DNA of 64,000 nt, from contig NZ_LQGY01000014.1 of the NCBI RefSeq assembly GCF_001620055.1, positions 62,001 through 126,000 of the forward strand. Reading direction: 5' to 3'. Shown here piece by piece: positions 1-64,000 of the stretch; the stretch's first letter is position 1; every line of letters starts with the position of its first letter. The stretch is from Agromyces sp. NDB4Y10 (GTDB lineage: Bacteria; Actinomycetota; Actinomycetes; Actinomycetales; Microbacteriaceae). Both the position numbers and the translations under genes were made by a program. A model generated the notes under the pieces. It ran no database searches and was not told the DNA's origin. It saw only the letters and a list, made by a program, of their open reading frames with translations.

Positions 1-57
1 GCGCGAGAGCGTCTGCGAGTGCGGGGCGGCGGTGCTGCCCTCGTCGGCGGCGGGCAT
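1..57 (-). CDS. IclR-type regulator, N-terminal fragment (runs off the window start)
   Basis: Only the first 19 codons are inside the window. The ATG at 57 reads leftward and is preceded on the minus strand by GAGGAG five to six bases upstream, a good ribosome binding site. The visible peptide ends in SQTLSR, which resembles the run just before the helix-turn-helix in many actinobacterial IclR regulators (often followed by G-L/I-x-x-L). The upstream DNA carries an inverted repeat at 107-125, which fits a self-regulating repressor. The family call rests on a short peptide plus context; the existence of a gene start is better supported than its identity. Confidence 0.5.
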   Translation of the reverse strand, partial: MPAADEGSTAAPHSQTLSR

Positions 58-87
58 CGGATCTCCTCGGATCGGGGGAGTGGACCG

Positions 88-125
88 CGTTCGACGGCGC
101 TCGGCAGTCGAACGTTGCGTTCGAC
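88..125. promoter_or_regulatory. Candidate operator: inverted repeat plus extra half-site
   Basis: GTCGAACG (107-114) and CGTTCGAC (118-125) form a perfect 8-base inverted repeat with a 3-base spacer. A further CGTTCGAC lies at 88-95 in the same orientation as the second arm. The cluster sits 30-70 bases upstream of the leftward IclR-type start, where an autoregulatory operator would be expected. Confidence 0.5.
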
Positions 126-266
126 TTTAGAACATCGAGACGTGGGACGTTCGGCACGCCGGGCACCGGACGGACCCCGCGGGGCGGCTCGAACCGCCCC
201 GCATGCGCCGGGCGGCATGCGGCGTCGCTGCGCGGAGTCACCGCCCGGCGGCGGAGGGCGGCCTCC

Positions 267-278
267 GGAAACGCTTCC
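267..278. promoter_or_regulatory. LacI-family operator-like word
   Basis: GGAAACGCTTCC contains the AAnCGnTT core typical of LacI-family operators, with GGAA/TTCC ends. No LacI gene is in the window, so the binding protein would be encoded elsewhere. This is a single site and may be chance. Confidence 0.3.
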
Positions 279-398
279 ACGATCCGCGGAGCCAAGTGTC
301 CATGCCGCACGCGGCCGCACGGCGTCGACCGCGCGTCCTGCGACGAGAATGTGCGCCGCGTGCACGTTTCGCGCTGATTTCGCGATTCGAACCCACTG

Positions 399-428
399 TT
401 GACGCACGAAGCGCGCGTGGGCTAGACA
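399..428 (+). promoter_or_regulatory. Promoter for the M14 carboxypeptidase gene
   Basis: TTGACG (399-404) and TAGACA (423-428) are separated by 18 bases, a good sigma70-like pair. Transcription would begin near 435, leaving a leader of about 100 bases before the ATG at 539. Confidence 0.5.
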
Positions 429-538
429 GAAGCCACGGTGCCCGGGTATCGCTTTCCGCGGCTGCGGGAGGCGCCTGCCGTCCGAACCGAATGCACCACC
501 GCAATTGATGAAGCACCACCCACGAAAGGGAACGCTTG

Positions 539-2980
539 ATGCACACGGTGACACGACGAGCGCTCGGCGGGACGGCGGCGGCAGCCGCGCTCGCCGGGCT
601 GCTGCTGACCGGCATGACGCCGATCAGCCCCGCTGCCGGCACGGAGCAACTGCCGGAACTCACCCACGACGCCCACGAAGAGGTCGGCGTCGTCGAGGTG
701 GTCCTCCCCGACCAGACCGAACTCGACCGGCTCGTCGACCTGGGCGTCGACCTCGACCACGCGGCGCACCTGAACCCCGACGGCACCATCACGGCGCACG
801 CGGTCATCAGCGAGGGCGAGGCGGAGGGCCTGCGGGCGCGCGGCTTCACGGTCGGCAAGACCGTCCACGACGAGGACGACACCGAGGCCGTCCTCGCCGA
901 GCGCGACGCCATGCGGACCGCCGCCGCCGAGGAGAACGCGGCATTCGCCGAGGCCGCCGAAGCCGCCACCGTGTCGGACGTCAAGATCATCCGCGCCGAC
1001 TACTACACCTCGTTCGGCGTCGGGTACCTCAACGTCGAGGCCAAGTGGGCCAACGGCCAGACGGCCACCAACGCCCTCACCGTCCAGCGCGACAGCGGCC
1101 CCGGCACGGCCATGGGCTCCGGCGGAACCCAGAGCATCACCCGCTTCGTCGACGCGAGCGTCTACCTGTACCACCGCGGCGCGGCCGTTGTGCAGACCCG
1201 GCCCGACACCGTCCAGATCACGAGCCCGACCGGCGACGTCGCCACCGCCAAGGTGACCGACTGGCTGCCGATCGAGGGCGAGCCCGAGGTCAGCCCCGAC
1301 TACCAGTCGGACTTCATCACCTCGTACCTCACCCCGACCGAGCTCTACGACCGCATCCACGCGCTCGCGGCCGAGTTCCCGCAGATCTCGGAGATCGTCG
1401 AGCTGCCGAAGCAGACGAACGGCTACCGCCGCCTGGCGCAGGCCGTGCTCGGCAGCGCCAACGCCAGCCGCGTCGGCATCGACTCCAAGGCCTGGGGCCA
1501 CGAGGGCGGCAACGCCATCCGCGTCCGCGCCCTCAACCCCGGGGCGGCGAACTCGCCGCTGTCGGTCGGCGTCTCGGGCAACGACATCACCGTGTCGCTC
1601 GCCACGAACGGCGCCGGTGCGCTGACGAGCACTGCCGCCCAGGTGGTCGCGGCGATCAACGCGAACCCCGCGGCATCCGCCCTGGTCTCGGCCTACACCT
1701 ACCGCGGCAGCGCCGGCACGGGGGTCGTGGCAGCGGCCGGGTTCACCGCGCTCAGCGACGGGCTCAACGCGCCCGCCTCCGTCTCGCGCGACCCGCAGAC
1801 CGTCTACGCGATCCGCATCGGCAAGGTGCGCGACGGCTCGAAGCCGGGCGTGCTCGCCTACGCCCAGGAGCACGCACGCGAGTGGGTGCCGCCGCTGGTC
1901 ACCATCGAGGCCGCCGAGCGACTCCTGCGCAACTACGAGCTCGACGGCAGGACGAAGCAGCTGGTGAACAACCTCGACATCTGGATCGTGCCGTCGGTCA
2001 ACCCCGACGGCGGTCACTACTCGTTCTACGACTTCAACTCGCAGCGACGGAACATGACCAATCACTGCCCGATCACCGGCAACGCCGACTTCCTGGCCCG
2101 CAACACCTGGGGTGTCGACAACAACCGCAACTACGACACGTACAGCCTGTTCGACGGGTACAACGGCGCATCGACCGCGTGCACGAGCGACACCTACGCC
2201 GGGCCGAGTGAGCTGAGCGAGCCGGAGAGCGCCAACATCGACTGGATCGCCGCGAACAACGAGAACATCAGGTTCGCGATGAACCTGCACAGCTCGGGCA
2301 ACTACTTCATGTGGTCGCCGGGTGCGTACATCACCCCGGGTCGCATCTCGGCACCGCGCCCGACGCTCGAGCAGGAGGGCTACTTCTGGGGCAGCTCGTC
2401 GCGGATCCTCACCGAGATCAAGCGCTACCGCGGCATGTCGGTGACGCCGGCCCGCACCGGCCCGATCTCGGACGTGCTGTACTCGGCGGCCGGCAACTCC
2501 GGTGACATGCTCTGGTACAAGTACGGGATCTACGCGTGGAACTTCGAGGTCGGCACCACCTTCCAGCCGCCGTTCTCCAATGCGAACCCCAACGGCGCCT
2601 CGGCGCACGCGGAGTCGCAGGAGTACGCCAACGGACTCATGGAGCTGTTCCGGGTCGCGTACGACTTCGACCGTGACAAGCAGCGCCCCGAGAGCACCGT
2701 CGCGGTGTCGAAGAGCGCGCAGGCGGGCATGGTCGACGTGAAGTTCAACGCGACCGAGGCGGCATCGGTGTTCTACACGCTCGACGGCTCGAAGCCCACC
2801 TACGACTCGACGCTCTACGCGAGCGCCGGGATCCGCGAGGGCGGCGAGACCATCACCGTCCCGGTCGGCACGAAGATCCACTGGTTCTCCGTCGACTCCG
2901 CCGGCAACGTCGAGAAGAACTACCGTCCCGACGGCAAGTCCAACAACCACAACAAGCTGACGGTCACCGCCCCCCAGTGA
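539..2980 (+). CDS. Secreted M14 zinc carboxypeptidase with C-terminal chitobiase-like domain
   Basis: An 813-residue exported metallocarboxypeptidase. An arginine-containing N-terminus and a hydrophobic stretch (about residues 4-30) form a signal peptide. Zinc ligands of the M14 fold are visible as H445-x-x-E448 (EHARE) and H584 (NLHSSG); the general-base glutamate is E670 (WNFEVGT), and NNRN supplies the substrate-binding arginine region. Residues about 741-805 look like a chitobiase/beta-hexosaminidase C-terminal domain (FYTLDGSKPTYDS). An unusual segment of about 110 residues (about 310-421) interrupts the catalytic domain before the HxxE motif. The ATG at 539 is chosen over the in-frame TTG at 536 because GAAAGGGAA lies at the right distance. 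Confidence 0.9.
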   Translation: MHTVTRRALGGTAAAAALAGLLLTGMTPISPAAGTEQLPELTHDAHEEVGVVEVVLPDQTELDRLVDLGVDLDHAAHLNPDGTITAHAVISEGEAEGLRARGFTVGKTVHDEDDTEAVLAERDAMRTAAAEENAAFAEAAEAATVSDVKIIRADYYTSFGVGYLNVEAKWANGQTATNALTVQRDSGPGTAMGSGGTQSITRFVDASVYLYHRGAAVVQTRPDTVQITSPTGDVATAKVTDWLPIEGEPEVSPDYQSDFITSYLTPTELYDRIHALAAEFPQISEIVELPKQTNGYRRLAQAVLGSANASRVGIDSKAWGHEGGNAIRVRALNPGAANSPLSVGVSGNDITVSLATNGAGALTSTAAQVVAAINANPAASALVSAYTYRGSAGTGVVAAAGFTALSDGLNAPASVSRDPQTVYAIRIGKVRDGSKPGVLAYAQEHAREWVPPLVTIEAAERLLRNYELDGRTKQLVNNLDIWIVPSVNPDGGHYSFYDFNSQRRNMTNHCPITGNADFLARNTWGVDNNRNYDTYSLFDGYNGASTACTSDTYAGPSELSEPESANIDWIAANNENIRFAMNLHSSGNYFMWSPGAYITPGRISAPRPTLEQEGYFWGSSSRILTEIKRYRGMSVTPARTGPISDVLYSAAGNSGDMLWYKYGIYAWNFEVGTTFQPPFSNANPNGASAHAESQEYANGLMELFRVAYDFDRDKQRPESTVAVSKSAQAGMVDVKFNATEAASVFYTLDGSKPTYDSTLYASAGIREGGETITVPVGTKIHWFSVDSAGNVEKNYRPDGKSNNHNKLTVTAPQ

Positions 2981-2996
2981 TCCGTCGATGAGAGCT

Positions 2997-3033
2997 GCGG
3001 CCGCGGCATCCGGCGAACGGATGCCGCGGCCGC
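2997..3033 (+). terminator. Hairpin terminator after the carboxypeptidase gene
   Basis: A perfect 16-base inverted repeat (2997-3012 against 3018-3033) encloses a 5-base loop GCGAA just downstream of the stop at 2980. There is no T-run, as is common for actinobacterial terminators. The stem is built from the genome word GGATGCCGC and its complement. Confidence 0.75.
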
Positions 3034-3083
3034 GGCCTGTGCCTACGATGGAGGACCACGCCCATCGTCCGACGGGAGGCGTC

Positions 3084-3602
3084 ATGGTCCAGGTCCGGGT
3101 CCTCGGGGTCGCGCTCGACCAGTCCGGCCAGCACATCATCCTGCTGAAGCCGCTCGGCGAGGACGAGGGCCGCGGCCGCGTGCTCCCGATCTGGATCGGC
3201 GCGCAGGAGGCCACGTCGATCCTCATCGCCGTGCAGGGCGAGCAGGCCCCACGGCCGCTGTCGCACGACCTGATGAAGCTGCTGCTCGAGGCGGTCGGCT
3301 CGAACATCGAGCGCGTGGACGTCACGCGCATCGAGGACGGCACGTTCTACGCCGAGCTGACGATCATGACCCCGACCGGGCCGTACGTGATCGACGCGAG
3401 GCCGTCCGACTCCGTCGCGCTCGCCTCGCGCACCGACGCGCCGCTGTTCGTGGCCGACGAGGTGCTCGAGCAGGCCGGCATCCCCGCCGAGATGGTCGAG
3501 TCGCGCTCCGACGAGGAGGAGTCCGAGGAGTCGGCCGAGGAGAAGCTCGAGGAGTTCAAGAAGTTCCTCGAGGACGTCGATCCGGAGGACTTCCAGGGCT
3601 GA
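3084..3602 (+). CDS. Bifunctional nuclease family protein (DUF151/BFN)
   Basis: A 172-residue protein matching the bifunctional nuclease domain family from its first residues (VQVRVLGVALDQSGQHI, LPIWIGAQEATSI, ARPSDSVALA). Plant BFN members have RNase and DNase activity; the role of actinobacterial members is not settled. The C-terminal third is very acidic and probably disordered or coiled (ESEESAEEKLEEFKKFLED). The ATG at 3084 is preferred to an in-frame ATG at 2988 because GGGAGG lies five bases upstream and the domain begins there. A TACGAT -10 box at 3044-3049 would give a leader of about 28 bases. It stands alone between the carboxypeptidase and a serine hydrolase. Confidence 0.9.
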   Translation: MVQVRVLGVALDQSGQHIILLKPLGEDEGRGRVLPIWIGAQEATSILIAVQGEQAPRPLSHDLMKLLLEAVGSNIERVDVTRIEDGTFYAELTIMTPTGPYVIDARPSDSVALASRTDAPLFVADEVLEQAGIPAEMVESRSDEEESEESAEEKLEEFKKFLEDVDPEDFQG

Positions 3603-3625
3603 CGGGCGGGGCCCGCGGCCGCTGT

Positions 3626-3637
3626 TACGATCCAGCG
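3626..3637 (+). promoter_or_regulatory. -10 box for a leaderless mRNA (serine hydrolase gene)
   Basis: TACGAT at 3626-3631 ends five bases before the GTG start at 3637 and no Shine-Dalgarno sequence is present. The transcript probably begins at or next to the start codon. Confidence 0.6.
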
Positions 3638-4977
3638 TGCGCATCCTCCGCCGTACGGTCGCCGTCGTCGCCGTCCTCGCCCTCGTGCTGATCGTCGCCT
3701 TCACGGGCGTCTCCCTCTGGCAGCAGCCCATCCTCCTCACGGGCACCGGCTACGCCGCGCACAACGCATGCGCCGTGACCGAGCTCGCGGGGCGCGACGA
3801 CCCCGCCTCCGACCTGCCGTCGAACCCGCTCGTCCCGTACCTGCGGGTCGACGGCGCCGGTGACCCGACGACGGGCGCCCTGCCGGGCGCCATCGCCACG
3901 CAGCGCGCCTGGTACGCCGAGGGGTTCGGGTGCACGCTGGCCGACGAGCGGCCGGAGCTCGGCGCGGCATCCGTCATCGAGCCCGGTGCCAACCCGTTCA
4001 CCGACGCGCCGGCGCCCGACGCCGACCCGGCCCTCGACGAGGCCGTCGCCCGTGCGTTCGGCGACGACCTGCCCGACGACGTGGCGGCGGCGCTCGGCAC
4101 GCGCGCGGTCGTCATCGTGAAGGACGGCGAGCTCGTCGCCGAGCGCTACGCCGACGGGTTCGACGCCGACACCCCGCAGCTCGGCTGGTCGATGTCGAAG
4201 AGCGTCGCGAACCTCCTCACGGGCGTGCTCGTCGAGCAGGGCGTCGTGTCGCTCGACGACGACGGGCTGCGGCCGGAGTGGACCGACGAACGCGCCGACA
4301 TCACCATCGACCAGCTGCTGCGGCAGACCAGCGGACTGGAGTGGGACGAGACCTACGACCTCGGCACGCCCATCACGCGCATGCTCTACCTCGAGCCCGA
4401 CATGGGGCGGTACGTCGCCGGGCAACCGCTCGCGCACGAACCCGGCACCGTGCAGCAGTACTCGAGCGGCAACACCAACCTGCTCTGCTCGGTGCTCGCC
4501 GAGCGCACCGGTCTCGGCGCCGACCTGCCGCGGCAGGTGCTGCTGGGGCCGCTCGGCCTGACCTCGGCGGTGCTCGAACCGGATGCCGCGGGCACGCCCG
4601 TGTGCTCGTCGTACCTGTGGGCGACGCCGCGCGACTGGGCCGCGATCGGGCAGTTCGCGCTGCAGGGCGGCGAGTGGAACGGCGAGCGGATGCTGCCCGA
4701 GGGGTGGATGGCTCAGAGCCTCGAGGTCGACGAGGTGGAGGAGACCGACGACCCGGGGCTCGGCGCGAGCTGGCGGGGCAACGAGGTGCTGTTCGGTGAA
4801 GCGCGCTGGCCCGAGCTCCCCGAGGACACGTACTACGCCAGCGGACACGACGGGCAGAAGATGATCATCGTCCCGTCGGAGCAGCTCGTCGTCGTGCGGC
4901 TCGGCTTCACGCCCGAGGCCGACGACGACCCGTCGGTCGTCGCGCTCGTCGAGGAGGCCATCGCGGCACTCGGCTGA
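3637..4977 (+). CDS. Serine hydrolase, beta-lactamase/penicillin-binding class C family, membrane-anchored
   Basis: A 446-residue protein with one N-terminal hydrophobic segment (about residues 5-30), so the catalytic domain is likely outside the cell. The nucleophile motif is S185-M-S-K188; Y275-S-S replaces the usual Y-x-N, and H404-D-G stands where class C enzymes have K/H-T/S-G. Family members act as esterases, peptidases or carboxypeptidases, and true beta-lactamase activity cannot be claimed. The GTG start at 3637 is supported by a leaderless-type -10 box. It is not clearly in an operon, since the next gene has its own -10 box. Confidence 0.85.
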   Translation: MRILRRTVAVVAVLALVLIVAFTGVSLWQQPILLTGTGYAAHNACAVTELAGRDDPASDLPSNPLVPYLRVDGAGDPTTGALPGAIATQRAWYAEGFGCTLADERPELGAASVIEPGANPFTDAPAPDADPALDEAVARAFGDDLPDDVAAALGTRAVVIVKDGELVAERYADGFDADTPQLGWSMSKSVANLLTGVLVEQGVVSLDDDGLRPEWTDERADITIDQLLRQTSGLEWDETYDLGTPITRMLYLEPDMGRYVAGQPLAHEPGTVQQYSSGNTNLLCSVLAERTGLGADLPRQVLLGPLGLTSAVLEPDAAGTPVCSSYLWATPRDWAAIGQFALQGGEWNGERMLPEGWMAQSLEVDEVEETDDPGLGASWRGNEVLFGEARWPELPEDTYYASGHDGQKMIIVPSEQLVVVRLGFTPEADDDPSVVALVEEAIAALG

Positions 4978-4995
4978 CGCGCCTGACCCGCCACG

Positions 4996-5008
4996 TACGA
5001 TGGCGGGG
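4996..5008 (+). promoter_or_regulatory. -10 box for a leaderless mRNA (ion-channel gene)
   Basis: TACGAT at 4996-5001 is followed by six bases and the GTG start at 5008. There is no Shine-Dalgarno sequence, so translation probably starts at the mRNA 5' end. Confidence 0.6.
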
Positions 5009-5913
5009 TGGAATGGCTCTGGGTGGTCGCGGGCGTCGTCCTCATCGCGCTCGGGCTCAACGAGGTCTTCCACACGCTGCTGCATCCCACGGGCCGGGGT
5101 CGTCTCTCGCACTTCGCGGCGAGCACCACCTGGAACCTGTCGTCGCGGATGGGCCGGCGGGGCCGCAGCCTCGCGGGCCCGCTCGCCGCGGTCGCGGTGA
5201 TCGGCAGCTGGGCGGCCCTCCAGCTCATCGGCTGGTCGCTCGTGTACCTGCCGTTCGTGCCGGACGGGTTCTCGTACGGCAGCGACATCCGCCCCGAGGA
5301 CTACCCGGCGATCGTCGAGGCGTTCTACTTCTCCGTGGTCAGCATGTCGACCCTCGGCCTCGGCGACGTCTACCCGATCGAGCCGTGGCTCCGCGTGTTC
5401 TCCCCGCTCCAGGCCCTGATCGGCTTCGCGCTGCTCACCGCGGCGGTCGCGTGGTTCCTCGAGCTCTACCCCGGCCTCGGCCGCCGGCGGGCCCTCGCCC
5501 TGCGCCTCGCGCTCATGGGACGCGCCGACACGTCGGGCCACCTGCTCGACATGGAGTCGGCGAGCTCGAGCGGCGTGCTCGACTCGATCACCGTCGCGCT
5601 CGCGCAGGCCCGCGTCGACCTCTGGCAGAACGCGGAGACCTACTACTTCACCGAGGAGGAGCCCGAGACCTCGCTCGCCGCGCAACTGCCGTACGGCCTG
5701 CACCTCGCGCGCGTGGCGCGGCGATCCTCCGATCGCACCGTGCGCAACAGCGGGCAGATGCTCGAGGAGGCCATCGACGACTTCGCCGACCTCGTCCGCA
5801 ACCGCTTCACGCTGCGCGTCGAGGGCACCGACGAGATCCTCCGCGAGTACGCCCGGCAGCACCGCCAGCGACCCGTCGAGATCGACGAGTCGACCGAACG
5901 CGCGTCCGACTGA
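5008..5913 (+). CDS. Potassium-channel-like membrane protein
   Basis: A 301-residue protein with a hydrophobic segment at the N-terminus, a second near residues 50-75 and a third after the pore loop (about 130-155). The pore segment reads S-T115-L-G-L-G-D120, which aligns with the T-V-G-Y-G-D selectivity filter but has L in place of V and L in place of Y. The C-terminal half (about 160-301) is soluble and charged, with no RCK or cyclic-nucleotide domain that I recognise. The GTG start at 5008 is supported by the leaderless-type -10. It probably conducts K+ or a related cation, but the altered filter makes selectivity uncertain. Confidence 0.75.
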   Translation: MEWLWVVAGVVLIALGLNEVFHTLLHPTGRGRLSHFAASTTWNLSSRMGRRGRSLAGPLAAVAVIGSWAALQLIGWSLVYLPFVPDGFSYGSDIRPEDYPAIVEAFYFSVVSMSTLGLGDVYPIEPWLRVFSPLQALIGFALLTAAVAWFLELYPGLGRRRALALRLALMGRADTSGHLLDMESASSSGVLDSITVALAQARVDLWQNAETYYFTEEEPETSLAAQLPYGLHLARVARRSSDRTVRNSGQMLEEAIDDFADLVRNRFTLRVEGTDEILREYARQHRQRPVEIDESTERASD

Positions 5914-5956
5914 CCCCGACCGCGCGCCGACGGGTGCGCTGTGGCACGGGTCGGAC

Positions 5957-5969
5957 TAGCGTGAGAACG
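5957..5969 (+). promoter_or_regulatory. -10 box for a leaderless mRNA (tmsA-like gene)
   Basis: TAGCGT at 5957-5962 is followed by six bases and the GTG at 5969, without a ribosome binding site. It would drive the coupled tmsA-tmsB-like pair. Confidence 0.6.
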
Positions 5970-7348
5970 TGTCCGCTCCGGCGATCGACGCTCGGGCCGC
6001 TCACGCCGAGGGTGTCGAGCGCCTGCTGCGGAGCGCGCGGGCCATCCCGCCGGGGGCCCCGGTCCGGCTCGCCAAGCGCACGTCGAACCTCTTCCGGTCA
6101 CGCGTGCGAACGGATGCCGCGGGGCTCGACACGTCGGGCCTGACGGGCGTCATCGCGGTCGACCCCGATGCGCGCACCGCCGACGTCCAGGGCATGTGCA
6201 CCTACGAGGACCTCGTCGCCGCCACCCTGCCCCACGGCCTCGCGCCGCTCGTGGTGCCGCAGCTGAAGACCATCACCCTCGGCGGCGCCGTCACCGGACT
6301 CGGCATCGAGTCGACCTCGTTCCGCAACGGGTTGCCGCACGAATCCGTCCTCGACCTCGACGTCCTCACCGGCGCCGGCGAACTCGTCACCGCGTCGCCG
6401 CACGAGCACGCCGACCTGTTCCGCGCGTTCCCCAACTCGTACGGCACGCTCGGGTACGCCGTGCGGCTCCGCATCGAGCTGGAGCCGGTCGAGCCGTTCG
6501 TCGCGCTCACCCACCTCCGATTCCACTCGCTGCCCGAACTCGTCGCGGCGATGGACGCCATCGTCGCGACCGGCCGCCACGACGGTGCGCCCGTCGACTA
6601 CCTCGACGGCGTGGTCTTCGGCGCCGACGAGGGGTACCTCTGCCTCGGCGTCCGCACCGCGGCATCCGGACCCGTCAGCGACTACACCGGGCAACGCATC
6701 TACTACCGCTCCATCCGGCACGACGAGGGCGCCGCGCACGACCGCCTCACGACGCACGACTACCTGTGGCGCTGGGATGCCGACTGGTTCTGGTGCTCGG
6801 CGGCGTTCGGCGCGCAGCATCCGCTCGTTCGCCGCGTCTGGCCGCGGCGGTACCGCCGCAGCCGCTCGTACGCGACGCTCATGCGGCTCGAGCGCCGCTA
6901 CGACCTCGGCAACCGGCTCGAACGGCTCAAGGGTCGCCCGCCGCGCGAACGCGTGATCCAGGACATCGAGGTGCCGATCGAGCGCACCGCCGAGTTCCTC
7001 GACTGGTTCCTCGCGAACGTGCCCATCGCGCCGATCTGGCTGTGCCCGCTGCGCCTGCGCGACGACGAAGGCTGGCCGCTGTACCCGCTGGAGCCGCGCC
7101 GCACCTACGTCAACGTCGGCTTCTGGTCGACCGTGCCGGTCGGCGCGACCGAGGGCGAGGCGAACCGGCGCATCGAACGCGAGGTCGCCGCGCTCGACGG
7201 GCACAAGTCGCTCTACTCCGACGCCTACTACCCGCCCGACGAGTTCGACCGGCTCTACGGCGGGACCGCCTACCGGGCGGTGAAGCGACGGTACGACCCC
7301 GACTCACGGCTCCTCGACCTCTACGCGAAGGCGGTGCAACGACGATGA
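5969..7348 (+). CDS. tmsA: FAD-binding oxidoreductase, TmsA/BfaA-like (10-methyl fatty acid synthesis)
   Basis: A 459-residue FAD_binding_4-type oxidoreductase of the DHCR24-like group. The flavin-binding half is visible as DVQGMCTYEDLVAATLPHGL and the glycine-rich TITLGGAVTGLGIES, followed by DLDVLTGAGE. Its stop overlaps the start of a cyclopropane-synthase-like methyltransferase. This pairing is diagnostic of actinobacterial tms/bfa loci, where the methyltransferase adds a 10-methylene group to oleoyl chains in phospholipids and this enzyme reduces it, giving 10-methylstearic (tuberculostearic) acid. The family and pairing are seen directly; the product is inferred from that precedent. Another FAD-dependent lipid reductase role is possible but less likely given the partner. 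Confidence 0.8.
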   Translation: MSAPAIDARAAHAEGVERLLRSARAIPPGAPVRLAKRTSNLFRSRVRTDAAGLDTSGLTGVIAVDPDARTADVQGMCTYEDLVAATLPHGLAPLVVPQLKTITLGGAVTGLGIESTSFRNGLPHESVLDLDVLTGAGELVTASPHEHADLFRAFPNSYGTLGYAVRLRIELEPVEPFVALTHLRFHSLPELVAAMDAIVATGRHDGAPVDYLDGVVFGADEGYLCLGVRTAASGPVSDYTGQRIYYRSIRHDEGAAHDRLTTHDYLWRWDADWFWCSAAFGAQHPLVRRVWPRRYRRSRSYATLMRLERRYDLGNRLERLKGRPPRERVIQDIEVPIERTAEFLDWFLANVPIAPIWLCPLRLRDDEGWPLYPLEPRRTYVNVGFWSTVPVGATEGEANRRIEREVAALDGHKSLYSDAYYPPDEFDRLYGGTAYRAVKRRYDPDSRLLDLYAKAVQRR

Positions 7349-8700
7349 CCTCGTTCAAGGACGACGCGGCGACGACGCAGCGAGACCGGGCGACGGCGAC
7401 GGATGCCGCGGCGCCGGCGCACGACGGCCGGCTCACGCTCGCCGGCATCCTCGAGACCCTGGCGGGCGGCAGGCTGCCCATCCGCTTCACCGCCTACGAC
7501 GGCAGTTCCGCCGGCCCGGCCGACGCCCGGTTCCGACTCGACCTCGTCTCGCCGCGCGGCACCACCTACCTCGCGACCGGACGCGGCGACCTCGGGCTCG
7601 CCCGCGCCTACATCGCCGGCGACCTCGAGGCGCACGGCGTCCACCCGGGCGATCCGTACGAGCTGCTCCGGGCCCTCGCCGACGACCTCGTGTTCACCCG
7701 GCCATCCCCGCCGATGATGGCGAAGCTCGTGCGTTCGGTCGGCGTGCGGCACCTCCGGCCGATCGCGCCGCCGCCGCAGGAGGCGCGACCCCGCTGGCGC
7801 CGCGTCGCCGCCGGGCTCCGGCACAGCAAGGCGCGCGACGCCGAGGCCATCCACCACCACTACGACGTCTCGAACACCTTCTACGAGTGGGTGCTCGGCC
7901 CGTCGATGACGTACACGTGCGCGTGCTACCCGCGGCCGGACGCCACCCTCGACGAGGCGCAGGAGAACAAGTACCGGCTCGTGTTCGACAAGCTGCGCCT
8001 GTCGCCGGGCGACCGGCTCCTGGACGTCGGCTGCGGCTGGGGCGGGATGGTGCGCTACGCCGCCCGTCGCGGCGTCCGGGCCGTGGGTGTCACCCTCTCC
8101 GAGCAGCAGGCGGCGTGGGCCCGACGGGCGATCGCCGACGAGGGCCTCGACGACCTCGCCGAGGTGCGGTTCGCCGACTACCGCGACGTCGCGGAGTCCG
8201 GCTTCGACGCGGTGTCCTCGATCGGGCTGCTCGAGCACATCGGCGTGCGCAACTACCCCTCCTATTTCGAGTTCCTGCGCTCGCGCCTCCGCCCCGGCGG
8301 GATGCTGCTCAACCACTGCATCACCCGCCCGGAGAACCGCACCGACCCCGCCGCCCACGGGTTCATCGACCGCTACGTCTTCCCCGACGGCGAGCTCACC
8401 GGCTCGGGCCGCATCATCAGCGCCGCACAGGATGCCGGCTTAGAGGTGCTGCACGAGGAGAACCTGCGCCCGCACTACGCGCTGACCCTGCGCGACTGGT
8501 GCGCGAACCTGGTGGCGCACTGGGACGAGGCCGTCGCCGAGGTGGGCCTGCCGACCGCGAAGATCTGGGGACTGTACATGGCCGGGTCGCGGCTCGCGTT
8601 CGAGCAGGGCGGCATCCAGCTGCACCAGGTGCTGGCCGTGCGTCCCCACGACGACGGCGGTGTCGGCGACCTGCCGCTCCGGCCGTGGTGGACGCCGTAG
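7345..8700 (+). CDS. tmsB: SAM-dependent fatty-acyl-phospholipid methyltransferase, TmsB/BfaB-like
   Basis: A 451-residue class I methyltransferase of the cyclopropane-fatty-acyl-phospholipid synthase family. The SAM loop LLDVGCGWGG is near residues 225-234, preceded by the family hallmark HHHYDVSNTFYEWVLG (about 169-184) and followed by SIGLLEHIG. Residues about 30-130 match the N-terminal lipid-binding domain of longer family members. The ATG at 7345 overlaps the preceding stop (ATGA), implying translational coupling. With its FAD partner it would make 10-methyl-branched phospholipid acyl chains; a plain cyclopropane product is the alternative. Confidence 0.85.
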   Translation: MTSFKDDAATTQRDRATATDAAAPAHDGRLTLAGILETLAGGRLPIRFTAYDGSSAGPADARFRLDLVSPRGTTYLATGRGDLGLARAYIAGDLEAHGVHPGDPYELLRALADDLVFTRPSPPMMAKLVRSVGVRHLRPIAPPPQEARPRWRRVAAGLRHSKARDAEAIHHHYDVSNTFYEWVLGPSMTYTCACYPRPDATLDEAQENKYRLVFDKLRLSPGDRLLDVGCGWGGMVRYAARRGVRAVGVTLSEQQAAWARRAIADEGLDDLAEVRFADYRDVAESGFDAVSSIGLLEHIGVRNYPSYFEFLRSRLRPGGMLLNHCITRPENRTDPAAHGFIDRYVFPDGELTGSGRIISAAQDAGLEVLHEENLRPHYALTLRDWCANLVAHWDEAVAEVGLPTAKIWGLYMAGSRLAFEQGGIQLHQVLAVRPHDDGGVGDLPLRPWWTP

Positions 8701-8707
8701 CGACCGG

Positions 8708-8720
8708 CAGAATGGGCGCA
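8708..8720 (+). promoter_or_regulatory. -10 box for a leaderless mRNA (alpha/beta hydrolase gene)
   Basis: CAGAAT at 8708-8713 is followed by six bases and the ATG at 8720. It fits the leaderless pattern seen repeatedly in this window, with C in place of the first T. Confidence 0.5.
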
Positions 8721-9520
8721 TGGATGCCCCACTGCCCGCCCTGACGGAGATGCCGTCGCCGCAGTTCGTGATGTCGGGGGAGGGGCGCCGCATCGCGACC
8801 TACCTCTGGGGCGACGAGGACGCACCCACGGTGCTGTGCGTGCACGGGTTCGCCTCCAGCTGCCGCGACAACTGGGTGAACACGGGATGGGTGCGCGACC
8901 TCACGCGCGCCGGCTTCCGCGTCCTCGGGGTGGACCAGCGCGGCCACGGACAGAGCGACAAGCCCCACGAGGCCAACGCGTACGGGATGGACGCGCTCGT
9001 CGACGACCTCCTGACGGTGCTCGACACCTACCTGCTCGATACCGTCCGCTACGCCGGGTACTCCCTCGGCGCGCGCGTGGGATGGCAGGTCGCCGTGCAG
9101 GCGCCCGACCACGTCGAACGGGCCGTCCTCGGCGGCATCCCCGACGGTCGCCCGCTCGCACGCATGCAGATCGAGCAGGCGAGGGCGTACGCCGCGGACC
9201 GCACGCCCGTCGACGATCCGGTCACGCGGAACTACGTCACCCTCGCCGAACGCGTGCCGGGCAACGACCTGAATGCGCTCGTCGCGCTCGCCGAGGGCAT
9301 GCGCCTGGGCGACGCCGACCCCGATCCCGCGAACCCGCCCCGCCAGCCGATCCTGTTCGCGACGGGCAGCGATGACGCGATCCTCGCGCAGTCGCGGCAG
9401 TTGGCGGATGCCACGCCCGACGGCACCTTCGTCGAGCTGCCCGGCCGGCACCACTTCAACGCGCCGGGTTCGCGGGTGTTCCGGCAGGCGGCGGTGGACT
9501 TCTTCACGCAGGGCTCCTGA
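8720..9520 (+). CDS. Alpha/beta hydrolase
   Basis: A 266-residue hydrolase with an intact fold: oxyanion-hole region VLCVHGFASS, DQRGHGQSDKP, nucleophile elbow G-Y-S115-L-G-A, and a catalytic histidine at 244 or 245 (GRHHFN). The substrate cannot be told; neighbours suggest neither an ester nor a lactone in particular. The ATG at 8720 is chosen over an in-frame upstream start at 8660, which would run back into the methyltransferase gene, because a -10 box sits six bases before it. The gene appears to be transcribed alone, with a possible weak hairpin (CGGAAG/CTTCCG) downstream near 9565-9585. Confidence 0.85.
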   Translation: MDAPLPALTEMPSPQFVMSGEGRRIATYLWGDEDAPTVLCVHGFASSCRDNWVNTGWVRDLTRAGFRVLGVDQRGHGQSDKPHEANAYGMDALVDDLLTVLDTYLLDTVRYAGYSLGARVGWQVAVQAPDHVERAVLGGIPDGRPLARMQIEQARAYAADRTPVDDPVTRNYVTLAERVPGNDLNALVALAEGMRLGDADPDPANPPRQPILFATGSDDAILAQSRQLADATPDGTFVELPGRHHFNAPGSRVFRQAAVDFFTQGS

Positions 9521-9660
9521 TCACGCACCCGACCGCCGGCACCGCCTCGCGCAGAAGCGGACACCGGAAGTCAACACCCTTCCGCCGGCGTGCACCGCGT
9601 GGGCATGATCCCGGGACGGGACGCATCCGACGGGCCGGAGGTCGCGACGAGGGAGGGGCC

Positions 9661-10080
9661 ATGCGGGAGATCACGACGCTGCGCGAGCTCGGCGAGGCCA
9701 TCGCCGATGAGGAGCTGTACGTGCGCTACTCCGAGGGTCCGGACGACGACCGGTCCAGCGGCAGCCTCGACACCGAGAGCGGACTCGAACTGCCCGGACT
9801 GTCGGCCAACCCGCTGCGCCCGGAATCGTGGTGGACCCGGCCCGTCGAGGACTGGCTCGCGCGGCAGGTGTGCCAGTACGAGCACCTCCGGCGGAAGGAG
9901 CCCGCACGCTTCGCCTGGGTGCTCGCCGGACCCGTCGTCGGACGCGGGCCGGACTGCGAGCCGCTCATCCGCCCGTTCCGACCTGTCGCACGCCTGTCGG
10001 ACGACCTGCTCGAGGAGGCGACGCGGCGATACCGGGAGCGGTTCGACGCCGGCCGCGGCCCCGGCGACGACGAATCGTAA
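9661..10080 (+). CDS. Small conserved actinobacterial protein (DUF6098-like)
   Basis: A 139-residue soluble protein preceded by GGGAGGGG two to three bases before the ATG. It has a short conserved core (LYVRYSEGP, GLELPGLSANPL, WWTRPVEDWLARQVCQYEHL) that I associate with DUF6098, a family of unknown function often found in actinobacteria. No catalytic motif, membrane segment or signal peptide is visible. It is followed by another small uncharacterised gene on the same strand. The reading frame is well supported by codon use and the ribosome binding site, but not the function. Confidence 0.7.
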   Translation: MREITTLRELGEAIADEELYVRYSEGPDDDRSSGSLDTESGLELPGLSANPLRPESWWTRPVEDWLARQVCQYEHLRRKEPARFAWVLAGPVVGRGPDCEPLIRPFRPVARLSDDLLEEATRRYRERFDAGRGPGDDES

Positions 10081-10177
10081 GCGTGCACCCTTCATCGCCA
10101 CCGAAGCCCGGGTGCAGCGCCTGTGAAACACCGGTATGCGCTTGCCGCCCCGCGGCGGCACTGCAACCGTGGGGCCG

Positions 10178-10543
10178 ATGCGACAACACGAAGCACACGC
10201 CCGACCGTCAACCGACCCGGCCCTCGCGGTCGATGGCTGGATGCGCATCGAGCTGGATGACGAGCTCCTCGCGCACGTCGCCCTCGTCGTCTTCGCCAAG
10301 CTCCGCCGCAACGAGCCCATGCTCGTCTCCTGGACCGACCCCGCCGGCAGCCCCGCCCAGGCCTGGCTGCACCCGAACGCCACCATCGTCGCCCGGCACA
10401 CGCCCGGCGCCGACACCTCGATCGACCGCCGCCGCGCCGAGCGCATGATGATCGCCGCGAACAGCAACCTCGGCCTGCGCCTGGCCGACGACCCGGCGCA
10501 CCTCGTCGCTGCGCCCGACGCCGCGGAGTCGGTGCCCGCCTAG
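10178..10543 (+). CDS. Small Microbacteriaceae-type protein of unknown function
   Basis: A 121-residue protein with the core DDELLAHVALVVFAKLRRNE followed by SW, WLHP and ANS motifs. This pattern matches a family of roughly 100-residue proteins abundant in Microbacteriaceae (I recall them as DUF7882), whose function is unknown. The start is uncertain: ATG at 10178, an earlier ATG at 10136 and a later one at 10231 are all in frame, and the conserved part begins near 10231. Its stop lies four bases from the end of the convergent CHY zinc-finger gene. Confidence 0.65.
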   Translation: MRQHEAHARPSTDPALAVDGWMRIELDDELLAHVALVVFAKLRRNEPMLVSWTDPAGSPAQAWLHPNATIVARHTPGADTSIDRRRAERMMIAANSNLGLRLADDPAHLVAAPDAAESVPA

Positions 10544-10547
10544 CGCG

Positions 10548-10910
10548 TCAGCCCTCCACCTGGAAGTACAGGTGGGTGTGCAGCCGGCAGCGCTCGTTGA
10601 ACCGCGAGCCGCACGCCGGACACCCGGTCGCCTCGAGGTAGGCCGCGATCGTGAGCTCGGTGCCGCACTCACCGCACAGCACCGCCGCACGGTCGCGCGC
10701 GGCCACCGGCCACTGCTCGGCGGGGTGGTCGGCGGTCTCCTCGTGACACCGGTGGCACGGGTAGTACTCGCCGCAGCACGCGAAGCGGATCGCGATGATG
10801 TCGACCTCGGTGCGGTAGTGCACGCACCGGGTCGCCTCGTCCACGACCGGGCCGAGCACGCGCGGCCGATCGCCGGCGGTCACGGTCTGGCGGGCGGGGC
10901 GTTCGGTCAC
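10548..10910 (-). CDS. CHY zinc-finger protein
   Basis: A 120-residue protein with the CHY zinc-finger pattern: C-V-H-Y, C-C-G-E-Y-Y-P-C-H-x-C-H, a tryptophan before VLCGECG, and CPACGSRFN...CRLH. These cysteines and histidines would bind two or three zinc ions. Bacterial stand-alone CHY proteins have no settled role. Translation begins at GTG 10910, six bases after GATCAT on the minus strand, matching the leaderless pattern. A run of two convergent stops (10543 and 10548) leaves no room for a terminator. Confidence 0.85.
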   Translation of the reverse strand: MTERPARQTVTAGDRPRVLGPVVDEATRCVHYRTEVDIIAIRFACCGEYYPCHRCHEETADHPAEQWPVAARDRAAVLCGECGTELTIAAYLEATGCPACGSRFNERCRLHTHLYFQVEG

Positions 10911-10922
10911 CGGTCCATGATC
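10911..10922 (-). promoter_or_regulatory. -10 box for a leaderless mRNA (CHY gene)
   Basis: On the minus strand GATCAT (10922-10917) is followed by six bases and the GTG at 10910. No Shine-Dalgarno sequence is present. Confidence 0.45.
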
Positions 10923-10991
10923 GCAGGCCGAACGGGCAGCCCTCCCAGCGGCTTCGCAGAGGATCCGCAGCCCCGGGGTCGCGTCGGCGCC

Positions 10992-11005
10992 TACGGTCGA
11001 TCACA
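10992..11005 (+). promoter_or_regulatory. -10 box for a leaderless mRNA (MpaB-like gene)
   Basis: TACGGT at 10992-10997 is followed by seven bases and the ATG at 11005. No ribosome binding site is visible. Confidence 0.55.
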
Positions 11006-11952
11006 TGGACGGACGCGCGCACGCACGGGGCTCGAACGCCCGCCCCGCGCCCGTCCGGCGCCCCGGCGCGGAGCCGCCCGCCTGGACGCGCGCGCTCGCC
11101 GAGGGCGACGACGCCGGCTGGTTCGGACCGGGCAGTGCGGTGTGGGCGGTGCACGGCGCGCTGCCGACCCTCGTCGCCGGCATCCGTGCGCTGCTGCTGC
11201 AGACCCTGCACCCGGGCGCCATGGCCGGCGTGCACGATCACTCGCGATACCGCGACGACCCGCTCGGCCGCCTCGACGGCACCATCCGCTGGGTCGCGAC
11301 GACCACGTTCGGCGACCGCCGGGCCGCCGCGGCCGCCTGCACGTTCGTGACGCGGCTCCACGACCGGGTCACCGGCACCTACGTCGACGCGCGCGGCGTC
11401 GAACGTCCGTACGCCGCGAACGACGTGGAACTGCTGCGCTGGGTGCACGACGCGTTCACCGAGGCGTTCATCGGGGCGCACGAGATCTGGGGCGGGCCGA
11501 TCCCGGGCGGCGCGGACGTTTACGTGCGCGAATGGGCGCAGGCGGGTCGACTCATGGGCCTGCCCGACCCGCCCACCTCGAGGGCCGAGCTGCGGCAGGA
11601 GCTCGACGCGTTCCTCGCCGACGCGAAGCCGGACGACCGGGTCGCCGAGGCGGTGCGGTTCATCCGTCGACCGGGCCTGCCGGGCCTCACGGGGCGCCTC
11701 TACCCGATCCTCTTCGGTGGCGCGGTCGCCTCGCTCGATCCGCGCCATCGCGAGCTGCTCGGGCTGCGCCGCCCGCGCTGGCCCGCGATCACGATGACGC
11801 GCGTCCTGCTGTGGTCGGCGACGCGCGTGTTGGGGCGGATGTCGCCGAGCGAACGCAACGCGCGAGCGCGCATCGCCCGCCTCGACGCGGCAGGCCGTCA
11901 GCCGGGGGAGGGGTCGCGCAACCCCTCGCCGGGAAGGTCCGCGGCCGCGTAG
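11005..11952 (+). CDS. Oxygenase MpaB-like protein (DUF2236)
   Basis: A 315-residue protein of the DUF2236/MpaB family. Characteristic stretches are WFGPGSAVWAVHGALP, LLQTLHPGAMAGVHDHSRY and the ELLRWVHDAFTEAFI segment, whose histidines likely form the heme or metal site. Related proteins include the latex-clearing rubber oxygenase Lcp and fungal MpaB, so an oxidative role on a hydrophobic substrate is plausible, but no substrate can be named. The start is supported by a leaderless-type -10 box. The C-terminus is arginine-rich and variable. A TAGCGT box at 11950-11955, at the end of this gene, probably starts the next transcript. Confidence 0.8.
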   Translation: MDGRAHARGSNARPAPVRRPGAEPPAWTRALAEGDDAGWFGPGSAVWAVHGALPTLVAGIRALLLQTLHPGAMAGVHDHSRYRDDPLGRLDGTIRWVATTTFGDRRAAAAACTFVTRLHDRVTGTYVDARGVERPYAANDVELLRWVHDAFTEAFIGAHEIWGGPIPGGADVYVREWAQAGRLMGLPDPPTSRAELRQELDAFLADAKPDDRVAEAVRFIRRPGLPGLTGRLYPILFGGAVASLDPRHRELLGLRRPRWPAITMTRVLLWSATRVLGRMSPSERNARARIARLDAAGRQPGEGSRNPSPGRSAAA

Positions 11953-11979
11953 CGTGGCTGCCCGACCGAGAGGAGCATC

Positions 11980-12546
11980 ATGCGAACGTACCGGGTCGGA
12001 ACCTTCATCGGCAGCCTGTCCTCCACGTCCATCAATCGCACGCTCGCGAAGGCGCTGATGCGCGTCGCACCCGACGACCTCGAGTTCACGGAGATCCCGA
12101 TCGGGAACCTTCCGCTCTACAGTCCCGACTTCGACGACGCCTACCCGCCCGAGGCGACCGCGCTGAAGGAGGCGATCGCGGCATCCGACGCGGTGCTGTT
12201 CGTCACGCCGGAGTACAACCGGTCGATCCCCGGGGCCCTGAAGAACGCGATCGACTGGGCGTCGCGGCCGTGGGGGCAGAACTCCTTCGACCACATCCCC
12301 GCCGCCGTCATCGGCGCGTCGCCCGGGCAGATCGGCACCGCGGTCGCCCAGCAGAGCCTCCGCGCCGTACTCAGCTTCTGCAACGCGCGGCAGATGACGG
12401 CCCCGGAGGGGTACATCACGTTCAAGCCCGAGGTGTACGGCGACGACGGCTCGATCGCCGACGAGGGCACCGAGCAGTTCCTCACCGAGTTCATGGCGGA
12501 GTTCCGCGACTACATGGAGCGGGTGCTCACCGTGCTGCCGCGCTGA
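11980..12546 (+). CDS. NADPH-dependent FMN reductase family protein
   Basis: A 188-residue flavodoxin-like reductase. The phosphate-binding loop is GSLSSTSINR near residues 11-20, and the family hallmark FVTPEYNRSIPGALKNAIDW is intact. Such enzymes reduce FMN, quinones or azo dyes with NAD(P)H in the cytoplasm. GAGAGGAG stands six to eight bases before the ATG. A -10-like TAGCGT at 11950-11955 suggests its own promoter with a leader of about 18 bases. A strong hairpin follows the stop. Confidence 0.88.
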   Translation: MRTYRVGTFIGSLSSTSINRTLAKALMRVAPDDLEFTEIPIGNLPLYSPDFDDAYPPEATALKEAIAASDAVLFVTPEYNRSIPGALKNAIDWASRPWGQNSFDHIPAAVIGASPGQIGTAVAQQSLRAVLSFCNARQMTAPEGYITFKPEVYGDDGSIADEGTEQFLTEFMAEFRDYMERVLTVLPR

Positions 12547-12568
12547 GCGCCGGCGCCCTGGACGCATA

Positions 12569-12613
12569 CGACGGCGGATGCCGCGGGCTCCACCCCCGCG
12601 GCATCCGCCGTCG
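12569..12613. terminator. Bidirectional terminator between convergent genes
   Basis: A perfect 19-base inverted repeat (12569-12587 against 12595-12613) with a 7-base loop lies between the rightward FMN reductase and the leftward extradiol dioxygenase. The perfect symmetry would stop transcription from both sides. The arms again contain GGATGCCGCGG. Confidence 0.85.
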
Positions 12614-12660
12614 ACCTGGTCCCGGCCCGACCGGTGGGTCGCACCGACCGGGCCGGAGTC

Positions 12661-13683
12661 TCAGCCGCGACCCTGCACGGCGTACGGGTTGAGGATCGCC
12701 TCCTCGGTCCCGGGGACGATGCCCTCCTCGGTCGCGGTGGGCTTGCCGGGGTCCGGCGGGAAGGACTCGGTCATCGACATCGGCATCGCGCCGTTGCGGT
12801 AGAGGTTGTTCGATCCCGTCGACGGCTTCCACTCGCCGGGCTCCCAGTCGGGCACGTAGTTGCGGTAGCCGCCGGTGTTCCACTCGATGCGCATGCCGCT
12901 CGGGTCGCGGAAGTAGAGGAAGCTCTGCTCGCCGACGCCGTGGATGGACGGGCCGTACTCGATGTGGGTGCCGCGCTCCATGAGCACGTCGGCGGCCTGC
13001 AGCAGCTCCTCGCGGGAGTCGACCCAGAACGCGTAGTGGTTCACGCGACCCGGACGGTCGGAGCTGTCGAGCACCACGCCGAGGTCGTGGGACTTCTCGT
13101 TCGTGGTGATCACGCCGAACACCGTCACGGGGTAGTCGTCGAGCGTCGTGTAGGCCATGATGCGGAACCCGAGCACGTCGCGGTACCACTCGGTGAAGGC
13201 CCGCACGTCGGAGGCCGCGACCGTGACGTGGTCGAGCTGCCGGGGGCCCACGGCGTGCTGCGTGCGCTTCTCGGGGCGGTCGGGGAAGACCGACCGGAAC
13301 TCCTCGGGCGCGACGTACTTCTCCACCTCCCAGAAGAGCTCCATGGTGTGGCCCCACGGGCCGGTGAAGCGGTAGGAACGGCCGTGCCCGTGGCCCGGGT
13401 CGAGCCACTCGCCGGTCACGCCGGCGGCCTCGACGCGCTTCGCGGCCTCCTCGAGCGCCTCGGGGCTCGACGTGCGCCAGGCCATGACGTTGAGCGCGGG
13501 CTCGGGACCCTCGACCAGGACGAGGGAGTAGTTGTAGTAGTCGCCCCACGAGCGCAGGTAGACCTTGCCGTCCGCGCGCGACTGGACCCGAAGCCCGACC
13601 TGCTCCTCGTAGAAGCGGACGGAGGCCTCGACGTCGGGCGCCGCGATCTCGAGGTAGGAGAGGTGGGAGAGGAGTTTGATCAT
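12661..13683 (-). CDS. Extradiol (catechol 2,3-) dioxygenase, VOC superfamily
   Basis: A 340-residue two-domain type I extradiol dioxygenase. The Fe(II) ligands in the second domain are H152 (LDHVTV), H216 (NHYAFW) and E267 (MRIEWN), positions typical of catechol 2,3-dioxygenases. It would open a catechol-type ring next to the diol. A long C-terminal tail (about 280-340) is proline/glycine rich and unusual. AAGGA lies upstream of the ATG. It is transcribed away from an IclR regulator and faces the terminator at 12569-12613, so it is a single-gene unit. Its proximity to the pca operon suggests a second, meta-cleavage route, but the substrate is not evident. Confidence 0.85.
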   Translation of the reverse strand: MIKLLSHLSYLEIAAPDVEASVRFYEEQVGLRVQSRADGKVYLRSWGDYYNYSLVLVEGPEPALNVMAWRTSSPEALEEAAKRVEAAGVTGEWLDPGHGHGRSYRFTGPWGHTMELFWEVEKYVAPEEFRSVFPDRPEKRTQHAVGPRQLDHVTVAASDVRAFTEWYRDVLGFRIMAYTTLDDYPVTVFGVITTNEKSHDLGVVLDSSDRPGRVNHYAFWVDSREELLQAADVLMERGTHIEYGPSIHGVGEQSFLYFRDPSGMRIEWNTGGYRNYVPDWEPGEWKPSTGSNNLYRNGAMPMSMTESFPPDPGKPTATEEGIVPGTEEAILNPYAVQGRG

Positions 13684-13839
13684 CGTCGATCCTTCGGTCG
13701 GAGTGCGGTGATGACGACCGCGTGGTTCGGGTGCCGTTCGGGTGGCACGTCCTCCACTGTCGGCGCTGGCGGAGTATCAGGGAAGCCGAATCTCTTGATG
13801 GCGCCCATTGCTGCGACTGATGTGGCGTGCGGCGCGGGC

Positions 13840-13852
13840 TAGCATGTGCGCA
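13840..13852 (+). promoter_or_regulatory. -10 box for a leaderless mRNA (IclR gene)
   Basis: TAGCAT at 13840-13845 is followed by six bases and the ATG at 13852. It favours 13852 over an in-frame GTG at 13846. Confidence 0.6.
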
Positions 13853-14616
13853 TGTCGGGCGGTGCCGCGGATTCGCGATCGGTCGCGGAGAAGCTCTTCG
13901 CGATCGCCGACGCGTTCGTCGGTCGCGAGTCGCTGAGTCTCAGCGACATCGCCGCCCGCGCGCGCCTGCCGCTGTCGACCGCGCACCGGCTCGTCGCCGA
14001 GTGGGTCGCCTGGGGTGGACTCGTGCGCGGCGACGACGGCCGCTACCGGGTGGGGATGCGGCTCTGGCAGCTGGGCGTCCGCCAGCCGACCGCGCTCCGG
14101 TTGCGCCGCATCGCCATGCCGTACCTCGAGGACCTGCTCGAGGCGACGGGTGAGCACGTGCACCTGGCGGTGCGGGACGGCCTCGGCGCGGTCTACCTCG
14201 AGCGGCTGAGCGGTCCCGGCGCGGTGTCGGCGATCTCGGATGTCGGCTCGCGCCTGCCGCTCCACGCCACCGGTGTCGGCCTCGTGCTCCTCGCCCACGC
14301 GCCGACCGAGGTGTTCGACGAGGTCATCGCCGCGAAGCCGCGGAAGTACCTGCCCAACACGCTCGTCGAGGAGCGCGAGCTCCGCCGGCGGATGGCGGAG
14401 ATCCGCTCGTTCGGCATCTCCACCTCGGTCGAGGAGCTGACGCGCGGGGCGTTCTCGATCGCCGCGGCGGTCCGGGATGCCACGGGAGAGGTGGTCGCCG
14501 CCGTCTCGGTCATCGCGCACGTCGAGCGCGTGGGCGAGCCGCAGTTCGCGCTCGGCGTGCGCATGGCGGCGAGGGGGATCTCCGCCGCGCTCGGGTACCG
14601 CCCGCCGAGCGACTGA
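13852..14616 (+). CDS. IclR-family transcriptional regulator of the aromatic cluster
   Basis: A 254-residue IclR protein: an N-terminal winged helix-turn-helix (SLSDIAARARLPLSTAHRLV, about residues 26-45) and an effector domain with LPLHATGVGLVLLAHAP and SVEELTRGAFSIAAAV. IclR proteins commonly control pobA and pca genes (PobR, PcaU, PcaR), and this one lies between the extradiol dioxygenase and pobA, so control of one or both is likely. The word TCCACTG occurs both in the divergent promoter region (13753-13759) and before pobA (14621-14627), where it lies in overlapping inverted repeats. The effector is inferred to be an aromatic acid. Confidence 0.85.
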   Translation: MSGGAADSRSVAEKLFAIADAFVGRESLSLSDIAARARLPLSTAHRLVAEWVAWGGLVRGDDGRYRVGMRLWQLGVRQPTALRLRRIAMPYLEDLLEATGEHVHLAVRDGLGAVYLERLSGPGAVSAISDVGSRLPLHATGVGLVLLAHAPTEVFDEVIAAKPRKYLPNTLVEERELRRRMAEIRSFGISTSVEELTRGAFSIAAAVRDATGEVVAAVSVIAHVERVGEPQFALGVRMAARGISAALGYRPPSD

Positions 14617-14618
14617 TT

Positions 14619-14638
14619 CTTCCACTGGGCGGAAGTGG
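14619..14638. promoter_or_regulatory. Overlapping inverted repeats upstream of pobA
   Basis: CTTCC (14619-14623) pairs with GGAAG (14631-14635), and CCACT (14622-14626) with AGTGG (14634-14638). The site lies about 70-85 bases before the pobA start and just after the iclR stop, so it may be an IclR operator or a weak terminator. Confidence 0.35.
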
Positions 14639-14705
14639 CGACCCGCGGCCTCCCTCGAGCACGCACCCTCGACACGTCCATCCCGACGACGTGAGAGGCA
14701 TGCAC

Positions 14706-15899
14706 GTGCGAAAGTCCACCTCCGTGGCCATCATCGGCGCGGGCCCAGCGGGCCTGCTGCTCGGCCACCTCCTCGCGCAGGCTGGGGTGCCGTTCACGAT
14801 CCTCGAGGCCCGCAGCCGCGAGCACGTGCTCGGCCGCATCCGGGCGGGCGTGCTCGAGCAGGGCTCGGTCGACCTCCTCGCCGAGCACGGGCTCGACGCC
14901 GACCTGCGCGAACGCGGGCTCACGCACCACGGCATCTACCTGCAGTACGAGGGGCAGCGCCACCACCTCGACTTCGTGGACCTGGTCGGGCGGACCGTCA
15001 CCGTGTACGGCCAGCAGGCGCTCGTGCGGCACCTCATGGACGAGCACGACCGCATCGGCTCGGACGTGGTGTTCGAAGCCGGCGACGTCGAGCCCGTGGG
15101 CGTGACCGGTACCCGCCCGACCGTCATCTACACGACGGACGGCGTCACCGAGGAACTCGAGTGCGACTTCGTCGTCGGCGCCGACGGCTACCACGGCGTG
15201 TGCCGCCGCACGATCCCCGACGGCGGGATCCGGGTGTTCGAGCGCAGCTACCCGTTCGGTTGGCTGGGCATCCTCGCTGACGTGCCGCCGTCGACCGACG
15301 ACCTCATCTACGCGCTGCACCCCGACGGCTTCGGCATGCACTCCATGCGCTCGCTCGAGGTCTCGCGCCTGTACGTGCAGGTCGCACCAGACGAGTCGAT
15401 CGACGACTGGAGCGACGCGCGGATCTGGGATGCGCTGCAGACGCGACTCGGCGTGGAGGGCTGGGAACTGCAGGAGGGCGAGATCACCGAGAAGTCGATC
15501 ACGCCCATGCGCAGCTTCGTCGTCTCGACCATGCAGCACGGCCGCCTGTTCCTCGCGGGCGACGCCGGCCACATCGTGCCCCCGACGGGCGCGAAGGGGC
15601 TGAACTCGGCCGTCGCCGACGTCGCCCTGCTCGCCCGCGCCATCCTCGACCACCGCGCGGGCGACGACACCGGACTCGCCCGGTACAGCGAGCGGGCGCT
15701 CGCCCGCCAGTGGAAGGTGCAGCACTTCTCGCAGTGGATGACCGAGATGCTGCACGTGCACCACGAGGTGCCGGATGCCGCCGCGCGCGCCTTCCGCTAC
15801 CGCAGCCAGGTCGGCCAGCTCGAGTACGTCACCGGATCCCGCGCCGCCAAGCAGAGCCTCGCCGAGCAGTACGCCGGCCTTCCCTTCACCACGGAGTGA
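14706..15899 (+). CDS. pobA: 4-hydroxybenzoate 3-monooxygenase
   Basis: A 397-residue flavoprotein that hydroxylates 4-hydroxybenzoate to protocatechuate using FAD, O2 and NAD(P)H. It shows the FAD fingerprint GAGPAG (about residues 10-15), the PobA signature RIRAGVLEQG with R44 at the position known in the Pseudomonas enzyme, and the second flavin motif AGDAGH before the PTGAKGLN loop. GTG 14706 is chosen because GAGAGG ends seven bases upstream; the ATG at 14700 would leave only one base of spacing. It opens the run of pca genes: pcaH begins three bases after its stop. Confidence 0.95.
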   Translation: MRKSTSVAIIGAGPAGLLLGHLLAQAGVPFTILEARSREHVLGRIRAGVLEQGSVDLLAEHGLDADLRERGLTHHGIYLQYEGQRHHLDFVDLVGRTVTVYGQQALVRHLMDEHDRIGSDVVFEAGDVEPVGVTGTRPTVIYTTDGVTEELECDFVVGADGYHGVCRRTIPDGGIRVFERSYPFGWLGILADVPPSTDDLIYALHPDGFGMHSMRSLEVSRLYVQVAPDESIDDWSDARIWDALQTRLGVEGWELQEGEITEKSITPMRSFVVSTMQHGRLFLAGDAGHIVPPTGAKGLNSAVADVALLARAILDHRAGDDTGLARYSERALARQWKVQHFSQWMTEMLHVHHEVPDAAARAFRYRSQVGQLEYVTGSRAAKQSLAEQYAGLPFTTE

Positions 15900-15901
15900 C
15901 C

Positions 15902-16699
15902 ATGCATCCACCGACGACCCAGCCCGAGACCACGCAGCGGCAGATCAGCGACGAGATCGCCGAACGCCAGCGGCGTGAGACGGATGCCGCGGCATCCGCT
16001 GCCCGGCCGCTCGCCGTGCACCCCCGGCGCGACTTCGCGCCCTACCGCTCGACGACGCTGCGGCACCCGACGCACGAGCTCGTGCGCGCCGACCCCGAGG
16101 AGATCGAGCTCGTCTCGCCCGCATTCGGCCACACCGACGTCGCGGCCGAGGAGTCCGACCTGACGATCCAGCACGCCGGCGAGCCGCTCGGCGAGCGCAT
16201 CATCGTGACCGGTCGCATCCTCGACGGCGATGGCCGGCCGGTGCGCAACCAGCTCGTCGAGATCTGGCAGGCGAACGCCTCGGGCCGGTACGTGCACAAG
16301 CGCGACCAGCACCCGGCACCGCTCGACCCGAACTTCACCGGCGTCGGCCGCGTCATCACGGGCGACGACGGGTCGTACCGCATCACGACCATCAAGCCCG
16401 GCGCGTACCCGTGGAAGAACCACCGCAACGCCTGGCGGCCGGCGCACATCCACTTCTCGTTCTTCGGGAGCGCGTTCACGCAGCGGCTGATCACGCAGAT
16501 GTACTTCCCCGGCGACCCGCTGTTCGCGCTCGACCCGATCTACCAGTCGATCGTCGACCCGGCCGCGCGTGAGCGACTCGTCGCGCAGTACGACCACGAC
16601 GTGTCGGAGCCCGAGTGGGCGATCGGCTACCGGTGGGACGTCGTGCTGACCGGCCCGAAGTCGACGTGGATGGAACCGGAGGACGCCGACCATGCCTGA
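15902..16699 (+). CDS. pcaH: Protocatechuate 3,4-dioxygenase, beta subunit
   Basis: A 265-residue intradiol dioxygenase subunit carrying the non-heme Fe(III) site: Y130 (GRYVHK), Y169 (GAYPWKN), H182 and H184 (AHIHF). With PcaG it cleaves protocatechuate to 3-carboxy-cis,cis-muconate. The N-terminal region (about 1-60) contains the PcaH-type YRSTTLRHP segment. The GGAGTGACC before ATG 15902 overlaps the pobA stop, and the 3' end overlaps pcaG by 8 bases, so the subunits are translationally coupled. Confidence 0.95.
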   Translation: MHPPTTQPETTQRQISDEIAERQRRETDAAASAARPLAVHPRRDFAPYRSTTLRHPTHELVRADPEEIELVSPAFGHTDVAAEESDLTIQHAGEPLGERIIVTGRILDGDGRPVRNQLVEIWQANASGRYVHKRDQHPAPLDPNFTGVGRVITGDDGSYRITTIKPGAYPWKNHRNAWRPAHIHFSFFGSAFTQRLITQMYFPGDPLFALDPIYQSIVDPAARERLVAQYDHDVSEPEWAIGYRWDVVLTGPKSTWMEPEDADHA

Positions 16700-17333
16700 G
16701 CAGCCCACGACCGACGAGGCGTTCGACGCCGCCGACCTGCCGGGCGCCGACGCCCACCCCGAGCCGCACACCGGCCCGCTCGGCCAGACCCCCTCGCAGA
16801 CCGTCGGCCCGTTCTTCGGCTACGCGCTGCCCTACGCGGGCGGCCCCGAGGTGCGCGCGCCCTGGCAGCCCGACGCGATCCGGGTCCACGGCACGGTGCG
16901 CGACGGCGCCGGCGATCCCATCCCCGACGCGTTCGTCGAGATCTGGGGCGCGGATGCCGCCGGCCGGCCCGCCACGGCGCGCGGGTCGTTCGCCCGCGAC
17001 CCGCACGGCTTCGCCGGCTTCGGCCGTGCCGCCGTCGACCGCGACGGGCACTACTCGTTCACGACGGTCAAGCCCGGCGCGATGCGCGCGGGTTCGGCGC
17101 CGTACCTGCTCGTGACCGTCTTCGCGCGTGGCGTGCTGCAGCACCTCTTCACGCGGGCGTACTTCGGCGACGAGCCCGAGGCCAACGCGGCCGATCCCCT
17201 GCTCGCGCGGGTGGACGCCGAGCGGCGCGGGACGCTCATCGCCGAACCCGACGGCGAGCGCTCGTACCGGTTCGACCTCCGACTCCAGGGCGACGGCGAG
17301 ACCGTGTTCCTCGACTACGGCACCGAGGTCTGA
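16692..17333 (+). CDS. pcaG: Protocatechuate 3,4-dioxygenase, alpha subunit
   Basis: A 213-residue partner of PcaH. It has the intradiol dioxygenase fold (TPSQTVGPFFGYALPY, DAFVEIWGADAAGRP, FTTVKPGA) but, as expected for alpha subunits, lacks the full set of iron-binding tyrosines and histidines. It contributes to the active site of the hetero-oligomer. Its ATG lies inside the end of pcaH (8-base overlap), and pcaB follows after a gap of 13 bases. Confidence 0.93.
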   Translation: MPEQPTTDEAFDAADLPGADAHPEPHTGPLGQTPSQTVGPFFGYALPYAGGPEVRAPWQPDAIRVHGTVRDGAGDPIPDAFVEIWGADAAGRPATARGSFARDPHGFAGFGRAAVDRDGHYSFTTVKPGAMRAGSAPYLLVTVFARGVLQHLFTRAYFGDEPEANAADPLLARVDAERRGTLIAEPDGERSYRFDLRLQGDGETVFLDYGTEV

Positions 17334-17346
17334 GCAGGATGGGGCG

Positions 17347-18528
17347 ATGACCGACTGGGGATTGCTGGATCCGGGCGCGGCCGACCGCGCCGGCACCGAC
17401 GACGACGCCGTGCTCGCCACGATGGTGGAGGTCGAGCGGGCGATGCTGCGAGCGTGGGGCGACGTGCTCGGCGAGCGGCTGGACGCGCAGGCGGACGCGC
17501 TCGATGCGAGTGCCGTCGACCGCGGGGCGCTCGCCGCGGGCGTCGAGCGTGACGGGGTGCCGGTCGTGTCGCTCGTGCCGGCGCTGCGTACGCAGCTCGA
17601 CGCGGCGGGCCTGAGTACAGATCGGCTGCACCTCGGCGCGACGAGCCAGGACGTCGTCGACACCGCGCTCGTGCTCGTCGCGCGCGACGCGCTGCGCGCG
17701 AGCCGCGCCTCCCTGGTGACCGCGGGGCGCCGCCTCGCCGCACTCGCGCACGCGGCCCGGCAGAGCCCGCGCATCGCCCGCTCGCTCGCCCGGCACGGCG
17801 AGGCCTCGACGCTCGGCGTGCTCGCGGCCGGGTGGCTCGAGGGCGTCACCTCGGCGATCGACGCGATCGACGCGACGCGCTTCCCCGTGCAGTTCGGCGG
17901 CGCGGTCGGCACCGGTGCGGCAGCGGATGCCGCGGCGGGCCGCACCACGGGCGCCGCAGAGCTCCGCGCCGGCCTCGCCCGCCGCCTGGGGCTCGCCGAC
18001 CCGGGGCGGTCCTGGCACGCCGAACGGACGCCGACGCTCGCGATCGCGTCCACGTGCGCGATCGTCATCGCCCCGCTCGGGCGGATCGCCGGCGACGCCG
18101 TGTTCCTCTCCCGGGAGGAGGTCGGCGAGGTCCGGCTCGCGAGCGCCGGCGGCTCGTCGGCGATGCCCCACAAGCAGAACCCCGTCGACGCCGTCGCGAT
18201 CACCGCCGCGGCGGTGGAGGCGCCCGGTCTCCTGCAGGTCGTGGCGAGCGCCGCCGTCGCGGGCGACGAGCGGTCCGCGGGTCGGTGGCACGCCGAATGG
18301 TCCGCCGTCCGGCGGCTCGCGCGGCTCGCCCGCTCGGCCTCGGCCGCCGTGGACCGGCTCGTCGGCGGGCTCGAGTTCGACGCGGCCCGCGCGGCGGCGA
18401 TCGTCCGCGGGGCCGGACCCGCGGGGGCACGACCCGACGTCGAGGTCCTCGCCGCGGCATCCGACCGCATCGTCGACGCCGCCGTCGCCCGCTTCATCCG
18501 AACCGCAGGAACGGAGGCCCGACCATGA
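17347..18528 (+). CDS. pcaB: 3-carboxy-cis,cis-muconate cycloisomerase
   Basis: A 393-residue member of the fumarase/argininosuccinate lyase superfamily. The superfamily signature appears as G269-S-S-A-M-P-H-K-Q-N-P. It converts 3-carboxy-cis,cis-muconate to 4-carboxymuconolactone. The ATG at 17347 is preceded by AGGATGGGG. The protein is shorter than some proteobacterial PcaB (about 450 residues) but complete through the catalytic loop. Its stop overlaps the next start by ATGA. The long open frame on the opposite strand over this gene is a shadow. Confidence 0.92.
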   Translation: MTDWGLLDPGAADRAGTDDDAVLATMVEVERAMLRAWGDVLGERLDAQADALDASAVDRGALAAGVERDGVPVVSLVPALRTQLDAAGLSTDRLHLGATSQDVVDTALVLVARDALRASRASLVTAGRRLAALAHAARQSPRIARSLARHGEASTLGVLAAGWLEGVTSAIDAIDATRFPVQFGGAVGTGAAADAAAGRTTGAAELRAGLARRLGLADPGRSWHAERTPTLAIASTCAIVIAPLGRIAGDAVFLSREEVGEVRLASAGGSSAMPHKQNPVDAVAITAAAVEAPGLLQVVASAAVAGDERSAGRWHAEWSAVRRLARLARSASAAVDRLVGGLEFDAARAAAIVRGAGPAGARPDVEVLAAASDRIVDAAVARFIRTAGTEARP

Positions 18529-19739
18529 CCGCGCCCCGACTGCTCGGCTCCTTCGTTCCGGGCGCCGCCCCGAGCGGGTCGAACCCGCTGCTCGTCCTCC
18601 GGCCCTCGCTCGGCACCACCTCGGCGCTGTGGGACGGGGTCGTGTCGCGCCTCCGAGCCGACCGGCGCACCGCCGCCCTGCGCATCCTCCGGGTCGACCT
18701 GCCCGGCCACGGCGCCTCGCCCGCCGCGCACGAGCCGTTCACCGTGGCCGACCTCGCCGACGCGGTGCTCGCGGTCGTCGAGGAAGCCGGCGGCGGGGCC
18801 TTCCACGTCGCGGGCGTCTCGCTCGGCGGCGCCGTCGCGCTCGAGCTCGCCGTCGCGCGCCCGGAGCGGGTCCGCAGCCTCGTCGTGAGCTGCAGCGGTG
18901 CGCGCATCGGCACCGCCGAGGGCTGGGCCGAACGCGCCGCCGCCGTGCGCGCGAGCGGCACGGCGTCGCTCGTCACGGGCAGCGCGGCGCGCTGGTTCGC
19001 CCCCGGGTTCCTCGATCGCGAGGGCGGCGGGCCGGGGGCGGCCTCGCTCGGGCGACTCGTCGACGTCGACGACGAGTCGTACGCGCGGTGCGCGGAGGCG
19101 CTCGCGACGTTCGACCGCACCGGTGACCTGCCGGAACTCCGCGTCCCGCTGCTCGCGATCAGCGGCGAGCACGACACCGTCACCACGCCCGAGTCGATGG
19201 ACGACCTCGCCGACGCCGTCCCGGGTGCCCGGCACGTCGTGCTCGACGGCGCCTCGCACCTGGCCGTGCTCGAGGAGCCGGCGGCGGCGGCCGAACTGAT
19301 CGCGCAGCAGGCCGACGAGGCCGAGCGCGCCGGAGCGGCATCCGTCGCCCACGACCGCGGGATGACCGTGCGTCGCGAGGTGCTCGGTGACGCGCACGTC
19401 GATCGCGCCGTCGCCGGGACCACGTCCGAGACCGCGGCGTTCCAGGACTTCCTGACCCGGACCGCGTGGGGCGACGTCTGGGCGCGACCCGACCTCACCC
19501 GTCGCGAACGGTCGATCGCGACGCTCGCCTCGCTCACGACCGGGGGACACGAGAACGAGATCGCGATGCACGTGCGCGCGGCCCTCCGCAACGGCCTCTC
19601 CCGCGACGAGATCGCCGAGGTGCTGCTGCACACCGCCCTCTACGCCGGGCTGCCCGCCGCGAACTCGGCCTTCGCGATCATGCGCGACGTGTTCGCGCAA
19701 GCGGATGCCGCGGCATCCGACGCCGACCAGACCCCCTGA
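18525..19739 (+). CDS. pcaL: Fused 3-oxoadipate enol-lactonase / 4-carboxymuconolactone decarboxylase
   Basis: A 404-residue natural fusion. Residues about 1-265 are an alpha/beta hydrolase (nucleophile GVS99LGG, catalytic histidine in ASHLAVLE) equivalent to PcaD; residues about 285-400 are a carboxymuconolactone decarboxylase domain equivalent to PcaC ([31 protein letters not shown]). PcaC acts first and PcaD second, so the two consecutive steps are joined in reverse order in one chain, as in the PcaL of Streptomyces and Rhodococcus. The ATG overlaps the pcaB stop. Confidence 0.93.
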
Positions 19740-19753
19740 CCCCCGGAGGAGAC

Positions 19754-20533
19754 ATGGACAAGACCACCGCGTCGGCCGCGGAGGCCGTCGCCGACATCCC
19801 GTCGGGCGCATCGCTCGCCGTCGGCGGCTTCGGCCTGTCGGGCGTGCCGATCACGCTCATCCGCGCGCTGCTCGAGCGCGACGTCGACGATCTCGAGGTC
19901 GTCTCGAACAACTGCGGCGTCGACGGCTGGGGGCTCGGTCTCCTCCTCGCCGAGGGGCGGATCCGCCGCATCATCGCGTCCTACATCGGCGAGAACCGCG
20001 AGTTCGCCCGCCAGTACCTCTCGGGCGAGGTCGAGGTCGAGCTCACGCCGCAGGGCACGCTCGCCGAACGGCTGCGCGCCGGCGGCGTGGGTATCCCCGC
20101 GTTCTACACCGCGACCGGCGCGGGCACCGCGGTCTCCGACGGCGGCATGCCGCTGCGCTACGCGCCCGACGGCACGGTCGCGCTGACGAGCGACCCCAAG
20201 GAGCTGCGACCCTTCGACTCGTTCGGCCGGACCCGCGAGTACGTGCTCGAGCACGCCATCCGCACGGACTACGGCCTGGTGCGTGCCGCCGTCGGCGACC
20301 GGCACGGCAACCTGCGGTTCGAGAAGTCGACCCGCAACTTCAACCCGCTCGCGGGCATGGCCGGCCGGGTGACGATCGCCGAGGTCGACGAGCTCGTCGA
20401 GCCCGGCGAGCTCGGCCCCGACGACATCCACCTGCCCGGCATCTACGTCGACCGCGTCGTGCAGCTCACGCCCGAGCAGGCCGCCGACCTGCCGATCGAG
20501 AAGGTCACCACCCGCCAGAGGAAGGACGCCTGA
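19754..20533 (+). CDS. pcaI: 3-oxoadipate CoA-transferase, alpha subunit
   Basis: A 259-residue family I CoA-transferase subunit A, with the glycine-rich [10 protein letters not shown] near the N-terminus and [19 protein letters not shown]. With PcaJ it moves CoA from succinyl-CoA to 3-oxoadipate. GGAGGA lies four bases before ATG 19754. The stop and the pcaJ start share one base (TGATG), so both subunits are made together. Confidence 0.93.
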
Positions 20534-21174
20534 TGCCGCTCACCCGTGACGAGATGGCCGCACGCGCGGCGCGTGAGCTCGAGGACGGCACCTACGTGAA
20601 CCTCGGCATCGGCCTGCCCACGCTGATCCCCAACCACCTGCCCGACGGCGTCGAGGTCGTGCTGCACTCCGAGAACGGCATCCTCGGCGTCGGCCCCTAC
20701 CCGTGGGAGGGCGAGGAGGACCCCAAGCTCATCAACGCGGGCAAGGAGACGGTCACCGTGCTGCCCGGCGCCGCGTACTTCGACTCGTCCGCGAGCTTCG
20801 GCATGATCCGCGGCGGGCGCATCACGACCGCCGTGCTCGGGGCCATGCAGGTGTCGTCGCACGGCGACATCGCCAACTGGGCCGTGCCCGGCAAGATGGT
20901 CAAGGGCATGGGCGGGGCCATGGACCTGGTGAACGGCGCCGAACGCGTCATCGTCGTCATGGAGCACGTCGCGAAGGACGGCTCGGCCAAGCTCGTCGAG
21001 CAGTGCACCCTGCCGCTCACCGGCCGCGCCTGCGTCGACCGGGTGATCACCGACCTCGCGGTCTTCGACGTCACCGCCGACGGATTCCTGCTGGTCGAGC
21101 TGGCGCCCGGCGTCACGGTCGAGCAGGTGACGGATGCCACGGGCGCGCCGTTCGCGATCGGCCCGGGGCTGTGA
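20533..21174 (+). CDS. pcaJ: 3-oxoadipate CoA-transferase, beta subunit
   Basis: A 213-residue CoA-transferase subunit B with the catalytic glutamate E47 in [11 protein letters not shown], the residue that forms the glutamyl-CoA thioester in this family. Further family segments are [14 protein letters not shown] and [15 protein letters not shown]. Scot/acetoacetate CoA-transferases look similar, but the position between pcaL and a thiolase supports the 3-oxoadipate assignment. Confidence 0.93.
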
Positions 21175-21181
21175 ACGCCAT

Positions 21182-21229
21182 CCGGTGGTCGAGTAGGACG
21201 CGACGCCGTCGCGCCCGTATCGAGACCCG
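21182..21229. repeat. REP-like extragenic element (GGTGGTCGAGTA ... TATCGAGACC)
   Basis: The gap between pcaJ and pcaF holds GGTGGTCGAGTA, a 6-base hairpin CGCGAC/GTCGCG (21199-21204, 21208-21213) and TATCGAGACC. I recognise this arrangement from a repeat scattered between genes in many Microbacteriaceae genomes, where it often reads GGTCTCGATACG...CTACTCGACCACC on the other strand. Only one copy is in the window. It could act as a processing or attenuation hairpin inside the pca operon. Confidence 0.6.
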
Positions 21230-21241
21230 CGAGCCGAGCGT

Positions 21242-22456
21242 ATGACCGAGCTCCGCGACGTCGTCGTCTGCGCCCCGCTGCGCACCCCCGTCGGTCGCAT
21301 GGGCGGCGCCCTGGCCGCCGTCCCCGCCGTCGAGCTCGCGACCACGGTCCTCACCGCGCTCCTCGAGCGGACCGGCGTCGATCCCGCCGCGATCGACGGC
21401 GTCATCGCCGCGCAGGGCTACCCGACCATGGAGGCCCCCGCGATCGGCCGGGTCGCCGCCCTCGACGCGGGCTTCCCGGTCACGACGACCGGCTACCAGC
21501 TCGACCGCCGCTGCGGCTCGGGCCTGCAGGCGGTGCTCAACGCCGCGATGGAGGTGCAGACCGGCGTCGCCGACGCGGTCGTCGCACTCGGGGTCGAGTC
21601 GATGTCGAACGCGCCGCTCTACACCGTCGAGGGCCGCCGGGGACTCACCGGCGCAGGGCTCATGCTGCACGACGCGCTCTCGCGCGGACGCGAGACCGTC
21701 GGCGGTCGGCGCTTCCCCACGCCGGACGGCAACGTCGGCTCCGCCGAGCTGCTGCGCGCCGAGTACGCCATCTCCCGGGAGGCGCAGGACGCGTTCGCGC
21801 TGCAGTCCCACCGGCGGGCGGTCGCCGCCCAGGAGTCCGGGGCGTTCGACGCCGAGCTGGTGCCCGTGGAGGTCCCGGGTCGCCGGGGCAGCACCACGGT
21901 CGACCGCGACGAGCACCCGCGCGCCGACACCTCGCTCGAGGCGCTGGGGTCGCTCCGCGCCATCCTCGGACGACGCGATCCGGACGCCACGGTCACGGCG
22001 GGGAACTCGAGCGGCCAGAACGACGCGGCCGCGGCCTGCATCGTGACGACGCCCGAGCGCGCGGCGGAGCTCGGGCTCACGCCCATGCTCCGCCTCGTGT
22101 CGTGGGCAGTCGCGGGCATTGACCCGCTCCGGTTCGGCGTGGCGCCGGTGCCGGCGGCGAACCTCGCGCTCGAGCGCGCCGGCATCCGCTTCGAGGACCT
22201 CGACGTGATCGAACTCAACGAGGCGTTCGCCGTGCAGGTGCTCGCGTGCCTCGCCGACTGGGGCCTCGACGCCGAGGACCCGCGCCTGAATCCGCGGGGC
22301 AGCGGCATCTCGATCGGCCACCCGATCGGCGCCACCGGCATCCGGATGCTCGCGACCCTCGCGCACGAGCTGCCCGCACTCGACGGCGAGCTCGCGCTCG
22401 AGACCATGTGCATCGGCGGCGGCCAGGCGCTCGCCGCCGTGTGGGCACGCGTCTGA
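21242..22456 (+). CDS. pcaF: 3-oxoadipyl-CoA thiolase
   Basis: A 404-residue thiolase with the acyl-accepting C91 (RRCGSGLQA), NEAFAVQ, H360 (GHPIGATG) and the second catalytic C390 (CIGGGQ). It would cleave 3-oxoadipyl-CoA into succinyl-CoA and acetyl-CoA, closing the pathway begun by PobA. A general acetyl-CoA acetyltransferase would look alike; context decides. It is separated from pcaJ by 67 bases containing a REP-like element, and no ribosome binding site stands out before ATG 21242. Confidence 0.9.
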   Translation: MTELRDVVVCAPLRTPVGRMGGALAAVPAVELATTVLTALLERTGVDPAAIDGVIAAQGYPTMEAPAIGRVAALDAGFPVTTTGYQLDRRCGSGLQAVLNAAMEVQTGVADAVVALGVESMSNAPLYTVEGRRGLTGAGLMLHDALSRGRETVGGRRFPTPDGNVGSAELLRAEYAISREAQDAFALQSHRRAVAAQESGAFDAELVPVEVPGRRGSTTVDRDEHPRADTSLEALGSLRAILGRRDPDATVTAGNSSGQNDAAAACIVTTPERAAELGLTPMLRLVSWAVAGIDPLRFGVAPVPAANLALERAGIRFEDLDVIELNEAFAVQVLACLADWGLDAEDPRLNPRGSGISIGHPIGATGIRMLATLAHELPALDGELALETMCIGGGQALAAVWARV

Positions 22457-22474
22457 GACCGGGGCGCGCGGCGA

Positions 22475-22822
22475 CTACCGCGCGCGCTCGGGACCGCCCG
22501 TGGCGTCGATGCCGGTGACGGTCGTCAGCAGGAAGACCGAGTCCTCCAGGGCGAGGACCGCGTGCCGCGAGTGCGTCAGCACGTCCAGTCGCCCGGCGGT
22601 GACCTCGGTCGGCTCCTGCCCGGTCACGCGCACGCGTCCGGCCAGGACCTGGATGCTCGCCGCCGCGGGCGAGTTGTGCTCGGCGAGCTCGACGCCCGAT
22701 CGCAGCGCGATGATCGTCTGGCGCATGGGTCCGTCGCGGAGGATCAGCTCCGCACTGCGGCCGTGCTCGTCCTCGAGCGCGGCGGCGAGGTGGGTTCGGG
22801 CGAGGTCGGTGAGGTCGGCCAC
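22475..22822 (-). CDS. Small cupin-fold protein
   Basis: A 115-residue single-domain cupin (ELAEHNSPAAASIQVLAGRVRVTG, then LTHSRHAVLALEDSVFLLTTV). Stand-alone cupins of this type in actinobacteria are of unknown function and may bind a metal or small ligand. GTG 22822 is preferred over ATG 22894 because GGAGG sits five bases upstream and a CATACT -10 box (22857-22852) would place the transcript start between the two candidates. It converges on pcaF with only 18 bases between stops. Confidence 0.7.
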   Translation of the reverse strand: MADLTDLARTHLAAALEDEHGRSAELILRDGPMRQTIIALRSGVELAEHNSPAAASIQVLAGRVRVTGQEPTEVTAGRLDVLTHSRHAVLALEDSVFLLTTVTGIDATGGPERAR

Positions 22823-22953
22823 GGTGTCCTCCGTCCGGAGTGGTGTGGTCCAGTATGCCAACCACGAGCCATCGCCATCCGTGATGCGGGACATCAGGCG
22901 GCCGTGCGCGCGCGACGATGGAGGCTCGGGCGTTCGCAGGGAAGGGGCCGCCG

Positions 22954-23724
22954 ATGGGGTCGCATGAGGGCCGCACGTACGTCGTGACCGGGGCGGCGTC
23001 CGGGATCGGCGCGGCGACGGCCGCCGCGCTCGCCGCAGCGGGTGCCCGCGTCATCGCCGCCGACCTGGCGTGGGAGGCGGCGCCGCGGGCAGGAGAGGTC
23101 GAGCCGGCGTTCCTCGACGTCGCGGATGCCGACGCGTGGGTCGCGCTCGCGGACCGACTCGCGGCGGCCGGCGGCGGCCCGGCCCTCGACGGCCTCGTGA
23201 ACGCGGCCGGCATCACGCGTCGCGCGCGCCTGCAGGACGTGACCGCCGACGACTTCGCGCAGGCGTTCGCCGTCAACGCGACCGGCCCGGCGCTCGGCAT
23301 CCGGGCGCTCGCGCCGCTGATGCCCGGCGGTGCGTCGATCGTCAACGTCGGCTCCGCGGCGGGCGCGACGGCGCACTACGGCATCGCGTACGGCGCCAGC
23401 AAGTGGGCGCTGCGCGGCATCACGAAGAGCGCCGCGATGGAACTCGGGCCCCGTGGCATCCGCGTGAACCTCGTGAGCCCCGGCTTCATCGAGACGCCCA
23501 TGACGGCGAGCGCGCCCGAGGCGTTCCGCGCGGCGAACCTCGAGGCGACGCCGCTCGGCCGGCCGGGCTCGGCCGAGGAGGTGGCCGCGGTCATCGTCCA
23601 CCTGCTCTCGCCGGAGGCCGGGTTCGTCACGGGCACGGAGATCGCGGTCGACGGCGGGCTCACGGGCCACGGCGGCGGCTTGCCGATCGCCCGGGCGATG
23701 GGAGCCGCGCATCCGGATGAGTGA
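22954..23724 (+). CDS. Short-chain dehydrogenase/reductase (SDR)
   Basis: A 256-residue classical SDR: cofactor loop TGAASGIG, NAAG, catalytic serine in VNVGSAAG, and YGASK with tyrosine and lysine. PGFIETPMT and VTGTEIAVDGGL are typical of the C-terminal half. It probably oxidises or reduces an alcohol/ketone with NAD(P)(H). ATG 22954 is chosen because AGGGAAGGGG precedes it; an in-frame ATG at 22918 overlaps a GACGAT -10-like box. It lies 96 bases before the FAH operon and may belong to the same pathway, but that is only positional. Confidence 0.88.
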   Translation: MGSHEGRTYVVTGAASGIGAATAAALAAAGARVIAADLAWEAAPRAGEVEPAFLDVADADAWVALADRLAAAGGGPALDGLVNAAGITRRARLQDVTADDFAQAFAVNATGPALGIRALAPLMPGGASIVNVGSAAGATAHYGIAYGASKWALRGITKSAAMELGPRGIRVNLVSPGFIETPMTASAPEAFRAANLEATPLGRPGSAEEVAAVIVHLLSPEAGFVTGTEIAVDGGLTGHGGGLPIARAMGAAHPDE

Positions 23725-23820
23725 TGCCCGCCATCATCGATCGCCCCTTCACTGATACCCCGGCAAGGCGGTTGACTGGTTCCACGCCGCTCATCGCCGC
23801 GCGCGTGATTGGAGACATCC

Positions 23821-24855
23821 GTGACCTCGTCGTCCGACGGCCTGACCGCCCCCTACGCGCTCGTCCGGTTCCGCCGCGCGGGCGGCGCGACCGATGCCGA
23901 GCCGGTGCTGGGCCTGGTCGCGGGGGACCGGGTGCGCGAGATCGGTCCCGCCGAGCTCGGTGCGCCCGACCTCAACGCGTTCCTCGCCGAGGCGCCCGCC
24001 TCGTGGGAGCGGCTGCGGCGCGTCGCCGAACAGGCCGACGGCACGTGGCATCCGCTCGCCGACGTCACCCTGACCGCACCGGTCACCCCGCGGCAGGTGC
24101 TGCAGACGGGCGCGAACTACCGCACCCACGTGATCGACCTCGTGGCGGCCGGGCGTGCGAAGAACGACCCGCGCCCGATCGAGGAACTCCGCGAGTGGGC
24201 CGCCGACATGATGGACCGTCGCGCACGCGAGGGCACCCCGTACTTCTTCATCGGCCTGCCGGCCGCCGTGGTCGGCGACGACGTCGACCTCGTGCTGCCG
24301 TCGTACAGCGACCAGCACGACTGGGAGCTCGAGCTCGCCGTCGTCATCGGCCGCGAGGCGTTCCGCGTCGCCCGCGAGCACGCGATGGAGCACGTCGCCG
24401 GCTACACGATCGTGAACGACATCACGACGCGCGACCTCGTCTTCCGCGAGGACATGAAGGAGATCGGCACCGACTGGTACCGCGGCAAGAACGCCCCCGG
24501 CTTCCTGCCGACCGGCCCGTTCCTGGTGCCCGCGCCGTTCGTGCCGAACCCGGGCGACCTGCACCTGCAGCTCACGCTCAACGGCGAGACGATGCAGGAT
24601 GCCACGACGTCCGACCTCCTCTTCGACCTGCCCGCGCTCATCAGCGGGGCGTCGCAGAACATGCCGCTCCTCCCGGGCGACCTGCTGCTGACGGGCAGCC
24701 CGGCCGGCAACGGCATCGTCCACGGGCGCATGCTCCGCGACGGCGACGTCATGGTCGGCGCGATCGAGGGGCTGGGCGCGCAGTCCGTGCGCGCGGTCGC
24801 CGAGACGACGGATGCCCCAGCCGGCCGCATGCACGCCGAGGCGGGTGCACGATGA
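23821..24855 (+). CDS. Fumarylacetoacetate hydrolase (FAH) family protein, first copy
   Basis: A 344-residue FAH-fold enzyme. The C-terminal metal-binding domain shows DWELELAVVIGREA, GYTIVNDITTRDLVF and GDLLLTGSPAGNG. Members hydrolyse or decarboxylate 3-keto or enol acids made by aromatic ring cleavage, using Mg2+ or Mn2+. GTG 23821 is favoured because GGAG lies six bases upstream; a TTG at 23809 is in frame but lacks this. It is the first gene of a five-gene operon with ATGA overlaps. A TTGACT word at 23773-23778 could be a -35 element but no matching -10 is clear. Confidence 0.88.
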   Translation: MTSSSDGLTAPYALVRFRRAGGATDAEPVLGLVAGDRVREIGPAELGAPDLNAFLAEAPASWERLRRVAEQADGTWHPLADVTLTAPVTPRQVLQTGANYRTHVIDLVAAGRAKNDPRPIEELREWAADMMDRRAREGTPYFFIGLPAAVVGDDVDLVLPSYSDQHDWELELAVVIGREAFRVAREHAMEHVAGYTIVNDITTRDLVFREDMKEIGTDWYRGKNAPGFLPTGPFLVPAPFVPNPGDLHLQLTLNGETMQDATTSDLLFDLPALISGASQNMPLLPGDLLLTGSPAGNGIVHGRMLRDGDVMVGAIEGLGAQSVRAVAETTDAPAGRMHAEAGAR

Positions 24856-25853
24856 CCACGAAGCTGCTCACCGAGGACCCGGCCGACCTCGACCGCACCG
24901 ACCCCGAGCGGCACATCGCCGAGACCGCCGAGGCGGTCCGCAACTGGGGTCGCTGGGGCGAGGACGACCGGCTCGGCACGCTGAACTTCATCGGCGACGC
25001 CGAGCGCGCCCGCGCCGCCTCGCTCGTCCGCCGCGGCGCGAGCTTCTCGCTCTCGCAGCCCTTCGACATGAACGGCCCGCAGCAGGGCTGGCGGCGGCGC
25101 ACCAACCCGGTGCACACCATGCTCGACACCGGCACGGATGCCGCGGCCGGGACCCAGGGCTTCCCCCACGGCATCGGCGGCGCCGACGACGTGATCGCGA
25201 TGCCCCTGCAGTGCTCGACGCAGTGGGACGGGCTCGGCCACATCTTCGACCGCGGCATGGCGTGGAACGGCCGCCCGGCCGGCCAGGTGGTCACGAGCGA
25301 CGGCGACCTCGTCACGGGCATCGAGCATGCGGCATCCGTCATCGCGGGCCGTGGCGTGCTGCTCGACGTCGGCCGCCACCTGCGCCCCGAGACCGGGGAG
25401 CTGGAGGACGGCTACGCGATCACGGTCGCCGACCTCGAGGCCTGCATCGCGGCGCAGGACGCGACCGCCGCCGTCGGCCGCGGCGACCTCGTGCTCGTGC
25501 GCACCGGCCGGTACGCACGCGCCCTGCGCGAGGGATGGAACGGCTACGCCGGCGGACCCAGCGCGGGCCTGTCGTTCACGACCGCCGGCTGGCTGCACCG
25601 CACCGAGATCGCCGCGATCGCGACGGACACGTGGGGCTTCGAGGTACGGCCCAACGAGTTCGACGACGCGTTCCAGCCGCTGCACCAGGTCGTGATCCCC
25701 AACATGGGGCTCACGATCGGCGAGATGTGGGACCTCGAGGCGCTCGCCGCGGACTGCGCCGCCGACGGCGTGTACGAGTTCCTGCTCGTCGCCCCGCCGC
25801 TCCCGATCACGGGTGCGGTCGGCTCGCCCGTGAACCCCATCGCCCTGAAGTAA
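24852..25853 (+). CDS. Cyclase family protein (kynurenine formamidase-like)
   Basis: A 333-residue member of the cyclase/KynB-like family. The metal-site region usually reading H-x-G-T-H-x-D-x-P-x-H appears here as QCSTQWDGLGHIFD, a variant with several ligands changed, as in other longer cyclase-family hydrolases. Members hydrolyse amides or lactones. Its ATG overlaps the stop of the first FAH gene. The substrate should be an intermediate of the same unknown pathway. Confidence 0.82.
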   Translation: MTTKLLTEDPADLDRTDPERHIAETAEAVRNWGRWGEDDRLGTLNFIGDAERARAASLVRRGASFSLSQPFDMNGPQQGWRRRTNPVHTMLDTGTDAAAGTQGFPHGIGGADDVIAMPLQCSTQWDGLGHIFDRGMAWNGRPAGQVVTSDGDLVTGIEHAASVIAGRGVLLDVGRHLRPETGELEDGYAITVADLEACIAAQDATAAVGRGDLVLVRTGRYARALREGWNGYAGGPSAGLSFTTAGWLHRTEIAAIATDTWGFEVRPNEFDDAFQPLHQVVIPNMGLTIGEMWDLEALAADCAADGVYEFLLVAPPLPITGAVGSPVNPIALK

Positions 25854-25892
25854 CCCGGAACCCGAACCGCATCCCAAAGGAGGGATCAGCTC

Positions 25893-27026
25893 ATGACCGC
25901 AGTCTCCCGTGTCGCGATCGTCGGCTCAGGTGTGGCCGGCACGGCCGCCGCCATCCTGCTCGCCGAAGGAGGCGTCGACGTCGACGTCTTCGAGGTCAAG
26001 CCCGACCTCACAGCCCTCGGCTCCGGCATCACCCTGCAGGGCAACGCGCTGCGCGTGTTCGACCGCCTCGGCGTGTGGGACCGCGTGCAGGAGGCCGGGT
26101 ACTTCTTCAACCAGACGGGCCTGCGCGCCCCCGGCCCGGACGCCCCGTTCATCGCGCAGATCCCCGACGCGCGGACGGGCGGCCCCGAGTACCCCGCGGT
26201 CGCCGGCATGTACCGCCCCGAGCTCGCCGAGATCCTCGCGGACCGTGCCACCGAGCTGGGTGCGCGCATCCACTACGGCACGACCGTGTCGAGCTTCACG
26301 CAGGACGACACCGGCGTCGACGTCACCCTCAGCGACGGCTCGACCGCCCGGTACGACCTGCTCATCGGCGCCGACGGCCTCAACTCGTCGATCCGCAAGC
26401 AGCTCGGCATCGAGGTCGAACCCGAGCGGACCGGGATGGGCATCTGGCGTGCCTTCGTGCCGCGTCCGAAGGAGGTCACGCAGACCGACCTCTACTACGG
26501 CGGGCCCGTCTACATCGCCGGCTACTGCCCGACGAGCGACGACATGATGTACGCCTACCTCGTCGAGCCCGCGCAGGACCGCCACCTGCTCTCGCCCGAG
26601 CAGGGCGTGCAGGTGATGAAGGAGCTCTCGCAGGCGTACGGCGGACCGTGGAACGAGATCCGCGACTCGCTCGACGGCGCCTCGCGCGTGAACTACACGT
26701 GGTTCACCCAGCACGTCATCCCCGACGCCTGGAACCGCGGCCGCGTCGTGGTCATCGGCGACGCCGCGCACAGCTGCCCGCCCACCATCGCCCAGGGCGC
26801 CGCGCAGGCCGGCGAGGACGCGGTCGTGCTGGCCGAGCTCCTGCTCTCGCGCGACGAGGTCGACCAGTCGCTGTGGGACGAGTTCCACGCCCGGCGCCTG
26901 CCCCGCGCGACCGAGGTCGTCGAGGCCTCGGTGCAGCTCGGCCAGTGGCAGATCGACCACGTGCGCGACGCGGACGTGCCCGGCCTCATGCGTCGCATCG
27001 CCATGCTCGTGAGCCAGCCGGCATGA
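25893..27026 (+). CDS. FAD-dependent aromatic-ring monooxygenase
   Basis: A 377-residue class A flavoprotein monooxygenase: FAD loop VGSGVAGTAAA near the N-terminus, the middle DG motif LLIGADGLNS, and the GD motif VVIGDAAHSCPPT. The nearest functional relatives by pattern are salicylate hydroxylase and 3-hydroxybenzoate or 6-hydroxynicotinate hydroxylases. AAAGGAGG ten bases before the ATG is the strongest ribosome binding site in the operon. Its stop overlaps the amidohydrolase start. Confidence 0.88.
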   Translation: MTAVSRVAIVGSGVAGTAAAILLAEGGVDVDVFEVKPDLTALGSGITLQGNALRVFDRLGVWDRVQEAGYFFNQTGLRAPGPDAPFIAQIPDARTGGPEYPAVAGMYRPELAEILADRATELGARIHYGTTVSSFTQDDTGVDVTLSDGSTARYDLLIGADGLNSSIRKQLGIEVEPERTGMGIWRAFVPRPKEVTQTDLYYGGPVYIAGYCPTSDDMMYAYLVEPAQDRHLLSPEQGVQVMKELSQAYGGPWNEIRDSLDGASRVNYTWFTQHVIPDAWNRGRVVVIGDAAHSCPPTIAQGAAQAGEDAVVLAELLLSRDEVDQSLWDEFHARRLPRATEVVEASVQLGQWQIDHVRDADVPGLMRRIAMLVSQPA

Positions 27027-28102
27027 GCGCCCGCTTCGATCCGGCGACGGATGCCGCGCCGCCCGTCGTCGACGTGCACGCCCACCTGCTCCTCCCGGCC
27101 CTGCAGCAGGCCGTCGCGGAGCGCGACCCCGACGGCTTCGCCGCCGCCCAGGCGCTCGAGGCGCGCCGCAACGGACCCGAGAGCCTCGCGGCATCCGGTC
27201 GCATGATCGGCGAGCGGATGCCGCTGCTCACCTCGCTCGAAGCGCGCCTCGCCGAGATGGACCGGCAGGGCGTCGACGTGCAGGTCGTCTCGCCGTCGCC
27301 CTCGCACTACTACCCCTGGGCCGGCGCGGACCTCGCGACCTGGGCCGCCCGCGAGGCGAACCGGGCCATCGCCGACCACGTCGCGGGCGCGCCCGACCGG
27401 CTCCTCGGCCTCGGCCTCGTTCCGCTCCAGCACCCGCACCTGATGGTCGACGCGCTCGAGGACGCCGTCATCGGGGCCGGCCTCGCCGGCGTCGAGCTCT
27501 CGTCGTTCGCGGGCGACGTCGAGCTCTCCGACGAGCGGCTCGACCCGTTCTGGGCCCGCGCGGAGGAGCTCGACGCGATCGTGTTCCTGCACCCGTTCGG
27601 CTGCAGCCTCGACGAACGGCTCGACCGGTTCTACCTGTCGAACACCGTCGGCCAACCGGTCGAGAACGCCGTCGCGCTGTCGCACCTCATCTTCTCCGGC
27701 GTGCTGGATCGGCACCCGGACCTGAAGCTCGTCGCCGCGCACGGCGGCGGCTACCTGCCGACCTTCCTCGGCCGCTCCGACCACGCCTGGCAGGTGCGAC
27801 CCGAGGCGCACGGATGCCGCCACCTGCCGTCGTCGTACCTGCGGCGGCTGCGCTTCGACTCGCTCGTGCACACCCCCGACGCGCTCCGCGCGCTCGTCGC
27901 GGCCGCCGGCGCGGACCGCGTGCTCGTCGGCACCGACTACCCGTTCGACATGGGCGTGGACGACCCCGTCGAGCGCCTGCGGGAGGCCGGACTCGCCGAA
28001 TCGGACGAGCGCGCGATCCTCTCGGGCAATGCGGCCGACCTGCTCGGCGGGCGACTGCCCCGGGGACGAGCGCACGCCGTCGCCGCGGGGGGAACGGCAT
28101 GA
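27023..28102 (+). CDS. ACMSD-like amidohydrolase/decarboxylase
   Basis: A 359-residue TIM-barrel metalloprotein of the amidohydrolase_2 family, which includes 2-amino-3-carboxymuconate-6-semialdehyde decarboxylase and gamma-resorcylate decarboxylase. The metal site starts with D-V-H-A-H-L near residue 17 and continues with FLHPFG, AAHGGGYLP and GTDYPFDMG. It most likely removes a carboxyl group from an aromatic acid or its cleavage product. ATGA overlaps exist at both ends. Confidence 0.85.
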   Translation: MSARFDPATDAAPPVVDVHAHLLLPALQQAVAERDPDGFAAAQALEARRNGPESLAASGRMIGERMPLLTSLEARLAEMDRQGVDVQVVSPSPSHYYPWAGADLATWAAREANRAIADHVAGAPDRLLGLGLVPLQHPHLMVDALEDAVIGAGLAGVELSSFAGDVELSDERLDPFWARAEELDAIVFLHPFGCSLDERLDRFYLSNTVGQPVENAVALSHLIFSGVLDRHPDLKLVAAHGGGYLPTFLGRSDHAWQVRPEAHGCRHLPSSYLRRLRFDSLVHTPDALRALVAAAGADRVLVGTDYPFDMGVDDPVERLREAGLAESDERAILSGNAADLLGGRLPRGRAHAVAAGGTA

Positions 28103-29082
28103 GGATCGCGAGGTGGATGCACGACGGTGCGGTCGCCGAGGGCTTCGTCATCGGCGACGGCGTGGTGCCGTTCCCGCGCGGGCTGACGGTCGGCGACGTG
28201 CTCGCGGCCGGGCTCGCCGACTTGCCGGCGCTCGCCGCGGAGCTCGAGGGCGATGCGGCGGCATCCGTCACGCCCCTCGCCGACGTTCGGCTGCTGGCTC
28301 CGCTCGTGCCCGCGAGCGTGCGCGACTTCGTCGCCTTCGAGGAGCACGTCGAGGGCGTCACGGCATCGGTCGACGGGGCGAGCCACGTCGCCGACGAGTG
28401 GTACACCTTCCCGACGTTCTACTTCACGAACCCGCACTCGATCATCGCGACGGGCGACGAGGTGCGCCCGCCCTCGACGGGCCGCCTCGACTTCGAGCTC
28501 GAGGTCGGCGCGGTCATCGGCGGCGTGGCCGGCTCCGACGGTCGGGACCTCGCGCCGGCGGAGGCCGCCCGGCACGTGTTCGGCTACACGATCTTCAACG
28601 ACTGGTCGGCACGCGACATCCAGGGGCGCGAGATGAAGGTGCGGCTGGGGCCGGCGAAGGGCAAGGACTTCGCGACGACCCTCGGGCCCTGGATCGTCAC
28701 GGCCGACGAGTTCGACGGCCTCCTCGACGACGAGGGCTTCCTGCCGATCCGCATGGAGGTCCACGTCAACGGCGAGCGCATCGGCCACGACCTGCTGTCG
28801 AACATGGGCTGGCCGTTCGGCGACCTCGTCGCCTATGCGTCGCGGGATTCGCTGGTGGTGCCGGGTGACGTGCTCGGGTCGGGCACCGCGGGCAACGGCG
28901 GATGCCTCGCCGAGCTGTGGGGTCGCGCGGGCGAGCTGACCCCGCCGCCGCTCGTCGAGGGCGACGAGGTGCTCATGCGCGTCGAGGGCATCGGCGAGAT
29001 CCGCAACGTCGTCGGGCGCGCTCGACCCGTCCCCGACATCCCGCCCGCGCGCCACCGCTCCCGTGAGCGGGAACGCGCCTGA
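28099..29082 (+). CDS. Fumarylacetoacetate hydrolase (FAH) family protein, second copy
   Basis: A 327-residue FAH-fold enzyme distinct from the first copy in the operon. Visible motifs are DFELEVGAVIGG, GYTIFNDWSARDIQ, and GDVLGSGTAGNGGCLAE. Two FAH proteins in one operon recall pathways where one acts as isomerase/decarboxylase and the other as hydrolase. The ATG overlaps the amidohydrolase stop. The stop lies three bases from the end of the convergent LysR gene, so no terminator separates them. Confidence 0.88.
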   Translation: MRIARWMHDGAVAEGFVIGDGVVPFPRGLTVGDVLAAGLADLPALAAELEGDAAASVTPLADVRLLAPLVPASVRDFVAFEEHVEGVTASVDGASHVADEWYTFPTFYFTNPHSIIATGDEVRPPSTGRLDFELEVGAVIGGVAGSDGRDLAPAEAARHVFGYTIFNDWSARDIQGREMKVRLGPAKGKDFATTLGPWIVTADEFDGLLDDEGFLPIRMEVHVNGERIGHDLLSNMGWPFGDLVAYASRDSLVVPGDVLGSGTAGNGGCLAELWGRAGELTPPPLVEGDEVLMRVEGIGEIRNVVGRARPVPDIPPARHRSRERERA

Positions 29083-29085
29083 CGA

Positions 29086-30021
29086 TCAGGCCGACTCGGC
29101 GCCCAGCGCGGTGGACGCCTCGACGAACAGGCCCCGGAGCCACTCGTGCTCGGGATCGCGACGGTGCACCGGATGCCACCACATGGCGTTGTGGATCGGC
29201 GTCGCGTCGAACGGCGGCTCGAGGACCCGCACACCCGCCGTGTCGCGGGCGTAGTCGGCGAGGCTCGACTGGATGAGGGCGAGGCGATCGGTGCCCGCGA
29301 CGAACATCGGCAGCAGCAGGAAGCTCTCGACCACCGCCTCCACGCGGGGCTCGATACCGAGCTGCTGGATCTGCCGCGTCGCCGACGTGAACGCCGACCG
29401 CGACTGGTAGGTGAACACCCAGGGCAGCTGCGCGACGTTCTCGAGCGTCACCTCCTGGTCGATCGCCTCGTTGTCGGCCGAGGCGAGGACGACCCAGCGG
29501 TCGGTCCACAGGTCGGTGAAGGGCAGGTCGGTGAGGAAGCCGTGCGGCATGAGCAGCGCGTCGGCGCTGCGGAGCCGGTTCACCGCGTCCTCGACGATCT
29601 GCGGGTTGTGCATCATGAAGCGGAAGCGCACGCCGGGGGCCCGGTCGGCGGCCAGTGCGGCCACGCGCCGGCCGGTCGTGGCCACGCTGTAGTCGGAGCC
29701 GTAGATGGCGAAGTCGCGGGTCGACTGGCTCGGGTCCCATTCGGCCGAGCTCTCGAAGACGCGGCGGGCGGCGTCGAGCGCCGCGGCGGTGTGCTCGGTG
29801 AGGCGCGACGCGAGGGGCGTGAGCTCGTAGGTGTTTCCCGTGCGCGCGAGGATCGGGTCGTTGAAGTGCGTGCGCAGCCGGGCGAGGGACGCGCTCAGGG
29901 CGGGCTGGCTGAGGTGGAGCCGCTCGGCTGCGCGGGTGACGCTCCGTTCGGTGAGCAGTGCGTCGAGCGACACGAGCAGGTTGAGGTCGAGTCGGGAGAG
30001 GGGCGGCTGGGAATCGGACAC
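29086..30021 (-). CDS. LysR-family transcriptional regulator
   Basis: A 311-residue LysR protein with a canonical N-terminal helix-turn-helix (LDLNLLVSLDALLTERSVTRAAERLHLSQPAL pattern, about residues 10-42, with NodD/NahR-like spacing) and a co-inducer domain. NodD/NahR-type members respond to aromatic compounds, so control of the FAH operon is plausible even though the gene lies at the far end and points toward it. Translation starts at GTG 30021 with AAGGAA upstream. A TAGAGT -10-like box is at 30061-30056 on the minus strand. Confidence 0.85.
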   Translation of the reverse strand: MSDSQPPLSRLDLNLLVSLDALLTERSVTRAAERLHLSQPALSASLARLRTHFNDPILARTGNTYELTPLASRLTEHTAAALDAARRVFESSAEWDPSQSTRDFAIYGSDYSVATTGRRVAALAADRAPGVRFRFMMHNPQIVEDAVNRLRSADALLMPHGFLTDLPFTDLWTDRWVVLASADNEAIDQEVTLENVAQLPWVFTYQSRSAFTSATRQIQQLGIEPRVEAVVESFLLLPMFVAGTDRLALIQSSLADYARDTAGVRVLEPPFDATPIHNAMWWHPVHRRDPEHEWLRGLFVEASTALGAESA

Positions 30022-30126
30022 GTCGCTGTGTTCCTTCGCTGGGTCGAGGCGCTCAACTCTATCAGTGCGATCGATTCGAGGCCTAGCGTCATCGCGGCGA
30101 GTGATGTGCGATCGTGACCGGCCGGC

Positions 30127-31557
30127 TCAGGTCCTGACGTCGGCGGTGAGCGCCCCGGCCGCGAGGGAACGTGCGGAGAGCGCGAGGTGCGCTCGGGTCA
30201 TCGCCTCGGGATCCGCGTCGAGCCATTCGTGCCCGCCCCACTCGCTGCACAGGGTGCCCGCGAAGCCCGCGCGGCCGAGTTCGGCGCCGAGATCGCGGAT
30301 CGGGTTCGACACCCGGCCGTCGGCGTCCTCCAGATCCCAGAACTTCAGGTGGAAGGCGCCGATGAGCGGCAGGATGTCGCGCAGCACCTCCGCGTCCGAG
30401 CGCCCGAAGCGCACGAGCATGTCCATGAACAGCGCGTGGGCGTGCGGCGGGACCGCGCCGGCTCGGAGCGTCGAGACGAGCGCGTCGATCGTGGCCGGGT
30501 CGCGCCATCCGCTCGTCAGCCGATCGAGGAGCGCGCGCTCGAAACCGGCGGCCCGGAGCGCCTCGAGGTACGTCACCGGCAGGGAGGGCATGAGCATGCT
30601 GGAGTCGACCAGCACGCGGACGTGCGGATCGTCGAGGGACGCGATCGCCTCCAGGGCGCGGGCGGTCTGCGGGTCGTCCGGGGTCTGCCGGCCCTGCGCC
30701 TCCTCGAGGAGCACGAGGTCGAGCTCCTGCAGATGGGGCAGCAGGCGGGCGAGCAGCGCCGATCCGGCCTGCCCGATCGGGAGGCGGACGCCGTCCGCGC
30801 CGATGCGATGCGCCGCGCGGAGCTGCGGCAGCAGGAACGCCAGCCGCTCGTCGTCGTCGCGACGCCGACCCGAGGCGTCCCAGTCGTCGAGGCTCGCCCC
30901 GACGATGCTGACGGTGCCGTCGGCCGACGCGAGCCCCGCGCGGAACGCGTCGACCTCGTCATCGCCGGGGGTGGGGAACCCGCGCCACATCTGGCCCGGC
31001 TCGATCTCGATGACGGAGGCCACGCCATCGCGGACGACGCCCGCGGCGATGTCCGCGGCGGGACGCTCGGCGCGCACCGCCTCCGGGGTCCAGTTGAACG
31101 CGCTCGCGGCGAGCGTCCAGCCCGCTGGCAGGTCCGCTGAGGGGGCGGGTCGGACGCGGGTCGTCGCTTCGGCGCCCGGATCGCTACCGAACGCGTCCGA
31201 GGCTCCGGCGTCGGCGGCGACCTCCGCGACCAGGGTGCGAGCGTGGTGGAACGGCAGGATGAGCGGGCCGTCGGGGCCCGCCTGCAGGTAGGGGATGAGC
31301 AGCCGGAACGACACGGCGACCTCGTGCGGCCCGTCGTCGAGGCGCTGCCCGGCTTCGACCACGAGTCGATCCTGCAGGAACCACCAGTCGCCGCACGGTC
31401 GGATGCGGAGGTCGGTGACGGGCGTGCCGTCGATCGAGACCTCCAGGTCCCGGAGGCTGGAGACGGGCAGCGAGCGGATCCAGGGCAGGCTGAGGCGCAG
31501 CGCGACGCCGTCCGCGGTGCGGGCGAGTGCGTCGTCGAGCAGGATCGGCAGGCTCAT
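30127..31557 (-). CDS. Fused C-glycoside deglycosidase-like protein (beta-alpha), divergent
   Basis: A 476-residue chain. Residues about 1-110 resemble the small CGD beta subunit (DUF6379; core LRLSLPWIRSLPVSSL), and about 145-470 a xylose-isomerase-like TIM barrel like the CGD alpha subunit. Probable metal ligands are E285 or E286, an aspartate in VLVDSS, H403 (FHLKFWD) and E439 (CSEWGGHEW). The histidine that normally follows the first glutamate at +2 (E-x-H) is missing, unlike the other alpha-like proteins here. It lies downstream of the ROK gene on the same strand and is preceded by a short overlapping leader frame. CGD-like activity is inferred; the altered site may mean another substrate or a lost activity. 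Confidence 0.72.
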   Translation of the reverse strand: MSLPILLDDALARTADGVALRLSLPWIRSLPVSSLRDLEVSIDGTPVTDLRIRPCGDWWFLQDRLVVEAGQRLDDGPHEVAVSFRLLIPYLQAGPDGPLILPFHHARTLVAEVAADAGASDAFGSDPGAEATTRVRPAPSADLPAGWTLAASAFNWTPEAVRAERPAADIAAGVVRDGVASVIEIEPGQMWRGFPTPGDDEVDAFRAGLASADGTVSIVGASLDDWDASGRRRDDDERLAFLLPQLRAAHRIGADGVRLPIGQAGSALLARLLPHLQELDLVLLEEAQGRQTPDDPQTARALEAIASLDDPHVRVLVDSSMLMPSLPVTYLEALRAAGFERALLDRLTSGWRDPATIDALVSTLRAGAVPPHAHALFMDMLVRFGRSDAEVLRDILPLIGAFHLKFWDLEDADGRVSNPIRDLGAELGRAGFAGTLCSEWGGHEWLDADPEAMTRAHLALSARSLAAGALTADVRT

Positions 31558-31607
31558 CCGAGTCGTCCGCCCGTGACGATCAGGGTGCGGATGGTCGGCT
31601 CGGGCAT
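31554..31607 (-). CDS. Possible 17-residue leader peptide before the fused CGD gene
   Basis: An ATG at 31607 with GAAGGAG five bases upstream opens a 17-codon frame (MPEPTIRTLIVTGGRLG) whose TGA overlaps the ATG at 31557. The large gene has no good ribosome binding site of its own, so translation may be coupled to this short frame. It may alternatively be a by-product of a start-site shift. Confidence 0.4.
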   Translation of the reverse strand: MPEPTIRTLIVTGGRLG

Positions 31608-31620
31608 GGCACTCCTTCGT

Positions 31621-31633
31621 GTCTCATTGAGAC
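31621..31633. promoter_or_regulatory. Inverted repeat GTCTC-ATT-GAGAC before the fused CGD gene
   Basis: A perfect 5-base inverted repeat with a 3-base centre lies just upstream of the leader peptide, in unusually AT-rich sequence (31621-31670) that also holds a TACCTT -10-like word on the minus strand. It may be an operator for this gene. Confidence 0.35.
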
Positions 31634-31680
31634 GAAAAGGTACACCCTTAAGTCGAAATCAGGAAGAAGTCATCCTCGAG

Positions 31681-32949
31681 TCAGGATGCCGCGGGCATGA
31701 CGTCGCGGATCAGCGGCCGCCCCTCGGCGAACCACCGGGGGAACGTGGCCTCGAAGAGCTGTTCGCGCACCATCTCGGCGCCGCCGCGCAGCGGCTCCTT
31801 CTCGTCGCCGTGGGACCGGACGATCGCCAGGTCGCGTGTCGCCAGCGGCAGGGAGAGCTCGTACACCCGCTGGCGCACCTCCGCGAGGTAGATCTCGCCC
31901 GCCGACGAGACGGCGCCGCCGACGACGATCACGCCCGGGTTGAACATGTTGACGAGGGCCGCGATCGACTCGCCGACGAGGCGCGCCGAGCGCTGCACCA
32001 GCGAGATCGCCAGCGCATCGCCGTTGATGGCGGCCATGGCGATCTCCTGCGGGGTCAGCCCGTCGCCGCTCCCGCGCTCGCGCGCGAGGGCGCCGCCGGC
32101 ACCCTCGTCGAGCGCCTGGCGCGCATCGCGGACGAGCGCCCAGCCGCCCGCCTCGGCCTCGAGGCAGCCCACCTTGCCGCAGCGGCACGGCGACTCGGAC
32201 TCCCGCACGCGGACATGACCGACGTCGCCGGCGGCCCCGTTGGCCCCGCGGTGGATGCGCCCCTGCGAGAGCAGTCCCGCCCCGATGCCGGTGCCGACCT
32301 TGAAGAAGATGAGGTCGAGGCGATCCTCGCCTCGCCGTGCGCGCTCGCTGAAGGCGAGGAGGTTCACGTCGTTGTCGACCCAGACCGGCGCGTCGAACCG
32401 CTCCTCGAAGCGGCGGCGCAGGTCGAAGCCGTTCCATCCCGGCATGATCGGCGGGGCGACCGGACGACCGCTGTCGAAGTCGACCGGGCCCGGAATGCCC
32501 ACCGCGACGCCCCAGACCGGGACGTCCTCGTGGCGGAGGAGGATCTCGTCGAGCATCGCGAACGCCTGGTCGATCGTCGCCGCGGGGCCGCTCGCGATGT
32601 CCCAGTGCGCGTGGCCGTCGTCGATGATGTCGCCGTCGAGCGAGGCGATCCCGACGCGGATGTGAAGCGCGCCGAACGCGCAGATGATGATGCGCCCCTG
32701 CTCGGACCTGAATCGCAGGGTGCGCGGAGCTCGCCCGCCGGACGAGGGGCCGTAGTCGCCGTCGGCGAGGAAGCCCATCTCGATGGCCTGGTCGACGCGC
32801 TGGGTCACCACGCCGCGGCCGAGCCCGGTGAGCCGACCGATCTCGGGGCGGGTCATCGCCTCGCCCGTGCGGACGAGGTTCACGATGCGGAGGAGGCTCG
32901 TCACTTCGTCGGTCTGCGCTCCGAACCGGAGGGTGGACTCGCGTGTCAT
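31681..32949 (-). CDS. ROK-family transcriptional repressor
   Basis: A 422-residue ROK protein: an N-terminal winged helix (MTRPEIGRLTGLGRGVVTQRV, about 32-52) followed by a sugar-kinase-like domain with VAVGIPGPVDF, VGTGIGAGLL, and the zinc cluster CRCGKVGCLE. Members of this type are repressors released by a sugar or sugar phosphate. It is the only regulator in the 30-58 kb island. The ATG at 32949 is placed by a CAGAAT box seven bases upstream on the minus strand (leaderless pattern) and by family length; the open frame continues far upstream over the divergent gene but has no support there. A perfect inverted repeat lies in the divergent promoter at 33019-33045. Confidence 0.9.
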   Translation of the reverse strand: MTRESTLRFGAQTDEVTSLLRIVNLVRTGEAMTRPEIGRLTGLGRGVVTQRVDQAIEMGFLADGDYGPSSGGRAPRTLRFRSEQGRIIICAFGALHIRVGIASLDGDIIDDGHAHWDIASGPAATIDQAFAMLDEILLRHEDVPVWGVAVGIPGPVDFDSGRPVAPPIMPGWNGFDLRRRFEERFDAPVWVDNDVNLLAFSERARRGEDRLDLIFFKVGTGIGAGLLSQGRIHRGANGAAGDVGHVRVRESESPCRCGKVGCLEAEAGGWALVRDARQALDEGAGGALARERGSGDGLTPQEIAMAAINGDALAISLVQRSARLVGESIAALVNMFNPGVIVVGGAVSSAGEIYLAEVRQRVYELSLPLATRDLAIVRSHGDEKEPLRGGAEMVREQLFEATFPRWFAEGRPLIRDVMPAAS

Positions 32950-32962
32950 GCCCCTGATTCTG
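32950..32962 (-). promoter_or_regulatory. -10 box for a leaderless mRNA (ROK gene)
   Basis: On the minus strand CAGAAT (32962-32957) is followed by seven bases and the ATG at 32949. AGGGG within the gap is too close to the ATG to be a normal ribosome binding site. Confidence 0.45.
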
Positions 32963-33018
32963 GCACAACGGCCGTCGATGAGCGGGCTTTCGGCACGATG
33001 AAGAGTGCATTCCGGCAC

Positions 33019-33045
33019 AACTTCTGTGTAGTCTCTGCAGAAGTT
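33019..33045. promoter_or_regulatory. ROK operator candidate overlapping the divergent promoter
   Basis: AACTTCTG (33019-33026) and CAGAAGTT (33038-33045) form a perfect 8-base inverted repeat with an 11-base spacer. A -10-like TAGTCT (33029-33034) lies between the arms, so a protein bound here would block transcription of the Gfo/Idh gene starting at 33088 and could also affect the ROK gene. Confidence 0.65.
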
Positions 33046-33087
33046 CTGCGCCGACCGTGGACTCGGTCGGGAGTGAGGGGAGCCGTC

Positions 33088-34125
33088 GTGCGAGGTGTGG
33101 GGATCATCGGGGCCGGTCCCGGGGTGGCGGCGCTGCACCTGCCGACGCTGGCCCGGCTCGCGGAGCGGCTCCGCGTGGTCCACCTCGCCGATCGCGGCAG
33201 CGGGCGAGCCGCCGCCCTCGCCGAGCCGCTCGGCGCCGCCGCGTCGGAGGGAACGGCCGCCCTCCTCGCCGATCCGGCCGTGGAGATCGTGGCGATCTGC
33301 AGTCCGCCGGACGAGCACGCCGGCCACATCCTGGCCTGCGTCGAGGCGGGTGTGCGCGCCATCCTGTGCGAGAAGCCGCTCGCGACGAACGCCGCCGACG
33401 CCCGTGCCGTCGTCGAGGCGTGCCGCGACGCCGGCATCCCACTGCTCGTCGCGACGAACCACGTCTACGACGAGGCCTGGGACCGCGCCAAGCGGTACCT
33501 GGTCGCGCTGGGCTCCGATGTGCGATCCGTCTCGGTGACGGTCGCCCTGCCCCCCAACGGCCGGTACCACTCCGCGGTCGCGGAGCTCGCGCCCTCGGCC
33601 GCACCGCCGCGCGGCGCGCCCGACCTCGGCGACCCCGACGTCGCCGCCGCGGTCGTGCGGCAGCTCGTCCTCGGCCTGGCCGTCCACGACCTCCCGGCGA
33701 TCCGGGATCTCGCCCCGGACTTCGAGGGCGTCGATTTCGCCGCGGCCGTCGCGCCCCTCGGGTACTCGATCGGATTCCGTTCGAGCGGCGTCCCCGTCCT
33801 GCTGGACGCCGTCATGCTGCCCGACGGACCGGACGCGTTCTGGCGCTTGAGCATCGGCGCGGGGGCCGACCGCGTCGACGTCGAGTTCCCGCCGTCGTTC
33901 GTGCACGCGGGCAGCGCCACGGTCCGCGTGCGCAGCGCCGAGCCGCGGGAGACGACCTACCGACGCGACGGCTCGGACGGCTACGTGCGCGAGTGGCTCG
34001 CCCTCGCGGAGCTCCTCGACGGCGTGACCGCGATGGAGCCGCACGAACTGCTCGACGATGCGCTCTTCGCGATCGGGCTGGCGGACGCCGCGGCGGCGGC
34101 GATCCGGGCAGGGGGCGCCTCATGA
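33088..34125 (+). CDS. Gfo/Idh/MocA-family oxidoreductase
   Basis: A 345-residue NAD(P)-dependent sugar dehydrogenase-like protein. The Rossmann loop is GAGPGV near the N-terminus and the family EKP motif appears as CEKPLAT. The catalytic domain holds H-D-L in AVHDLPAIRDL. Family members oxidise or reduce a sugar hydroxyl, often at C3 of a glycoside. GTG 33088 has AGGGGAG six bases upstream. It is divergent from the ROK repressor with the candidate operator between them, and its stop overlaps a gene of unknown function. Confidence 0.85.
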   Translation: MRGVGIIGAGPGVAALHLPTLARLAERLRVVHLADRGSGRAAALAEPLGAAASEGTAALLADPAVEIVAICSPPDEHAGHILACVEAGVRAILCEKPLATNAADARAVVEACRDAGIPLLVATNHVYDEAWDRAKRYLVALGSDVRSVSVTVALPPNGRYHSAVAELAPSAAPPRGAPDLGDPDVAAAVVRQLVLGLAVHDLPAIRDLAPDFEGVDFAAAVAPLGYSIGFRSSGVPVLLDAVMLPDGPDAFWRLSIGAGADRVDVEFPPSFVHAGSATVRVRSAEPRETTYRRDGSDGYVREWLALAELLDGVTAMEPHELLDDALFAIGLADAAAAAIRAGGAS

Positions 34126-34898
34126 CCGCACCGGTGTTCCTCACGGGCGACCTGCCGGCGTACCGGGTGGCGATCGCGTCCCTGTCGCACTCGGCCGCCC
34201 GTGCGGACGGCCCGGCGGGCGCGCTGGCCGTCATCCGCGGCGACGGCGCCTGGTGGGAGGACGCGCGGCGCGCGGCGGCGGGCGGGGCGGTCGCCCTGCT
34301 GGTCGATGAGCCCGAGGCGGCGCCCACGGACGTGCCCGCGCTCCGGGGCGAGCTCGGTGTCCCCGTGCTGGTGCGTCGGCCGAGCCTGCGATCGGGCATC
34401 GTCGACGACGCGCTCCGGAGCCTCGACGGCTCGGCCTTGCGATCCGTCGTCGCGGAGTGCCAGGCGAGCTTCGCCGACGCGCCCCGCGTGGTCCGCGACG
34501 CAGTGGGCTGGATGCGCGTGCTCACGGGCGGCGCCGACGGCGCCCCGGCCGTCCTGCGCGGTCGCCCGGGACGTCATGGCACGACCGCGCGGCTCCGCTG
34601 GGCGGGAGGAGTCGGTGCGTCGCTCATCGTCACGCTCGTGGCCTCGGGCGGCGGGCTGCTCCGGGTGCGCGCTTCGGGGGAGACGGCCCTCGAGATCGAC
34701 CTGGACGCCCCGATGGGCCGGAGCGTGCTCGGGGTGGGAACGTCCGCGGGGTGGCTCATGACACCGCCTCGACACGAACAGCCCGAGCGCGAAGCACTCC
34801 GCCGCGCGCTCGAGCTGGTGCGCGACGGTTCGCCGACGGGGGATCTGGCGGGCTTCGGTGCCGACGCGGCGACGGCGGCGACGATCCTCGCGCGCTGA
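34122..34898 (+). CDS. Unknown protein coupled to a Gfo/Idh oxidoreductase
   Basis: A 258-residue soluble protein that I do not recognise. Its start overlaps the Gfo/Idh stop (ATGA). The N-terminal 90 residues alternate hydrophobic strands with loops (VAIASLSHS, ALAVIRGD, VALLVDEP), like a Rossmann-type nucleotide or sugar-binding fold; the rest includes GGVGASLIVTLVASGGGLLRV and LEIDLDAPMG, suggesting a beta-rich domain. There is no signal peptide or membrane segment. It may be an accessory subunit or a degenerate Gfo/Idh relative. Codon use matches its neighbours, so it is a real gene. Confidence 0.7.
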   Translation: MTAPVFLTGDLPAYRVAIASLSHSAARADGPAGALAVIRGDGAWWEDARRAAAGGAVALLVDEPEAAPTDVPALRGELGVPVLVRRPSLRSGIVDDALRSLDGSALRSVVAECQASFADAPRVVRDAVGWMRVLTGGADGAPAVLRGRPGRHGTTARLRWAGGVGASLIVTLVASGGGLLRVRASGETALEIDLDAPMGRSVLGVGTSAGWLMTPPRHEQPEREALRRALELVRDGSPTGDLAGFGADAATAATILAR

Positions 34899-34925
34899 GT
34901 TCGGCGCGTGCCCCTCCGTCTTATG

Positions 34926-34954
34926 TTGTTGTTCAACTAAAGATCGCATAGAAT
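34926..34954 (+). promoter_or_regulatory. Strong promoter for the MFS-GMC-CGD operon
   Basis: TTGTTG (34926-34931) and TAGAAT (34949-34954) are spaced by 17 bases in a locally AT-rich patch. It is the best sigma70-like promoter in the island. The short palindromic arms GTTG/CAAC (within 34928-34937) overlap it and could bind a regulator. It would transcribe the genes from 35061 to 41010. Confidence 0.6.
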
Positions 34955-35060
34955 CGACGTGACGTTGGGGTCCCGCTGGGATCCGATCCGAGCCGTGAAG
35001 TCGCGGCGAGGGCACATCCGGTCACGTCGACGGCCCGATCGTTCGGGTGGAACCACGCAG

Positions 35061-36554
35061 ATGTCGCTTTCCCCGTTGAGGCTCCGCCTCCTCGTCGCCT
35101 CGCTCCTCACGGTCGCCTTCCTCGGCGCACTCGACCACACCATCGTCGCCACGTCGCTCGCGACCGTCGCCGGCGAACTCGGCGCGCTCGAGCACATGAG
35201 CTGGGTGGTGGTCGGCTACACCTTGGCCGGCACCGCCCTGTACCCGGTGCTCGGCAAGCTCGGAGACCTCGTCGGACCCCGACTGGTCTTCCTCACCTCG
35301 GTCGCGGTGTTCCTCGCCGCGTCGCTCGCGTGCGGCTTCGCCCAGGACATGACTCAGCTCGTCGTCGCGCGCGTGGCGCAGGGCATGAGTTCCGCCGGCA
35401 TCCAGCTGATGTCGCAGACCATCGTCGCGCACGTGACCACGCCCCGGCAGCGGCCCCGCTACCTCAGCATCATCGGCGCGGCCTTCCCCATCGCCATCCT
35501 CGTCGGCCCCGTGCTCGGCGGGCTGATCACCGACTACTGGGGCTGGCCGTGGGTGTTCTGGATCAACCTGCCCTTCGGCCTCGTCGCGCTGGCGCTCGCC
35601 GCGTTCGCGGTCCCGCACGTGCAGACCGGAGCCCCGCGCCGGTTCGACATCGGCGGTGCCGTCACCTTCACGATCGCCCTCGTCGCACTCGTGCTGGGCG
35701 TCACCTGGGTCGGCGCCCCCGAGACGGCACTCTCCGCCGTGGTCGCCTTCGCCATCGTCGCCGTCGCCCTGGCCGCGTTCCTCGCGATCGAGATGCGAGC
35801 ACCGGAGCCCATCCTGCCGCTCGGCTTCTTCGCCGACCGCACCATCGCCGCCGGGGTGGCGCTCTCGGCCATCATCGGCATCGGACTGTTCTCGGTGACG
35901 GCCTACCTGCCGACCTACTTCCAGATGGCGTACCGAACGAGCGCGACGGTGTCGGGTCTCGTGCCCATCGCCACGGTGTTCGGCATGCTCGTCGCGAACC
36001 TCACGACCGGATGGCTCGCCAGCCGGACCGGCCGCTACCGCGGCTACACGATCTTCGGCACCGGCCTCGCTGCGATCGGGCTCGCCGTGATGGCGCTCCT
36101 GCCGGTCGGCACGCCGCTGTGGGTGCCGATGGTCGTGATGTTCGGGGTCGGCATCGGCACCGGCTCGTTCATGAGCCTGATCATCGCGGTCGTCCAGGGC
36201 GCCGTGCCGCGTCACGAGACCGGGACCATCACCGCGACGACGAACCTCGTGCGGCAGCTCGGCTCGACCCTCGGCACCGCCGTCATCGGCGGGGTGATCG
36301 GGGCCGGCATCGCCGCTCGGCTGCCGTCGTCGCTCGACCCGTCGTCGCTGACGCCCAGCCTCGTGCACGGGTCGGCGCCCGCCATCCAGGCGGAGGTCGC
36401 CCAGATCTACGGCGACATCTTCGTCCCCGTGTTCGCCGCGCTCGCCCTCACCTACGCGGTGGGGATCGTCGCGGCCGTCCTGCTCCCGTCCGGGCGGCTC
36501 TCCGACGAGCCCGCACCGGCCGCCGAATCCGTATCCGAACCCGCCAACGCGTGA
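35061..36554 (+). CDS. MFS transporter, DHA2 (EmrB/QacA-like) family
   Basis: A 497-residue membrane protein with about 14 predicted helices, as in the DHA2 group. The helix 1 motif LDHTIVATSLATVAGELG and helix 4-5 region (QRPRYLSIIGAAFPIAILVGPVLGG) are typical of proton-driven drug exporters. In this setting it may export a phenolic aglycone or import a glycoside. ATG 35061 follows GGGTGGAA; an in-frame GTG at 34959 lies next to the -10 box and would add 34 basic residues, so a longer leaderless form cannot be excluded. The GMC gene follows after 20 bases. Confidence 0.85.
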   Translation: MSLSPLRLRLLVASLLTVAFLGALDHTIVATSLATVAGELGALEHMSWVVVGYTLAGTALYPVLGKLGDLVGPRLVFLTSVAVFLAASLACGFAQDMTQLVVARVAQGMSSAGIQLMSQTIVAHVTTPRQRPRYLSIIGAAFPIAILVGPVLGGLITDYWGWPWVFWINLPFGLVALALAAFAVPHVQTGAPRRFDIGGAVTFTIALVALVLGVTWVGAPETALSAVVAFAIVAVALAAFLAIEMRAPEPILPLGFFADRTIAAGVALSAIIGIGLFSVTAYLPTYFQMAYRTSATVSGLVPIATVFGMLVANLTTGWLASRTGRYRGYTIFGTGLAAIGLAVMALLPVGTPLWVPMVVMFGVGIGTGSFMSLIIAVVQGAVPRHETGTITATTNLVRQLGSTLGTAVIGGVIGAGIAARLPSSLDPSSLTPSLVHGSAPAIQAEVAQIYGDIFVPVFAALALTYAVGIVAAVLLPSGRLSDEPAPAAESVSEPANA

Positions 36555-36574
36555 GACTCGAAGAGGAGACGCAC

Positions 36575-38170
36575 ATGTCCCACCACCCCACCATCGCCGT
36601 CGTCGGCAGCGGGCCGATCGGCTCCGCGTACGCCCGCCTCCTCGTCGAGGGCCTGCCCGACGCTCGGGTCGTCATGTTCGAGGCGGGTCCGCAACTCACC
36701 GAACGGCCGGGCGAGAGCGTGCGCAACATCGCCGATCCCGCCGAGAAGGCCCTCGCGCGCGAGCGTTCCCAGGGTCCGCAGGCGGGCGACCACCGCGAGT
36801 CGCTCGGCATCCCGGCCGGCACGGTCGTCGAGGGCATGTTCACGGCCCGCCAGGGCACGCACCTGTTCGACTTCGGCGGTGCCGGCTCCGCGCACGCGCC
36901 GACGTTCCCCGCGGCGGCGGCGGCCACCAATGTCGGAGGTCAGGGCGCGCACTGGACGTGCGCCATCCCGCGGCCGGGCTTCAGCGAGAAGGTCGACTTC
37001 ATCGCCGACGACGAGTGGGACGACCTCATCCGCGAGGCCGAGGGCCTGCTGCACGCCCAGAGCGCCGCGTTCGCGGACTCGGCGGTCGGGCGCGGCATCC
37101 GTTCGCTGCTCGCCGAGGAGTTCTCGGGCGAGCTGCCCGAGGGCTACGGTCCGAGCACCCTGCCCGTCGCGGGCGACCCGCAGCCCGACGGATCGATCCG
37201 CTGGGCCGGCGCCGACGTCGTGCTCGGACCGCTCATCGAGCCGGGCAACCCGCTCCGCGAGCGCTTCGAGCTGCGCGACCTCACGCTCGTGCGCCGCATC
37301 GAGCGCGACGGCGACCGGGTCACGGGCGTGACCGTCGAGGACCTCCGGACCCGCCAGACCTCGTTCGTCCCCGCCGACCTCGTCGTCGTCGCGGCGGACG
37401 CGTTCCGCTCGCCCCAGCTCCTGTGGGCGTCGGGCATCCGGCCGGCCGCCCTGGGGCACTACCTGACCGAGCACCCCGTCGTGATCTCCACCGTCGCCCT
37501 CGACGGCGAGCGGATGAGCCGCTACGCGACCGTGGACGAGCTCGAGGCGGAGCTCGCGCGCCGCGCCGCCAACGCGGCCGACCCGGTCGCGGCGGTCAAC
37601 CGCATCCCGTTCTCGGAGCCCGACCACCCGTTCGCGCTGCAGGTCATGTACTCGGAGACCACGCCGTTCCCGATGGACCCCGAGCACCCGCTGGCGAAGA
37701 ACCGCTGGGGCTACGTCAACATGGGCTACGGCATGCGCAAGTTCCCGCGCTACGAGGACGCCGTGACGTTCGACGACGACGAGCTCGACTACCGGGGCTT
37801 CCCGAACATGACCATCGAGTACGCGCTCACCGAGCGCGAGGAGACCGAGATCGCCGCGGCGACCGAGCGCCTCCGTCGTGCCGGCCGGGCGCTCGGCACC
37901 TTCGTCGCGGAGCCGCGGCTCATGCCGAACGGGTCGAGCCTGCACTACCAGGGCACCATGCGCATGGGCCCCGCGGACGACGGCACGTCCGTCGCCGACC
38001 CGTGGTCGCGGGTGTGGGGCGTCGAGAACCTCGTCGTCGGCGGCAACGCGCTGATCCCGACTGCGACGGCCATGAACCCGACGCTCATGAGCGTCGCGAT
38101 CGCGGTGCGCGGGGCGCGCAAGGCGGTCGAGGAGCTCTCGGCCCGCACCGCGGCATCCGTCACCGCCTGA
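36575..38170 (+). CDS. GMC-family glycoside oxidoreductase (3-oxidase/CarA-like), first copy
   Basis: A 531-residue flavoprotein. FAD loop VGSGPIGSAYA, TNVGGQGAHWTCAIPRPG, and the active-site H and N of the GMC fold in SLHYQGTMRMG and TAMNPTLMSVA. The pattern resembles pyranose oxidase and bacterial glycoside 3-oxidases, including CarA, which oxidises the C3 hydroxyl of C-glucosides before C-C cleavage. GAGGAG lies eight bases before the ATG. It is directly followed by two fused CGD-like genes, which would use its 3-keto product. Confidence 0.85.
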   Translation: MSHHPTIAVVGSGPIGSAYARLLVEGLPDARVVMFEAGPQLTERPGESVRNIADPAEKALARERSQGPQAGDHRESLGIPAGTVVEGMFTARQGTHLFDFGGAGSAHAPTFPAAAAATNVGGQGAHWTCAIPRPGFSEKVDFIADDEWDDLIREAEGLLHAQSAAFADSAVGRGIRSLLAEEFSGELPEGYGPSTLPVAGDPQPDGSIRWAGADVVLGPLIEPGNPLRERFELRDLTLVRRIERDGDRVTGVTVEDLRTRQTSFVPADLVVVAADAFRSPQLLWASGIRPAALGHYLTEHPVVISTVALDGERMSRYATVDELEAELARRAANAADPVAAVNRIPFSEPDHPFALQVMYSETTPFPMDPEHPLAKNRWGYVNMGYGMRKFPRYEDAVTFDDDELDYRGFPNMTIEYALTEREETEIAAATERLRRAGRALGTFVAEPRLMPNGSSLHYQGTMRMGPADDGTSVADPWSRVWGVENLVVGGNALIPTATAMNPTLMSVAIAVRGARKAVEELSARTAASVTA

Positions 38171-38190
38171 TTCGAAGGGAACCAGCACCG

Positions 38191-39492
38191 ATGCTGCTCG
38201 AACGCGATCTCATCCAGTCCACCGGCTTCCGGAACGTCCGCGAGGGCGACCGGGTCACCGGCTTCCAATTGCGCGTGCGCATGCCCTCGTACCGCGGCAT
38301 GGCGGCCTCGCTCATCGACGGCATCGCCGTGCGGGTCGGCGACCTCGTCGACGTCGGCCCCGAGGTGCCGCGATGGACGTTCGGCGACACCACGTACTCG
38401 CTCGGCGAGCTGTGGGACTCCGACGGCGTGCGCTGGCCCCTCGAGGAGGCGGCGATCGTCACCGTGCCGCATGAGGGCGGGCTGCCCGAGGGCACGCACG
38501 AGGTGTCGATCGAGCTGCGCCTGCGGATGTCGTACATCCCCGAGGAGCACCAGCCGAGCACCTATCGCGTCACTCGCCACATCACGCTCTCGCCGGACGG
38601 CGACGGCGGGCCCTTCCAGTACGGCGTCTCGCTCTACAGCTACATGACCGACTACGGCACCGTGCTCGATCTCGAGACGGCGCTCGCGCACGTGGCCGAC
38701 GTGGGCGCCACGGGCGTCGAGATCCTCGGCGAGGGCCACGTCGCGGGCTACCCCGAGCCGACCACCGAGTGGATCGACCGGTGGTTCGCGCTGCTCGACC
38801 GCTACGGGCTCGAACCCACGAACTACGGCTCGTGGATCGACACGCGGCTGCACTCGAGCGGTCCGAACGCCCGCCGGCTCACCGCCGAGGAGGGCGCGGG
38901 CATGCTGCAGCGCGACCTGCGGCTCGCGAAGCGCCTCGGGTTCCGGTTCGTCAGGCCCAAGATCGGCGTCGTCTCGAGCGACCTCGTGCCCGATCCCATC
39001 TGGACGGAATCGGTCGAGCGCTCGCTCGACCTGGCCGCCGAGCTCGACGTGGTGATCTGCCCCGAGATCCACTCGCCGACCCCGATCAAGCACCCCGTCG
39101 TCGACGACTACATCGAGCTCATCGAGCGCACCGGCACGCAGCACTTCGGGCTCCTGCTCGACACGGGCATCTTCCAGGACCGCCCCATCCCGCTGCGACC
39201 CGGCGAGCTGCCCGGCCGGCGGCCGGCCTTCCTCGACGGCATCGGCGTCGATCCGGCCGACATCGCCGACATCGCGAAGTACGTCGTGTTCATCCAGGCC
39301 AAGTTCCACGACATCGACGAGCACCTCGAGGACCAGCAGATCCCGTGGGAGCCCGTGCTCCGCGCCCTGAAGGACGCCGGCTACACGGGCTACCTCTCGA
39401 GCGAGTACGAAGGCGAACGCGAGCCCTGGCGCTCCATCGAACAGGTGCGGCGCCAGCACTCGCTCATCCGCCGCATCGCCGCCGGGCTCTGA
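38191..39492 (+). CDS. Fused C-glycoside deglycosidase-like protein (beta-alpha), Q-variant
   Basis: A 433-residue chain with a beta-like domain (about 1-140; RVRMPSYRGMAASLIDGIAV, then ELRLRMSYIP) and a TIM-barrel alpha-like domain (about 145-430). Metal-site candidates are E292/H294 (PEIHSP), D324 (LLLDTG), Q369 (IQAKFHDID) and E405 (SSEYEGERE). The histidine found before A/G-K-F in the other alpha-like proteins is glutamine here, which may still bind metal. AAGGGA precedes ATG 38191. It lies between the GMC gene and a second fused CGD gene. Confidence 0.78.
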   Translation: MLLERDLIQSTGFRNVREGDRVTGFQLRVRMPSYRGMAASLIDGIAVRVGDLVDVGPEVPRWTFGDTTYSLGELWDSDGVRWPLEEAAIVTVPHEGGLPEGTHEVSIELRLRMSYIPEEHQPSTYRVTRHITLSPDGDGGPFQYGVSLYSYMTDYGTVLDLETALAHVADVGATGVEILGEGHVAGYPEPTTEWIDRWFALLDRYGLEPTNYGSWIDTRLHSSGPNARRLTAEEGAGMLQRDLRLAKRLGFRFVRPKIGVVSSDLVPDPIWTESVERSLDLAAELDVVICPEIHSPTPIKHPVVDDYIELIERTGTQHFGLLLDTGIFQDRPIPLRPGELPGRRPAFLDGIGVDPADIADIAKYVVFIQAKFHDIDEHLEDQQIPWEPVLRALKDAGYTGYLSSEYEGEREPWRSIEQVRRQHSLIRRIAAGL

Positions 39493-39534
39493 GCCGCGGC
39501 ATCCGCTCCCGCTTCACCCCGTCAGGACAGGACC

Positions 39535-41010
39535 ATGCCGAACGGACTCATCCAGGCCGACAGCCTGCGCACGCACCCCGAGGGCCTCGCGCTCTCGCTC
39601 ACCCTGCCGTGGTACCGGAGCCTCTGGCTCTCGTCGGTGTCGACGCTGCGGCTCACGGTGGACGGCGAGCCGGTCGCGGCCGAGGACCTCGCATTCGAGC
39701 TCGGCGGCGTGCGCTACGCGCTCGACGAGCTGCCGCAGCAGAGCGAGGTGCTCTGGTACCTGCAGGCGCATCCGCTGCTCATCGCGAAGCGGGACCAGCC
39801 CGTCGCACTCGGCGAGTCGCACGAGGTCGAGGTCCTCGGCGAGCTCCGCCTGCCGTACATGCAGATCGCGCCCGGCGCCGACGGCGGACCCGGCATGTAC
39901 GTGCCCAACGTGGTGCGGCAGTCGCTCGAGCTGACGGTCACCGACCGCGATGCACCGGCGCCGGCGATGGTGACGCATGTCGCTCCGCCGCCGCCCGCCG
40001 CGGACGGCGACCCGTTCGCGCTGGGCCTGACCCTGTACTCGGCCAGTGCCGAGTTCCGCGCCGGCTGGTACGACTTCGACGGCCTGCTCGACCGGGTCGG
40101 GGAGCTCGGCATCGGCCCGGGCATCGAGATCGTCGCCTCGCAGGTGCTGCCGACGTACCCGGTCGTGTCCGACGACTTCGTGCGCACGTGGCGCGACGCG
40201 TTCGACCGGCACGGCTTCGACGCGAGCTCGTTCGGCGCGAACCTCGACATGGGCCGACGGCGCGACCGCGACATGACACCCGACGAGGAGTTCGAGTTCA
40301 GCGAGACGCTGTTCCGCGGTGCGGCGAAGCTCGGCTTCCCGCTCGTGCGCATCCAGAGCGCCAAGCCCGAACTGCTGCGCCGGCTCCTCCCGGTCGCCGA
40401 GGAGCTCGACCTGAAGCTGGGCTACGAGATCCACGCGCCCCTCGGCCCGAACGCCGAGCCGATCCTCAAGGTGCGCGAGACCTACGCCGAACTCGACTCG
40501 CCGCTGCTCGGGTTCGTCGCCGACTTCTCATCCACCATGCACGCGATGTCGCCGACGTTGCTGCGGGCGGTGCGTCGGGCGGGCCTCGACGACGAGGCGG
40601 TCGAGCGGCTGCAGGCGATCTGGGCGACCGACGCGCCGATGCGGGAACGCCAGGAGGCGTTCATCGGCTACCTCCGCGGCCGCGACTTCGACCCCGGCCG
40701 GCTCGGCGCGTTCGCGCACCTCGCGTTCAACATGCACGGCCACGTCGACCCGCGCGAGTGGGCCGACATCATGCCCCAGATCCTGCACGTGCACGCCAAG
40801 TTCTACGACATCGACGGCGACGGCCAGGAGCCCGCGATCGACTACCCGGAGCTCGTGCGCGTCTTCGTCGAGGGCGGCTACCGAGGTTACTGGTCGAGCG
40901 AGTGGGAGGGCCACGCCTTCGCCGAGCTCGGCGAGGTCGACCCGCTGCTGCTCGTGCGCCGCCAGCACGACCTCATCCGCGCGAGCATGCGGGCGGTGCA
41001 GCCCGCCTGA
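39535..41010 (+). CDS. Fused C-glycoside deglycosidase-like protein (beta-alpha), complete active site
   Basis: A 491-residue chain. The beta-like domain (about 1-135) has the core [16 protein letters not shown] and MQIAPGADGGPGMY, nearly the same as the stand-alone beta gene at 54128. The TIM barrel (about 160-490) has the full set E298/H300 (YEIHAP), D330 (ADFSSTMH), H420 (VHAKFYDID) and E456 (SSEWEGHAF), matching the stand-alone alpha at 52280. It therefore looks like a fusion of that alpha/beta pair. Known CGDs are hetero-oligomers of separate subunits, so an active single chain would be notable. AGGACAGGACC precedes the ATG. Confidence 0.82.
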   Translation: MPNGLIQADSLRTHPEGLALSLTLPWYRSLWLSSVSTLRLTVDGEPVAAEDLAFELGGVRYALDELPQQSEVLWYLQAHPLLIAKRDQPVALGESHEVEVLGELRLPYMQIAPGADGGPGMYVPNVVRQSLELTVTDRDAPAPAMVTHVAPPPPAADGDPFALGLTLYSASAEFRAGWYDFDGLLDRVGELGIGPGIEIVASQVLPTYPVVSDDFVRTWRDAFDRHGFDASSFGANLDMGRRRDRDMTPDEEFEFSETLFRGAAKLGFPLVRIQSAKPELLRRLLPVAEELDLKLGYEIHAPLGPNAEPILKVRETYAELDSPLLGFVADFSSTMHAMSPTLLRAVRRAGLDDEAVERLQAIWATDAPMRERQEAFIGYLRGRDFDPGRLGAFAHLAFNMHGHVDPREWADIMPQILHVHAKFYDIDGDGQEPAIDYPELVRVFVEGGYRGYWSSEWEGHAFAELGEVDPLLLVRRQHDLIRASMRAVQPA

Positions 41011-41085
41011 GCGAGCCGGACACGTTCGAGGCGGATGTCACCGGCCCGCGCGTGGCATCCGGAACCATGACCGACCCCGCGCAAT

Positions 41086-41520
41086 TCACCGGCCCGGCAC
41101 GGCCGGCTCGGCGAGGACGGGCGCGCCGACAAGCCGCGCGTCGCCCGCGGCATCCGTCGCCCGGAAGCCGGTCGACTCGGTGCGCTCGTCGGCCTCCGGC
41201 ACGTACGGGTGGTCGAAGAGTCCGAGCGCATCGAGCGCGCGCGTGACGGTGTCGTCGATGCGGACGGCCGCCTCGACCACGGCCAGGATCGGCTCGAGGT
41301 GCACGTTGCGCAGGCGGTGCTCCGAGACATCCGCCGCGTCGTTCATGACGGCCTTCTCAGACAGTGGAGACGCCGATCCGATGCCGTCGCGCACGAGCTG
41401 AGCGGCATCCTCCGCATCGGGGCGGAAGACGAGCTGCAGCTGGCCGAGCTTCTCGGCGCAGGTCAGCTCGTCGAGCAGGGCGCGGACGCGACGGCTCGCG
41501 GACGGGCGACCTGCTTCGGG
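41086..41520 (-). pseudogene. GH3 glycosidase remnant with a large internal deletion
   Basis: A leftward frame without a usable start reads ALLDELTCAEKLGQLQLVF, like the N-terminus of GH3 beta-glucosidases/xylosidases (typically ..LTLEEKVGQL..), then PDAEDAAQLVRDGIGS. Within a few residues it jumps to VEAAVRIDDTVTRALDALGL and FDHPYV, the motif that closes the GH3 N-terminal domain several hundred residues later. The nucleophile region is therefore missing. The frame ends at a stop at 41086 after a degraded tail. It lies between the convergent fused CGD and binding-protein genes. Confidence 0.7.
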
Positions 41521-41573
41521 GCGGGACGCCGGTGGGGGGCCGGTGGGACGCGGGTGGAACGCGGATGGAACGC

Positions 41574-41611
41574 GGATCGCCGCCCAGGCCGTGAGGCCCG
41601 GGCGGCGATCC
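41574..41611 (-). terminator. Hairpin terminator after the solute-binding protein gene
   Basis: GGATCGCCGCCC-A-GGCC (41574-41590) pairs with 41595-41611 except for one mismatch, around a 4-base loop GTGA. It stands about 30 bases beyond the stop of the leftward binding-protein gene. Next to it (41545-41573) are short repeats of the type GCGGATGGAAC. Confidence 0.7.
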
Positions 41612-41643
41612 GGTGGTGCGGTCGGGAAGGATCCGTCAAGGCA

Positions 41644-42948
41644 TCAACCCCAGGCGGCGTCCATCTCGTCGAGGATCTGGTCGACCGTCTTCTGGCCCGT
41701 CAGGAGACCCTGCACGCCGGCGCCGAGCGCGTCGTACACCGCCGGGTTCGGCCACGTCGAGTTCGGGAGGCCGGTGAAGGCACCCGACTCGAGGAGGCCG
41801 CCGATGGGCTGGTAGATCGGGAGGAGGTCATCACCGGCGACACCGGTGATCGGCACCGCGCCGAAGGTGTCAGCGAAGGACTTCGCCTGCTCGGGCTCCG
41901 CGGCCCAGTCGAGGAACTCCTGCACGGCAGCCTTGACGTCGTCGTCGGCGGAGGCGTTGATCGCCCACGCGTAGTTCGCCGAGGCCAGCGTGTACTCGCC
42001 CGCGCCGTCGGCCGGCGGGAACGCTCGCACGTCGGTCTCGAGGCCGGCGCCGGCGTTGATCGAGTTCGCCGCCGAACCGGGGACCGGTGCCGCGAGCGCG
42101 GAGCCGCCGCCGATGCCGTTGGTGATGTTGTCGAACGTGCCACCCGCGGCGCCGTCCTGGAAGCATCCCGCCTCGTTGAGCTCGACGAAGTCCTCGAGCA
42201 CGTCACGCCATCCGCTGTCGGCGAAGGTGACGTCGCCCGCGGCGCGCTGCTCGTTCCAGTCCGGCGTCTCCTCGTAGACGCGCGTGGCGGAAAGGATCTG
42301 CGAGAACAGGCCGGTGTTGAACGGGATGGAGCCGGCGATCACGAGGAAGCTCTTGCCGCCCTCACGCGCGGTCGCGCAGGCGTCGAGCAGGTCCTCGTAC
42401 GTCTCCGGGAACTCGTCGATGCCGACCTCCTCGGCGGCGGCCGGGTTGTAGACCAGGCCGACGGGCTGCAGCGACGTGGGCTGGGCGTAGGTCTCGCCGT
42501 CGACCTCGTAGAGCGAGGCCGTTCCCTCGGGGATGACGCCCGCCGAGGTGTCGTCGAGCGGCTCCAGGAAGCCCGCCTCGGCGAGGGTGATGACCGAGAT
42601 CGGCTGGCCGGTGCCGGGCGAGAGGATCATCGCGTCGGCGGCGTTGCCGCCCTGGAGCTGCGTGGTGACCTGCGTGTTGTACGCGTCGGACGGGTAGGGG
42701 ATGACCTCGACCTCGACGCCGGTCTCCTCGGCGTACTGGTCGATGAGCTGCTGGTACGCGGTGTCCTGGTCGTTGGCCTGGGCGACCATGATGGAGAAGC
42801 TGTCGGCGGCGCCGCCATCGGCGCTCCCGCCTCCGTCATCCGACCCGCCGCCGCCGGCGCAGCCGGCGAGGACCATGACCCCGGCGACCGGTGCGGCGAG
42901 GAGCGACCACCGGAACTTGTTGGCGGGGTGCTGTGCGTGCTGTGGCAT
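41644..42948 (-). CDS. ABC sugar importer, solute-binding lipoprotein
   Basis: A 434-residue family 1 extracellular binding protein. The signal peptide ends in the lipobox LAG-C30, followed by a flexible Gly/Ser/Asp linker, so the protein is tethered to the outer face of the membrane. The mature part has the two-lobed binding-protein pattern. GAAAGGGTCGAA lies before the ATG. Its permeases are probably those at 46479 and 47444, which are on the other strand beyond the GH106 gene. Upstream, a CTGACATTAG word at 43042-43051 recurs at 50731. Confidence 0.9.
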   Translation of the reverse strand: MPQHAQHPANKFRWSLLAAPVAGVMVLAGCAGGGGSDDGGGSADGGAADSFSIMVAQANDQDTAYQQLIDQYAEETGVEVEVIPYPSDAYNTQVTTQLQGGNAADAMILSPGTGQPISVITLAEAGFLEPLDDTSAGVIPEGTASLYEVDGETYAQPTSLQPVGLVYNPAAAEEVGIDEFPETYEDLLDACATAREGGKSFLVIAGSIPFNTGLFSQILSATRVYEETPDWNEQRAAGDVTFADSGWRDVLEDFVELNEAGCFQDGAAGGTFDNITNGIGGGSALAAPVPGSAANSINAGAGLETDVRAFPPADGAGEYTLASANYAWAINASADDDVKAAVQEFLDWAAEPEQAKSFADTFGAVPITGVAGDDLLPIYQPIGGLLESGAFTGLPNSTWPNPAVYDALGAGVQGLLTGQKTVDQILDEMDAAWG

Positions 42949-43041
42949 TTCGACCCTTTCGTGACGTCGTTGTCGCCAGCTCTGGGGCGGCTGGCACGGC
43001 GCTCGGCCGTTGCAACCAGCGTGGCATACATTGGCTTGATT

Positions 43042-43051
43042 CTGACATTAG
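43042..43051. promoter_or_regulatory. CTGACATTAG motif, copy 1
   Basis: This AT-rich 10-mer lies in the upstream region of the binding-protein gene. An identical copy is at 50731-50740, and the core ACATTAG recurs at 46395-46389 on the minus strand. It is a candidate regulator site shared by the island. Confidence 0.4.
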
Positions 43052-43088
43052 TATCGGTTATGCGGGGCAATAGTCCCGGTGATCCCGG

Positions 43089-46000
43089 TCACGAGCCTTC
43101 GAAGCGGATGGTGACCGGCCCGGCGAGGCCCGCGCGCGACGGAGCGGCGTGAGGCTCGAAGACCGCGGCCATCGCAGCCGGGATCTCGCCGCTCGGCGAG
43201 GCCGCTTCCGCGATCAGCCGATTCCGCCACGGAGTCGCGACCTCGACCTCGAGCACGTTGCGACCCGAGCGGAGCGCGGCGGTGACCTCGACCCGGAACG
43301 GCTCGGTCCACGCGACCCCGCAGTCGAGGTCGTTGAGCCGCACGCGCGCGATGTCGCGCACCACGCCGAGGTCGAGCCTCGATCGGCGGGCGACGTCCTC
43401 GACCTCGGGAAGCTCGAACTCGAGCCGGTAGGTGGCGACTCCGGAGAAGCCCGTTGCACCGAGGTCCGTCCAGAACTGCGGGCCGGGCGAGACGGGCACG
43501 GGGTCCCGACCGGGCAGCAGGAGGTGCCATTCGCCCTCGAGCGTCAATGCGTCGACGGGCTCACATGCAGCCGCCTCGGCGGCGCCCGCCGCCGCGGAGA
43601 GGACGAAGACGGATCCGAACGGCTCGAGCGCGATCAGCTCGGCCTCGCCGTCGGCGGACCGGACCAGGCGCGACCGTCGCACCTCGACGGGATCCCACGC
43701 GACGAGCGGCCCCGTCCCGCCGCTCACGAGGCGGAGGTGGATCGGCTGGTCCGACGGGTTGGCGAGAAACGTCACCCGTCGCCCGTCGATCTCGCGTGCG
43801 ATCCTCCGCACCGGAGGCCCGTCGATCTCGAGCGCCGGGCGCCACTCGAGTTCGCGCAGGGCCTCCCCGAGATCGGCCGTATCGACGACGCGGCCGCCGC
43901 CGCGGCGCGCGCCCCAGATGCGCGCGCACGCCGCGGCGAACTCCTCGGGATCGTCGGCGAGCGACGGCGTGGCGGTGGGTCGCGTTCCGATGACCGTCGC
44001 CCCGGCATCGAGGAGGCGCTCGACCGCTCGGAGCGTCGACAGCGTCATCCGTTCGCTCGACCCGCCCAGGAACAGGGCCCGGTACGCGGCGCCCTCGGAG
44101 ACCAGCCGATCTCCGTCGAATCGGAGCACGTCGCGGAGTGCGTCCGGCCCGACGTAGTCGAAGTCGAACCCGGCAGGCACGGCGCTGTCGACGACCTGCT
44201 CGAACAGGCCGGTCACGGGCGCCTCCTCGCCGACGAACACCGCCACGTCGACGGCAGGCGCACCCGCGGCCAGAACGGCGGAGCACCGGGCGAGGTAGTC
44301 GATCCATGGTCGCGCCATCTCCGACCACGTCTCGTGCACGGTGAAGGCCTGGCCGAGGAACGGCGCGAGCGCGATGCCCGGGGACGGAGCGGCGATCGGC
44401 TGGTGCGGCGAGGTGTGGATGCAGAACCGGGTGACCCCGAGCGAGAGCTGCAGATCGGCGATGTGCTTCAGCGTGCGTGGGGTCCACGACCAGGGCCGGT
44501 CGAACGACGTGAACGCCTCGGCGCCCACCCAGCGGCGACCGTGGACGTGCGCGACCGAGGCAGCTCCCTTCAGGTCGGCGACGTAGGTCGGCCGCGGCCC
44601 TTCCCGGGACTCGAACGTCCACATCGCGCCCATCGGGACATCCGCGGGAGCCCGCATCGCGAGGTCGTCGCCGAGTTGCGGCCGGCCGTCCTCGAGCGCC
44701 TCGGCGTAGTACGTCATGCCCCGTCGGTGCGCCTCGGCGGCCAGCGTGCCGTAGTACTCGTCGGCGTAGAGCTCGGCGATGGTGCGTCGGTAGTCGTACA
44801 GGAACCGGTCGGTCTCGTCGGGGCTGCCGACGACGAGTCCGGCGAGTGCCGGCAGCCGGCTCGTCGGGTCGTACCCCCGCCGCCGCCGGAACTGCTCGAT
44901 CATCCCCTCGGTCCAGTTCTGCGAGCCGGCCTCGATGCTGTCGCTGAGCAGCGCCGAGATGCCGGGGCCACCGGATGCCGCGCCGCCGCGATCCACGCCG
45001 AAGCGCTCGAGGTGCGTGGCCAGGTAGGCGCGCACCCGCTCGCCGTCGAGCTTGTCGACCTCGAGGCCGGTCGAATCCGTCGGAGCCGGCCCATTGGTCT
45101 GGCCGGTGAGCGATGCGCCCAGCCGAAGCACCGTCCACTCGCCCTCCGGCGGCGTCCACCGCAGGACGCCGTCGACGACGTCGCCCGTGACGTCGACGAC
45201 GTCCTCGGGCCCGATCGCCCCGATCCGGGCGTCGGCGGGGGTGGGCACCACGTGGTAGTCGGGCACGACGCCGAAGCCCGCCTTGGCCTCGGCGAAGTGG
45301 ACGCGTCCCGCCGTGCGGAGCGCGAACTCGGAGACGGCGAACGCGTCGGAGGTGCGCAGGACGGGCGGAAGGCGCACGCCCGCTGCGACGGGAGGCAGGG
45401 CCTCCGCGGCGCTCGCGGCCGACAGCACGAGCCGGAACCGTCGGGCCGTGACCGCGGGGAAGCTGACGGTCCGTGCGGGGAGCGTCGACGCCGGAAGCGC
45501 GGCGATGTCGCGGTAGTGGACCCCGTCAGCGCTCGCCTGGAGGGTGGCGTCCGGCGGCGGGGCGGCGCCGAACCCACGAGGTCCCGGCAGGCCGACGCTG
45601 ACCGAGCGGACGGTGACGTCCTCGTCGAACACCTGCTCGATCCACGCCGACGACCAGCGGTCGGGGTCGCGGGGGAGGAGCAGCGCGTCGCCGAATGCGC
45701 CGTCGGTGAGGCAGGACGCGTCGTCGACGGGTGCCGACGCGCGGAACGATGCCGGCTCGAGGGTCGCGCGTCGCGCGTCGGCCGGGAAGGCCAGCACGCG
45801 CCAGTCGACGGCGAACGCCGCGGTCCCGCCCCCGTCGCCCCGACGCGGGCAGTCCAGGAAGGCGCCCGCGACTCCCGGCAGCGTCGGCAGCTCGATCGTG
45901 ATGGGCGCGCCGCCGCTGATCTGGCATGCCGCCCAGACGACCTTCTTCATCGCGTCGCCGGGCGCCACCCATGGACCGCCGGAGGCGCTCCAGCCGGACG

Positions 46001-46319
46001 AGGTCGCGACGGCGAGCTCCAAGCCGAGGGAGGCGGCGGTGTTCACCGCGGCATCGACGGCTCGATCCCATTCGGGCGTGTCGGGCCGGACCGGGGACGG
46101 CACGACGAGCGGGCCGCCCATCCCGCCGTCGAAGATCTGCGCACCGCGCACTCCTGTCGCGTGCAGCCAGCGCAGGTCGCGCTCGATGCCGTCCGGGTCG
46201 ACGTTCCCGTCCATCCAGTGCCACCAGACGCGCGGGCGCGCCTCGTCGGGCGGATCGACGAACGCGTCCCACAGCGGGTCGCGTCCCGTCGCCGGTCGCG
46301 TCGATGGCAGTCGGTCCAT
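43089..46319 (-). CDS. GH106-family glycoside hydrolase (alpha-L-rhamnosidase-like)
   Basis: A 1076-residue enzyme with the GH106 N-terminal hallmark PRVWWHWMDGNVDPDGIERD and later IADLQLSLGVTRFCIHTSPH plus a C-terminal beta-sandwich (about 900-1076; SGVATYRLEFELP, LNDLDCGVAW, GRNVLEVEVATPW). GH106 enzymes remove alpha-L-rhamnose, including from flavonoid rhamnosides. No signal peptide is visible, so it probably acts in the cytoplasm after uptake. GGGAGGA stands about ten bases before the ATG. A TATAAG -10 lies at 46372-46367 on the minus strand. The binding-protein gene follows 140 bases downstream on the same strand. Confidence 0.82.
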   Translation of the reverse strand: MDRLPSTRPATGRDPLWDAFVDPPDEARPRVWWHWMDGNVDPDGIERDLRWLHATGVRGAQIFDGGMGGPLVVPSPVRPDTPEWDRAVDAAVNTAASLGLELAVATSSGWSASGGPWVAPGDAMKKVVWAACQISGGAPITIELPTLPGVAGAFLDCPRRGDGGGTAAFAVDWRVLAFPADARRATLEPASFRASAPVDDASCLTDGAFGDALLLPRDPDRWSSAWIEQVFDEDVTVRSVSVGLPGPRGFGAAPPPDATLQASADGVHYRDIAALPASTLPARTVSFPAVTARRFRLVLSAASAAEALPPVAAGVRLPPVLRTSDAFAVSEFALRTAGRVHFAEAKAGFGVVPDYHVVPTPADARIGAIGPEDVVDVTGDVVDGVLRWTPPEGEWTVLRLGASLTGQTNGPAPTDSTGLEVDKLDGERVRAYLATHLERFGVDRGGAASGGPGISALLSDSIEAGSQNWTEGMIEQFRRRRGYDPTSRLPALAGLVVGSPDETDRFLYDYRRTIAELYADEYYGTLAAEAHRRGMTYYAEALEDGRPQLGDDLAMRAPADVPMGAMWTFESREGPRPTYVADLKGAASVAHVHGRRWVGAEAFTSFDRPWSWTPRTLKHIADLQLSLGVTRFCIHTSPHQPIAAPSPGIALAPFLGQAFTVHETWSEMARPWIDYLARCSAVLAAGAPAVDVAVFVGEEAPVTGLFEQVVDSAVPAGFDFDYVGPDALRDVLRFDGDRLVSEGAAYRALFLGGSSERMTLSTLRAVERLLDAGATVIGTRPTATPSLADDPEEFAAACARIWGARRGGGRVVDTADLGEALRELEWRPALEIDGPPVRRIAREIDGRRVTFLANPSDQPIHLRLVSGGTGPLVAWDPVEVRRSRLVRSADGEAELIALEPFGSVFVLSAAAGAAEAAACEPVDALTLEGEWHLLLPGRDPVPVSPGPQFWTDLGATGFSGVATYRLEFELPEVEDVARRSRLDLGVVRDIARVRLNDLDCGVAWTEPFRVEVTAALRSGRNVLEVEVATPWRNRLIAEAASPSGEIPAAMAAVFEPHAAPSRAGLAGPVTIRFEGS

Positions 46320-46366
46320 GGACTCGAATCCTCCCAGCAGCGCGACGCGGATGATCGCCGCCGGTA

Positions 46367-46409
46367 CTTATACGCGGCATCGAGATGACTAATGTGTGTT
46401 TTCGACACA
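46367..46409. promoter_or_regulatory. Divergent promoter region between GH106 and the ABC permeases
   Basis: TATAAG (46372-46367, minus strand) serves the GH106 gene. ACATTAG on the minus strand (46395-46389) lies in its -35 region. TGTGT-TTTCG-ACACA (46395-46409) is an adjacent inverted repeat. Together they make this a likely control point for both directions. Confidence 0.45.
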
Positions 46410-46478
46410 AGCGTGGGAGAGTTGGCGTATCGCGTCCCGACCCGATGGGGCGCCGCGACGACGATGTCAGGAAGCGAA

Positions 46479-47441
46479 ATGACTGTGACGACGCAGGACA
46501 GCACCCGCACCATCACCGTGCCGCCCGACGCGCGCAACACGCCGCCGCCGAGGCCGCGGGGCGGGCGCAAGCCGCTCATCACGTTCGGACACTGGTGGTG
46601 GGCGCTCCCCGCCGTCGCCCTCGTGATCGGGGTCCACTACGCCGCAACGATGACGGGCGGCTTCTTCGCGTTCACGAACTGGACCGGACTCGGCGAATGG
46701 GACTTCATCGGCTTCGCCAACTTCGAGCGCATATTCAGCGACCCGATGCTGCTCGGCTCGGTGTGGAACACCCTGTTCCTCGCCTTCGGGTCCGTGATCC
46801 TCACCAACGTCTTCGGGCTGCTCTACGCACTCGCCATCAACCGCATGCTGAAGACCCGGTACATCCTCCGGACCCTCCTCTTCATGCCCGTCGTGCTCAG
46901 CCCGCTCGCGGTGGCGTACGTGTGGAAGTTCATCTTCCAGTTCAACGGCCCGCTGAACGGCTTCCTCGGGTTGATCGGCCTCGAGGAGTGGCAGAAGGTC
47001 TGGCTCGCCGACCCCTCCTGGTCGATCTGGGCGATCCTCATCACCGTCGTCTGGCAGCAGACGGGCTTCGTGATGGTCATCTACCTCGCGGGACTCGCCA
47101 GCGTCCCCGTCGAGGTCGAGGAGGCCGCGGCGATCGACGGCGCCGGCATCTGGGGCCGCTTCTGGCACGTGGTGGTGCCCGCCATCCGTCCTTCGATCGC
47201 GATCGCGACGACCCTCGGCATCATCCAGGGCCTGCGGATCTTCGACCAGATCCTGGCCCTCACGGGCGGCGGCCCCGCGGGGGCCACGGAGACCCTGGCG
47301 ACCCAGGTCTACAAGCAGGCGTTCGCGCTCGGCCAGTTCGGCTTCGGTTCCGCGCTCGCGCTCGTCCTCACCGTGATCATCCTCGTGTTCGCCATCCTCC
47401 AGCAGCGGGTCACGCGCGACCGTGACGCCGGAAAGGCCTGA
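46479..47441 (+). CDS. ABC sugar importer permease, MalF-like
   Basis: A 320-residue inner-membrane permease with about six helices and the EAA loop (EEAAAIDGAGIWGRFWHVVVP) that contacts the ATPase. The N-terminal 40 residues are soluble and proline-rich. ATG 46479 is chosen because AGGAAG precedes it at five bases; an in-frame start at 46392 would overlap the divergent regulatory repeat. It is followed after two bases by the second permease. Confidence 0.9.
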   Translation: MTVTTQDSTRTITVPPDARNTPPPRPRGGRKPLITFGHWWWALPAVALVIGVHYAATMTGGFFAFTNWTGLGEWDFIGFANFERIFSDPMLLGSVWNTLFLAFGSVILTNVFGLLYALAINRMLKTRYILRTLLFMPVVLSPLAVAYVWKFIFQFNGPLNGFLGLIGLEEWQKVWLADPSWSIWAILITVVWQQTGFVMVIYLAGLASVPVEVEEAAAIDGAGIWGRFWHVVVPAIRPSIAIATTLGIIQGLRIFDQILALTGGGPAGATETLATQVYKQAFALGQFGFGSALALVLTVIILVFAILQQRVTRDRDAGKA

Positions 47442-47443
47442 AC

Positions 47444-48280
47444 GTGTTCCGCTACACCAAGCTCACCGCCCTCCGGGAAGTGCTCGTCTGGATCGTCACC
47501 CTGATCGGGCTCCTCCCGCTCTACCTGCTCGTCGTCACGGCATTGAAGCCCGACCAGGAGGTCCTGACCACGAGCGCGGTCGCACCGCCCTCGACGGTCG
47601 ACTTCGGTGCGTTCGTCGAGGTGCTCACCTCGACGGGCCGCAACAGCATTCCCATGAGCATCCTGAACAGCGTGATCATCACGGCCGGCGCGATCGCCGG
47701 GCTCGTGCTGCTCGGCTCGCTGACCGCCTACGTCATCGCCCGCCGTACGCGCACGTGGACCAACGTCACGTACTACCTGGTGCTGATCGCGATCATCCTG
47801 CCGGCGCAGCTCGGCACCGTGCCGCTCTACATCGGCGCACGGTCGGTCGGTCTCACGGGCAACGCCCTCGGCATGATCCTGCTCTGGATCGGCATCCTGC
47901 TGCCGCTGTCGATCTTCCTGTACGCGAGCTTCTTCCGCGGGCTGACGACCGAATACGAGGAGGCGGCCGTCATCGACGGCGCCACGCCGACGCAGGCGTT
48001 CTTCCGGGTCGTGCTGCCCCTGATGGCCCCGGCCACGGGCACGGTCGCGATCCTCGCGGGACTCATCGTCTGGAACGACTTCTTCAACTCGCTGATCTTC
48101 CTCGGCGGCTCGGAGACGCAGACGCTGCCGGTGGCGATGTACACCTACGTCGGCGGCCTCGTGTCGGCGTGGAACAAGATCTTCGCCGTCGTCATCATTT
48201 CGATGATCCCCATCCTCGCGTTCTACATGTTCGCCCAGAAGCGCTTCATCCAGGGCTTCGCGGGCGGGCTGAAGGGCTGA
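47444..48280 (+). CDS. ABC sugar importer permease, MalG-like
   Basis: A 278-residue permease with about six helices and the EAA loop EYEEAAVIDGATPTQAFFRV. It forms the channel with the MalF-like partner. The GTG start lies two bases after the previous stop. No ATP-binding subunit gene follows, as is common in actinobacteria where one MsmK-type ATPase serves several sugar importers. Confidence 0.9.
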   Translation: MFRYTKLTALREVLVWIVTLIGLLPLYLLVVTALKPDQEVLTTSAVAPPSTVDFGAFVEVLTSTGRNSIPMSILNSVIITAGAIAGLVLLGSLTAYVIARRTRTWTNVTYYLVLIAIILPAQLGTVPLYIGARSVGLTGNALGMILLWIGILLPLSIFLYASFFRGLTTEYEEAAVIDGATPTQAFFRVVLPLMAPATGTVAILAGLIVWNDFFNSLIFLGGSETQTLPVAMYTYVGGLVSAWNKIFAVVIISMIPILAFYMFAQKRFIQGFAGGLKG

Positions 48281-48290
48281 CCGTCCACGG

Positions 48291-48383
48291 ACCCACCGAT
48301 TCGAGAACGGCCGGATCGTCGAGCACTGGGACGTGCTGCAGCAGGTTCCCGTGCATGCCGTTCACGACCACCCGATGTTCTGA
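48291..48383 (+). pseudogene. C-terminal remnant of a SnoaL-like (NTF2-fold) protein
   Basis: Immediately after the permease stop, a frame reads FENGRIVEHWDVLQQVPVHA and ends DHPMF-stop. This matches the conserved C-terminus of SnoaL-like NTF2-fold proteins (..GKIVEHWDVLQ.. ending in MF). No start codon or N-terminal part is present; upstream the frame runs into permease sequence. It is therefore a leftover 3' end, probably from a deletion or rearrangement that brought the permease genes next to the isomerase gene. Confidence 0.75.
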
Positions 48384-48398
48384 CTCCAGGAGACGCAC

Positions 48399-49193
48399 GT
48401 GTACCAGCTCGCACCCAATATCGAACTCCTCTTTACCGAAGCCGGCGACTACCACGACCGTGTGCGCGCCGCCGCCGCGGCCGGCTTCACCGCCGTCGAG
48501 ATGTGGGGGCCCACGGGAGTGGACGCCCCGGCGAAGCCGAAGGACCTCCCGGCGCTCAAGGCCGCGCTCGTCGAGACCGGCACCCAGTTGACGGCCCAGC
48601 TCGCCGAGCCGCGCACGCAGTTCATGATCCCGCCGTGGGACCACTCCGAGTTCTTCCGGAAGCTCGACGAGGGCGTCTCGATCGCGAAGGAACTCGGGTG
48701 CCCGCGCATCGTCGTGGGCAGCGGCACCGGGTTCGGCGGGTGGAAGCGGCAGGTGCAGCTCGACAAGCTCATCGAGATCTACGAGAAGGCCATCGCGCAG
48801 ATCGACGGCTCCGGCATCACGCTCGTCCTCGAGCCGGTGAACGTCCGCGTGGATCACCCCGGCTCGCTGCTGGACCGTACGGCGGAGGCCGTCTACGTGG
48901 CCCGCGGCGTGGACTCGCCGTTCTTCGGCATCCTCTACGACATCTACCACTCGGCCGTCGAGGGCGAGGACATGGCGGCGGAGCTCGCCAATGCCGGCGA
49001 CCTGGTGAAGTACGTCCAGCTCGCCGACACTCCCGGTCGCGGCGAGCCGGGCTCGGGATCGCTCGACTGGGCCGAGACCCTCGGTATCCTGCGCGCGTCC
49101 GGGTACGACGGTCCGATCGGGCTCGAGTACTACCCGACGCAGGAGTCCGAGGCGTCCGTCGCCCTCATCCGCGAACTGGCGGTGACCGCATGA
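48399..49193 (+). CDS. Hydroxypyruvate isomerase-like sugar isomerase
   Basis: A 264-residue TIM-barrel protein of the Hyi group. Metal-binding positions appear as E in LVLEPVN, D in LYDIYHS, Q in YVQLADTPGR and E in GLEYYP, the E-D-Q-E set of hydroxypyruvate isomerase. It probably isomerises a keto sugar or keto acid released by glycoside cleavage. GTG 48399 has AGGAG seven bases upstream. Its stop overlaps the GMC gene start, tying it to the 3-oxidation step. Confidence 0.82.
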   Translation: MYQLAPNIELLFTEAGDYHDRVRAAAAAGFTAVEMWGPTGVDAPAKPKDLPALKAALVETGTQLTAQLAEPRTQFMIPPWDHSEFFRKLDEGVSIAKELGCPRIVVGSGTGFGGWKRQVQLDKLIEIYEKAIAQIDGSGITLVLEPVNVRVDHPGSLLDRTAEAVYVARGVDSPFFGILYDIYHSAVEGEDMAAELANAGDLVKYVQLADTPGRGEPGSGSLDWAETLGILRASGYDGPIGLEYYPTQESEASVALIRELAVTA

Positions 49194-50734
49194 GCCGCTA
49201 TCCCGAGGCCGTCGACGTCGCGATCGTCGGCAGCGGCCCGACCGGCGCCGCGTACGCGCGCATCCTCAGCGAAGCGGCGCCGGACGTCACGATCGCGATG
49301 TTCGAGGTCGGCCCGACGGTCTCCGACCCGCCCGGCGCGCACGTCAAGAACATCGAGGACCCGGCAGCGCGTGCCGCCGCGCAGCGCGCGTCGGAGGGTC
49401 CCGGCGCCGGCGCCGCGACGGTGAACTCGCCCGGCGCCGTGAAGAGCGGCGAGCGTCGCGCCCGCCCCGGCACGTTCCTCCTCGAGGAGGGCTACGCGTT
49501 CCCGGGTGAGGACGGCCTGCCCGTCGCGGCCATGTCGAGCAACGTCGGCGGCATGTCCGCCCACTGGACGGGCGCCTGTCCGCGTCCGGGCGGCAGCGAG
49601 CGCATCGCGTTCCTGCCCGACCTCGACGAGCTGCTCGACGAGGCCGACCGCCTGCTCGGGGTCACGACCGATGCGTTCGACGGCGCGCCCTTCACCGACC
49701 TCGTGCGCGAGCGCCTGGCCGCGGCGGTCGACGAGGGTCGCGACCCGGCCGCGAGGGTGCAGCGGATGCCGCTCGCCGTGCACCGCCGACCCGACGGCCG
49801 CCTCGTGTGGTCGGGCTCGGACGTGGTGCTGGGCGACGTCACGCGCGCCAACCCGCGCTTCGCCCTGCACGACGAGTCGCTCGCCACGCGTGTGCTCGTC
49901 GAGGACGGCCGTGCCGCGGGGGTCCGGGTGCGCGACCTGCGGACGGGGGAGGAGCACGAGGTGCGCGCCCGCGCGGTCGTGGTGGCCGCCGACGCGCTCC
50001 GCACCCCGCAACTGCTCTGGGCCAGCGGCATCCGCCCCGACGCCCTCGGTCGCTACCTCAACGACCAGACCCAGGTCGTCTTCGCCTCGCGCATCCGCGA
50101 CGTCGGCCCGGGCGCCGGTGCCGAGGAGGCCGCGCCCGCCGAGGGCGGCCTGAGCGAGCAGAGCGGCGTGAGCTGGGTGCCGTACACCGACGAGCAGCCC
50201 TTCCACGGACAGATCATGCAGCTCGACGCGTCCCCGATCCCGCTCGCCGAGGACGACCCGGTCGTGCCGGGCTCGATCGTCGGTCTCGGGTTGTTCTGCG
50301 CGAAGGACCTGCAGCGCGACGATCGCGTCGAGTTCAGCGACGAGGAGGTCGACGCGTACGGCATGCCGGCGATGCGCATCCACTACCGGCTCACCGAGCG
50401 CGACCGCGAGGTGCTCGAGCAGGCTCGCGCGGAGATCGTGCGCCTGGGCGAGGCGGTCGGCCAGCCGCTCGACCCGCGACCGTTCACCATGCCGCTGGGT
50501 GCGTCGTTGCATTACCAGGGCACGACCCGCATGGGGGAGCGCAACGACGGCACGAGCGTGTGCAACCCCGACGGCGAGCTCTGGGATGCGTCCGGAGTCT
50601 TCGTGGCGGGCAACAACGTGATCCCAACGGCCACGGCGTGCAATCCGACGCTCACGAGCGTGGCCCTCGCGGTCCGCGGCGCGCGGGCGATCGCACGTCA
50701 CCTCGCGGCGGATCTTGCTTCCGTCGAAAACTGA
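49190..50734 (+). CDS. GMC-family glycoside oxidoreductase (3-oxidase/CarA-like), second copy
   Basis: A 514-residue relative of the protein at 36575. FAD loop VGSGPTGAAYA, SSNVGGMSAHWTGACPRPGG, and catalytic H/N in SLHYQGTTRMG and TACNPTLTSVAL. It probably oxidises the sugar C3 hydroxyl of a glycoside with FAD. It differs from the first copy through the substrate-loop region (about 90-115 and 285-330), so the two may take different glycosides. The start overlaps the Hyi-like stop (ATGA). A separate promoter follows inside its 3' end. Confidence 0.85.
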   Translation: MSRYPEAVDVAIVGSGPTGAAYARILSEAAPDVTIAMFEVGPTVSDPPGAHVKNIEDPAARAAAQRASEGPGAGAATVNSPGAVKSGERRARPGTFLLEEGYAFPGEDGLPVAAMSSNVGGMSAHWTGACPRPGGSERIAFLPDLDELLDEADRLLGVTTDAFDGAPFTDLVRERLAAAVDEGRDPAARVQRMPLAVHRRPDGRLVWSGSDVVLGDVTRANPRFALHDESLATRVLVEDGRAAGVRVRDLRTGEEHEVRARAVVVAADALRTPQLLWASGIRPDALGRYLNDQTQVVFASRIRDVGPGAGAEEAAPAEGGLSEQSGVSWVPYTDEQPFHGQIMQLDASPIPLAEDDPVVPGSIVGLGLFCAKDLQRDDRVEFSDEEVDAYGMPAMRIHYRLTERDREVLEQARAEIVRLGEAVGQPLDPRPFTMPLGASLHYQGTTRMGERNDGTSVCNPDGELWDASGVFVAGNNVIPTATACNPTLTSVALAVRGARAIARHLAADLASVEN

Positions 50735-50743
50735 CATTAGAGT
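50715..50743 (+). promoter_or_regulatory. Internal promoter with CTGACATTAG motif, copy 2
   Basis: TTGCTT (50715-50720) and TAGAGT (50738-50743) are 17 bases apart. The 10-mer CTGACATTAG (50731-50740), also found at 43042-43051, overlaps the -10 box, where a bound repressor would block initiation. The promoter would drive the beta-alpha-alpha-SnoaL-beta-Gfo/Idh run. Confidence 0.5.
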
Positions 50744-50752
50744 GTAGGAATC

Positions 50753-50782
50753 ATGACGAAGAAGTCCAGGAGGTCCGCATGA
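50753..50782 (+). CDS. Possible 9-residue leader peptide before the beta subunit gene
   Basis: ATG 50753 opens the frame MTKKSRRSA, whose TGA overlaps the ATG at 50779. The ribosome binding site AGGAGG of the beta gene lies inside it. The ATG is three bases or fewer from the predicted transcript start, so it could be read as a leaderless start. It parallels the leader before the fused gene at 31557. Confidence 0.3.
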   Translation: MTKKSRRSA

Positions 50783-51186
50783 TCGCCGACCGCATCATCG
50801 AACACGGCACGCTCAGCACCGACGGAGACCGTGCATCGGTCGAGGTCCGGATGCCGTGGTACCGGGCGCTGCCCGGCTCGTGCATCGCCGGCGCGACGCT
50901 GGCGATCGATGGCGTCGAAGCGCCCGCCGAGTCGCTGCGCTGGCGCATGAACGGCCGCGAGTTCACGTTCGGCGAGCTCGTCGACGCGACCGACGAGTGG
51001 TGGTTTCCCAGCGATTCCGCCGTGCTCTCTGGCGACGTGGCGGTGGCGACGGAGGCCGCGGAACACGAGGTGAGCGTCCAGCTCACGCTCTACATCCCCT
51101 ACATCATCATCGGCGACGGCGAGACCCTCCACATCGAGGAGCGCGACACGAAGTCGATGCCGGCACGAAAGGCGGTGGCGGCATGA
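50779..51186 (+). CDS. C-glycoside deglycosidase beta subunit-like protein (DUF6379)
   Basis: A 135-residue beta-sandwich protein with the beta-subunit core VEVRMPWYRALPGSCI and the C-terminal LTLYIPYIII. Beta subunits (DgpB, CarB type) complete the active site of the alpha TIM barrel. AGGAGG lies six bases before ATG 50779. The stop overlaps the alpha-like gene by ATGA, the usual arrangement of a CGD pair. Confidence 0.82.
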   Translation: MIADRIIEHGTLSTDGDRASVEVRMPWYRALPGSCIAGATLAIDGVEAPAESLRWRMNGREFTFGELVDATDEWWFPSDSAVLSGDVAVATEAAEHEVSVQLTLYIPYIIIGDGETLHIEERDTKSMPARKAVAA

Positions 51187-52283
51187 CGCAGCTCGGCACG
51201 CCCGTCCAGGGCGTCACGCTCTACAGCTTCACTCGCGCATTCCACGGCCGCGAGATCGATCTCGAAGGGCTGATCCGACGGGTCGCCGCCGAGGGGTACG
51301 GCCCCGGCCTCGAGATCATCGGCTTCTCGAGCTTCCGCGGATTCCCCGAGGTCGACGACCGCTTCGCGGGTGAGTTCCGCGACCTCGTCGCGGAGACGGG
51401 GCTCGTCACCACCTCGCTCGCCGTGAACGCCGACATCGGCATCCACCGCGACCGCCTGCTCACGCAGGACGAGCTCATCGAGTACATGCGCCGGCAGATC
51501 GAGGCGGCCGCGAAGCTCGGCTTCCCCATCGCGCGCGTGCAGATCTCCCTCACGCCCGACTCGATGGAGCAGCTCGCTCCCATCGCCGAGCAGTACGGCG
51601 TGACCCTCGCGCTCGAGGTGCACGCCGACCAGTACGCCTCGCACCCCCGCATCCTCGCCCTCCGCGACCGGTACGAGCAGGTCGGGTCGCCGTTCCTCGG
51701 GTTCACCATGGACTGGGGTGCCACGGTCACGGGCTTCGCACCGTCGCTGCTCGAGGCGTACCGCCGCCGGGGCGCGTCCGACGAACTGCTCGCGAAGGTG
51801 GTCGACCTCTGGAACGCCTTCTACGAGCAGGGCCCGCCCGCCGACCAGGCGGAGCACGGGCAGCGGTTCGGCGCGTTCATCGGTCTCGCCGCGCAGAACG
51901 GCCGACCCGACCTCGGCATCGACTTCGGCATCAACGGCACGGGACTCTTCGGCCCGGCCCGCGTCGACGACTGGCTCGAGATCATGCCGTGGATCCGGCA
52001 CGTGCACGGCAAGTTCTTCGGCATCGACGAGCGCGGCGAGGAGCCCTCGGTCCCCGTGCGCGACCTCGTCCGCCTGCTCGTCGAGCAGGGCTACTCGGGC
52101 GCGATCTCGAGCGAGTACGAGGGGTGGCACTGGAACAACTGGGAGAGCCCCTTCGACATCATCGCGGCCGAGCAGGCCGTGCAGCGGTCGGCCGCCGAGG
52201 CCACCGGTTCCCGCATGATCACGGATGCCGCGGAGGCCCGCCGCATCCTCGACACCCACCTCGGAAAGGCGGTCCAGGCATGA
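51183..52283 (+). CDS. C-glycoside deglycosidase alpha subunit-like TIM barrel, first copy
   Basis: A 366-residue xylose-isomerase-like barrel. Predicted metal ligands are E145/H147 (LEVHAD), D177 (TMDWGA), H275 (VHGKFFGID) and E311 (SSEYEGWHW). Known alpha subunits (DgpC, CarC, AgCGD type) use a divalent metal to cleave the C-C bond of 3-keto C-glucosides. Its start overlaps the beta-like gene and its stop overlaps the second alpha-like gene, so all three are co-translated. Confidence 0.82.
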   Translation: MTQLGTPVQGVTLYSFTRAFHGREIDLEGLIRRVAAEGYGPGLEIIGFSSFRGFPEVDDRFAGEFRDLVAETGLVTTSLAVNADIGIHRDRLLTQDELIEYMRRQIEAAAKLGFPIARVQISLTPDSMEQLAPIAEQYGVTLALEVHADQYASHPRILALRDRYEQVGSPFLGFTMDWGATVTGFAPSLLEAYRRRGASDELLAKVVDLWNAFYEQGPPADQAEHGQRFGAFIGLAAQNGRPDLGIDFGINGTGLFGPARVDDWLEIMPWIRHVHGKFFGIDERGEEPSVPVRDLVRLLVEQGYSGAISSEYEGWHWNNWESPFDIIAAEQAVQRSAAEATGSRMITDAAEARRILDTHLGKAVQA

Positions 52284-53341
52284 GCGAGACGACCGACGGC
52301 ATCGCCGGCACCGGCATCAAGCTGGGCACCACCCTCTACTCGATGACCAGCGAGTTCGCGGCCGGCGTCTACACCCCGGAGACGTTGATCAGGGCCGTGC
52401 ACGACGAGGGCATCGGCCCGGGCGTCGAGTTCAACATCGCCCAGCTGCTGCGCACGTACCCCGACGTCGACGAGGAGTTCGTGAAGCTCTGGTTCGACTC
52501 GCTCGAGAAGTACGGCCTCGAGGCGAGCGCCGTCGGCACCAACCTCGACATGGGCCGGCGCAAGGACCGTGACATGACGCCCGACGAGGAGCACGAGTTC
52601 CTCGCACGCCAGCTGAAGACCGCGCACACGCTCGGCTTCAAGCGGGTCGTCATCCGGTCGCACGGCAAGGAGCTGCTGCGCAGCCTGCTGCCGCTCGCCG
52701 AGAAGTACGACCAGTACCTCGGCTACGAGATCCACGCGCCCTCCGGGCCGAACAACCCGCAGGTGCTGCAGATGCGCGAGATGTACGACGAGCTGCAGTC
52801 GGAGCGCCTCGGCTTCACCGCCGACTTCTCCTCGACGATGCACTCGCTCTCGCCGACGCTGCTGACCACGCTCGCGCAGATGGGGATGGACGAGAAGCAC
52901 TTCCCGGTCATGGAGGAGATCTGGCACGAGCCGACCCCCATGCACGTGCGCAACCAGAAGTTCGAGGACTACCTCGTGGGCGAGGGCGTGGACCCGCTCA
53001 CCTTCGGGCCGTTCACGCGTCTGGCCTTCAACATGCACGGCCTGGTTCCGCCGGAGGAGTGGCTGGACATCATGCCGCAGATGTTCCACGTGCACGCGAA
53101 GTTCTACGACATCGACGAGAACGGCGACGAGCCCGCCATGGACATCCCGCGCATCGTCCGGCAGTTCGTCGTGGGCGGATACCAGGGGTACCTCTCCAGC
53201 GAGTGGGAGGGTCACGCCTTCCAGGATCTCGGCGAGGCCGACCCGATCGATCTCGTGAAGAAGCAGCACGCGCTGATGCGCAAGGCGATCGAGGAGACCG
53301 TCGCGTCGCAGGAACCCGCGAAGGAGCACGCCGATGTCTGA
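52280..53341 (+). CDS. C-glycoside deglycosidase alpha subunit-like TIM barrel, second copy
   Basis: A 353-residue barrel closer to the alpha-half of the fusion at 39535 than to its neighbour: E150/H152 (YEIHAP), D182 (ADFSSTMH), H272 (VHAKFYDID), E308 (SSEWEGHAF), plus NLDMGRRKDRDMTPDEE shared almost exactly with that fusion. Its natural partner is probably the beta-like gene at 54128, which lies beyond a SnoaL-like gene. The start and stop overlap both neighbours. Confidence 0.83.
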   Translation: MSETTDGIAGTGIKLGTTLYSMTSEFAAGVYTPETLIRAVHDEGIGPGVEFNIAQLLRTYPDVDEEFVKLWFDSLEKYGLEASAVGTNLDMGRRKDRDMTPDEEHEFLARQLKTAHTLGFKRVVIRSHGKELLRSLLPLAEKYDQYLGYEIHAPSGPNNPQVLQMREMYDELQSERLGFTADFSSTMHSLSPTLLTTLAQMGMDEKHFPVMEEIWHEPTPMHVRNQKFEDYLVGEGVDPLTFGPFTRLAFNMHGLVPPEEWLDIMPQMFHVHAKFYDIDENGDEPAMDIPRIVRQFVVGGYQGYLSSEWEGHAFQDLGEADPIDLVKKQHALMRKAIEETVASQEPAKEHADV

Positions 53342-54119
53342 CACGACCACCGCCCCGGCATCCCTCTCCGAACTGCAGGCCGAACTGGCCGCGTTGCGCG
53401 AGGAGGTCGCCGGAGCCCGGGCGCTGGCGCAGCGGGCAGAGGACCGCGGCCAGGTAGAGAACCTGTTCAACCGCTACATGTACCTGCACAACGCGTTCGA
53501 GGACGAGCAGATCATCCCGCTGTGGGTGAAGGAGGGTACGGAGGGCATCCGCGCCCGGTACACCAACGCCGGCCAGTACACGACGTGGCAGAGCGTCACC
53601 GACTACCACCGCGGCCGCCCGCATCCCGAGGGCAAGCTCATCCTTCACGCCACGACCACACCCGTGATCGAGGTCGCCGCCGACGGCAGGACCGCCAAGG
53701 GCGTGTGGTTGATGGCGGGCACCGAGTCGGGCCTGACCGATCCGAAGGTCGCCGAGGCGTTCCCCGACATGTACTCGCCGAAGGAGGTGCTCGGCAAGAA
53801 GGTCTGGGCGCACTGGGTGTGGTGCAAGTACGCCATCGACTTCCTCAAGCAGGACGGCGAGTGGAAGTTCTGGAAGTTCCGCTGCTACGAATTGGCGCGC
53901 GCGCCGTTCGAGGAGAACTGGGTCAGCTTCGGCCTGAAGAACCAGGGCGCGTTCGACCTCGACCTCATGTACTTCGGCGACGACGGCAAGCCCGTCTTCA
54001 TGCCCCCGGCCGACGAGCCCGTGCCCTCGACCAACCACCCCTACAGCCCCGAGACCGTGCAGAAGCTCGAGCCGGCACCGCCCGTGCCGCACGAGCACTT
54101 CACCGACACCTACGCCTGA
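53334..54119 (+). CDS. SnoaL-like (NTF2-fold) protein with N-terminal coiled coil
   Basis: A 261-residue protein. Residues about 10-40 form a heptad-like coiled coil (SLSELQAELAALREEVAGAR), followed by the SnoaL_4-type domain (LFNRYMYLHNAFEDEQIIPL, then HATTTPVIEV and KYAIDFLKQDGEWKFWKFRCY). NTF2-fold proteins may be dehydratases, isomerases or binding partners; catalytic residues cannot be assigned. It overlaps the alpha-like gene by 8 bases with AAGGAG upstream, so it is made along with the CGD subunits, suggesting it acts on the sugar or aglycone produced. Confidence 0.75.
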   Translation: MSDTTTAPASLSELQAELAALREEVAGARALAQRAEDRGQVENLFNRYMYLHNAFEDEQIIPLWVKEGTEGIRARYTNAGQYTTWQSVTDYHRGRPHPEGKLILHATTTPVIEVAADGRTAKGVWLMAGTESGLTDPKVAEAFPDMYSPKEVLGKKVWAHWVWCKYAIDFLKQDGEWKFWKFRCYELARAPFEENWVSFGLKNQGAFDLDLMYFGDDGKPVFMPPADEPVPSTNHPYSPETVQKLEPAPPVPHEHFTDTYA

Positions 54120-54127
54120 GGAAGATC

Positions 54128-54544
54128 ATGGCCACGCACAATTCGCTTTTCGCCGACAAGGACGTCCGTCGCACCGAGACGGGACTCTCGGTCTCACTGC
54201 AGCTGCCCTGGTACCGGAGCCTGTGGCTCTCGGCGGTCGACGGCGTCGCGGCATCCGTCAACGGCGTCCAGATCCCGACCGACCAGCTGCGCTTCGAGCT
54301 CGAAGGCCGCGTGTACCGCATCGAGGAGCTCCCCGAGCAGTGGGACACGCTCTGGTTCGTCGCCGACCGCCCCAACGTGCTCATCGACCTCGGCCGCGCG
54401 CCGGAGGAGGGCGAGCAACTGACCGTCGAGGTGGTGCTCACGATGCGACTGCTCTACATGCAGATCATGCCGGGAGTCGACGGCGGCCCCGGCCGGTACG
54501 TCACGAACCGCGTGCCCGTCGAGCGCGAGGTCGTGCTGGCATGA
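54128..54544 (+). CDS. C-glycoside deglycosidase beta subunit-like protein, second copy
   Basis: A 138-residue protein with the beta core [19 protein letters not shown] and [20 protein letters not shown]. It is close to the N-terminal domain of the fusion at 39535 and likely pairs with the alpha at 52280. GAGGAA lies before the ATG, and the stop overlaps the following Gfo/Idh gene by ATGA. Confidence 0.83.
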
Positions 54545-55728
54545 CCTCCCGCCCGGCGCTGCGGGTGGCCATGATCGGCTACGGCTTCATGGGCGCCGCG
54601 CATTCGCAGGCGTGGCGCACCGCCCCGCGCGTGTTCGACCTCCCCGTCGACGTCGAGATGGCGGTCCTCGTGGGCCGCAACGCCGATGCGGTGGCGGATG
54701 CCGCGGCGAAGTGGGGCTGGGCCGAAGCGGCCACGGACTGGCGCGAGGTCATCGCGCGCGACGACATCGACCTCGTCGACATCGTCACGCCGGGCGGCTC
54801 GCACGCCGAGATCGCCATCGCCGCGCTCGAGGCGGGCAAGCACGTCATGTGCGAGAAGCCGCTCGCGAACGCGGTCGACGAGGCCGAGGCGATGACGGAT
54901 GCCGCGGAGCGCGCCGCCGCCCGCGGCATCCGATCGATGGTCGGCTTCACCTACCGCCGCGTGCCCGCGGTCACGCTCATGCGCGACCTCATCGCCGAGG
55001 GCCGGATCGGGCGCGTGCAGCAGGTCCGGGCGAGCTACCGCCAGGACTGGCTCGTCGACCCGGCGATGCCGCTCGGATGGCGGCTGCAGAAGGAGCACGC
55101 CGGTTCGGGCGCCCTCGGCGACATCGGGGCGCACGCCATCGACCTCGCGCAGTTCGTCACCGGGCTGGAGGTCACCGCGGTCTCCGGGGTGCTGGAGACG
55201 ATCATCCGCGAGCGGCCCCTCCAGGGGTCCGGCTCCGGGCTCTCGGGCACGGCCGCCGAGGGCACGGGCGAGGTGACCGTCGACGACCTCGCGATCTTCA
55301 CGGGCCGCCTGTCGTCGGGAGCGCTCGCCTCGTTCGAGGCCACGCGGTTCGCGACGGGACGCAAGAACGCCCTCGCGATCGAGGTGTCCGGGGATGCCGG
55401 CGCGCTGGCGTTCGACTTCGAGGAGCTCAACGTCCTGCAGTGGTACGACCGCACCGCGCCGAACCGGGTGCAGGGGTTCACGCGCATCATCGCGACCGAA
55501 CCCGAGCACCCCTATGTCGCGGCGTGGTGGCCGGCCGGGCACATGCTCGGCTACGAGCACGGCTTCAGCCACCAGGTGAAGGACCTCGTCGAGGCGATCG
55601 CGGGCGGAACGGATCCGCACCCGGCGTTCGCGGAGGGCCTGCACGTGCAGCGGGTGCTCGCCGCGGTCGAGGCCAGCGCCGCCCAGGATTCGAGATGGGT
55701 GGGCGTCGACGCGCCCGCCGAAGCATAG
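54541..55728 (+). CDS. Gfo/Idh/MocA oxidoreductase (DgpA-like candidate)
   Basis: A 395-residue NAD(P)-dependent dehydrogenase: Rossmann loop GYGFMG, EKP motif CEKPLAN, and [14 protein letters not shown] with the catalytic D/H region. In the puerarin system a Gfo/Idh enzyme (DgpA) makes or re-reduces the 3-keto C-glucoside used by DgpB-DgpC. Its overlap with the beta-like gene supports a similar role here. The isomerase gene follows after 11 bases with its own ribosome binding site. Confidence 0.85.
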
Positions 55729-55739
55729 AGGAGGACCCG

Positions 55740-56744
55740 ATGCCCCGACCGATCACGCTCTTCACCGGCCAGTGGGCCGACCTGCCGTTCGAGGAGGTCG
55801 CGCGCCTCGCGGGCGAGTGGGGCTACGACGGCCTCGAGATCGCCTGCTGGGGCGACCACCTCGACGTCTCGCGCTGGGACGACGACGCCTACGTGTCGAG
55901 TCGACGCGAGATCCTCGAGCGCAATGGCCTGGCGGTCCACGCCATCTCGAACCACCTCACCGGCCAGGCCGTGTGCGACGACCCGATCGACCAGCGGCAC
56001 CGCGACATCCTGAGCGATCGAGTCTGGGGCGACGGTGATGCCGAGGGCGTGCGCCGGCGCGCGGCCGAGGACATGAAGGACACCGCGCGCATGGCCGCCA
56101 AGCTCGGCGTCGCGACCGTCAACGGCTTCAGCGGGTCCAGCATCTGGAAGTACGTGGCGATGTTCCCGCCCGCGTCGGACGAGATGATCGACGCGGGCTA
56201 CCGGGACTTCGCCGATCGCTGGAATCCCATCCTCGACGTGTTCGAGGAGGTCGGCGTCCGCTTCGCGCTGGAGGTGCATCCCTCCGAGATCGCCTACGAC
56301 TACTGGACCGCCAAGCGCACGCTCGAGGCGATCGGCCACCGCGAGAGCTTCGGCTTCAACTTCGACCCCTCCCACTTCGTGTGGCAGCAGCTGGACAGCG
56401 TCGCCTTCGTCCTCGACTTCGCGGACCGGATCTACCACGTCCACTGCAAGGAATCGATCACCAACCTGGACGGACGGAACGGCGTGCTCGGCTCGCATCT
56501 CGCCTGGGCGAACCCGCGTCGCGGCTGGACCTTCGTGTCGACCGGCCATGGTGCGGTGCCCTGGGAGCCCCTCTTCCGGGCGCTCAATGCGATCGGCTAC
56601 GACGGGCCGACGAGCGTCGAATGGGAGGACGCGGGCATGGACCGGCTGGTCGGAGCGCCCGAAGCCCTGGCGTTCGTGCGCAGGCTCGCCGAGATCACCC
56701 CGCCGCACGCCTCGTTCGACGCGGCGTTCTCGACGAAGGCCTGA
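55740..56744 (+). CDS. Sugar phosphate isomerase/epimerase family protein
   Basis: A 334-residue TIM barrel of the AP_endonuc_2 family. Metal positions appear as E in ALEVHPSE, D in FNFDPSHF, H in YHVHCKES and E in SVEWEDAG. The N-terminus [21 protein letters not shown] pattern is common in sugar isomerases of oxidised-sugar catabolism. It probably acts on the keto sugar freed from the glycoside. GAGGAGG lies six bases before ATG 55740. A separate 64-base gap leads to the ThuA-like gene. Confidence 0.82.
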
Positions 56745-56808
56745 GCGTCGCCGCACCCCATCGACCTCTCGTGAGCTCGCTCTCGCGGAGAGAACGGAGA
56801 CCTGCCGC

Positions 56809-57681
56809 ATGCCCGACGTGCTGAACGTGCTCATCCTCTCCGGGCACATGACCCGGGAGCACGACAACGAGTTCCGCAGCTTCCGGCTGCACAACCAGTG
56901 GATCACCACCCTGCTCGAGGACACCGGGCGCTTCAGGGTGCGCGTCGTCGAAGACCCGCGCGGCCTCGGCGCCGACATCATCGACAAGTACGACGTGCTG
57001 GTCGTCGTGTTCGAGGGTCGCGACGGGTTCTTCGAGAAGGCCGTCGGATTCGGCCCGGAGACGGATGCCGCCATCCTGAAGTTCGTCCACGATGACGGCA
57101 AGGGCATCGTGTGGTTCCACGGGTCCGCGGCGCAGGAGGACCGCTGGGGCTATCCCGAGGAGTACAACGTCATGCGGGGCGCGAAGCTGAGCGCGTACGA
57201 GACCGGGCTCCGGCCCCGGCCCTGGGGCGAGGCGCAGCTCGACACCGTCGAGCCGCGGCATCCGATCACGGAAGGCATCAGCGCCCGCTGGACCGTGACC
57301 GGCGACGACATCCTCACGGGCGTGGATCTCTACGAGGGTGCTCAGGTGCTCCTGACGACCTTCGACGACCTGGAGGCCTACGAGAACGCGCCCGTCTGGC
57401 CGATGTCGCACTATCCGGTCGAGATCCCCGAGGGCGGCATCGCCGAGCTGAACGGCATGAACACCGACCAGCCGATCGCGTGGATCAACGAGTACGGCGC
57501 GGGTCGGAGCTTCACCATCACGATCGGCCACGACATCGACACGTTCCGGCGCATCGAGTTCATCCGCATGTTCCCGCGCGGCGTCGAGTGGGCCGCCGTG
57601 GGCGACGTCAGCCTCGAAGGACCCGATCGGCGCGGCGAGCGTCGATTCCTCCCGTGGCCGTACTACAACCGCGAGGGATGA
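56809..57681 (+). CDS. ThuA-like protein (trehalose-utilisation family)
   Basis: A 290-residue protein of the ThuA family, with a class I glutamine amidotransferase-like fold: LNVLILSGHM at the start, DVLVVVFEGRD, GKGIVWFHGSA and FTITIGHDIDTF. ThuA proteins work with Gfo/Idh enzymes in 3-keto sugar metabolism in rhizobia, but their reaction is not established. Its location between an isomerase and a Gfo/Idh gene fits that link. GGAGA lies eight bases before the ATG. Confidence 0.82.
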   Translation: MPDVLNVLILSGHMTREHDNEFRSFRLHNQWITTLLEDTGRFRVRVVEDPRGLGADIIDKYDVLVVVFEGRDGFFEKAVGFGPETDAAILKFVHDDGKGIVWFHGSAAQEDRWGYPEEYNVMRGAKLSAYETGLRPRPWGEAQLDTVEPRHPITEGISARWTVTGDDILTGVDLYEGAQVLLTTFDDLEAYENAPVWPMSHYPVEIPEGGIAELNGMNTDQPIAWINEYGAGRSFTITIGHDIDTFRRIEFIRMFPRGVEWAAVGDVSLEGPDRRGERRFLPWPYYNREG

Positions 57682-57697
57682 CGGGACTGCGCTTCCC

Positions 57698-57742
57698 CTT
57701 ATGCGCAAGATAGCAACCACTTATGTGCGATTCATGCGCAAG
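57698..57742. promoter_or_regulatory. Three phased direct repeats before the last Gfo/Idh gene
   Basis: ATGCGCAAG (57701-57709), ATGTGCGAT (57723-57731) and ATGCGCAAG (57734-57742) are spaced 22 and 11 bases apart, that is two turns and one turn of the helix. The first two are preceded by CTT. Such phasing suggests a regulator binding one face of the DNA at the promoter of the gene starting at 57788. Confidence 0.5.
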
Positions 57743-57787
57743 TGCGAGACACTGGAGTGGCACTCACCACGACCAGAGGAGCATCGC

Positions 57788-58912
57788 ATGTCGGTTCGCG
57801 CAGGGATCATCGGCACCGGGTTCATGGCGCGCGTCCACGCGCAGGCCATCGCGTCCGGCGGTCACCACCTCGTCGGCGTCGCCGGCTCGACACGCGAGAA
57901 GGCGGAGGCGTTCGCAGCGAACCGCCCTGCGACGGCGCCCGTCGCGACCATCGACGAGCTCATCGGGCTGCGGCCCGACGTCGTGCACGTCACGACGCCG
58001 AACGCACTCCACCGCGAGCAGGCCGAGGCGATCATGGACGCCGGCATCGGCGTCGTCGTCGAGAAGCCGCTCGCCACGAGTGTGGAGGACGCCGAGGCGC
58101 TCGCCCGTCGACAGGGTGACGTGCCCGTCGCCGCCGTCCCGTTCATCTACCGCTACTACGGCCTCGTGCGGGAGATCCGCGAGCGCATCCGCAGCACGCC
58201 GGACAACCGCCTCTGGATGCTGCACGGCAGCTACCTCCAGGACTGGCTCGCGGGCGTGGACCAGTCCAACTGGCGCGTCGACCCGGCCGCCGGCGGTGCG
58301 AGCCGCGCCTTCGGCGACATCGGCGTGCACTGGTGCGACCTCATGGAGTTCGTGACCGGACACCGCATCACCACCGTGACCGCGACGGTCGGGAACGCCT
58401 TCGAGCGCGCCGGCGGCCCGTCGCAGAACCGCACCGAGGACGGGGCGGTGCTCACCTTCGCCACCGATCACGGCGCGATCGGCTCGCTCGTCGTCAGCCA
58501 GGCGAGCGCCGGCCGCGACAACCGGCTCTACTTCTCCTTCGACGGCCCCGAGGAGAGCTACGAGTTCGACCAGCAGCTGCCCGAGCGGGCCTGGATCGGC
58601 CGCCGCGACGAGAGCCGCCTGATCACCCGCAACCCGGCGAAGGCGGCCGCGTCGCCCGTCGGCCTGGAGCCGGTGCCGGCCGGGCACCCCCAGGGCTACC
58701 AGCAGTGCTTCAACGACTTCGTCGCCGACGCCTACGGGGCGCTGCGCGGGACGCCCTCCGACACCCTCCCGACGTTCGCCGACGGGCTGCGCGCCGCGCA
58801 CCTGACCCAGGCCGTGCTCGAGTCGGCTCGGACCGGATCGGCCGTCGCGGTGCCCGCCTTCACCGGCCTCGCCGACCGGGTCATCGCCTCCGCGCTCGCC
58901 GTGTCGCACTGA
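57788..58912 (+). CDS. Gfo/Idh/MocA-family oxidoreductase, third copy
   Basis: A 374-residue sugar dehydrogenase-like protein: Rossmann loop GTGFMA, EKP motif VEKPLAT, catalytic-domain segment FGDIGVHWCDLMEFV. It is distinct from the copies at 33088 and 54541. AGAGGAG lies seven bases before ATG 57788. It has its own upstream repeat array, so it may respond to a different signal from the preceding genes. It closes the glycoside island. Confidence 0.87.
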   Translation: MSVRAGIIGTGFMARVHAQAIASGGHHLVGVAGSTREKAEAFAANRPATAPVATIDELIGLRPDVVHVTTPNALHREQAEAIMDAGIGVVVEKPLATSVEDAEALARRQGDVPVAAVPFIYRYYGLVREIRERIRSTPDNRLWMLHGSYLQDWLAGVDQSNWRVDPAAGGASRAFGDIGVHWCDLMEFVTGHRITTVTATVGNAFERAGGPSQNRTEDGAVLTFATDHGAIGSLVVSQASAGRDNRLYFSFDGPEESYEFDQQLPERAWIGRRDESRLITRNPAKAAASPVGLEPVPAGHPQGYQQCFNDFVADAYGALRGTPSDTLPTFADGLRAAHLTQAVLESARTGSAVAVPAFTGLADRVIASALAVSH

Positions 58913-58952
58913 TCCGGTCGACGCCCACTGCCCCCGCCGCGGCATCCGCCCC

Positions 58953-58965
58953 TAGCATGGGCGCA
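58953..58965 (+). promoter_or_regulatory. -10 box for a leaderless mRNA (nhaA gene)
   Basis: TAGCAT at 58953-58958 is followed by six bases and the ATG at 58965. The same -10 and spacing occur before the IclR gene at 13852. Confidence 0.6.
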
Positions 58966-60821
58966 TGAGCGCCCCCGCCCCCGCTCCGGCCGCCACGACC
59001 GAGGGCGGTCGGCGGCGCCCCCGGCTGCACCTCGGCACCGGCGACCGCGCCGCCGCCGCACTGCTGCTGCTGGCCACCGTGCTCGCGATCGCGTGGGCCA
59101 ACTCGCCATGGGGCGAGACGTACGAGGCGTTCTGGGGCCTGCCGATCGAGCTCGGCATCGGCGACGTGGTCCTGCGCACCGACCTGCACCACTTCGTGAA
59201 CGACGCGCTGATGACGCTGTTCTTCTTCGTCGTCGGCCTCGAGGTCAAGCGCGAGTTCACCCTCGGCGAGCTCACCGACCGTTCGCGCGCGATCGTCCCC
59301 GTGGTGGGCGCGATCGCGGGACTCATCGTGCCCGCGCTGATCTTCCTCGCGATCGCCTGGCCGACCGGGCAGGCGCACGCGTGGGGCATCGTGATCTCGA
59401 TGGACACCGCGTTCCTGCTCGGGGCGCTCGCGATCATCGGCCCGAAGCTCCCGGCGCGACTGCGGGCGTTCCTGCTCACCCTCGCGGTCGTCGACGACAT
59501 CGGCGCGCTGCTGGTCATCGCCGTGTTCTACAACACCGGGTTCGATCCCGCGCCGCTCGCCATCGCGGTGGTGCTCATGGTCGCGATCGCGCTCGTCCGG
59601 TTCCTCCGCGCGGGCCGCGGCATCGCCTACGCGGTCCTCGGCATCGCGCTCTGGTTCGCGGTGCTCGCCGCCGGCATCCACCCGACCCTCGCCGGGGTCG
59701 CCGTCGCCCTGCTCATCCCCGTGTTCCCGCCGGCGCGGTCCGACGTGGAGCGCACCGCCGAACTCACCCAGGCGTTCCGCGAGTCGCCGAACGCCGCCTA
59801 CGCCGCCGCGGTCAACCGGAGCCTGCGCGAGTCGATCTCGATCAACGACCGGCTGCAGGGGGCGTGGGGGCCGTACATCTCGTTCCTCGTGCTGCCGATC
59901 TTCGCGCTCGCGAACGCGGGCGTGCACCTGAATGCCGAGACCATCGGCGCCGCCGTCGTGTCGCCGCTCGTCTGGGGCATCGTCGCCGGGCTCGTCGTCG
60001 GCAAGTTCGTCGGCATCACCGGCGCGGTCGCCGTCGTCACCGCCACGGGACTCGGCCGGCTGGCACCCGGTCTGCGGATGCCGCGCATCGCCGGCGGGGC
60101 CGCGCTGTCGGGCATCGGGTTCACGATCTCGCTGTTCATCGTGTCGCTCGCCTTCACCGACCCCGAACTCCGCGACCTCGGACGCGTCGGCGTGCTCGCG
60201 GCATCCGTCATCGCCTTCCTCCTCGGATGGGCCGTGTTCACCGTCGGCGACCGGCTCTGGCCGCCGCAGCCGGTCGGCAAGGTGCTCGTGCGCCCCTTCG
60301 ACCCGACCCGCGACCACTACCGCGGACGACCCGACGCGCCGTACCAGATCGTCGAGTACGGCGACTTCGAGTGCCCGTTCTGCAGCCGTGCGACGGGGTC
60401 GATCGACGCGGTCCTCGAGCACTTCGGCGACGACGTGTGCTGGGTGTGGCGCCACCTGCCGCTCGAGGGCGTGCACGCGCACGCCAAGGATGCGGCCCAG
60501 GCGTACGAAGCCGCGGCGCTGCAGGGTCGCCACCTCGAGCTGGCCCGCCTGATGTTCGCGAACCAGGACGCGCTCGAGACCGACGACCTGTGCCGGTACG
60601 CCGCCGAGATCGGCCTCGACGTCGAGCGCTTCCTCGACGACCTGCACTCGCCGAAGGTGGTGCGCCGCGTGGAGGACGACCAGCTCGACGCCGAGGTGAT
60701 GGACCTGCACTCCACGCCGACGTTCTTCGTCGGCGGCGTCCGCCATATCGGTCCGTGGGACTCGCGCTCGCTGATCCGCGCCCTCGAGCGGTCGGTCGAG
60801 ACACCGCGGTCGATCGGATGA
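58965..60821 (+). CDS. nhaA: NhaA Na+/H+ antiporter fused to a DsbA-like thioredoxin domain
   Basis: A 618-residue fusion. Residues about 20-440 are an NhaA antiporter with about 12 helices and the ion-binding pair D177-D178 (LAVVDDIGALLVIA). Residues about 450-615 are a DsbA/thioredoxin-type domain with C470-P-F-C473 and the cis-proline region STPTFFVGG. Such fusions occur in several actinobacteria; the thioredoxin part may regulate the antiporter by redox state or act independently. The stop overlaps the following GNAT gene by ATGA. Confidence 0.92.
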   Translation: MSAPAPAPAATTEGGRRRPRLHLGTGDRAAAALLLLATVLAIAWANSPWGETYEAFWGLPIELGIGDVVLRTDLHHFVNDALMTLFFFVVGLEVKREFTLGELTDRSRAIVPVVGAIAGLIVPALIFLAIAWPTGQAHAWGIVISMDTAFLLGALAIIGPKLPARLRAFLLTLAVVDDIGALLVIAVFYNTGFDPAPLAIAVVLMVAIALVRFLRAGRGIAYAVLGIALWFAVLAAGIHPTLAGVAVALLIPVFPPARSDVERTAELTQAFRESPNAAYAAAVNRSLRESISINDRLQGAWGPYISFLVLPIFALANAGVHLNAETIGAAVVSPLVWGIVAGLVVGKFVGITGAVAVVTATGLGRLAPGLRMPRIAGGAALSGIGFTISLFIVSLAFTDPELRDLGRVGVLAASVIAFLLGWAVFTVGDRLWPPQPVGKVLVRPFDPTRDHYRGRPDAPYQIVEYGDFECPFCSRATGSIDAVLEHFGDDVCWVWRHLPLEGVHAHAKDAAQAYEAAALQGRHLELARLMFANQDALETDDLCRYAAEIGLDVERFLDDLHSPKVVRRVEDDQLDAEVMDLHSTPTFFVGGVRHIGPWDSRSLIRALERSVETPRSIG

Positions 60822-61297
60822 CGGTCCGCCTCCGTCCGTACGGGCCCGCCGATGCGGCGCCGACGCTCGAGGTGTTCCGGCGCGCCGTTCGCCTGACCGC
60901 GGCGGCCGACTACGGCCCGGAGCAGGTCGCGGCGTGGGCGCCGGACGATCTCGACCCCGCAGCATGGGCCGTGCGGCGTGCGGAACGCAACACGGTGGTC
61001 GCCGAGGTGGACGGTCGGGTCGTCGGATTCACCGATGTCGACGCCACCGGCTACCTCGACATGATGTACGTCGATCCGGCCGTCGGCGGCCGGGGCGTGG
61101 GTCGCGCCCTGCTCGCCTGGGCGCTCGAGGAGGCGAGCCGCGCGGGCGCAGAGGTGGTGCGGACGCACGCCAGCATCACCGCGAGGCCCTTCTTCGAGGC
61201 CCACGGATTCCGTGTCGACGCGGTGCGCCACCCCGTGCGCAACGGCGTCGTCTTCGAGAACTTCGCCATGAGCCGCGTGGTCCGGGGATCGGGCTGA
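60818..61297 (+). CDS. GNAT-family N-acetyltransferase
   Basis: A 159-residue GNAT protein. Motif A with the acetyl-CoA loop reads MMYVDPAVGGRGVGRALLAWA, followed by ITARPFFEAHGFR. It overlaps the nhaA stop by four bases and is probably co-transcribed. The acceptor is unknown. A strong hairpin follows the stop. Confidence 0.88.
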   Translation: MTVRLRPYGPADAAPTLEVFRRAVRLTAAADYGPEQVAAWAPDDLDPAAWAVRRAERNTVVAEVDGRVVGFTDVDATGYLDMMYVDPAVGGRGVGRALLAWALEEASRAGAEVVRTHASITARPFFEAHGFRVDAVRHPVRNGVVFENFAMSRVVRGSG

Positions 61298-61308
61298 CGG
61301 CACAGGGA

Positions 61309-61342
61309 ACGGGGGCGGATGTCCTGCGACATCCGCCCCCGT
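61309..61342. terminator. Bidirectional terminator between convergent genes
   Basis: A perfect 15-base inverted repeat (61309-61323 against 61328-61342) with loop CTGC lies between the rightward GNAT gene and the leftward MHS transporter gene. It is G+C-rich without a T-run. Confidence 0.85.
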
Positions 61343-61379
61343 CGTTCGCGCGGACCCCACCGCGCGCTGCACGCGCCCC

Positions 61380-62708
61380 CTACACGTGCAGGTCGGTGCC
61401 CTTCGTCTCCTTGATGAGCGAGACGGCGACCAGCGAGATGACCGCGGCGATGGCGATGTAGACGCCGATCGTCCAGGAGTTGCCGGTCGCGGTGAGCAGC
61501 GCCTCGGCGATCATCGGGGCGAACGCGCCACCGAGGATCGCGCCGAGCGCATAGCCGATCGAGACGCCGGAGTAGCGCACGTTCGCCGGGAACAGCTCGG
61601 CGTAGAGCGCCGCCTGCGGGCCGTACGAGAGGCCGAGGCCGAACGTCATCACGAACAGCGCCACGAAGTACCAGACGATGTTGCCGGTGTCGATGAGGAA
61701 CCACATCGGCACGGCCCACAGCGCGAGGAACGCGTAGCCGATCTGGAACGTGCGGATCCGGCCGAGGCGGTCGGAGAGGCGGCCGCCGAACATCGTGAAG
61801 CCGAGCCAGCCGAACGAGGCGAGGACCGTCGCGAGGAGGACCGTCGGGCGGTCCATGCCGAGCGAGGTCACGGCGTAGGTGGCGAAGAACGCGATGAGCA
61901 GGTACCCGGCCGCGTTGTTGGCGATGAAGACGAGCGCGGTGAGGACGACGTTCTTCGTGTTGTGGCGGAAGAGCTGGCCGAGCGGCGCCGACGACTCCTG
62001 CTTGCGGCGCTGCAGGTCCTGGAAGACCGGGCTCTCCTCGACGGCACGGCGGATGACGTAGCCGACGACGATCAGGACGATCGACAGCAGGAACGGGATG
62101 CGCCAGCCCCACTCGAGGAACGCCTCCTGGGACATGGTGGAGGTGATCACCCAGAGCGTGAACGTGGCGAGGATCATGCCGACCGGGACGCCGATCTGCG
62201 GGAACGCCCCGAAGAAACCGCGCTTCTGGTTGGGTGCGTGCTCGACGGCCATGAGGGCCGCGCCGCCCCACTCGCCGCCCGCCGAGAAGCCCTGCAGGAT
62301 GCGCAGGGTGATCAGCAGGATGGGCGCGGCGATGCCGATGGCGGCGTAGGTCGGCAGGAAGCCGATGAGCGAGGTCGAGACGCCCATCATGATGAGCGTG
62401 AAGACCAGCATCTTCTTGCGGCCGAGCTTGTCGCCGAGGTAACCGGCGACGACCGCGCCGAGCGGGCGGAAGAGGAACGAGATGCCGATGGTCGCGAAGG
62501 CGAGGATCTGCGCGAGCGCCGGGTTCGACTCAGCGACGGGCGCGAGGAAGAGCGGGGCGAGCACGAGGCCGGCGGCTTGGGCGTAGATGAAGAAGTCGTA
62601 CCACTCGATGGAGGTGCCGACCAGGGTTCCGGCGAGGACCTTGCGCTCCTCCTTCGGCATGCGCCCGGTGCGCTCGGCTTCCTCGTGGATCTGTGACGTC
62701 GTCGTCAT
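61380..62708 (-). CDS. MHS-family metabolite:H+ symporter (MFS)
   Basis: A 442-residue transporter with 12 predicted helices and the MHS hallmarks GTSIEWYDFFIYAQA near the N-terminus and RILQGFSAGGEWGGAALM. The loop 2-3 motif GDKLGRKK is intact. Relatives import shikimate, 2-oxoglutarate, citrate, proline/betaine or aromatic acids with protons; the substrate here is not evident. GGAG precedes ATG 62708; a longer in-frame extension lacks support. A TetR-type operator is at 62813-62826. Confidence 0.88.
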   Translation of the reverse strand: MTTTSQIHEEAERTGRMPKEERKVLAGTLVGTSIEWYDFFIYAQAAGLVLAPLFLAPVAESNPALAQILAFATIGISFLFRPLGAVVAGYLGDKLGRKKMLVFTLIMMGVSTSLIGFLPTYAAIGIAAPILLITLRILQGFSAGGEWGGAALMAVEHAPNQKRGFFGAFPQIGVPVGMILATFTLWVITSTMSQEAFLEWGWRIPFLLSIVLIVVGYVIRRAVEESPVFQDLQRRKQESSAPLGQLFRHNTKNVVLTALVFIANNAAGYLLIAFFATYAVTSLGMDRPTVLLATVLASFGWLGFTMFGGRLSDRLGRIRTFQIGYAFLALWAVPMWFLIDTGNIVWYFVALFVMTFGLGLSYGPQAALYAELFPANVRYSGVSIGYALGAILGGAFAPMIAEALLTATGNSWTIGVYIAIAAVISLVAVSLIKETKGTDLHV

Positions 62709-62812
62709 GCGAACTCCGTTGTTCTGTGCAGGTTCGGGTGGGTCGGGTTGTCCGCGGCGCGGGGGGTGGGTGCGCCGTTGCGGATGCAGGCCGGACGCCG
62801 GTCGTTTTGCTG

Positions 62813-62826
62813 ACCGATCGTTCGGT
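62813..62826. promoter_or_regulatory. TetR-type operator before the MHS transporter gene
   Basis: ACCGA-TCGT-TCGGT is an inverted repeat of the ACCGAnnnnTCGGT type recognised by many actinobacterial TetR regulators. It lies about 105 bases before the transporter start, in an AT-richer patch with TTTACA on the minus strand. No TetR gene is within the window. Confidence 0.5.
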
Positions 62827-62908
62827 ATGTAAAGCAGACCATAGCGCACGCAGGTCGTTCACCGAAACCCCCTGCGATGAACGGTCGCCCTGACGCGACG
62901 AACGGCGG

Positions 62909-63484
62909 CTACCGCAGGTCGAGCCGCATCAGGACGCGCGGGAACCCGTTGATCACCGACTCCGTGTCGGACGCCTTCGTGAAGCCCGCGGCCTCGTACA
63001 GCGCGCGCGTGCCCACGTACGCCATGGTCAGGTCGACCTTCGCCCCGCCGTTGTCGACCGGGTACCCCTCGACGGCCGCCGCACCGTGCTCGCGCGCGAA
63101 CGCCACGGCGCCGGCGAGCAGCCGGTGGGAGAGCCCCCGACCGCGGTGGCCCGGCCGCACCCGGATGCACCACACCGACCACACGTCGAGGTCGTCGACG
63201 TGCGGGATCTTCCGGTTCGTGGCGAAGCTCGTGTCGGCCCGCGGGTGCACGGCCGCCCAGCCGACCGGCTCGTCGCCGTCGTACGCGATCACCCCGGGCG
63301 GCGGGTCCTGGGCGACGAGCTCGCGCACGCGCTCGCCGCGCGCCGGGCCGCGCAGCGCCAGGTTCTCCTTCGAGGAGGTGAGCCGATAGCTCAGGCACCA
63401 GCACACGTTCGCGTCGGGCCGCTTCGGCCCGAGCACCGCTGCGACGTCGTCGAAGACGGATGCCGCGCGCACCTCGATCGCCAT
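62909..63484 (-). CDS. GNAT-family N-acetyltransferase, second
   Basis: A 191-residue acetyltransferase. The acetyl-CoA loop is CIRVRPGHRGRGLSHRLLAG, preceded by the cysteine-rich NVCWCLSYRL and followed by VDLTMAYVGTRALYEAAGF. This CWCLSYR-type subgroup is common in actinobacteria with unknown substrates. ATG 63484 follows a CATGCT word by six bases on the minus strand, again like a leaderless start. Confidence 0.85.
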   Translation of the reverse strand: MAIEVRAASVFDDVAAVLGPKRPDANVCWCLSYRLTSSKENLALRGPARGERVRELVAQDPPPGVIAYDGDEPVGWAAVHPRADTSFATNRKIPHVDDLDVWSVWCIRVRPGHRGRGLSHRLLAGAVAFAREHGAAAVEGYPVDNGGAKVDLTMAYVGTRALYEAAGFTKASDTESVINGFPRVLMRLDLR

Positions 63485-63539
63485 GAGCCGAGCATGCCAG
63501 CGGCATCCGACATCGCGGGCGACGCGGCGGACGGCCGGT

Positions 63540-64000
63540 TCAGAGCGCGGCGAACACCAGCGGCAGCGCGAGGAAGGCCAGGATGAAGGCCCCGGCCACG
63601 ACCGCCGTGGTGAAGCCCATCAGCGCGACCGGCACAGCCGAGCGCAGGCGGACCGCCATGGCGGCCACGAGCGCGGCGCCCAGGACGATCACCGCCCACC
63701 AGTACACGGGGCTCGTGGTCTCGGCGACGACGACGAGACCGTAGGCGCCCTCGCCGATCAGGATCCCGGCGAGCACCCCCGCGCCCACGGCGGCCTCCAT
63801 CGGGCGCCGGCGCAGGGCGTGCGCGGCGACGCCGACGACCGGTCCCGTCACGATGCCGATGACCCCCCAGACCACGGGATCGAACGGGAAGCCGCGCCAT
63901 CCGGAGACGACGGCGTAGCCCACCGTCAACGCGACGAAAGCGAGCGCACCCGCGATGGCGGCCTCGGGCCGGCGGCGAGCGCTGAGGAACACCAGGACCG
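63540..64000 (-). CDS. Membrane protein (DUF6518-like), 5' end outside the window
   Basis: At least 150 residues with about five hydrophobic helices (AAIAGALAFVALTVGYAVV, WGVIGIVTGPVVGVAAHAL, AVGAGVLAGILIGEGAYGLV, YWWAVIVLGAALVAAMAV, GFTTAVVAGAFILAFLALPL). The pattern GPVVGVAAHALRRRP resembles DUF6518 membrane proteins of unknown function. The frame is open to the end of the window, so the start is not visible; a GTG at 63992 is probably internal. Confidence 0.65.
   Translation of the reverse strand, partial: VLVFLSARRRPEAAIAGALAFVALTVGYAVVSGWRGFPFDPVVWGVIGIVTGPVVGVAAHALRRRPMEAAVGAGVLAGILIGEGAYGLVVVAETTSPVYWWAVIVLGAALVAAMAVRLRSAVPVALMGFTTAVVAGAFILAFLALPLVFAAL

Follow-up and report, generated by a model that had tools for sequence, protein, structure and literature searches.

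A probable single-chain C-glycoside deglycosidase of the AgCGD2 lineage encoded in an Agromyces gene cluster

The aryl C-C bond cleaved by C-glycoside deglycosidases (CGDs) is chemically inert, and two subunits, alpha and beta, together form the active site of these enzymes. The window analysed here, 64,000 nucleotides of contig NZ_LQGY01000014.1 from Agromyces sp. NDB4Y10, encodes stand-alone CGD-like alpha and beta proteins and, in addition, three proteins in which a beta-like domain precedes an alpha-like barrel in one chain, here termed fus1, fus2 and fus3 (Table 1). The two GMC proteins scored far below the pyranose-oxidase equivalog cut-off but are, on sequence grounds, likely glycoside 3-oxidases producing the 3-keto substrate; according to the available text of two reports, such oxidases feed the CGDs of soil bacteria (PMC10646112, PMC12724307). 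The presence of a GH106 enzyme in the cluster suggests rhamnosylated plant glycosides as the natural food, and together with the solute-binding protein and a pair of permease-like ORFs identified by eye it fits import and trimming of plant glycosides. Searches against NCBIfam at E 0.01 returned no model for fus1, fus2, fus3, the two stand-alone alpha proteins, the two beta proteins or the SnoaL-like protein.

Table 1. Positions of the CGD-like genes, the domains of fus2 and neighbouring genes within the window
Feature	Position	Strand	Remarks
fus3, divergent beta-alpha fusion	30127..31557	-	metal site kept; His149 to Gln, Glu307 to Gly, Tyr39 (beta) to Ile
GMC/pyranose-oxidase-like FAD oxidoreductase	36575..38170	+	family search
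fus1, tandem single-chain beta-alpha CGD	38191..39492	+	433 aa; PF19906 at 109.7 bits; directly upstream of fus2
fus2, probable single-chain beta-alpha CGD	39535..41010	+	ATG start, 491 aa, one uninterrupted frame
beta domain of fus2	39535..39939	+	residues 1-135, PF19906; Tyr27 aligns with PuCGD Tyr39 (beta)
linker of fus2	39940..40005	+	about residues 136-157, Pro/Ala-rich
alpha TIM-barrel domain of fus2	40006..41007	+	residues 158-491
extracellular solute-binding protein, sugar ABC importer	41644..42948	-	
GH106 alpha-L-rhamnosidase	43089..46319	-	inside the C-glycoside cluster
second GMC/pyranose-oxidase-like oxidoreductase	49190..50734	+	family search
stand-alone CGD beta (beta1)	50779..51186	+	
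stand-alone CGD alpha (alpha1)	51183..52283	+	overlaps the end of beta1
stand-alone CGD alpha (alpha2)	52280..53341	+	groups with AgCGD2 alpha in the tree
SnoaL_4 (NTF2-like) protein	53334-54119	+	between alpha2 and beta2
stand-alone CGD beta (beta2)	54128..54544	+	resembles the beta half of fus2

Residues 15-108 of fus2 were matched by the Pfam model PF19906 (CGDB; 50.9 bits against a cut-off of 27.6, E 1.6e-13), and AP_endonuc_2 matched the C-terminal part at 27.6 bits, below its cut-off of 31.1. Searches of the PDB aligned residues 3-118 with the beta chain of AgCGD2 (7dnm_B, E 2.8e-27) and residues 158-490 with its alpha chain (7dnm_A, E 9e-130). The initial annotation had likened the first 135 or so residues to beta2 and the remainder to alpha2, and both comparisons held, at 44% identity over 125 residues and 55% over 328 residues, respectively; chance likeness to CGD subunits is excluded by the PDB E values. 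The model of the N-terminal domain, for which failure to superpose on a CGD beta subunit had been named as a refutation, fitted AgCGD2 beta with an rmsd of 1.6-1.9 over 134-136 columns and TM scores, by target length, of 0.88 (7dnm_B) and 0.90 (7dnn_B). With both CGD domains in one conserved frame, fus2 thus proved to be a genuine one-polypeptide protein of CGD type, as first proposed. The AlphaFold2 model of the whole chain is confident and places no strand between residues 134 and 162, which leaves a strand-free linker of 27 residues.

The closest solved relative of each half is AgCGD2 (AgCarB2-C2 of Arthrobacter globiformis, 7DNM/7DNN), whose alpha subunit is 58-59% identical to the corresponding part of fus2 (rmsd 2.0-2.2) and whose beta subunit is 43% identical. 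The TIM-barrel fold of the AgCGD2 alpha subunit is present in fus2, and the ligands and catalytic residues are the same. In the available text of PMC8563793 the metal of AgCGD2 is held by Glu147, Asp179, His269, Lys271 and Glu305, with His149 as the proposed catalytic base and Glu307 as a further catalytic residue; in the alignment the five ligand positions are kept in fus2 as E298, D330, H420, K422 and E456, and the catalytic positions as H300 and E458. Four of the ligands listed in the initial annotation (E298, D330, H420 and E456) therefore stand, whereas H300 corresponds to the proposed base rather than to a ligand, and K422, the counterpart of Lys271, had been missed. Y27 aligns with Tyr39 of the PuCGD beta subunit, the role of which is taken from the available part of PMC13273386. 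In fus2 an AgCGD2-like alpha pocket is combined with a segment following the beta motif YMQIAP that is longer than in AgCGD2. The main difference lies in the chains, as AgCGD2 is described as an alpha-beta heterodimer of two polypeptides (PMC8563793, text seen in part), whereas fus2 is a single chain. The same two folds and the same residues at the compared metal and catalytic positions occur in PuCGD (DgpB/DgpC), EuCGD (DfgA/DfgB) and DaCGD (8QVC/8UMC), which, in contrast to fus2, consist of separate chains and whose alpha domains are only 23-30% identical to that of fus2.

Judged from its sequence, fus2 is probably a 3-keto-C-glucoside lyase of the AgCGD2 lineage that carries an upstream beta and a downstream alpha gene in one frame, and by analogy it is most likely Mn2+-dependent. 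A plausible course of the reaction would begin with oxidation of C3'' of an aryl C-glucoside by a neighbouring GMC oxidase. The beta domain, folding back by way of the linker, may then cover the active site in the barrel of the same chain, a putative packing based on the single-chain model. Mn2+ held by the five ligands would activate the aglycone, H300, positioned with E458, would remove the C2'' proton, and a beta-elimination-like step would break the C-C bond, yielding the aglycone and 1,5-anhydro-D-erythro-hex-1-en-3-ulose. For AgCGD2, the available text of PMC8563793 proposes a metal-assisted acid/base mechanism with such a step. Being covalently tied, the two halves of fus2 would be held at a 1:1 stoichiometry, and its beta half would be barred from combining with other CGD alpha and beta proteins of the neighbourhood.

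As other apparently complete CGD sets are present in the window, the function of fus2 could have shifted. It may conceivably be a single-chain enzyme of the same fold acting on a different 3-keto sugar, either as a 3-keto-O-glycoside eliminase or as a hydratase of the glycal released by CGDs of the same cluster, but we regard this as unlikely. Several CGD-like sets in one window do invite a division of labour, and the available text of PMC10628242 describes an O-glycoside eliminase whose barrel and metal site are similar, as well as some O-glycoside activity of PuCGE; the 3-keto-glucoside 4-epimerase YcjR was also among the structure matches of fus2, and related barrels do other chemistry. However, the residues linked to C-C cleavage in AgCGD2 and PuCGD are kept in fus2, including the equivalent of the beta-subunit tyrosine, the O-glycoside eliminase appears in the same text as an enzyme without a beta subunit, and with His replaced by Gln and Tyr by Ile, fus3 is the better candidate for changed chemistry.

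The fus3 protein remained below the Pfam cut-offs for both domains and matched 7dnm_A at 88 bits. Among 23 examined loci, 20 match it at an identity of at least 45% (L038 and L152-L170, of which L152 is the window's own locus and L169 and L170 are in pieces). All 20 retain the five metal positions but have Gln in place of the catalytic His and Gly in place of Glu307; in the 16 whose beta part could be aligned, Ile replaces the beta tyrosine throughout. The same Gln and Gly occur in three loci at a greater distance (L006, L008 and L171), bringing the count to 23/23; His and Glu are found in L115, the next row of the tree after the fus3 group. The invariance of these substitutions across the subfamily argues for a different reaction and against decay, and it is our guess that fus3 hydrates the CGD product. 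The subfamily is fused in some genomes and separate in others; the match is in one piece without stops in six of the 20 loci (L152, L153, L156, L157, L158 and L162). A copy of at least 55% identity accompanies fus2 in 17 of the 20 fus2-bearing genomes of the window's family (in pieces in G226 and G364), and two of the remaining three (G016 and G292) carry the distant branch.

The initial annotation had further taken a one-chain CGD to be an undescribed form. This is contradicted by the PDB entries 8QRZ and 8UN2, entitled 'Microbacterium testaceum C-glucosyl deglycosidase (CGD), wild type' and released on 2025-04-23, which are single beta-alpha chains of 433-435 residues, 8UN2 having been solved by cryo-EM. 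Single-chain CGDs as such are already public and part of the novelty is therefore gone; what remains new is the lineage of fus2 and its probable assembly. No publication on the two structures was found in the open-licence literature, in which most subscription journals are not contained, and a paper may well exist outside it. The available portions of PMC8563793, PMC12141560, PMC12724307, PMC10628242, PMC10646112, PMC9659204, PMC11673046, PMC10807413, PMC13273386 and PMC12062775 contain no mention of a one-chain CGD.

The orthologue of 8QRZ/8UN2 in the window is fus1, which is about 80% identical to 8qrz_A over its length, fits it with 1.4 Å in the model and shares with it a Gln at the position of the ligand His269. 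Over the 431 residues that were aligned, 8qrz_A is identical to the protein encoded by L050:4691-5983 of M. testaceum NS220, in which an orthologue of fus2 directly follows the 8QRZ gene. Full-length one-chain homologues of fus1 were present in the same stretch in 67 of the 80 named loci retained as the best of 112 (see below); in five of these 80, beta and alpha lie in two frames (L043, L047, L054, L107 and L113), in one the homologue is cut off (L066), and no homologue above 45% identity was found in seven. In L047, L054, L107 and L113 the start of alpha reads ATGA and the beta frame ends within it, so that a small frame change could fuse such a pair and leave the very short linker of this type, hereafter type I. 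Like fus2, 8QRZ and 8UN2 have the beta domain before the alpha barrel in one polypeptide, yet they are only 23-28% identical to it and fall into a separate clade. Their alpha part is nearest to EuCGD among the older structures, whereas that of fus2 is of AgCGD2 type, and the Gln at the His269 position contrasts with H420 of fus2. The gap between the domain envelopes is 3-4 residues in type I and 20 in fus2 (type II), and the distance from the last beta strand to the first barrel strand is about 9 residues in the fus1 model as opposed to 27 in fus2. The predicted placement of the beta domain differs in superposition, with a whole-chain rmsd of 16-18 Å between the fus2 model and 8qrz_A.

These linkers also bear on the way in which the chain may assemble. 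If fus2 worked only as a domain-swapped oligomer, the beta domain of one chain would close the active site of another; the intestinal CGDs are alpha4beta4 assemblies (PMC8563793, available text), and the very short linker makes a swapped arrangement plausible in type I. For fus2 we consider it improbable, as the characterised CGDs of soil bacteria, including AgCGD2, are described in the same text as alpha-beta heterodimers, its linker is longer, with 27 residues between strands, and the confident single-chain model places the domains differently from 8QRZ.

The conservation of the fused frame was followed in named genomes, in the window's family and within its own phylum. The scan of named genomes confirmed 112 stretches, of which the best 80 were kept; its peptide patterns, drawn from the beta and the alpha half of fus2, bias it towards near relatives that are fused. 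In 77 of these 80 loci the tblastn match was continuous and free of stops across residues 5-475 or more, with Agromyces bracchium (93%) and A. tardus (91%) at the top; NBRC 12137, the named source strain of AgCGD, likewise has homologues of fus1 and fus2 (L095, 79% and 82%). The three exceptions are L109, L106 and L114. In L109 the match ends near the end of the contig. In L106 (5998-7351), a record labelled Planococcus sp. APC 4015, the frame of the fus2 copy is broken at the linker or junction; this copy adjoins a type I gene sharing 81% identity with fus1, and the host label looks doubtful. L114, from Goekera deserti, has two genes, beta then alpha, in place of fus2 (5989-7451, plus strand), the alpha ATG following 11 bases after the beta stop with GGAG in between, while the type I CGD of the same organism (3607-4905) is fused. 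Within the family, an even draw of 398 genomes from a larger group contained 27 with some match and 20, the window's own included, with the full-length frame; nine further members of the window's genus in this sample gave no match, and fus2 is thus patchy. Plasmid records yielded 22 matches, of which one, H1, spans 99% of the query (82.8% identity); no annotation lies over the match in H1 or H5. Two weak PF19906 matches elsewhere in the phylum (G487 and G714) were not matched at their loci by purpose-built profiles.

The junction itself was compared in the window and in the intact named loci, of which a length filter removed L066 and left 76 of 77. The stretch 118-157, comprising the last beta strand and the linker, has 40 residues in 71 of these 77 sequences, 39 in five and 41 in one. 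Median dN/dS over 400 random pairs was 0.32 for beta, 0.37 for residues 116-156 and 0.14 for alpha, and on these ratios the junction is under purifying selection. In-frame internal starts with an SD-like 4-mer near the junction occurred in just 6/77 sequences, with at most four at one position, by which a separate alpha protein made by internal translation was ruled out. At the proper start such a 4-mer was found in 52/76, the starts having been placed by the MPNG motif, which L105, one of the 76, lacks, so that its start is misplaced. The conserved frame and the scarcity of internal starts, set against the frequency at the proper start, indicate that the cell most likely makes one chain. An origin of the fusion in an assembly artefact or in a local frame error that merged two genes can be dismissed with near certainty: the broken frame of L106 and the two genes of Goekera demonstrate that the boundary can vary, but the open frame in the great majority of the retained named loci and in the 20 family genomes, together with the selection on the junction, refutes a join by sequencing or assembly, which had been set as a test of the initial proposal.

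To place the fusions relative to each other, a maximum-likelihood tree was built from 66 of 260 alpha domains left by a redundancy filter and six PDB chains, giving 70 rows after removal of L066, which is truncated by a contig end, and L106, whose frame is broken. At least five changes between fused and separate are needed on this tree, a count in which gain of fusion is not distinguishable from loss. The fused proteins occupy four different positions, those of fus1, fus2, fus3 and a pair at L139. Holding all 23 fused rows as one clade was rejected (p-AU 8e-7), a result that is compatible with one old fusion followed by splits, and so was a clade of types I and II (20 rows, a set named after the tree had been seen; p-AU 5.5e-37). 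By this value and by its position in the alpha tree, placement of fus2 within the 8QRZ lineage was ruled out. The fus2 clade (99/94) lies beside the two-gene alpha of Goekera and separate alphas of AgCGD2 type on a joint branch of 100/100, within which the placing of Goekera is weak (92/26). Within type I, rows of fused and of separate alphas are intermingled.

The older solved relatives AgCGD2, PuCGD, EuCGD and DaCGD are separate chains, from which we infer that separate genes are ancestral, and for the same reason separate origins of the fusions are the simpler reading. A beta gene lies upstream within 700 nt of 30 of the 42 separate alphas from the loci, only downstream in six and at neither side within this distance in six; the order beta-alpha was found in every fusion. 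We see an even chance that the single-chain architecture evolved independently a second time in fus2, namely as a tied AgCGD2-type heterodimer that would close its own site in cis as a monomer, as opposed to type I, in which the beta domain would sit elsewhere and maybe serve a neighbour. If true, CGDs would have been fused several times in beta-alpha order from adjacent pairs, four fused lineages having been seen, and two such fusions would have arisen side by side in one cluster.

The recurrence of fusions in the same order offers a compact natural experiment in the passage from heteromers to single chains. According to the available text of PMC8563793, the subunits of PuCGD and EuCGD are not interchangeable in pull-down tests, and with fus2 the role of pairing between alpha and beta can be put to a direct test. 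As a naturally occurring one-chain form of the AgCGD2 type, fus2 would also be a ready single-gene scaffold for biocatalysis, including reverse C-glycosylation, which has been reported for PuCGE (PMC13273386, text seen in part). A further case was observed at L139, from another family of the order, where two beta-alpha fusions lie in tandem (100-1563 and 1575-3005, both on the minus strand); they belong to another lineage and group with alphas of PuCGD type.
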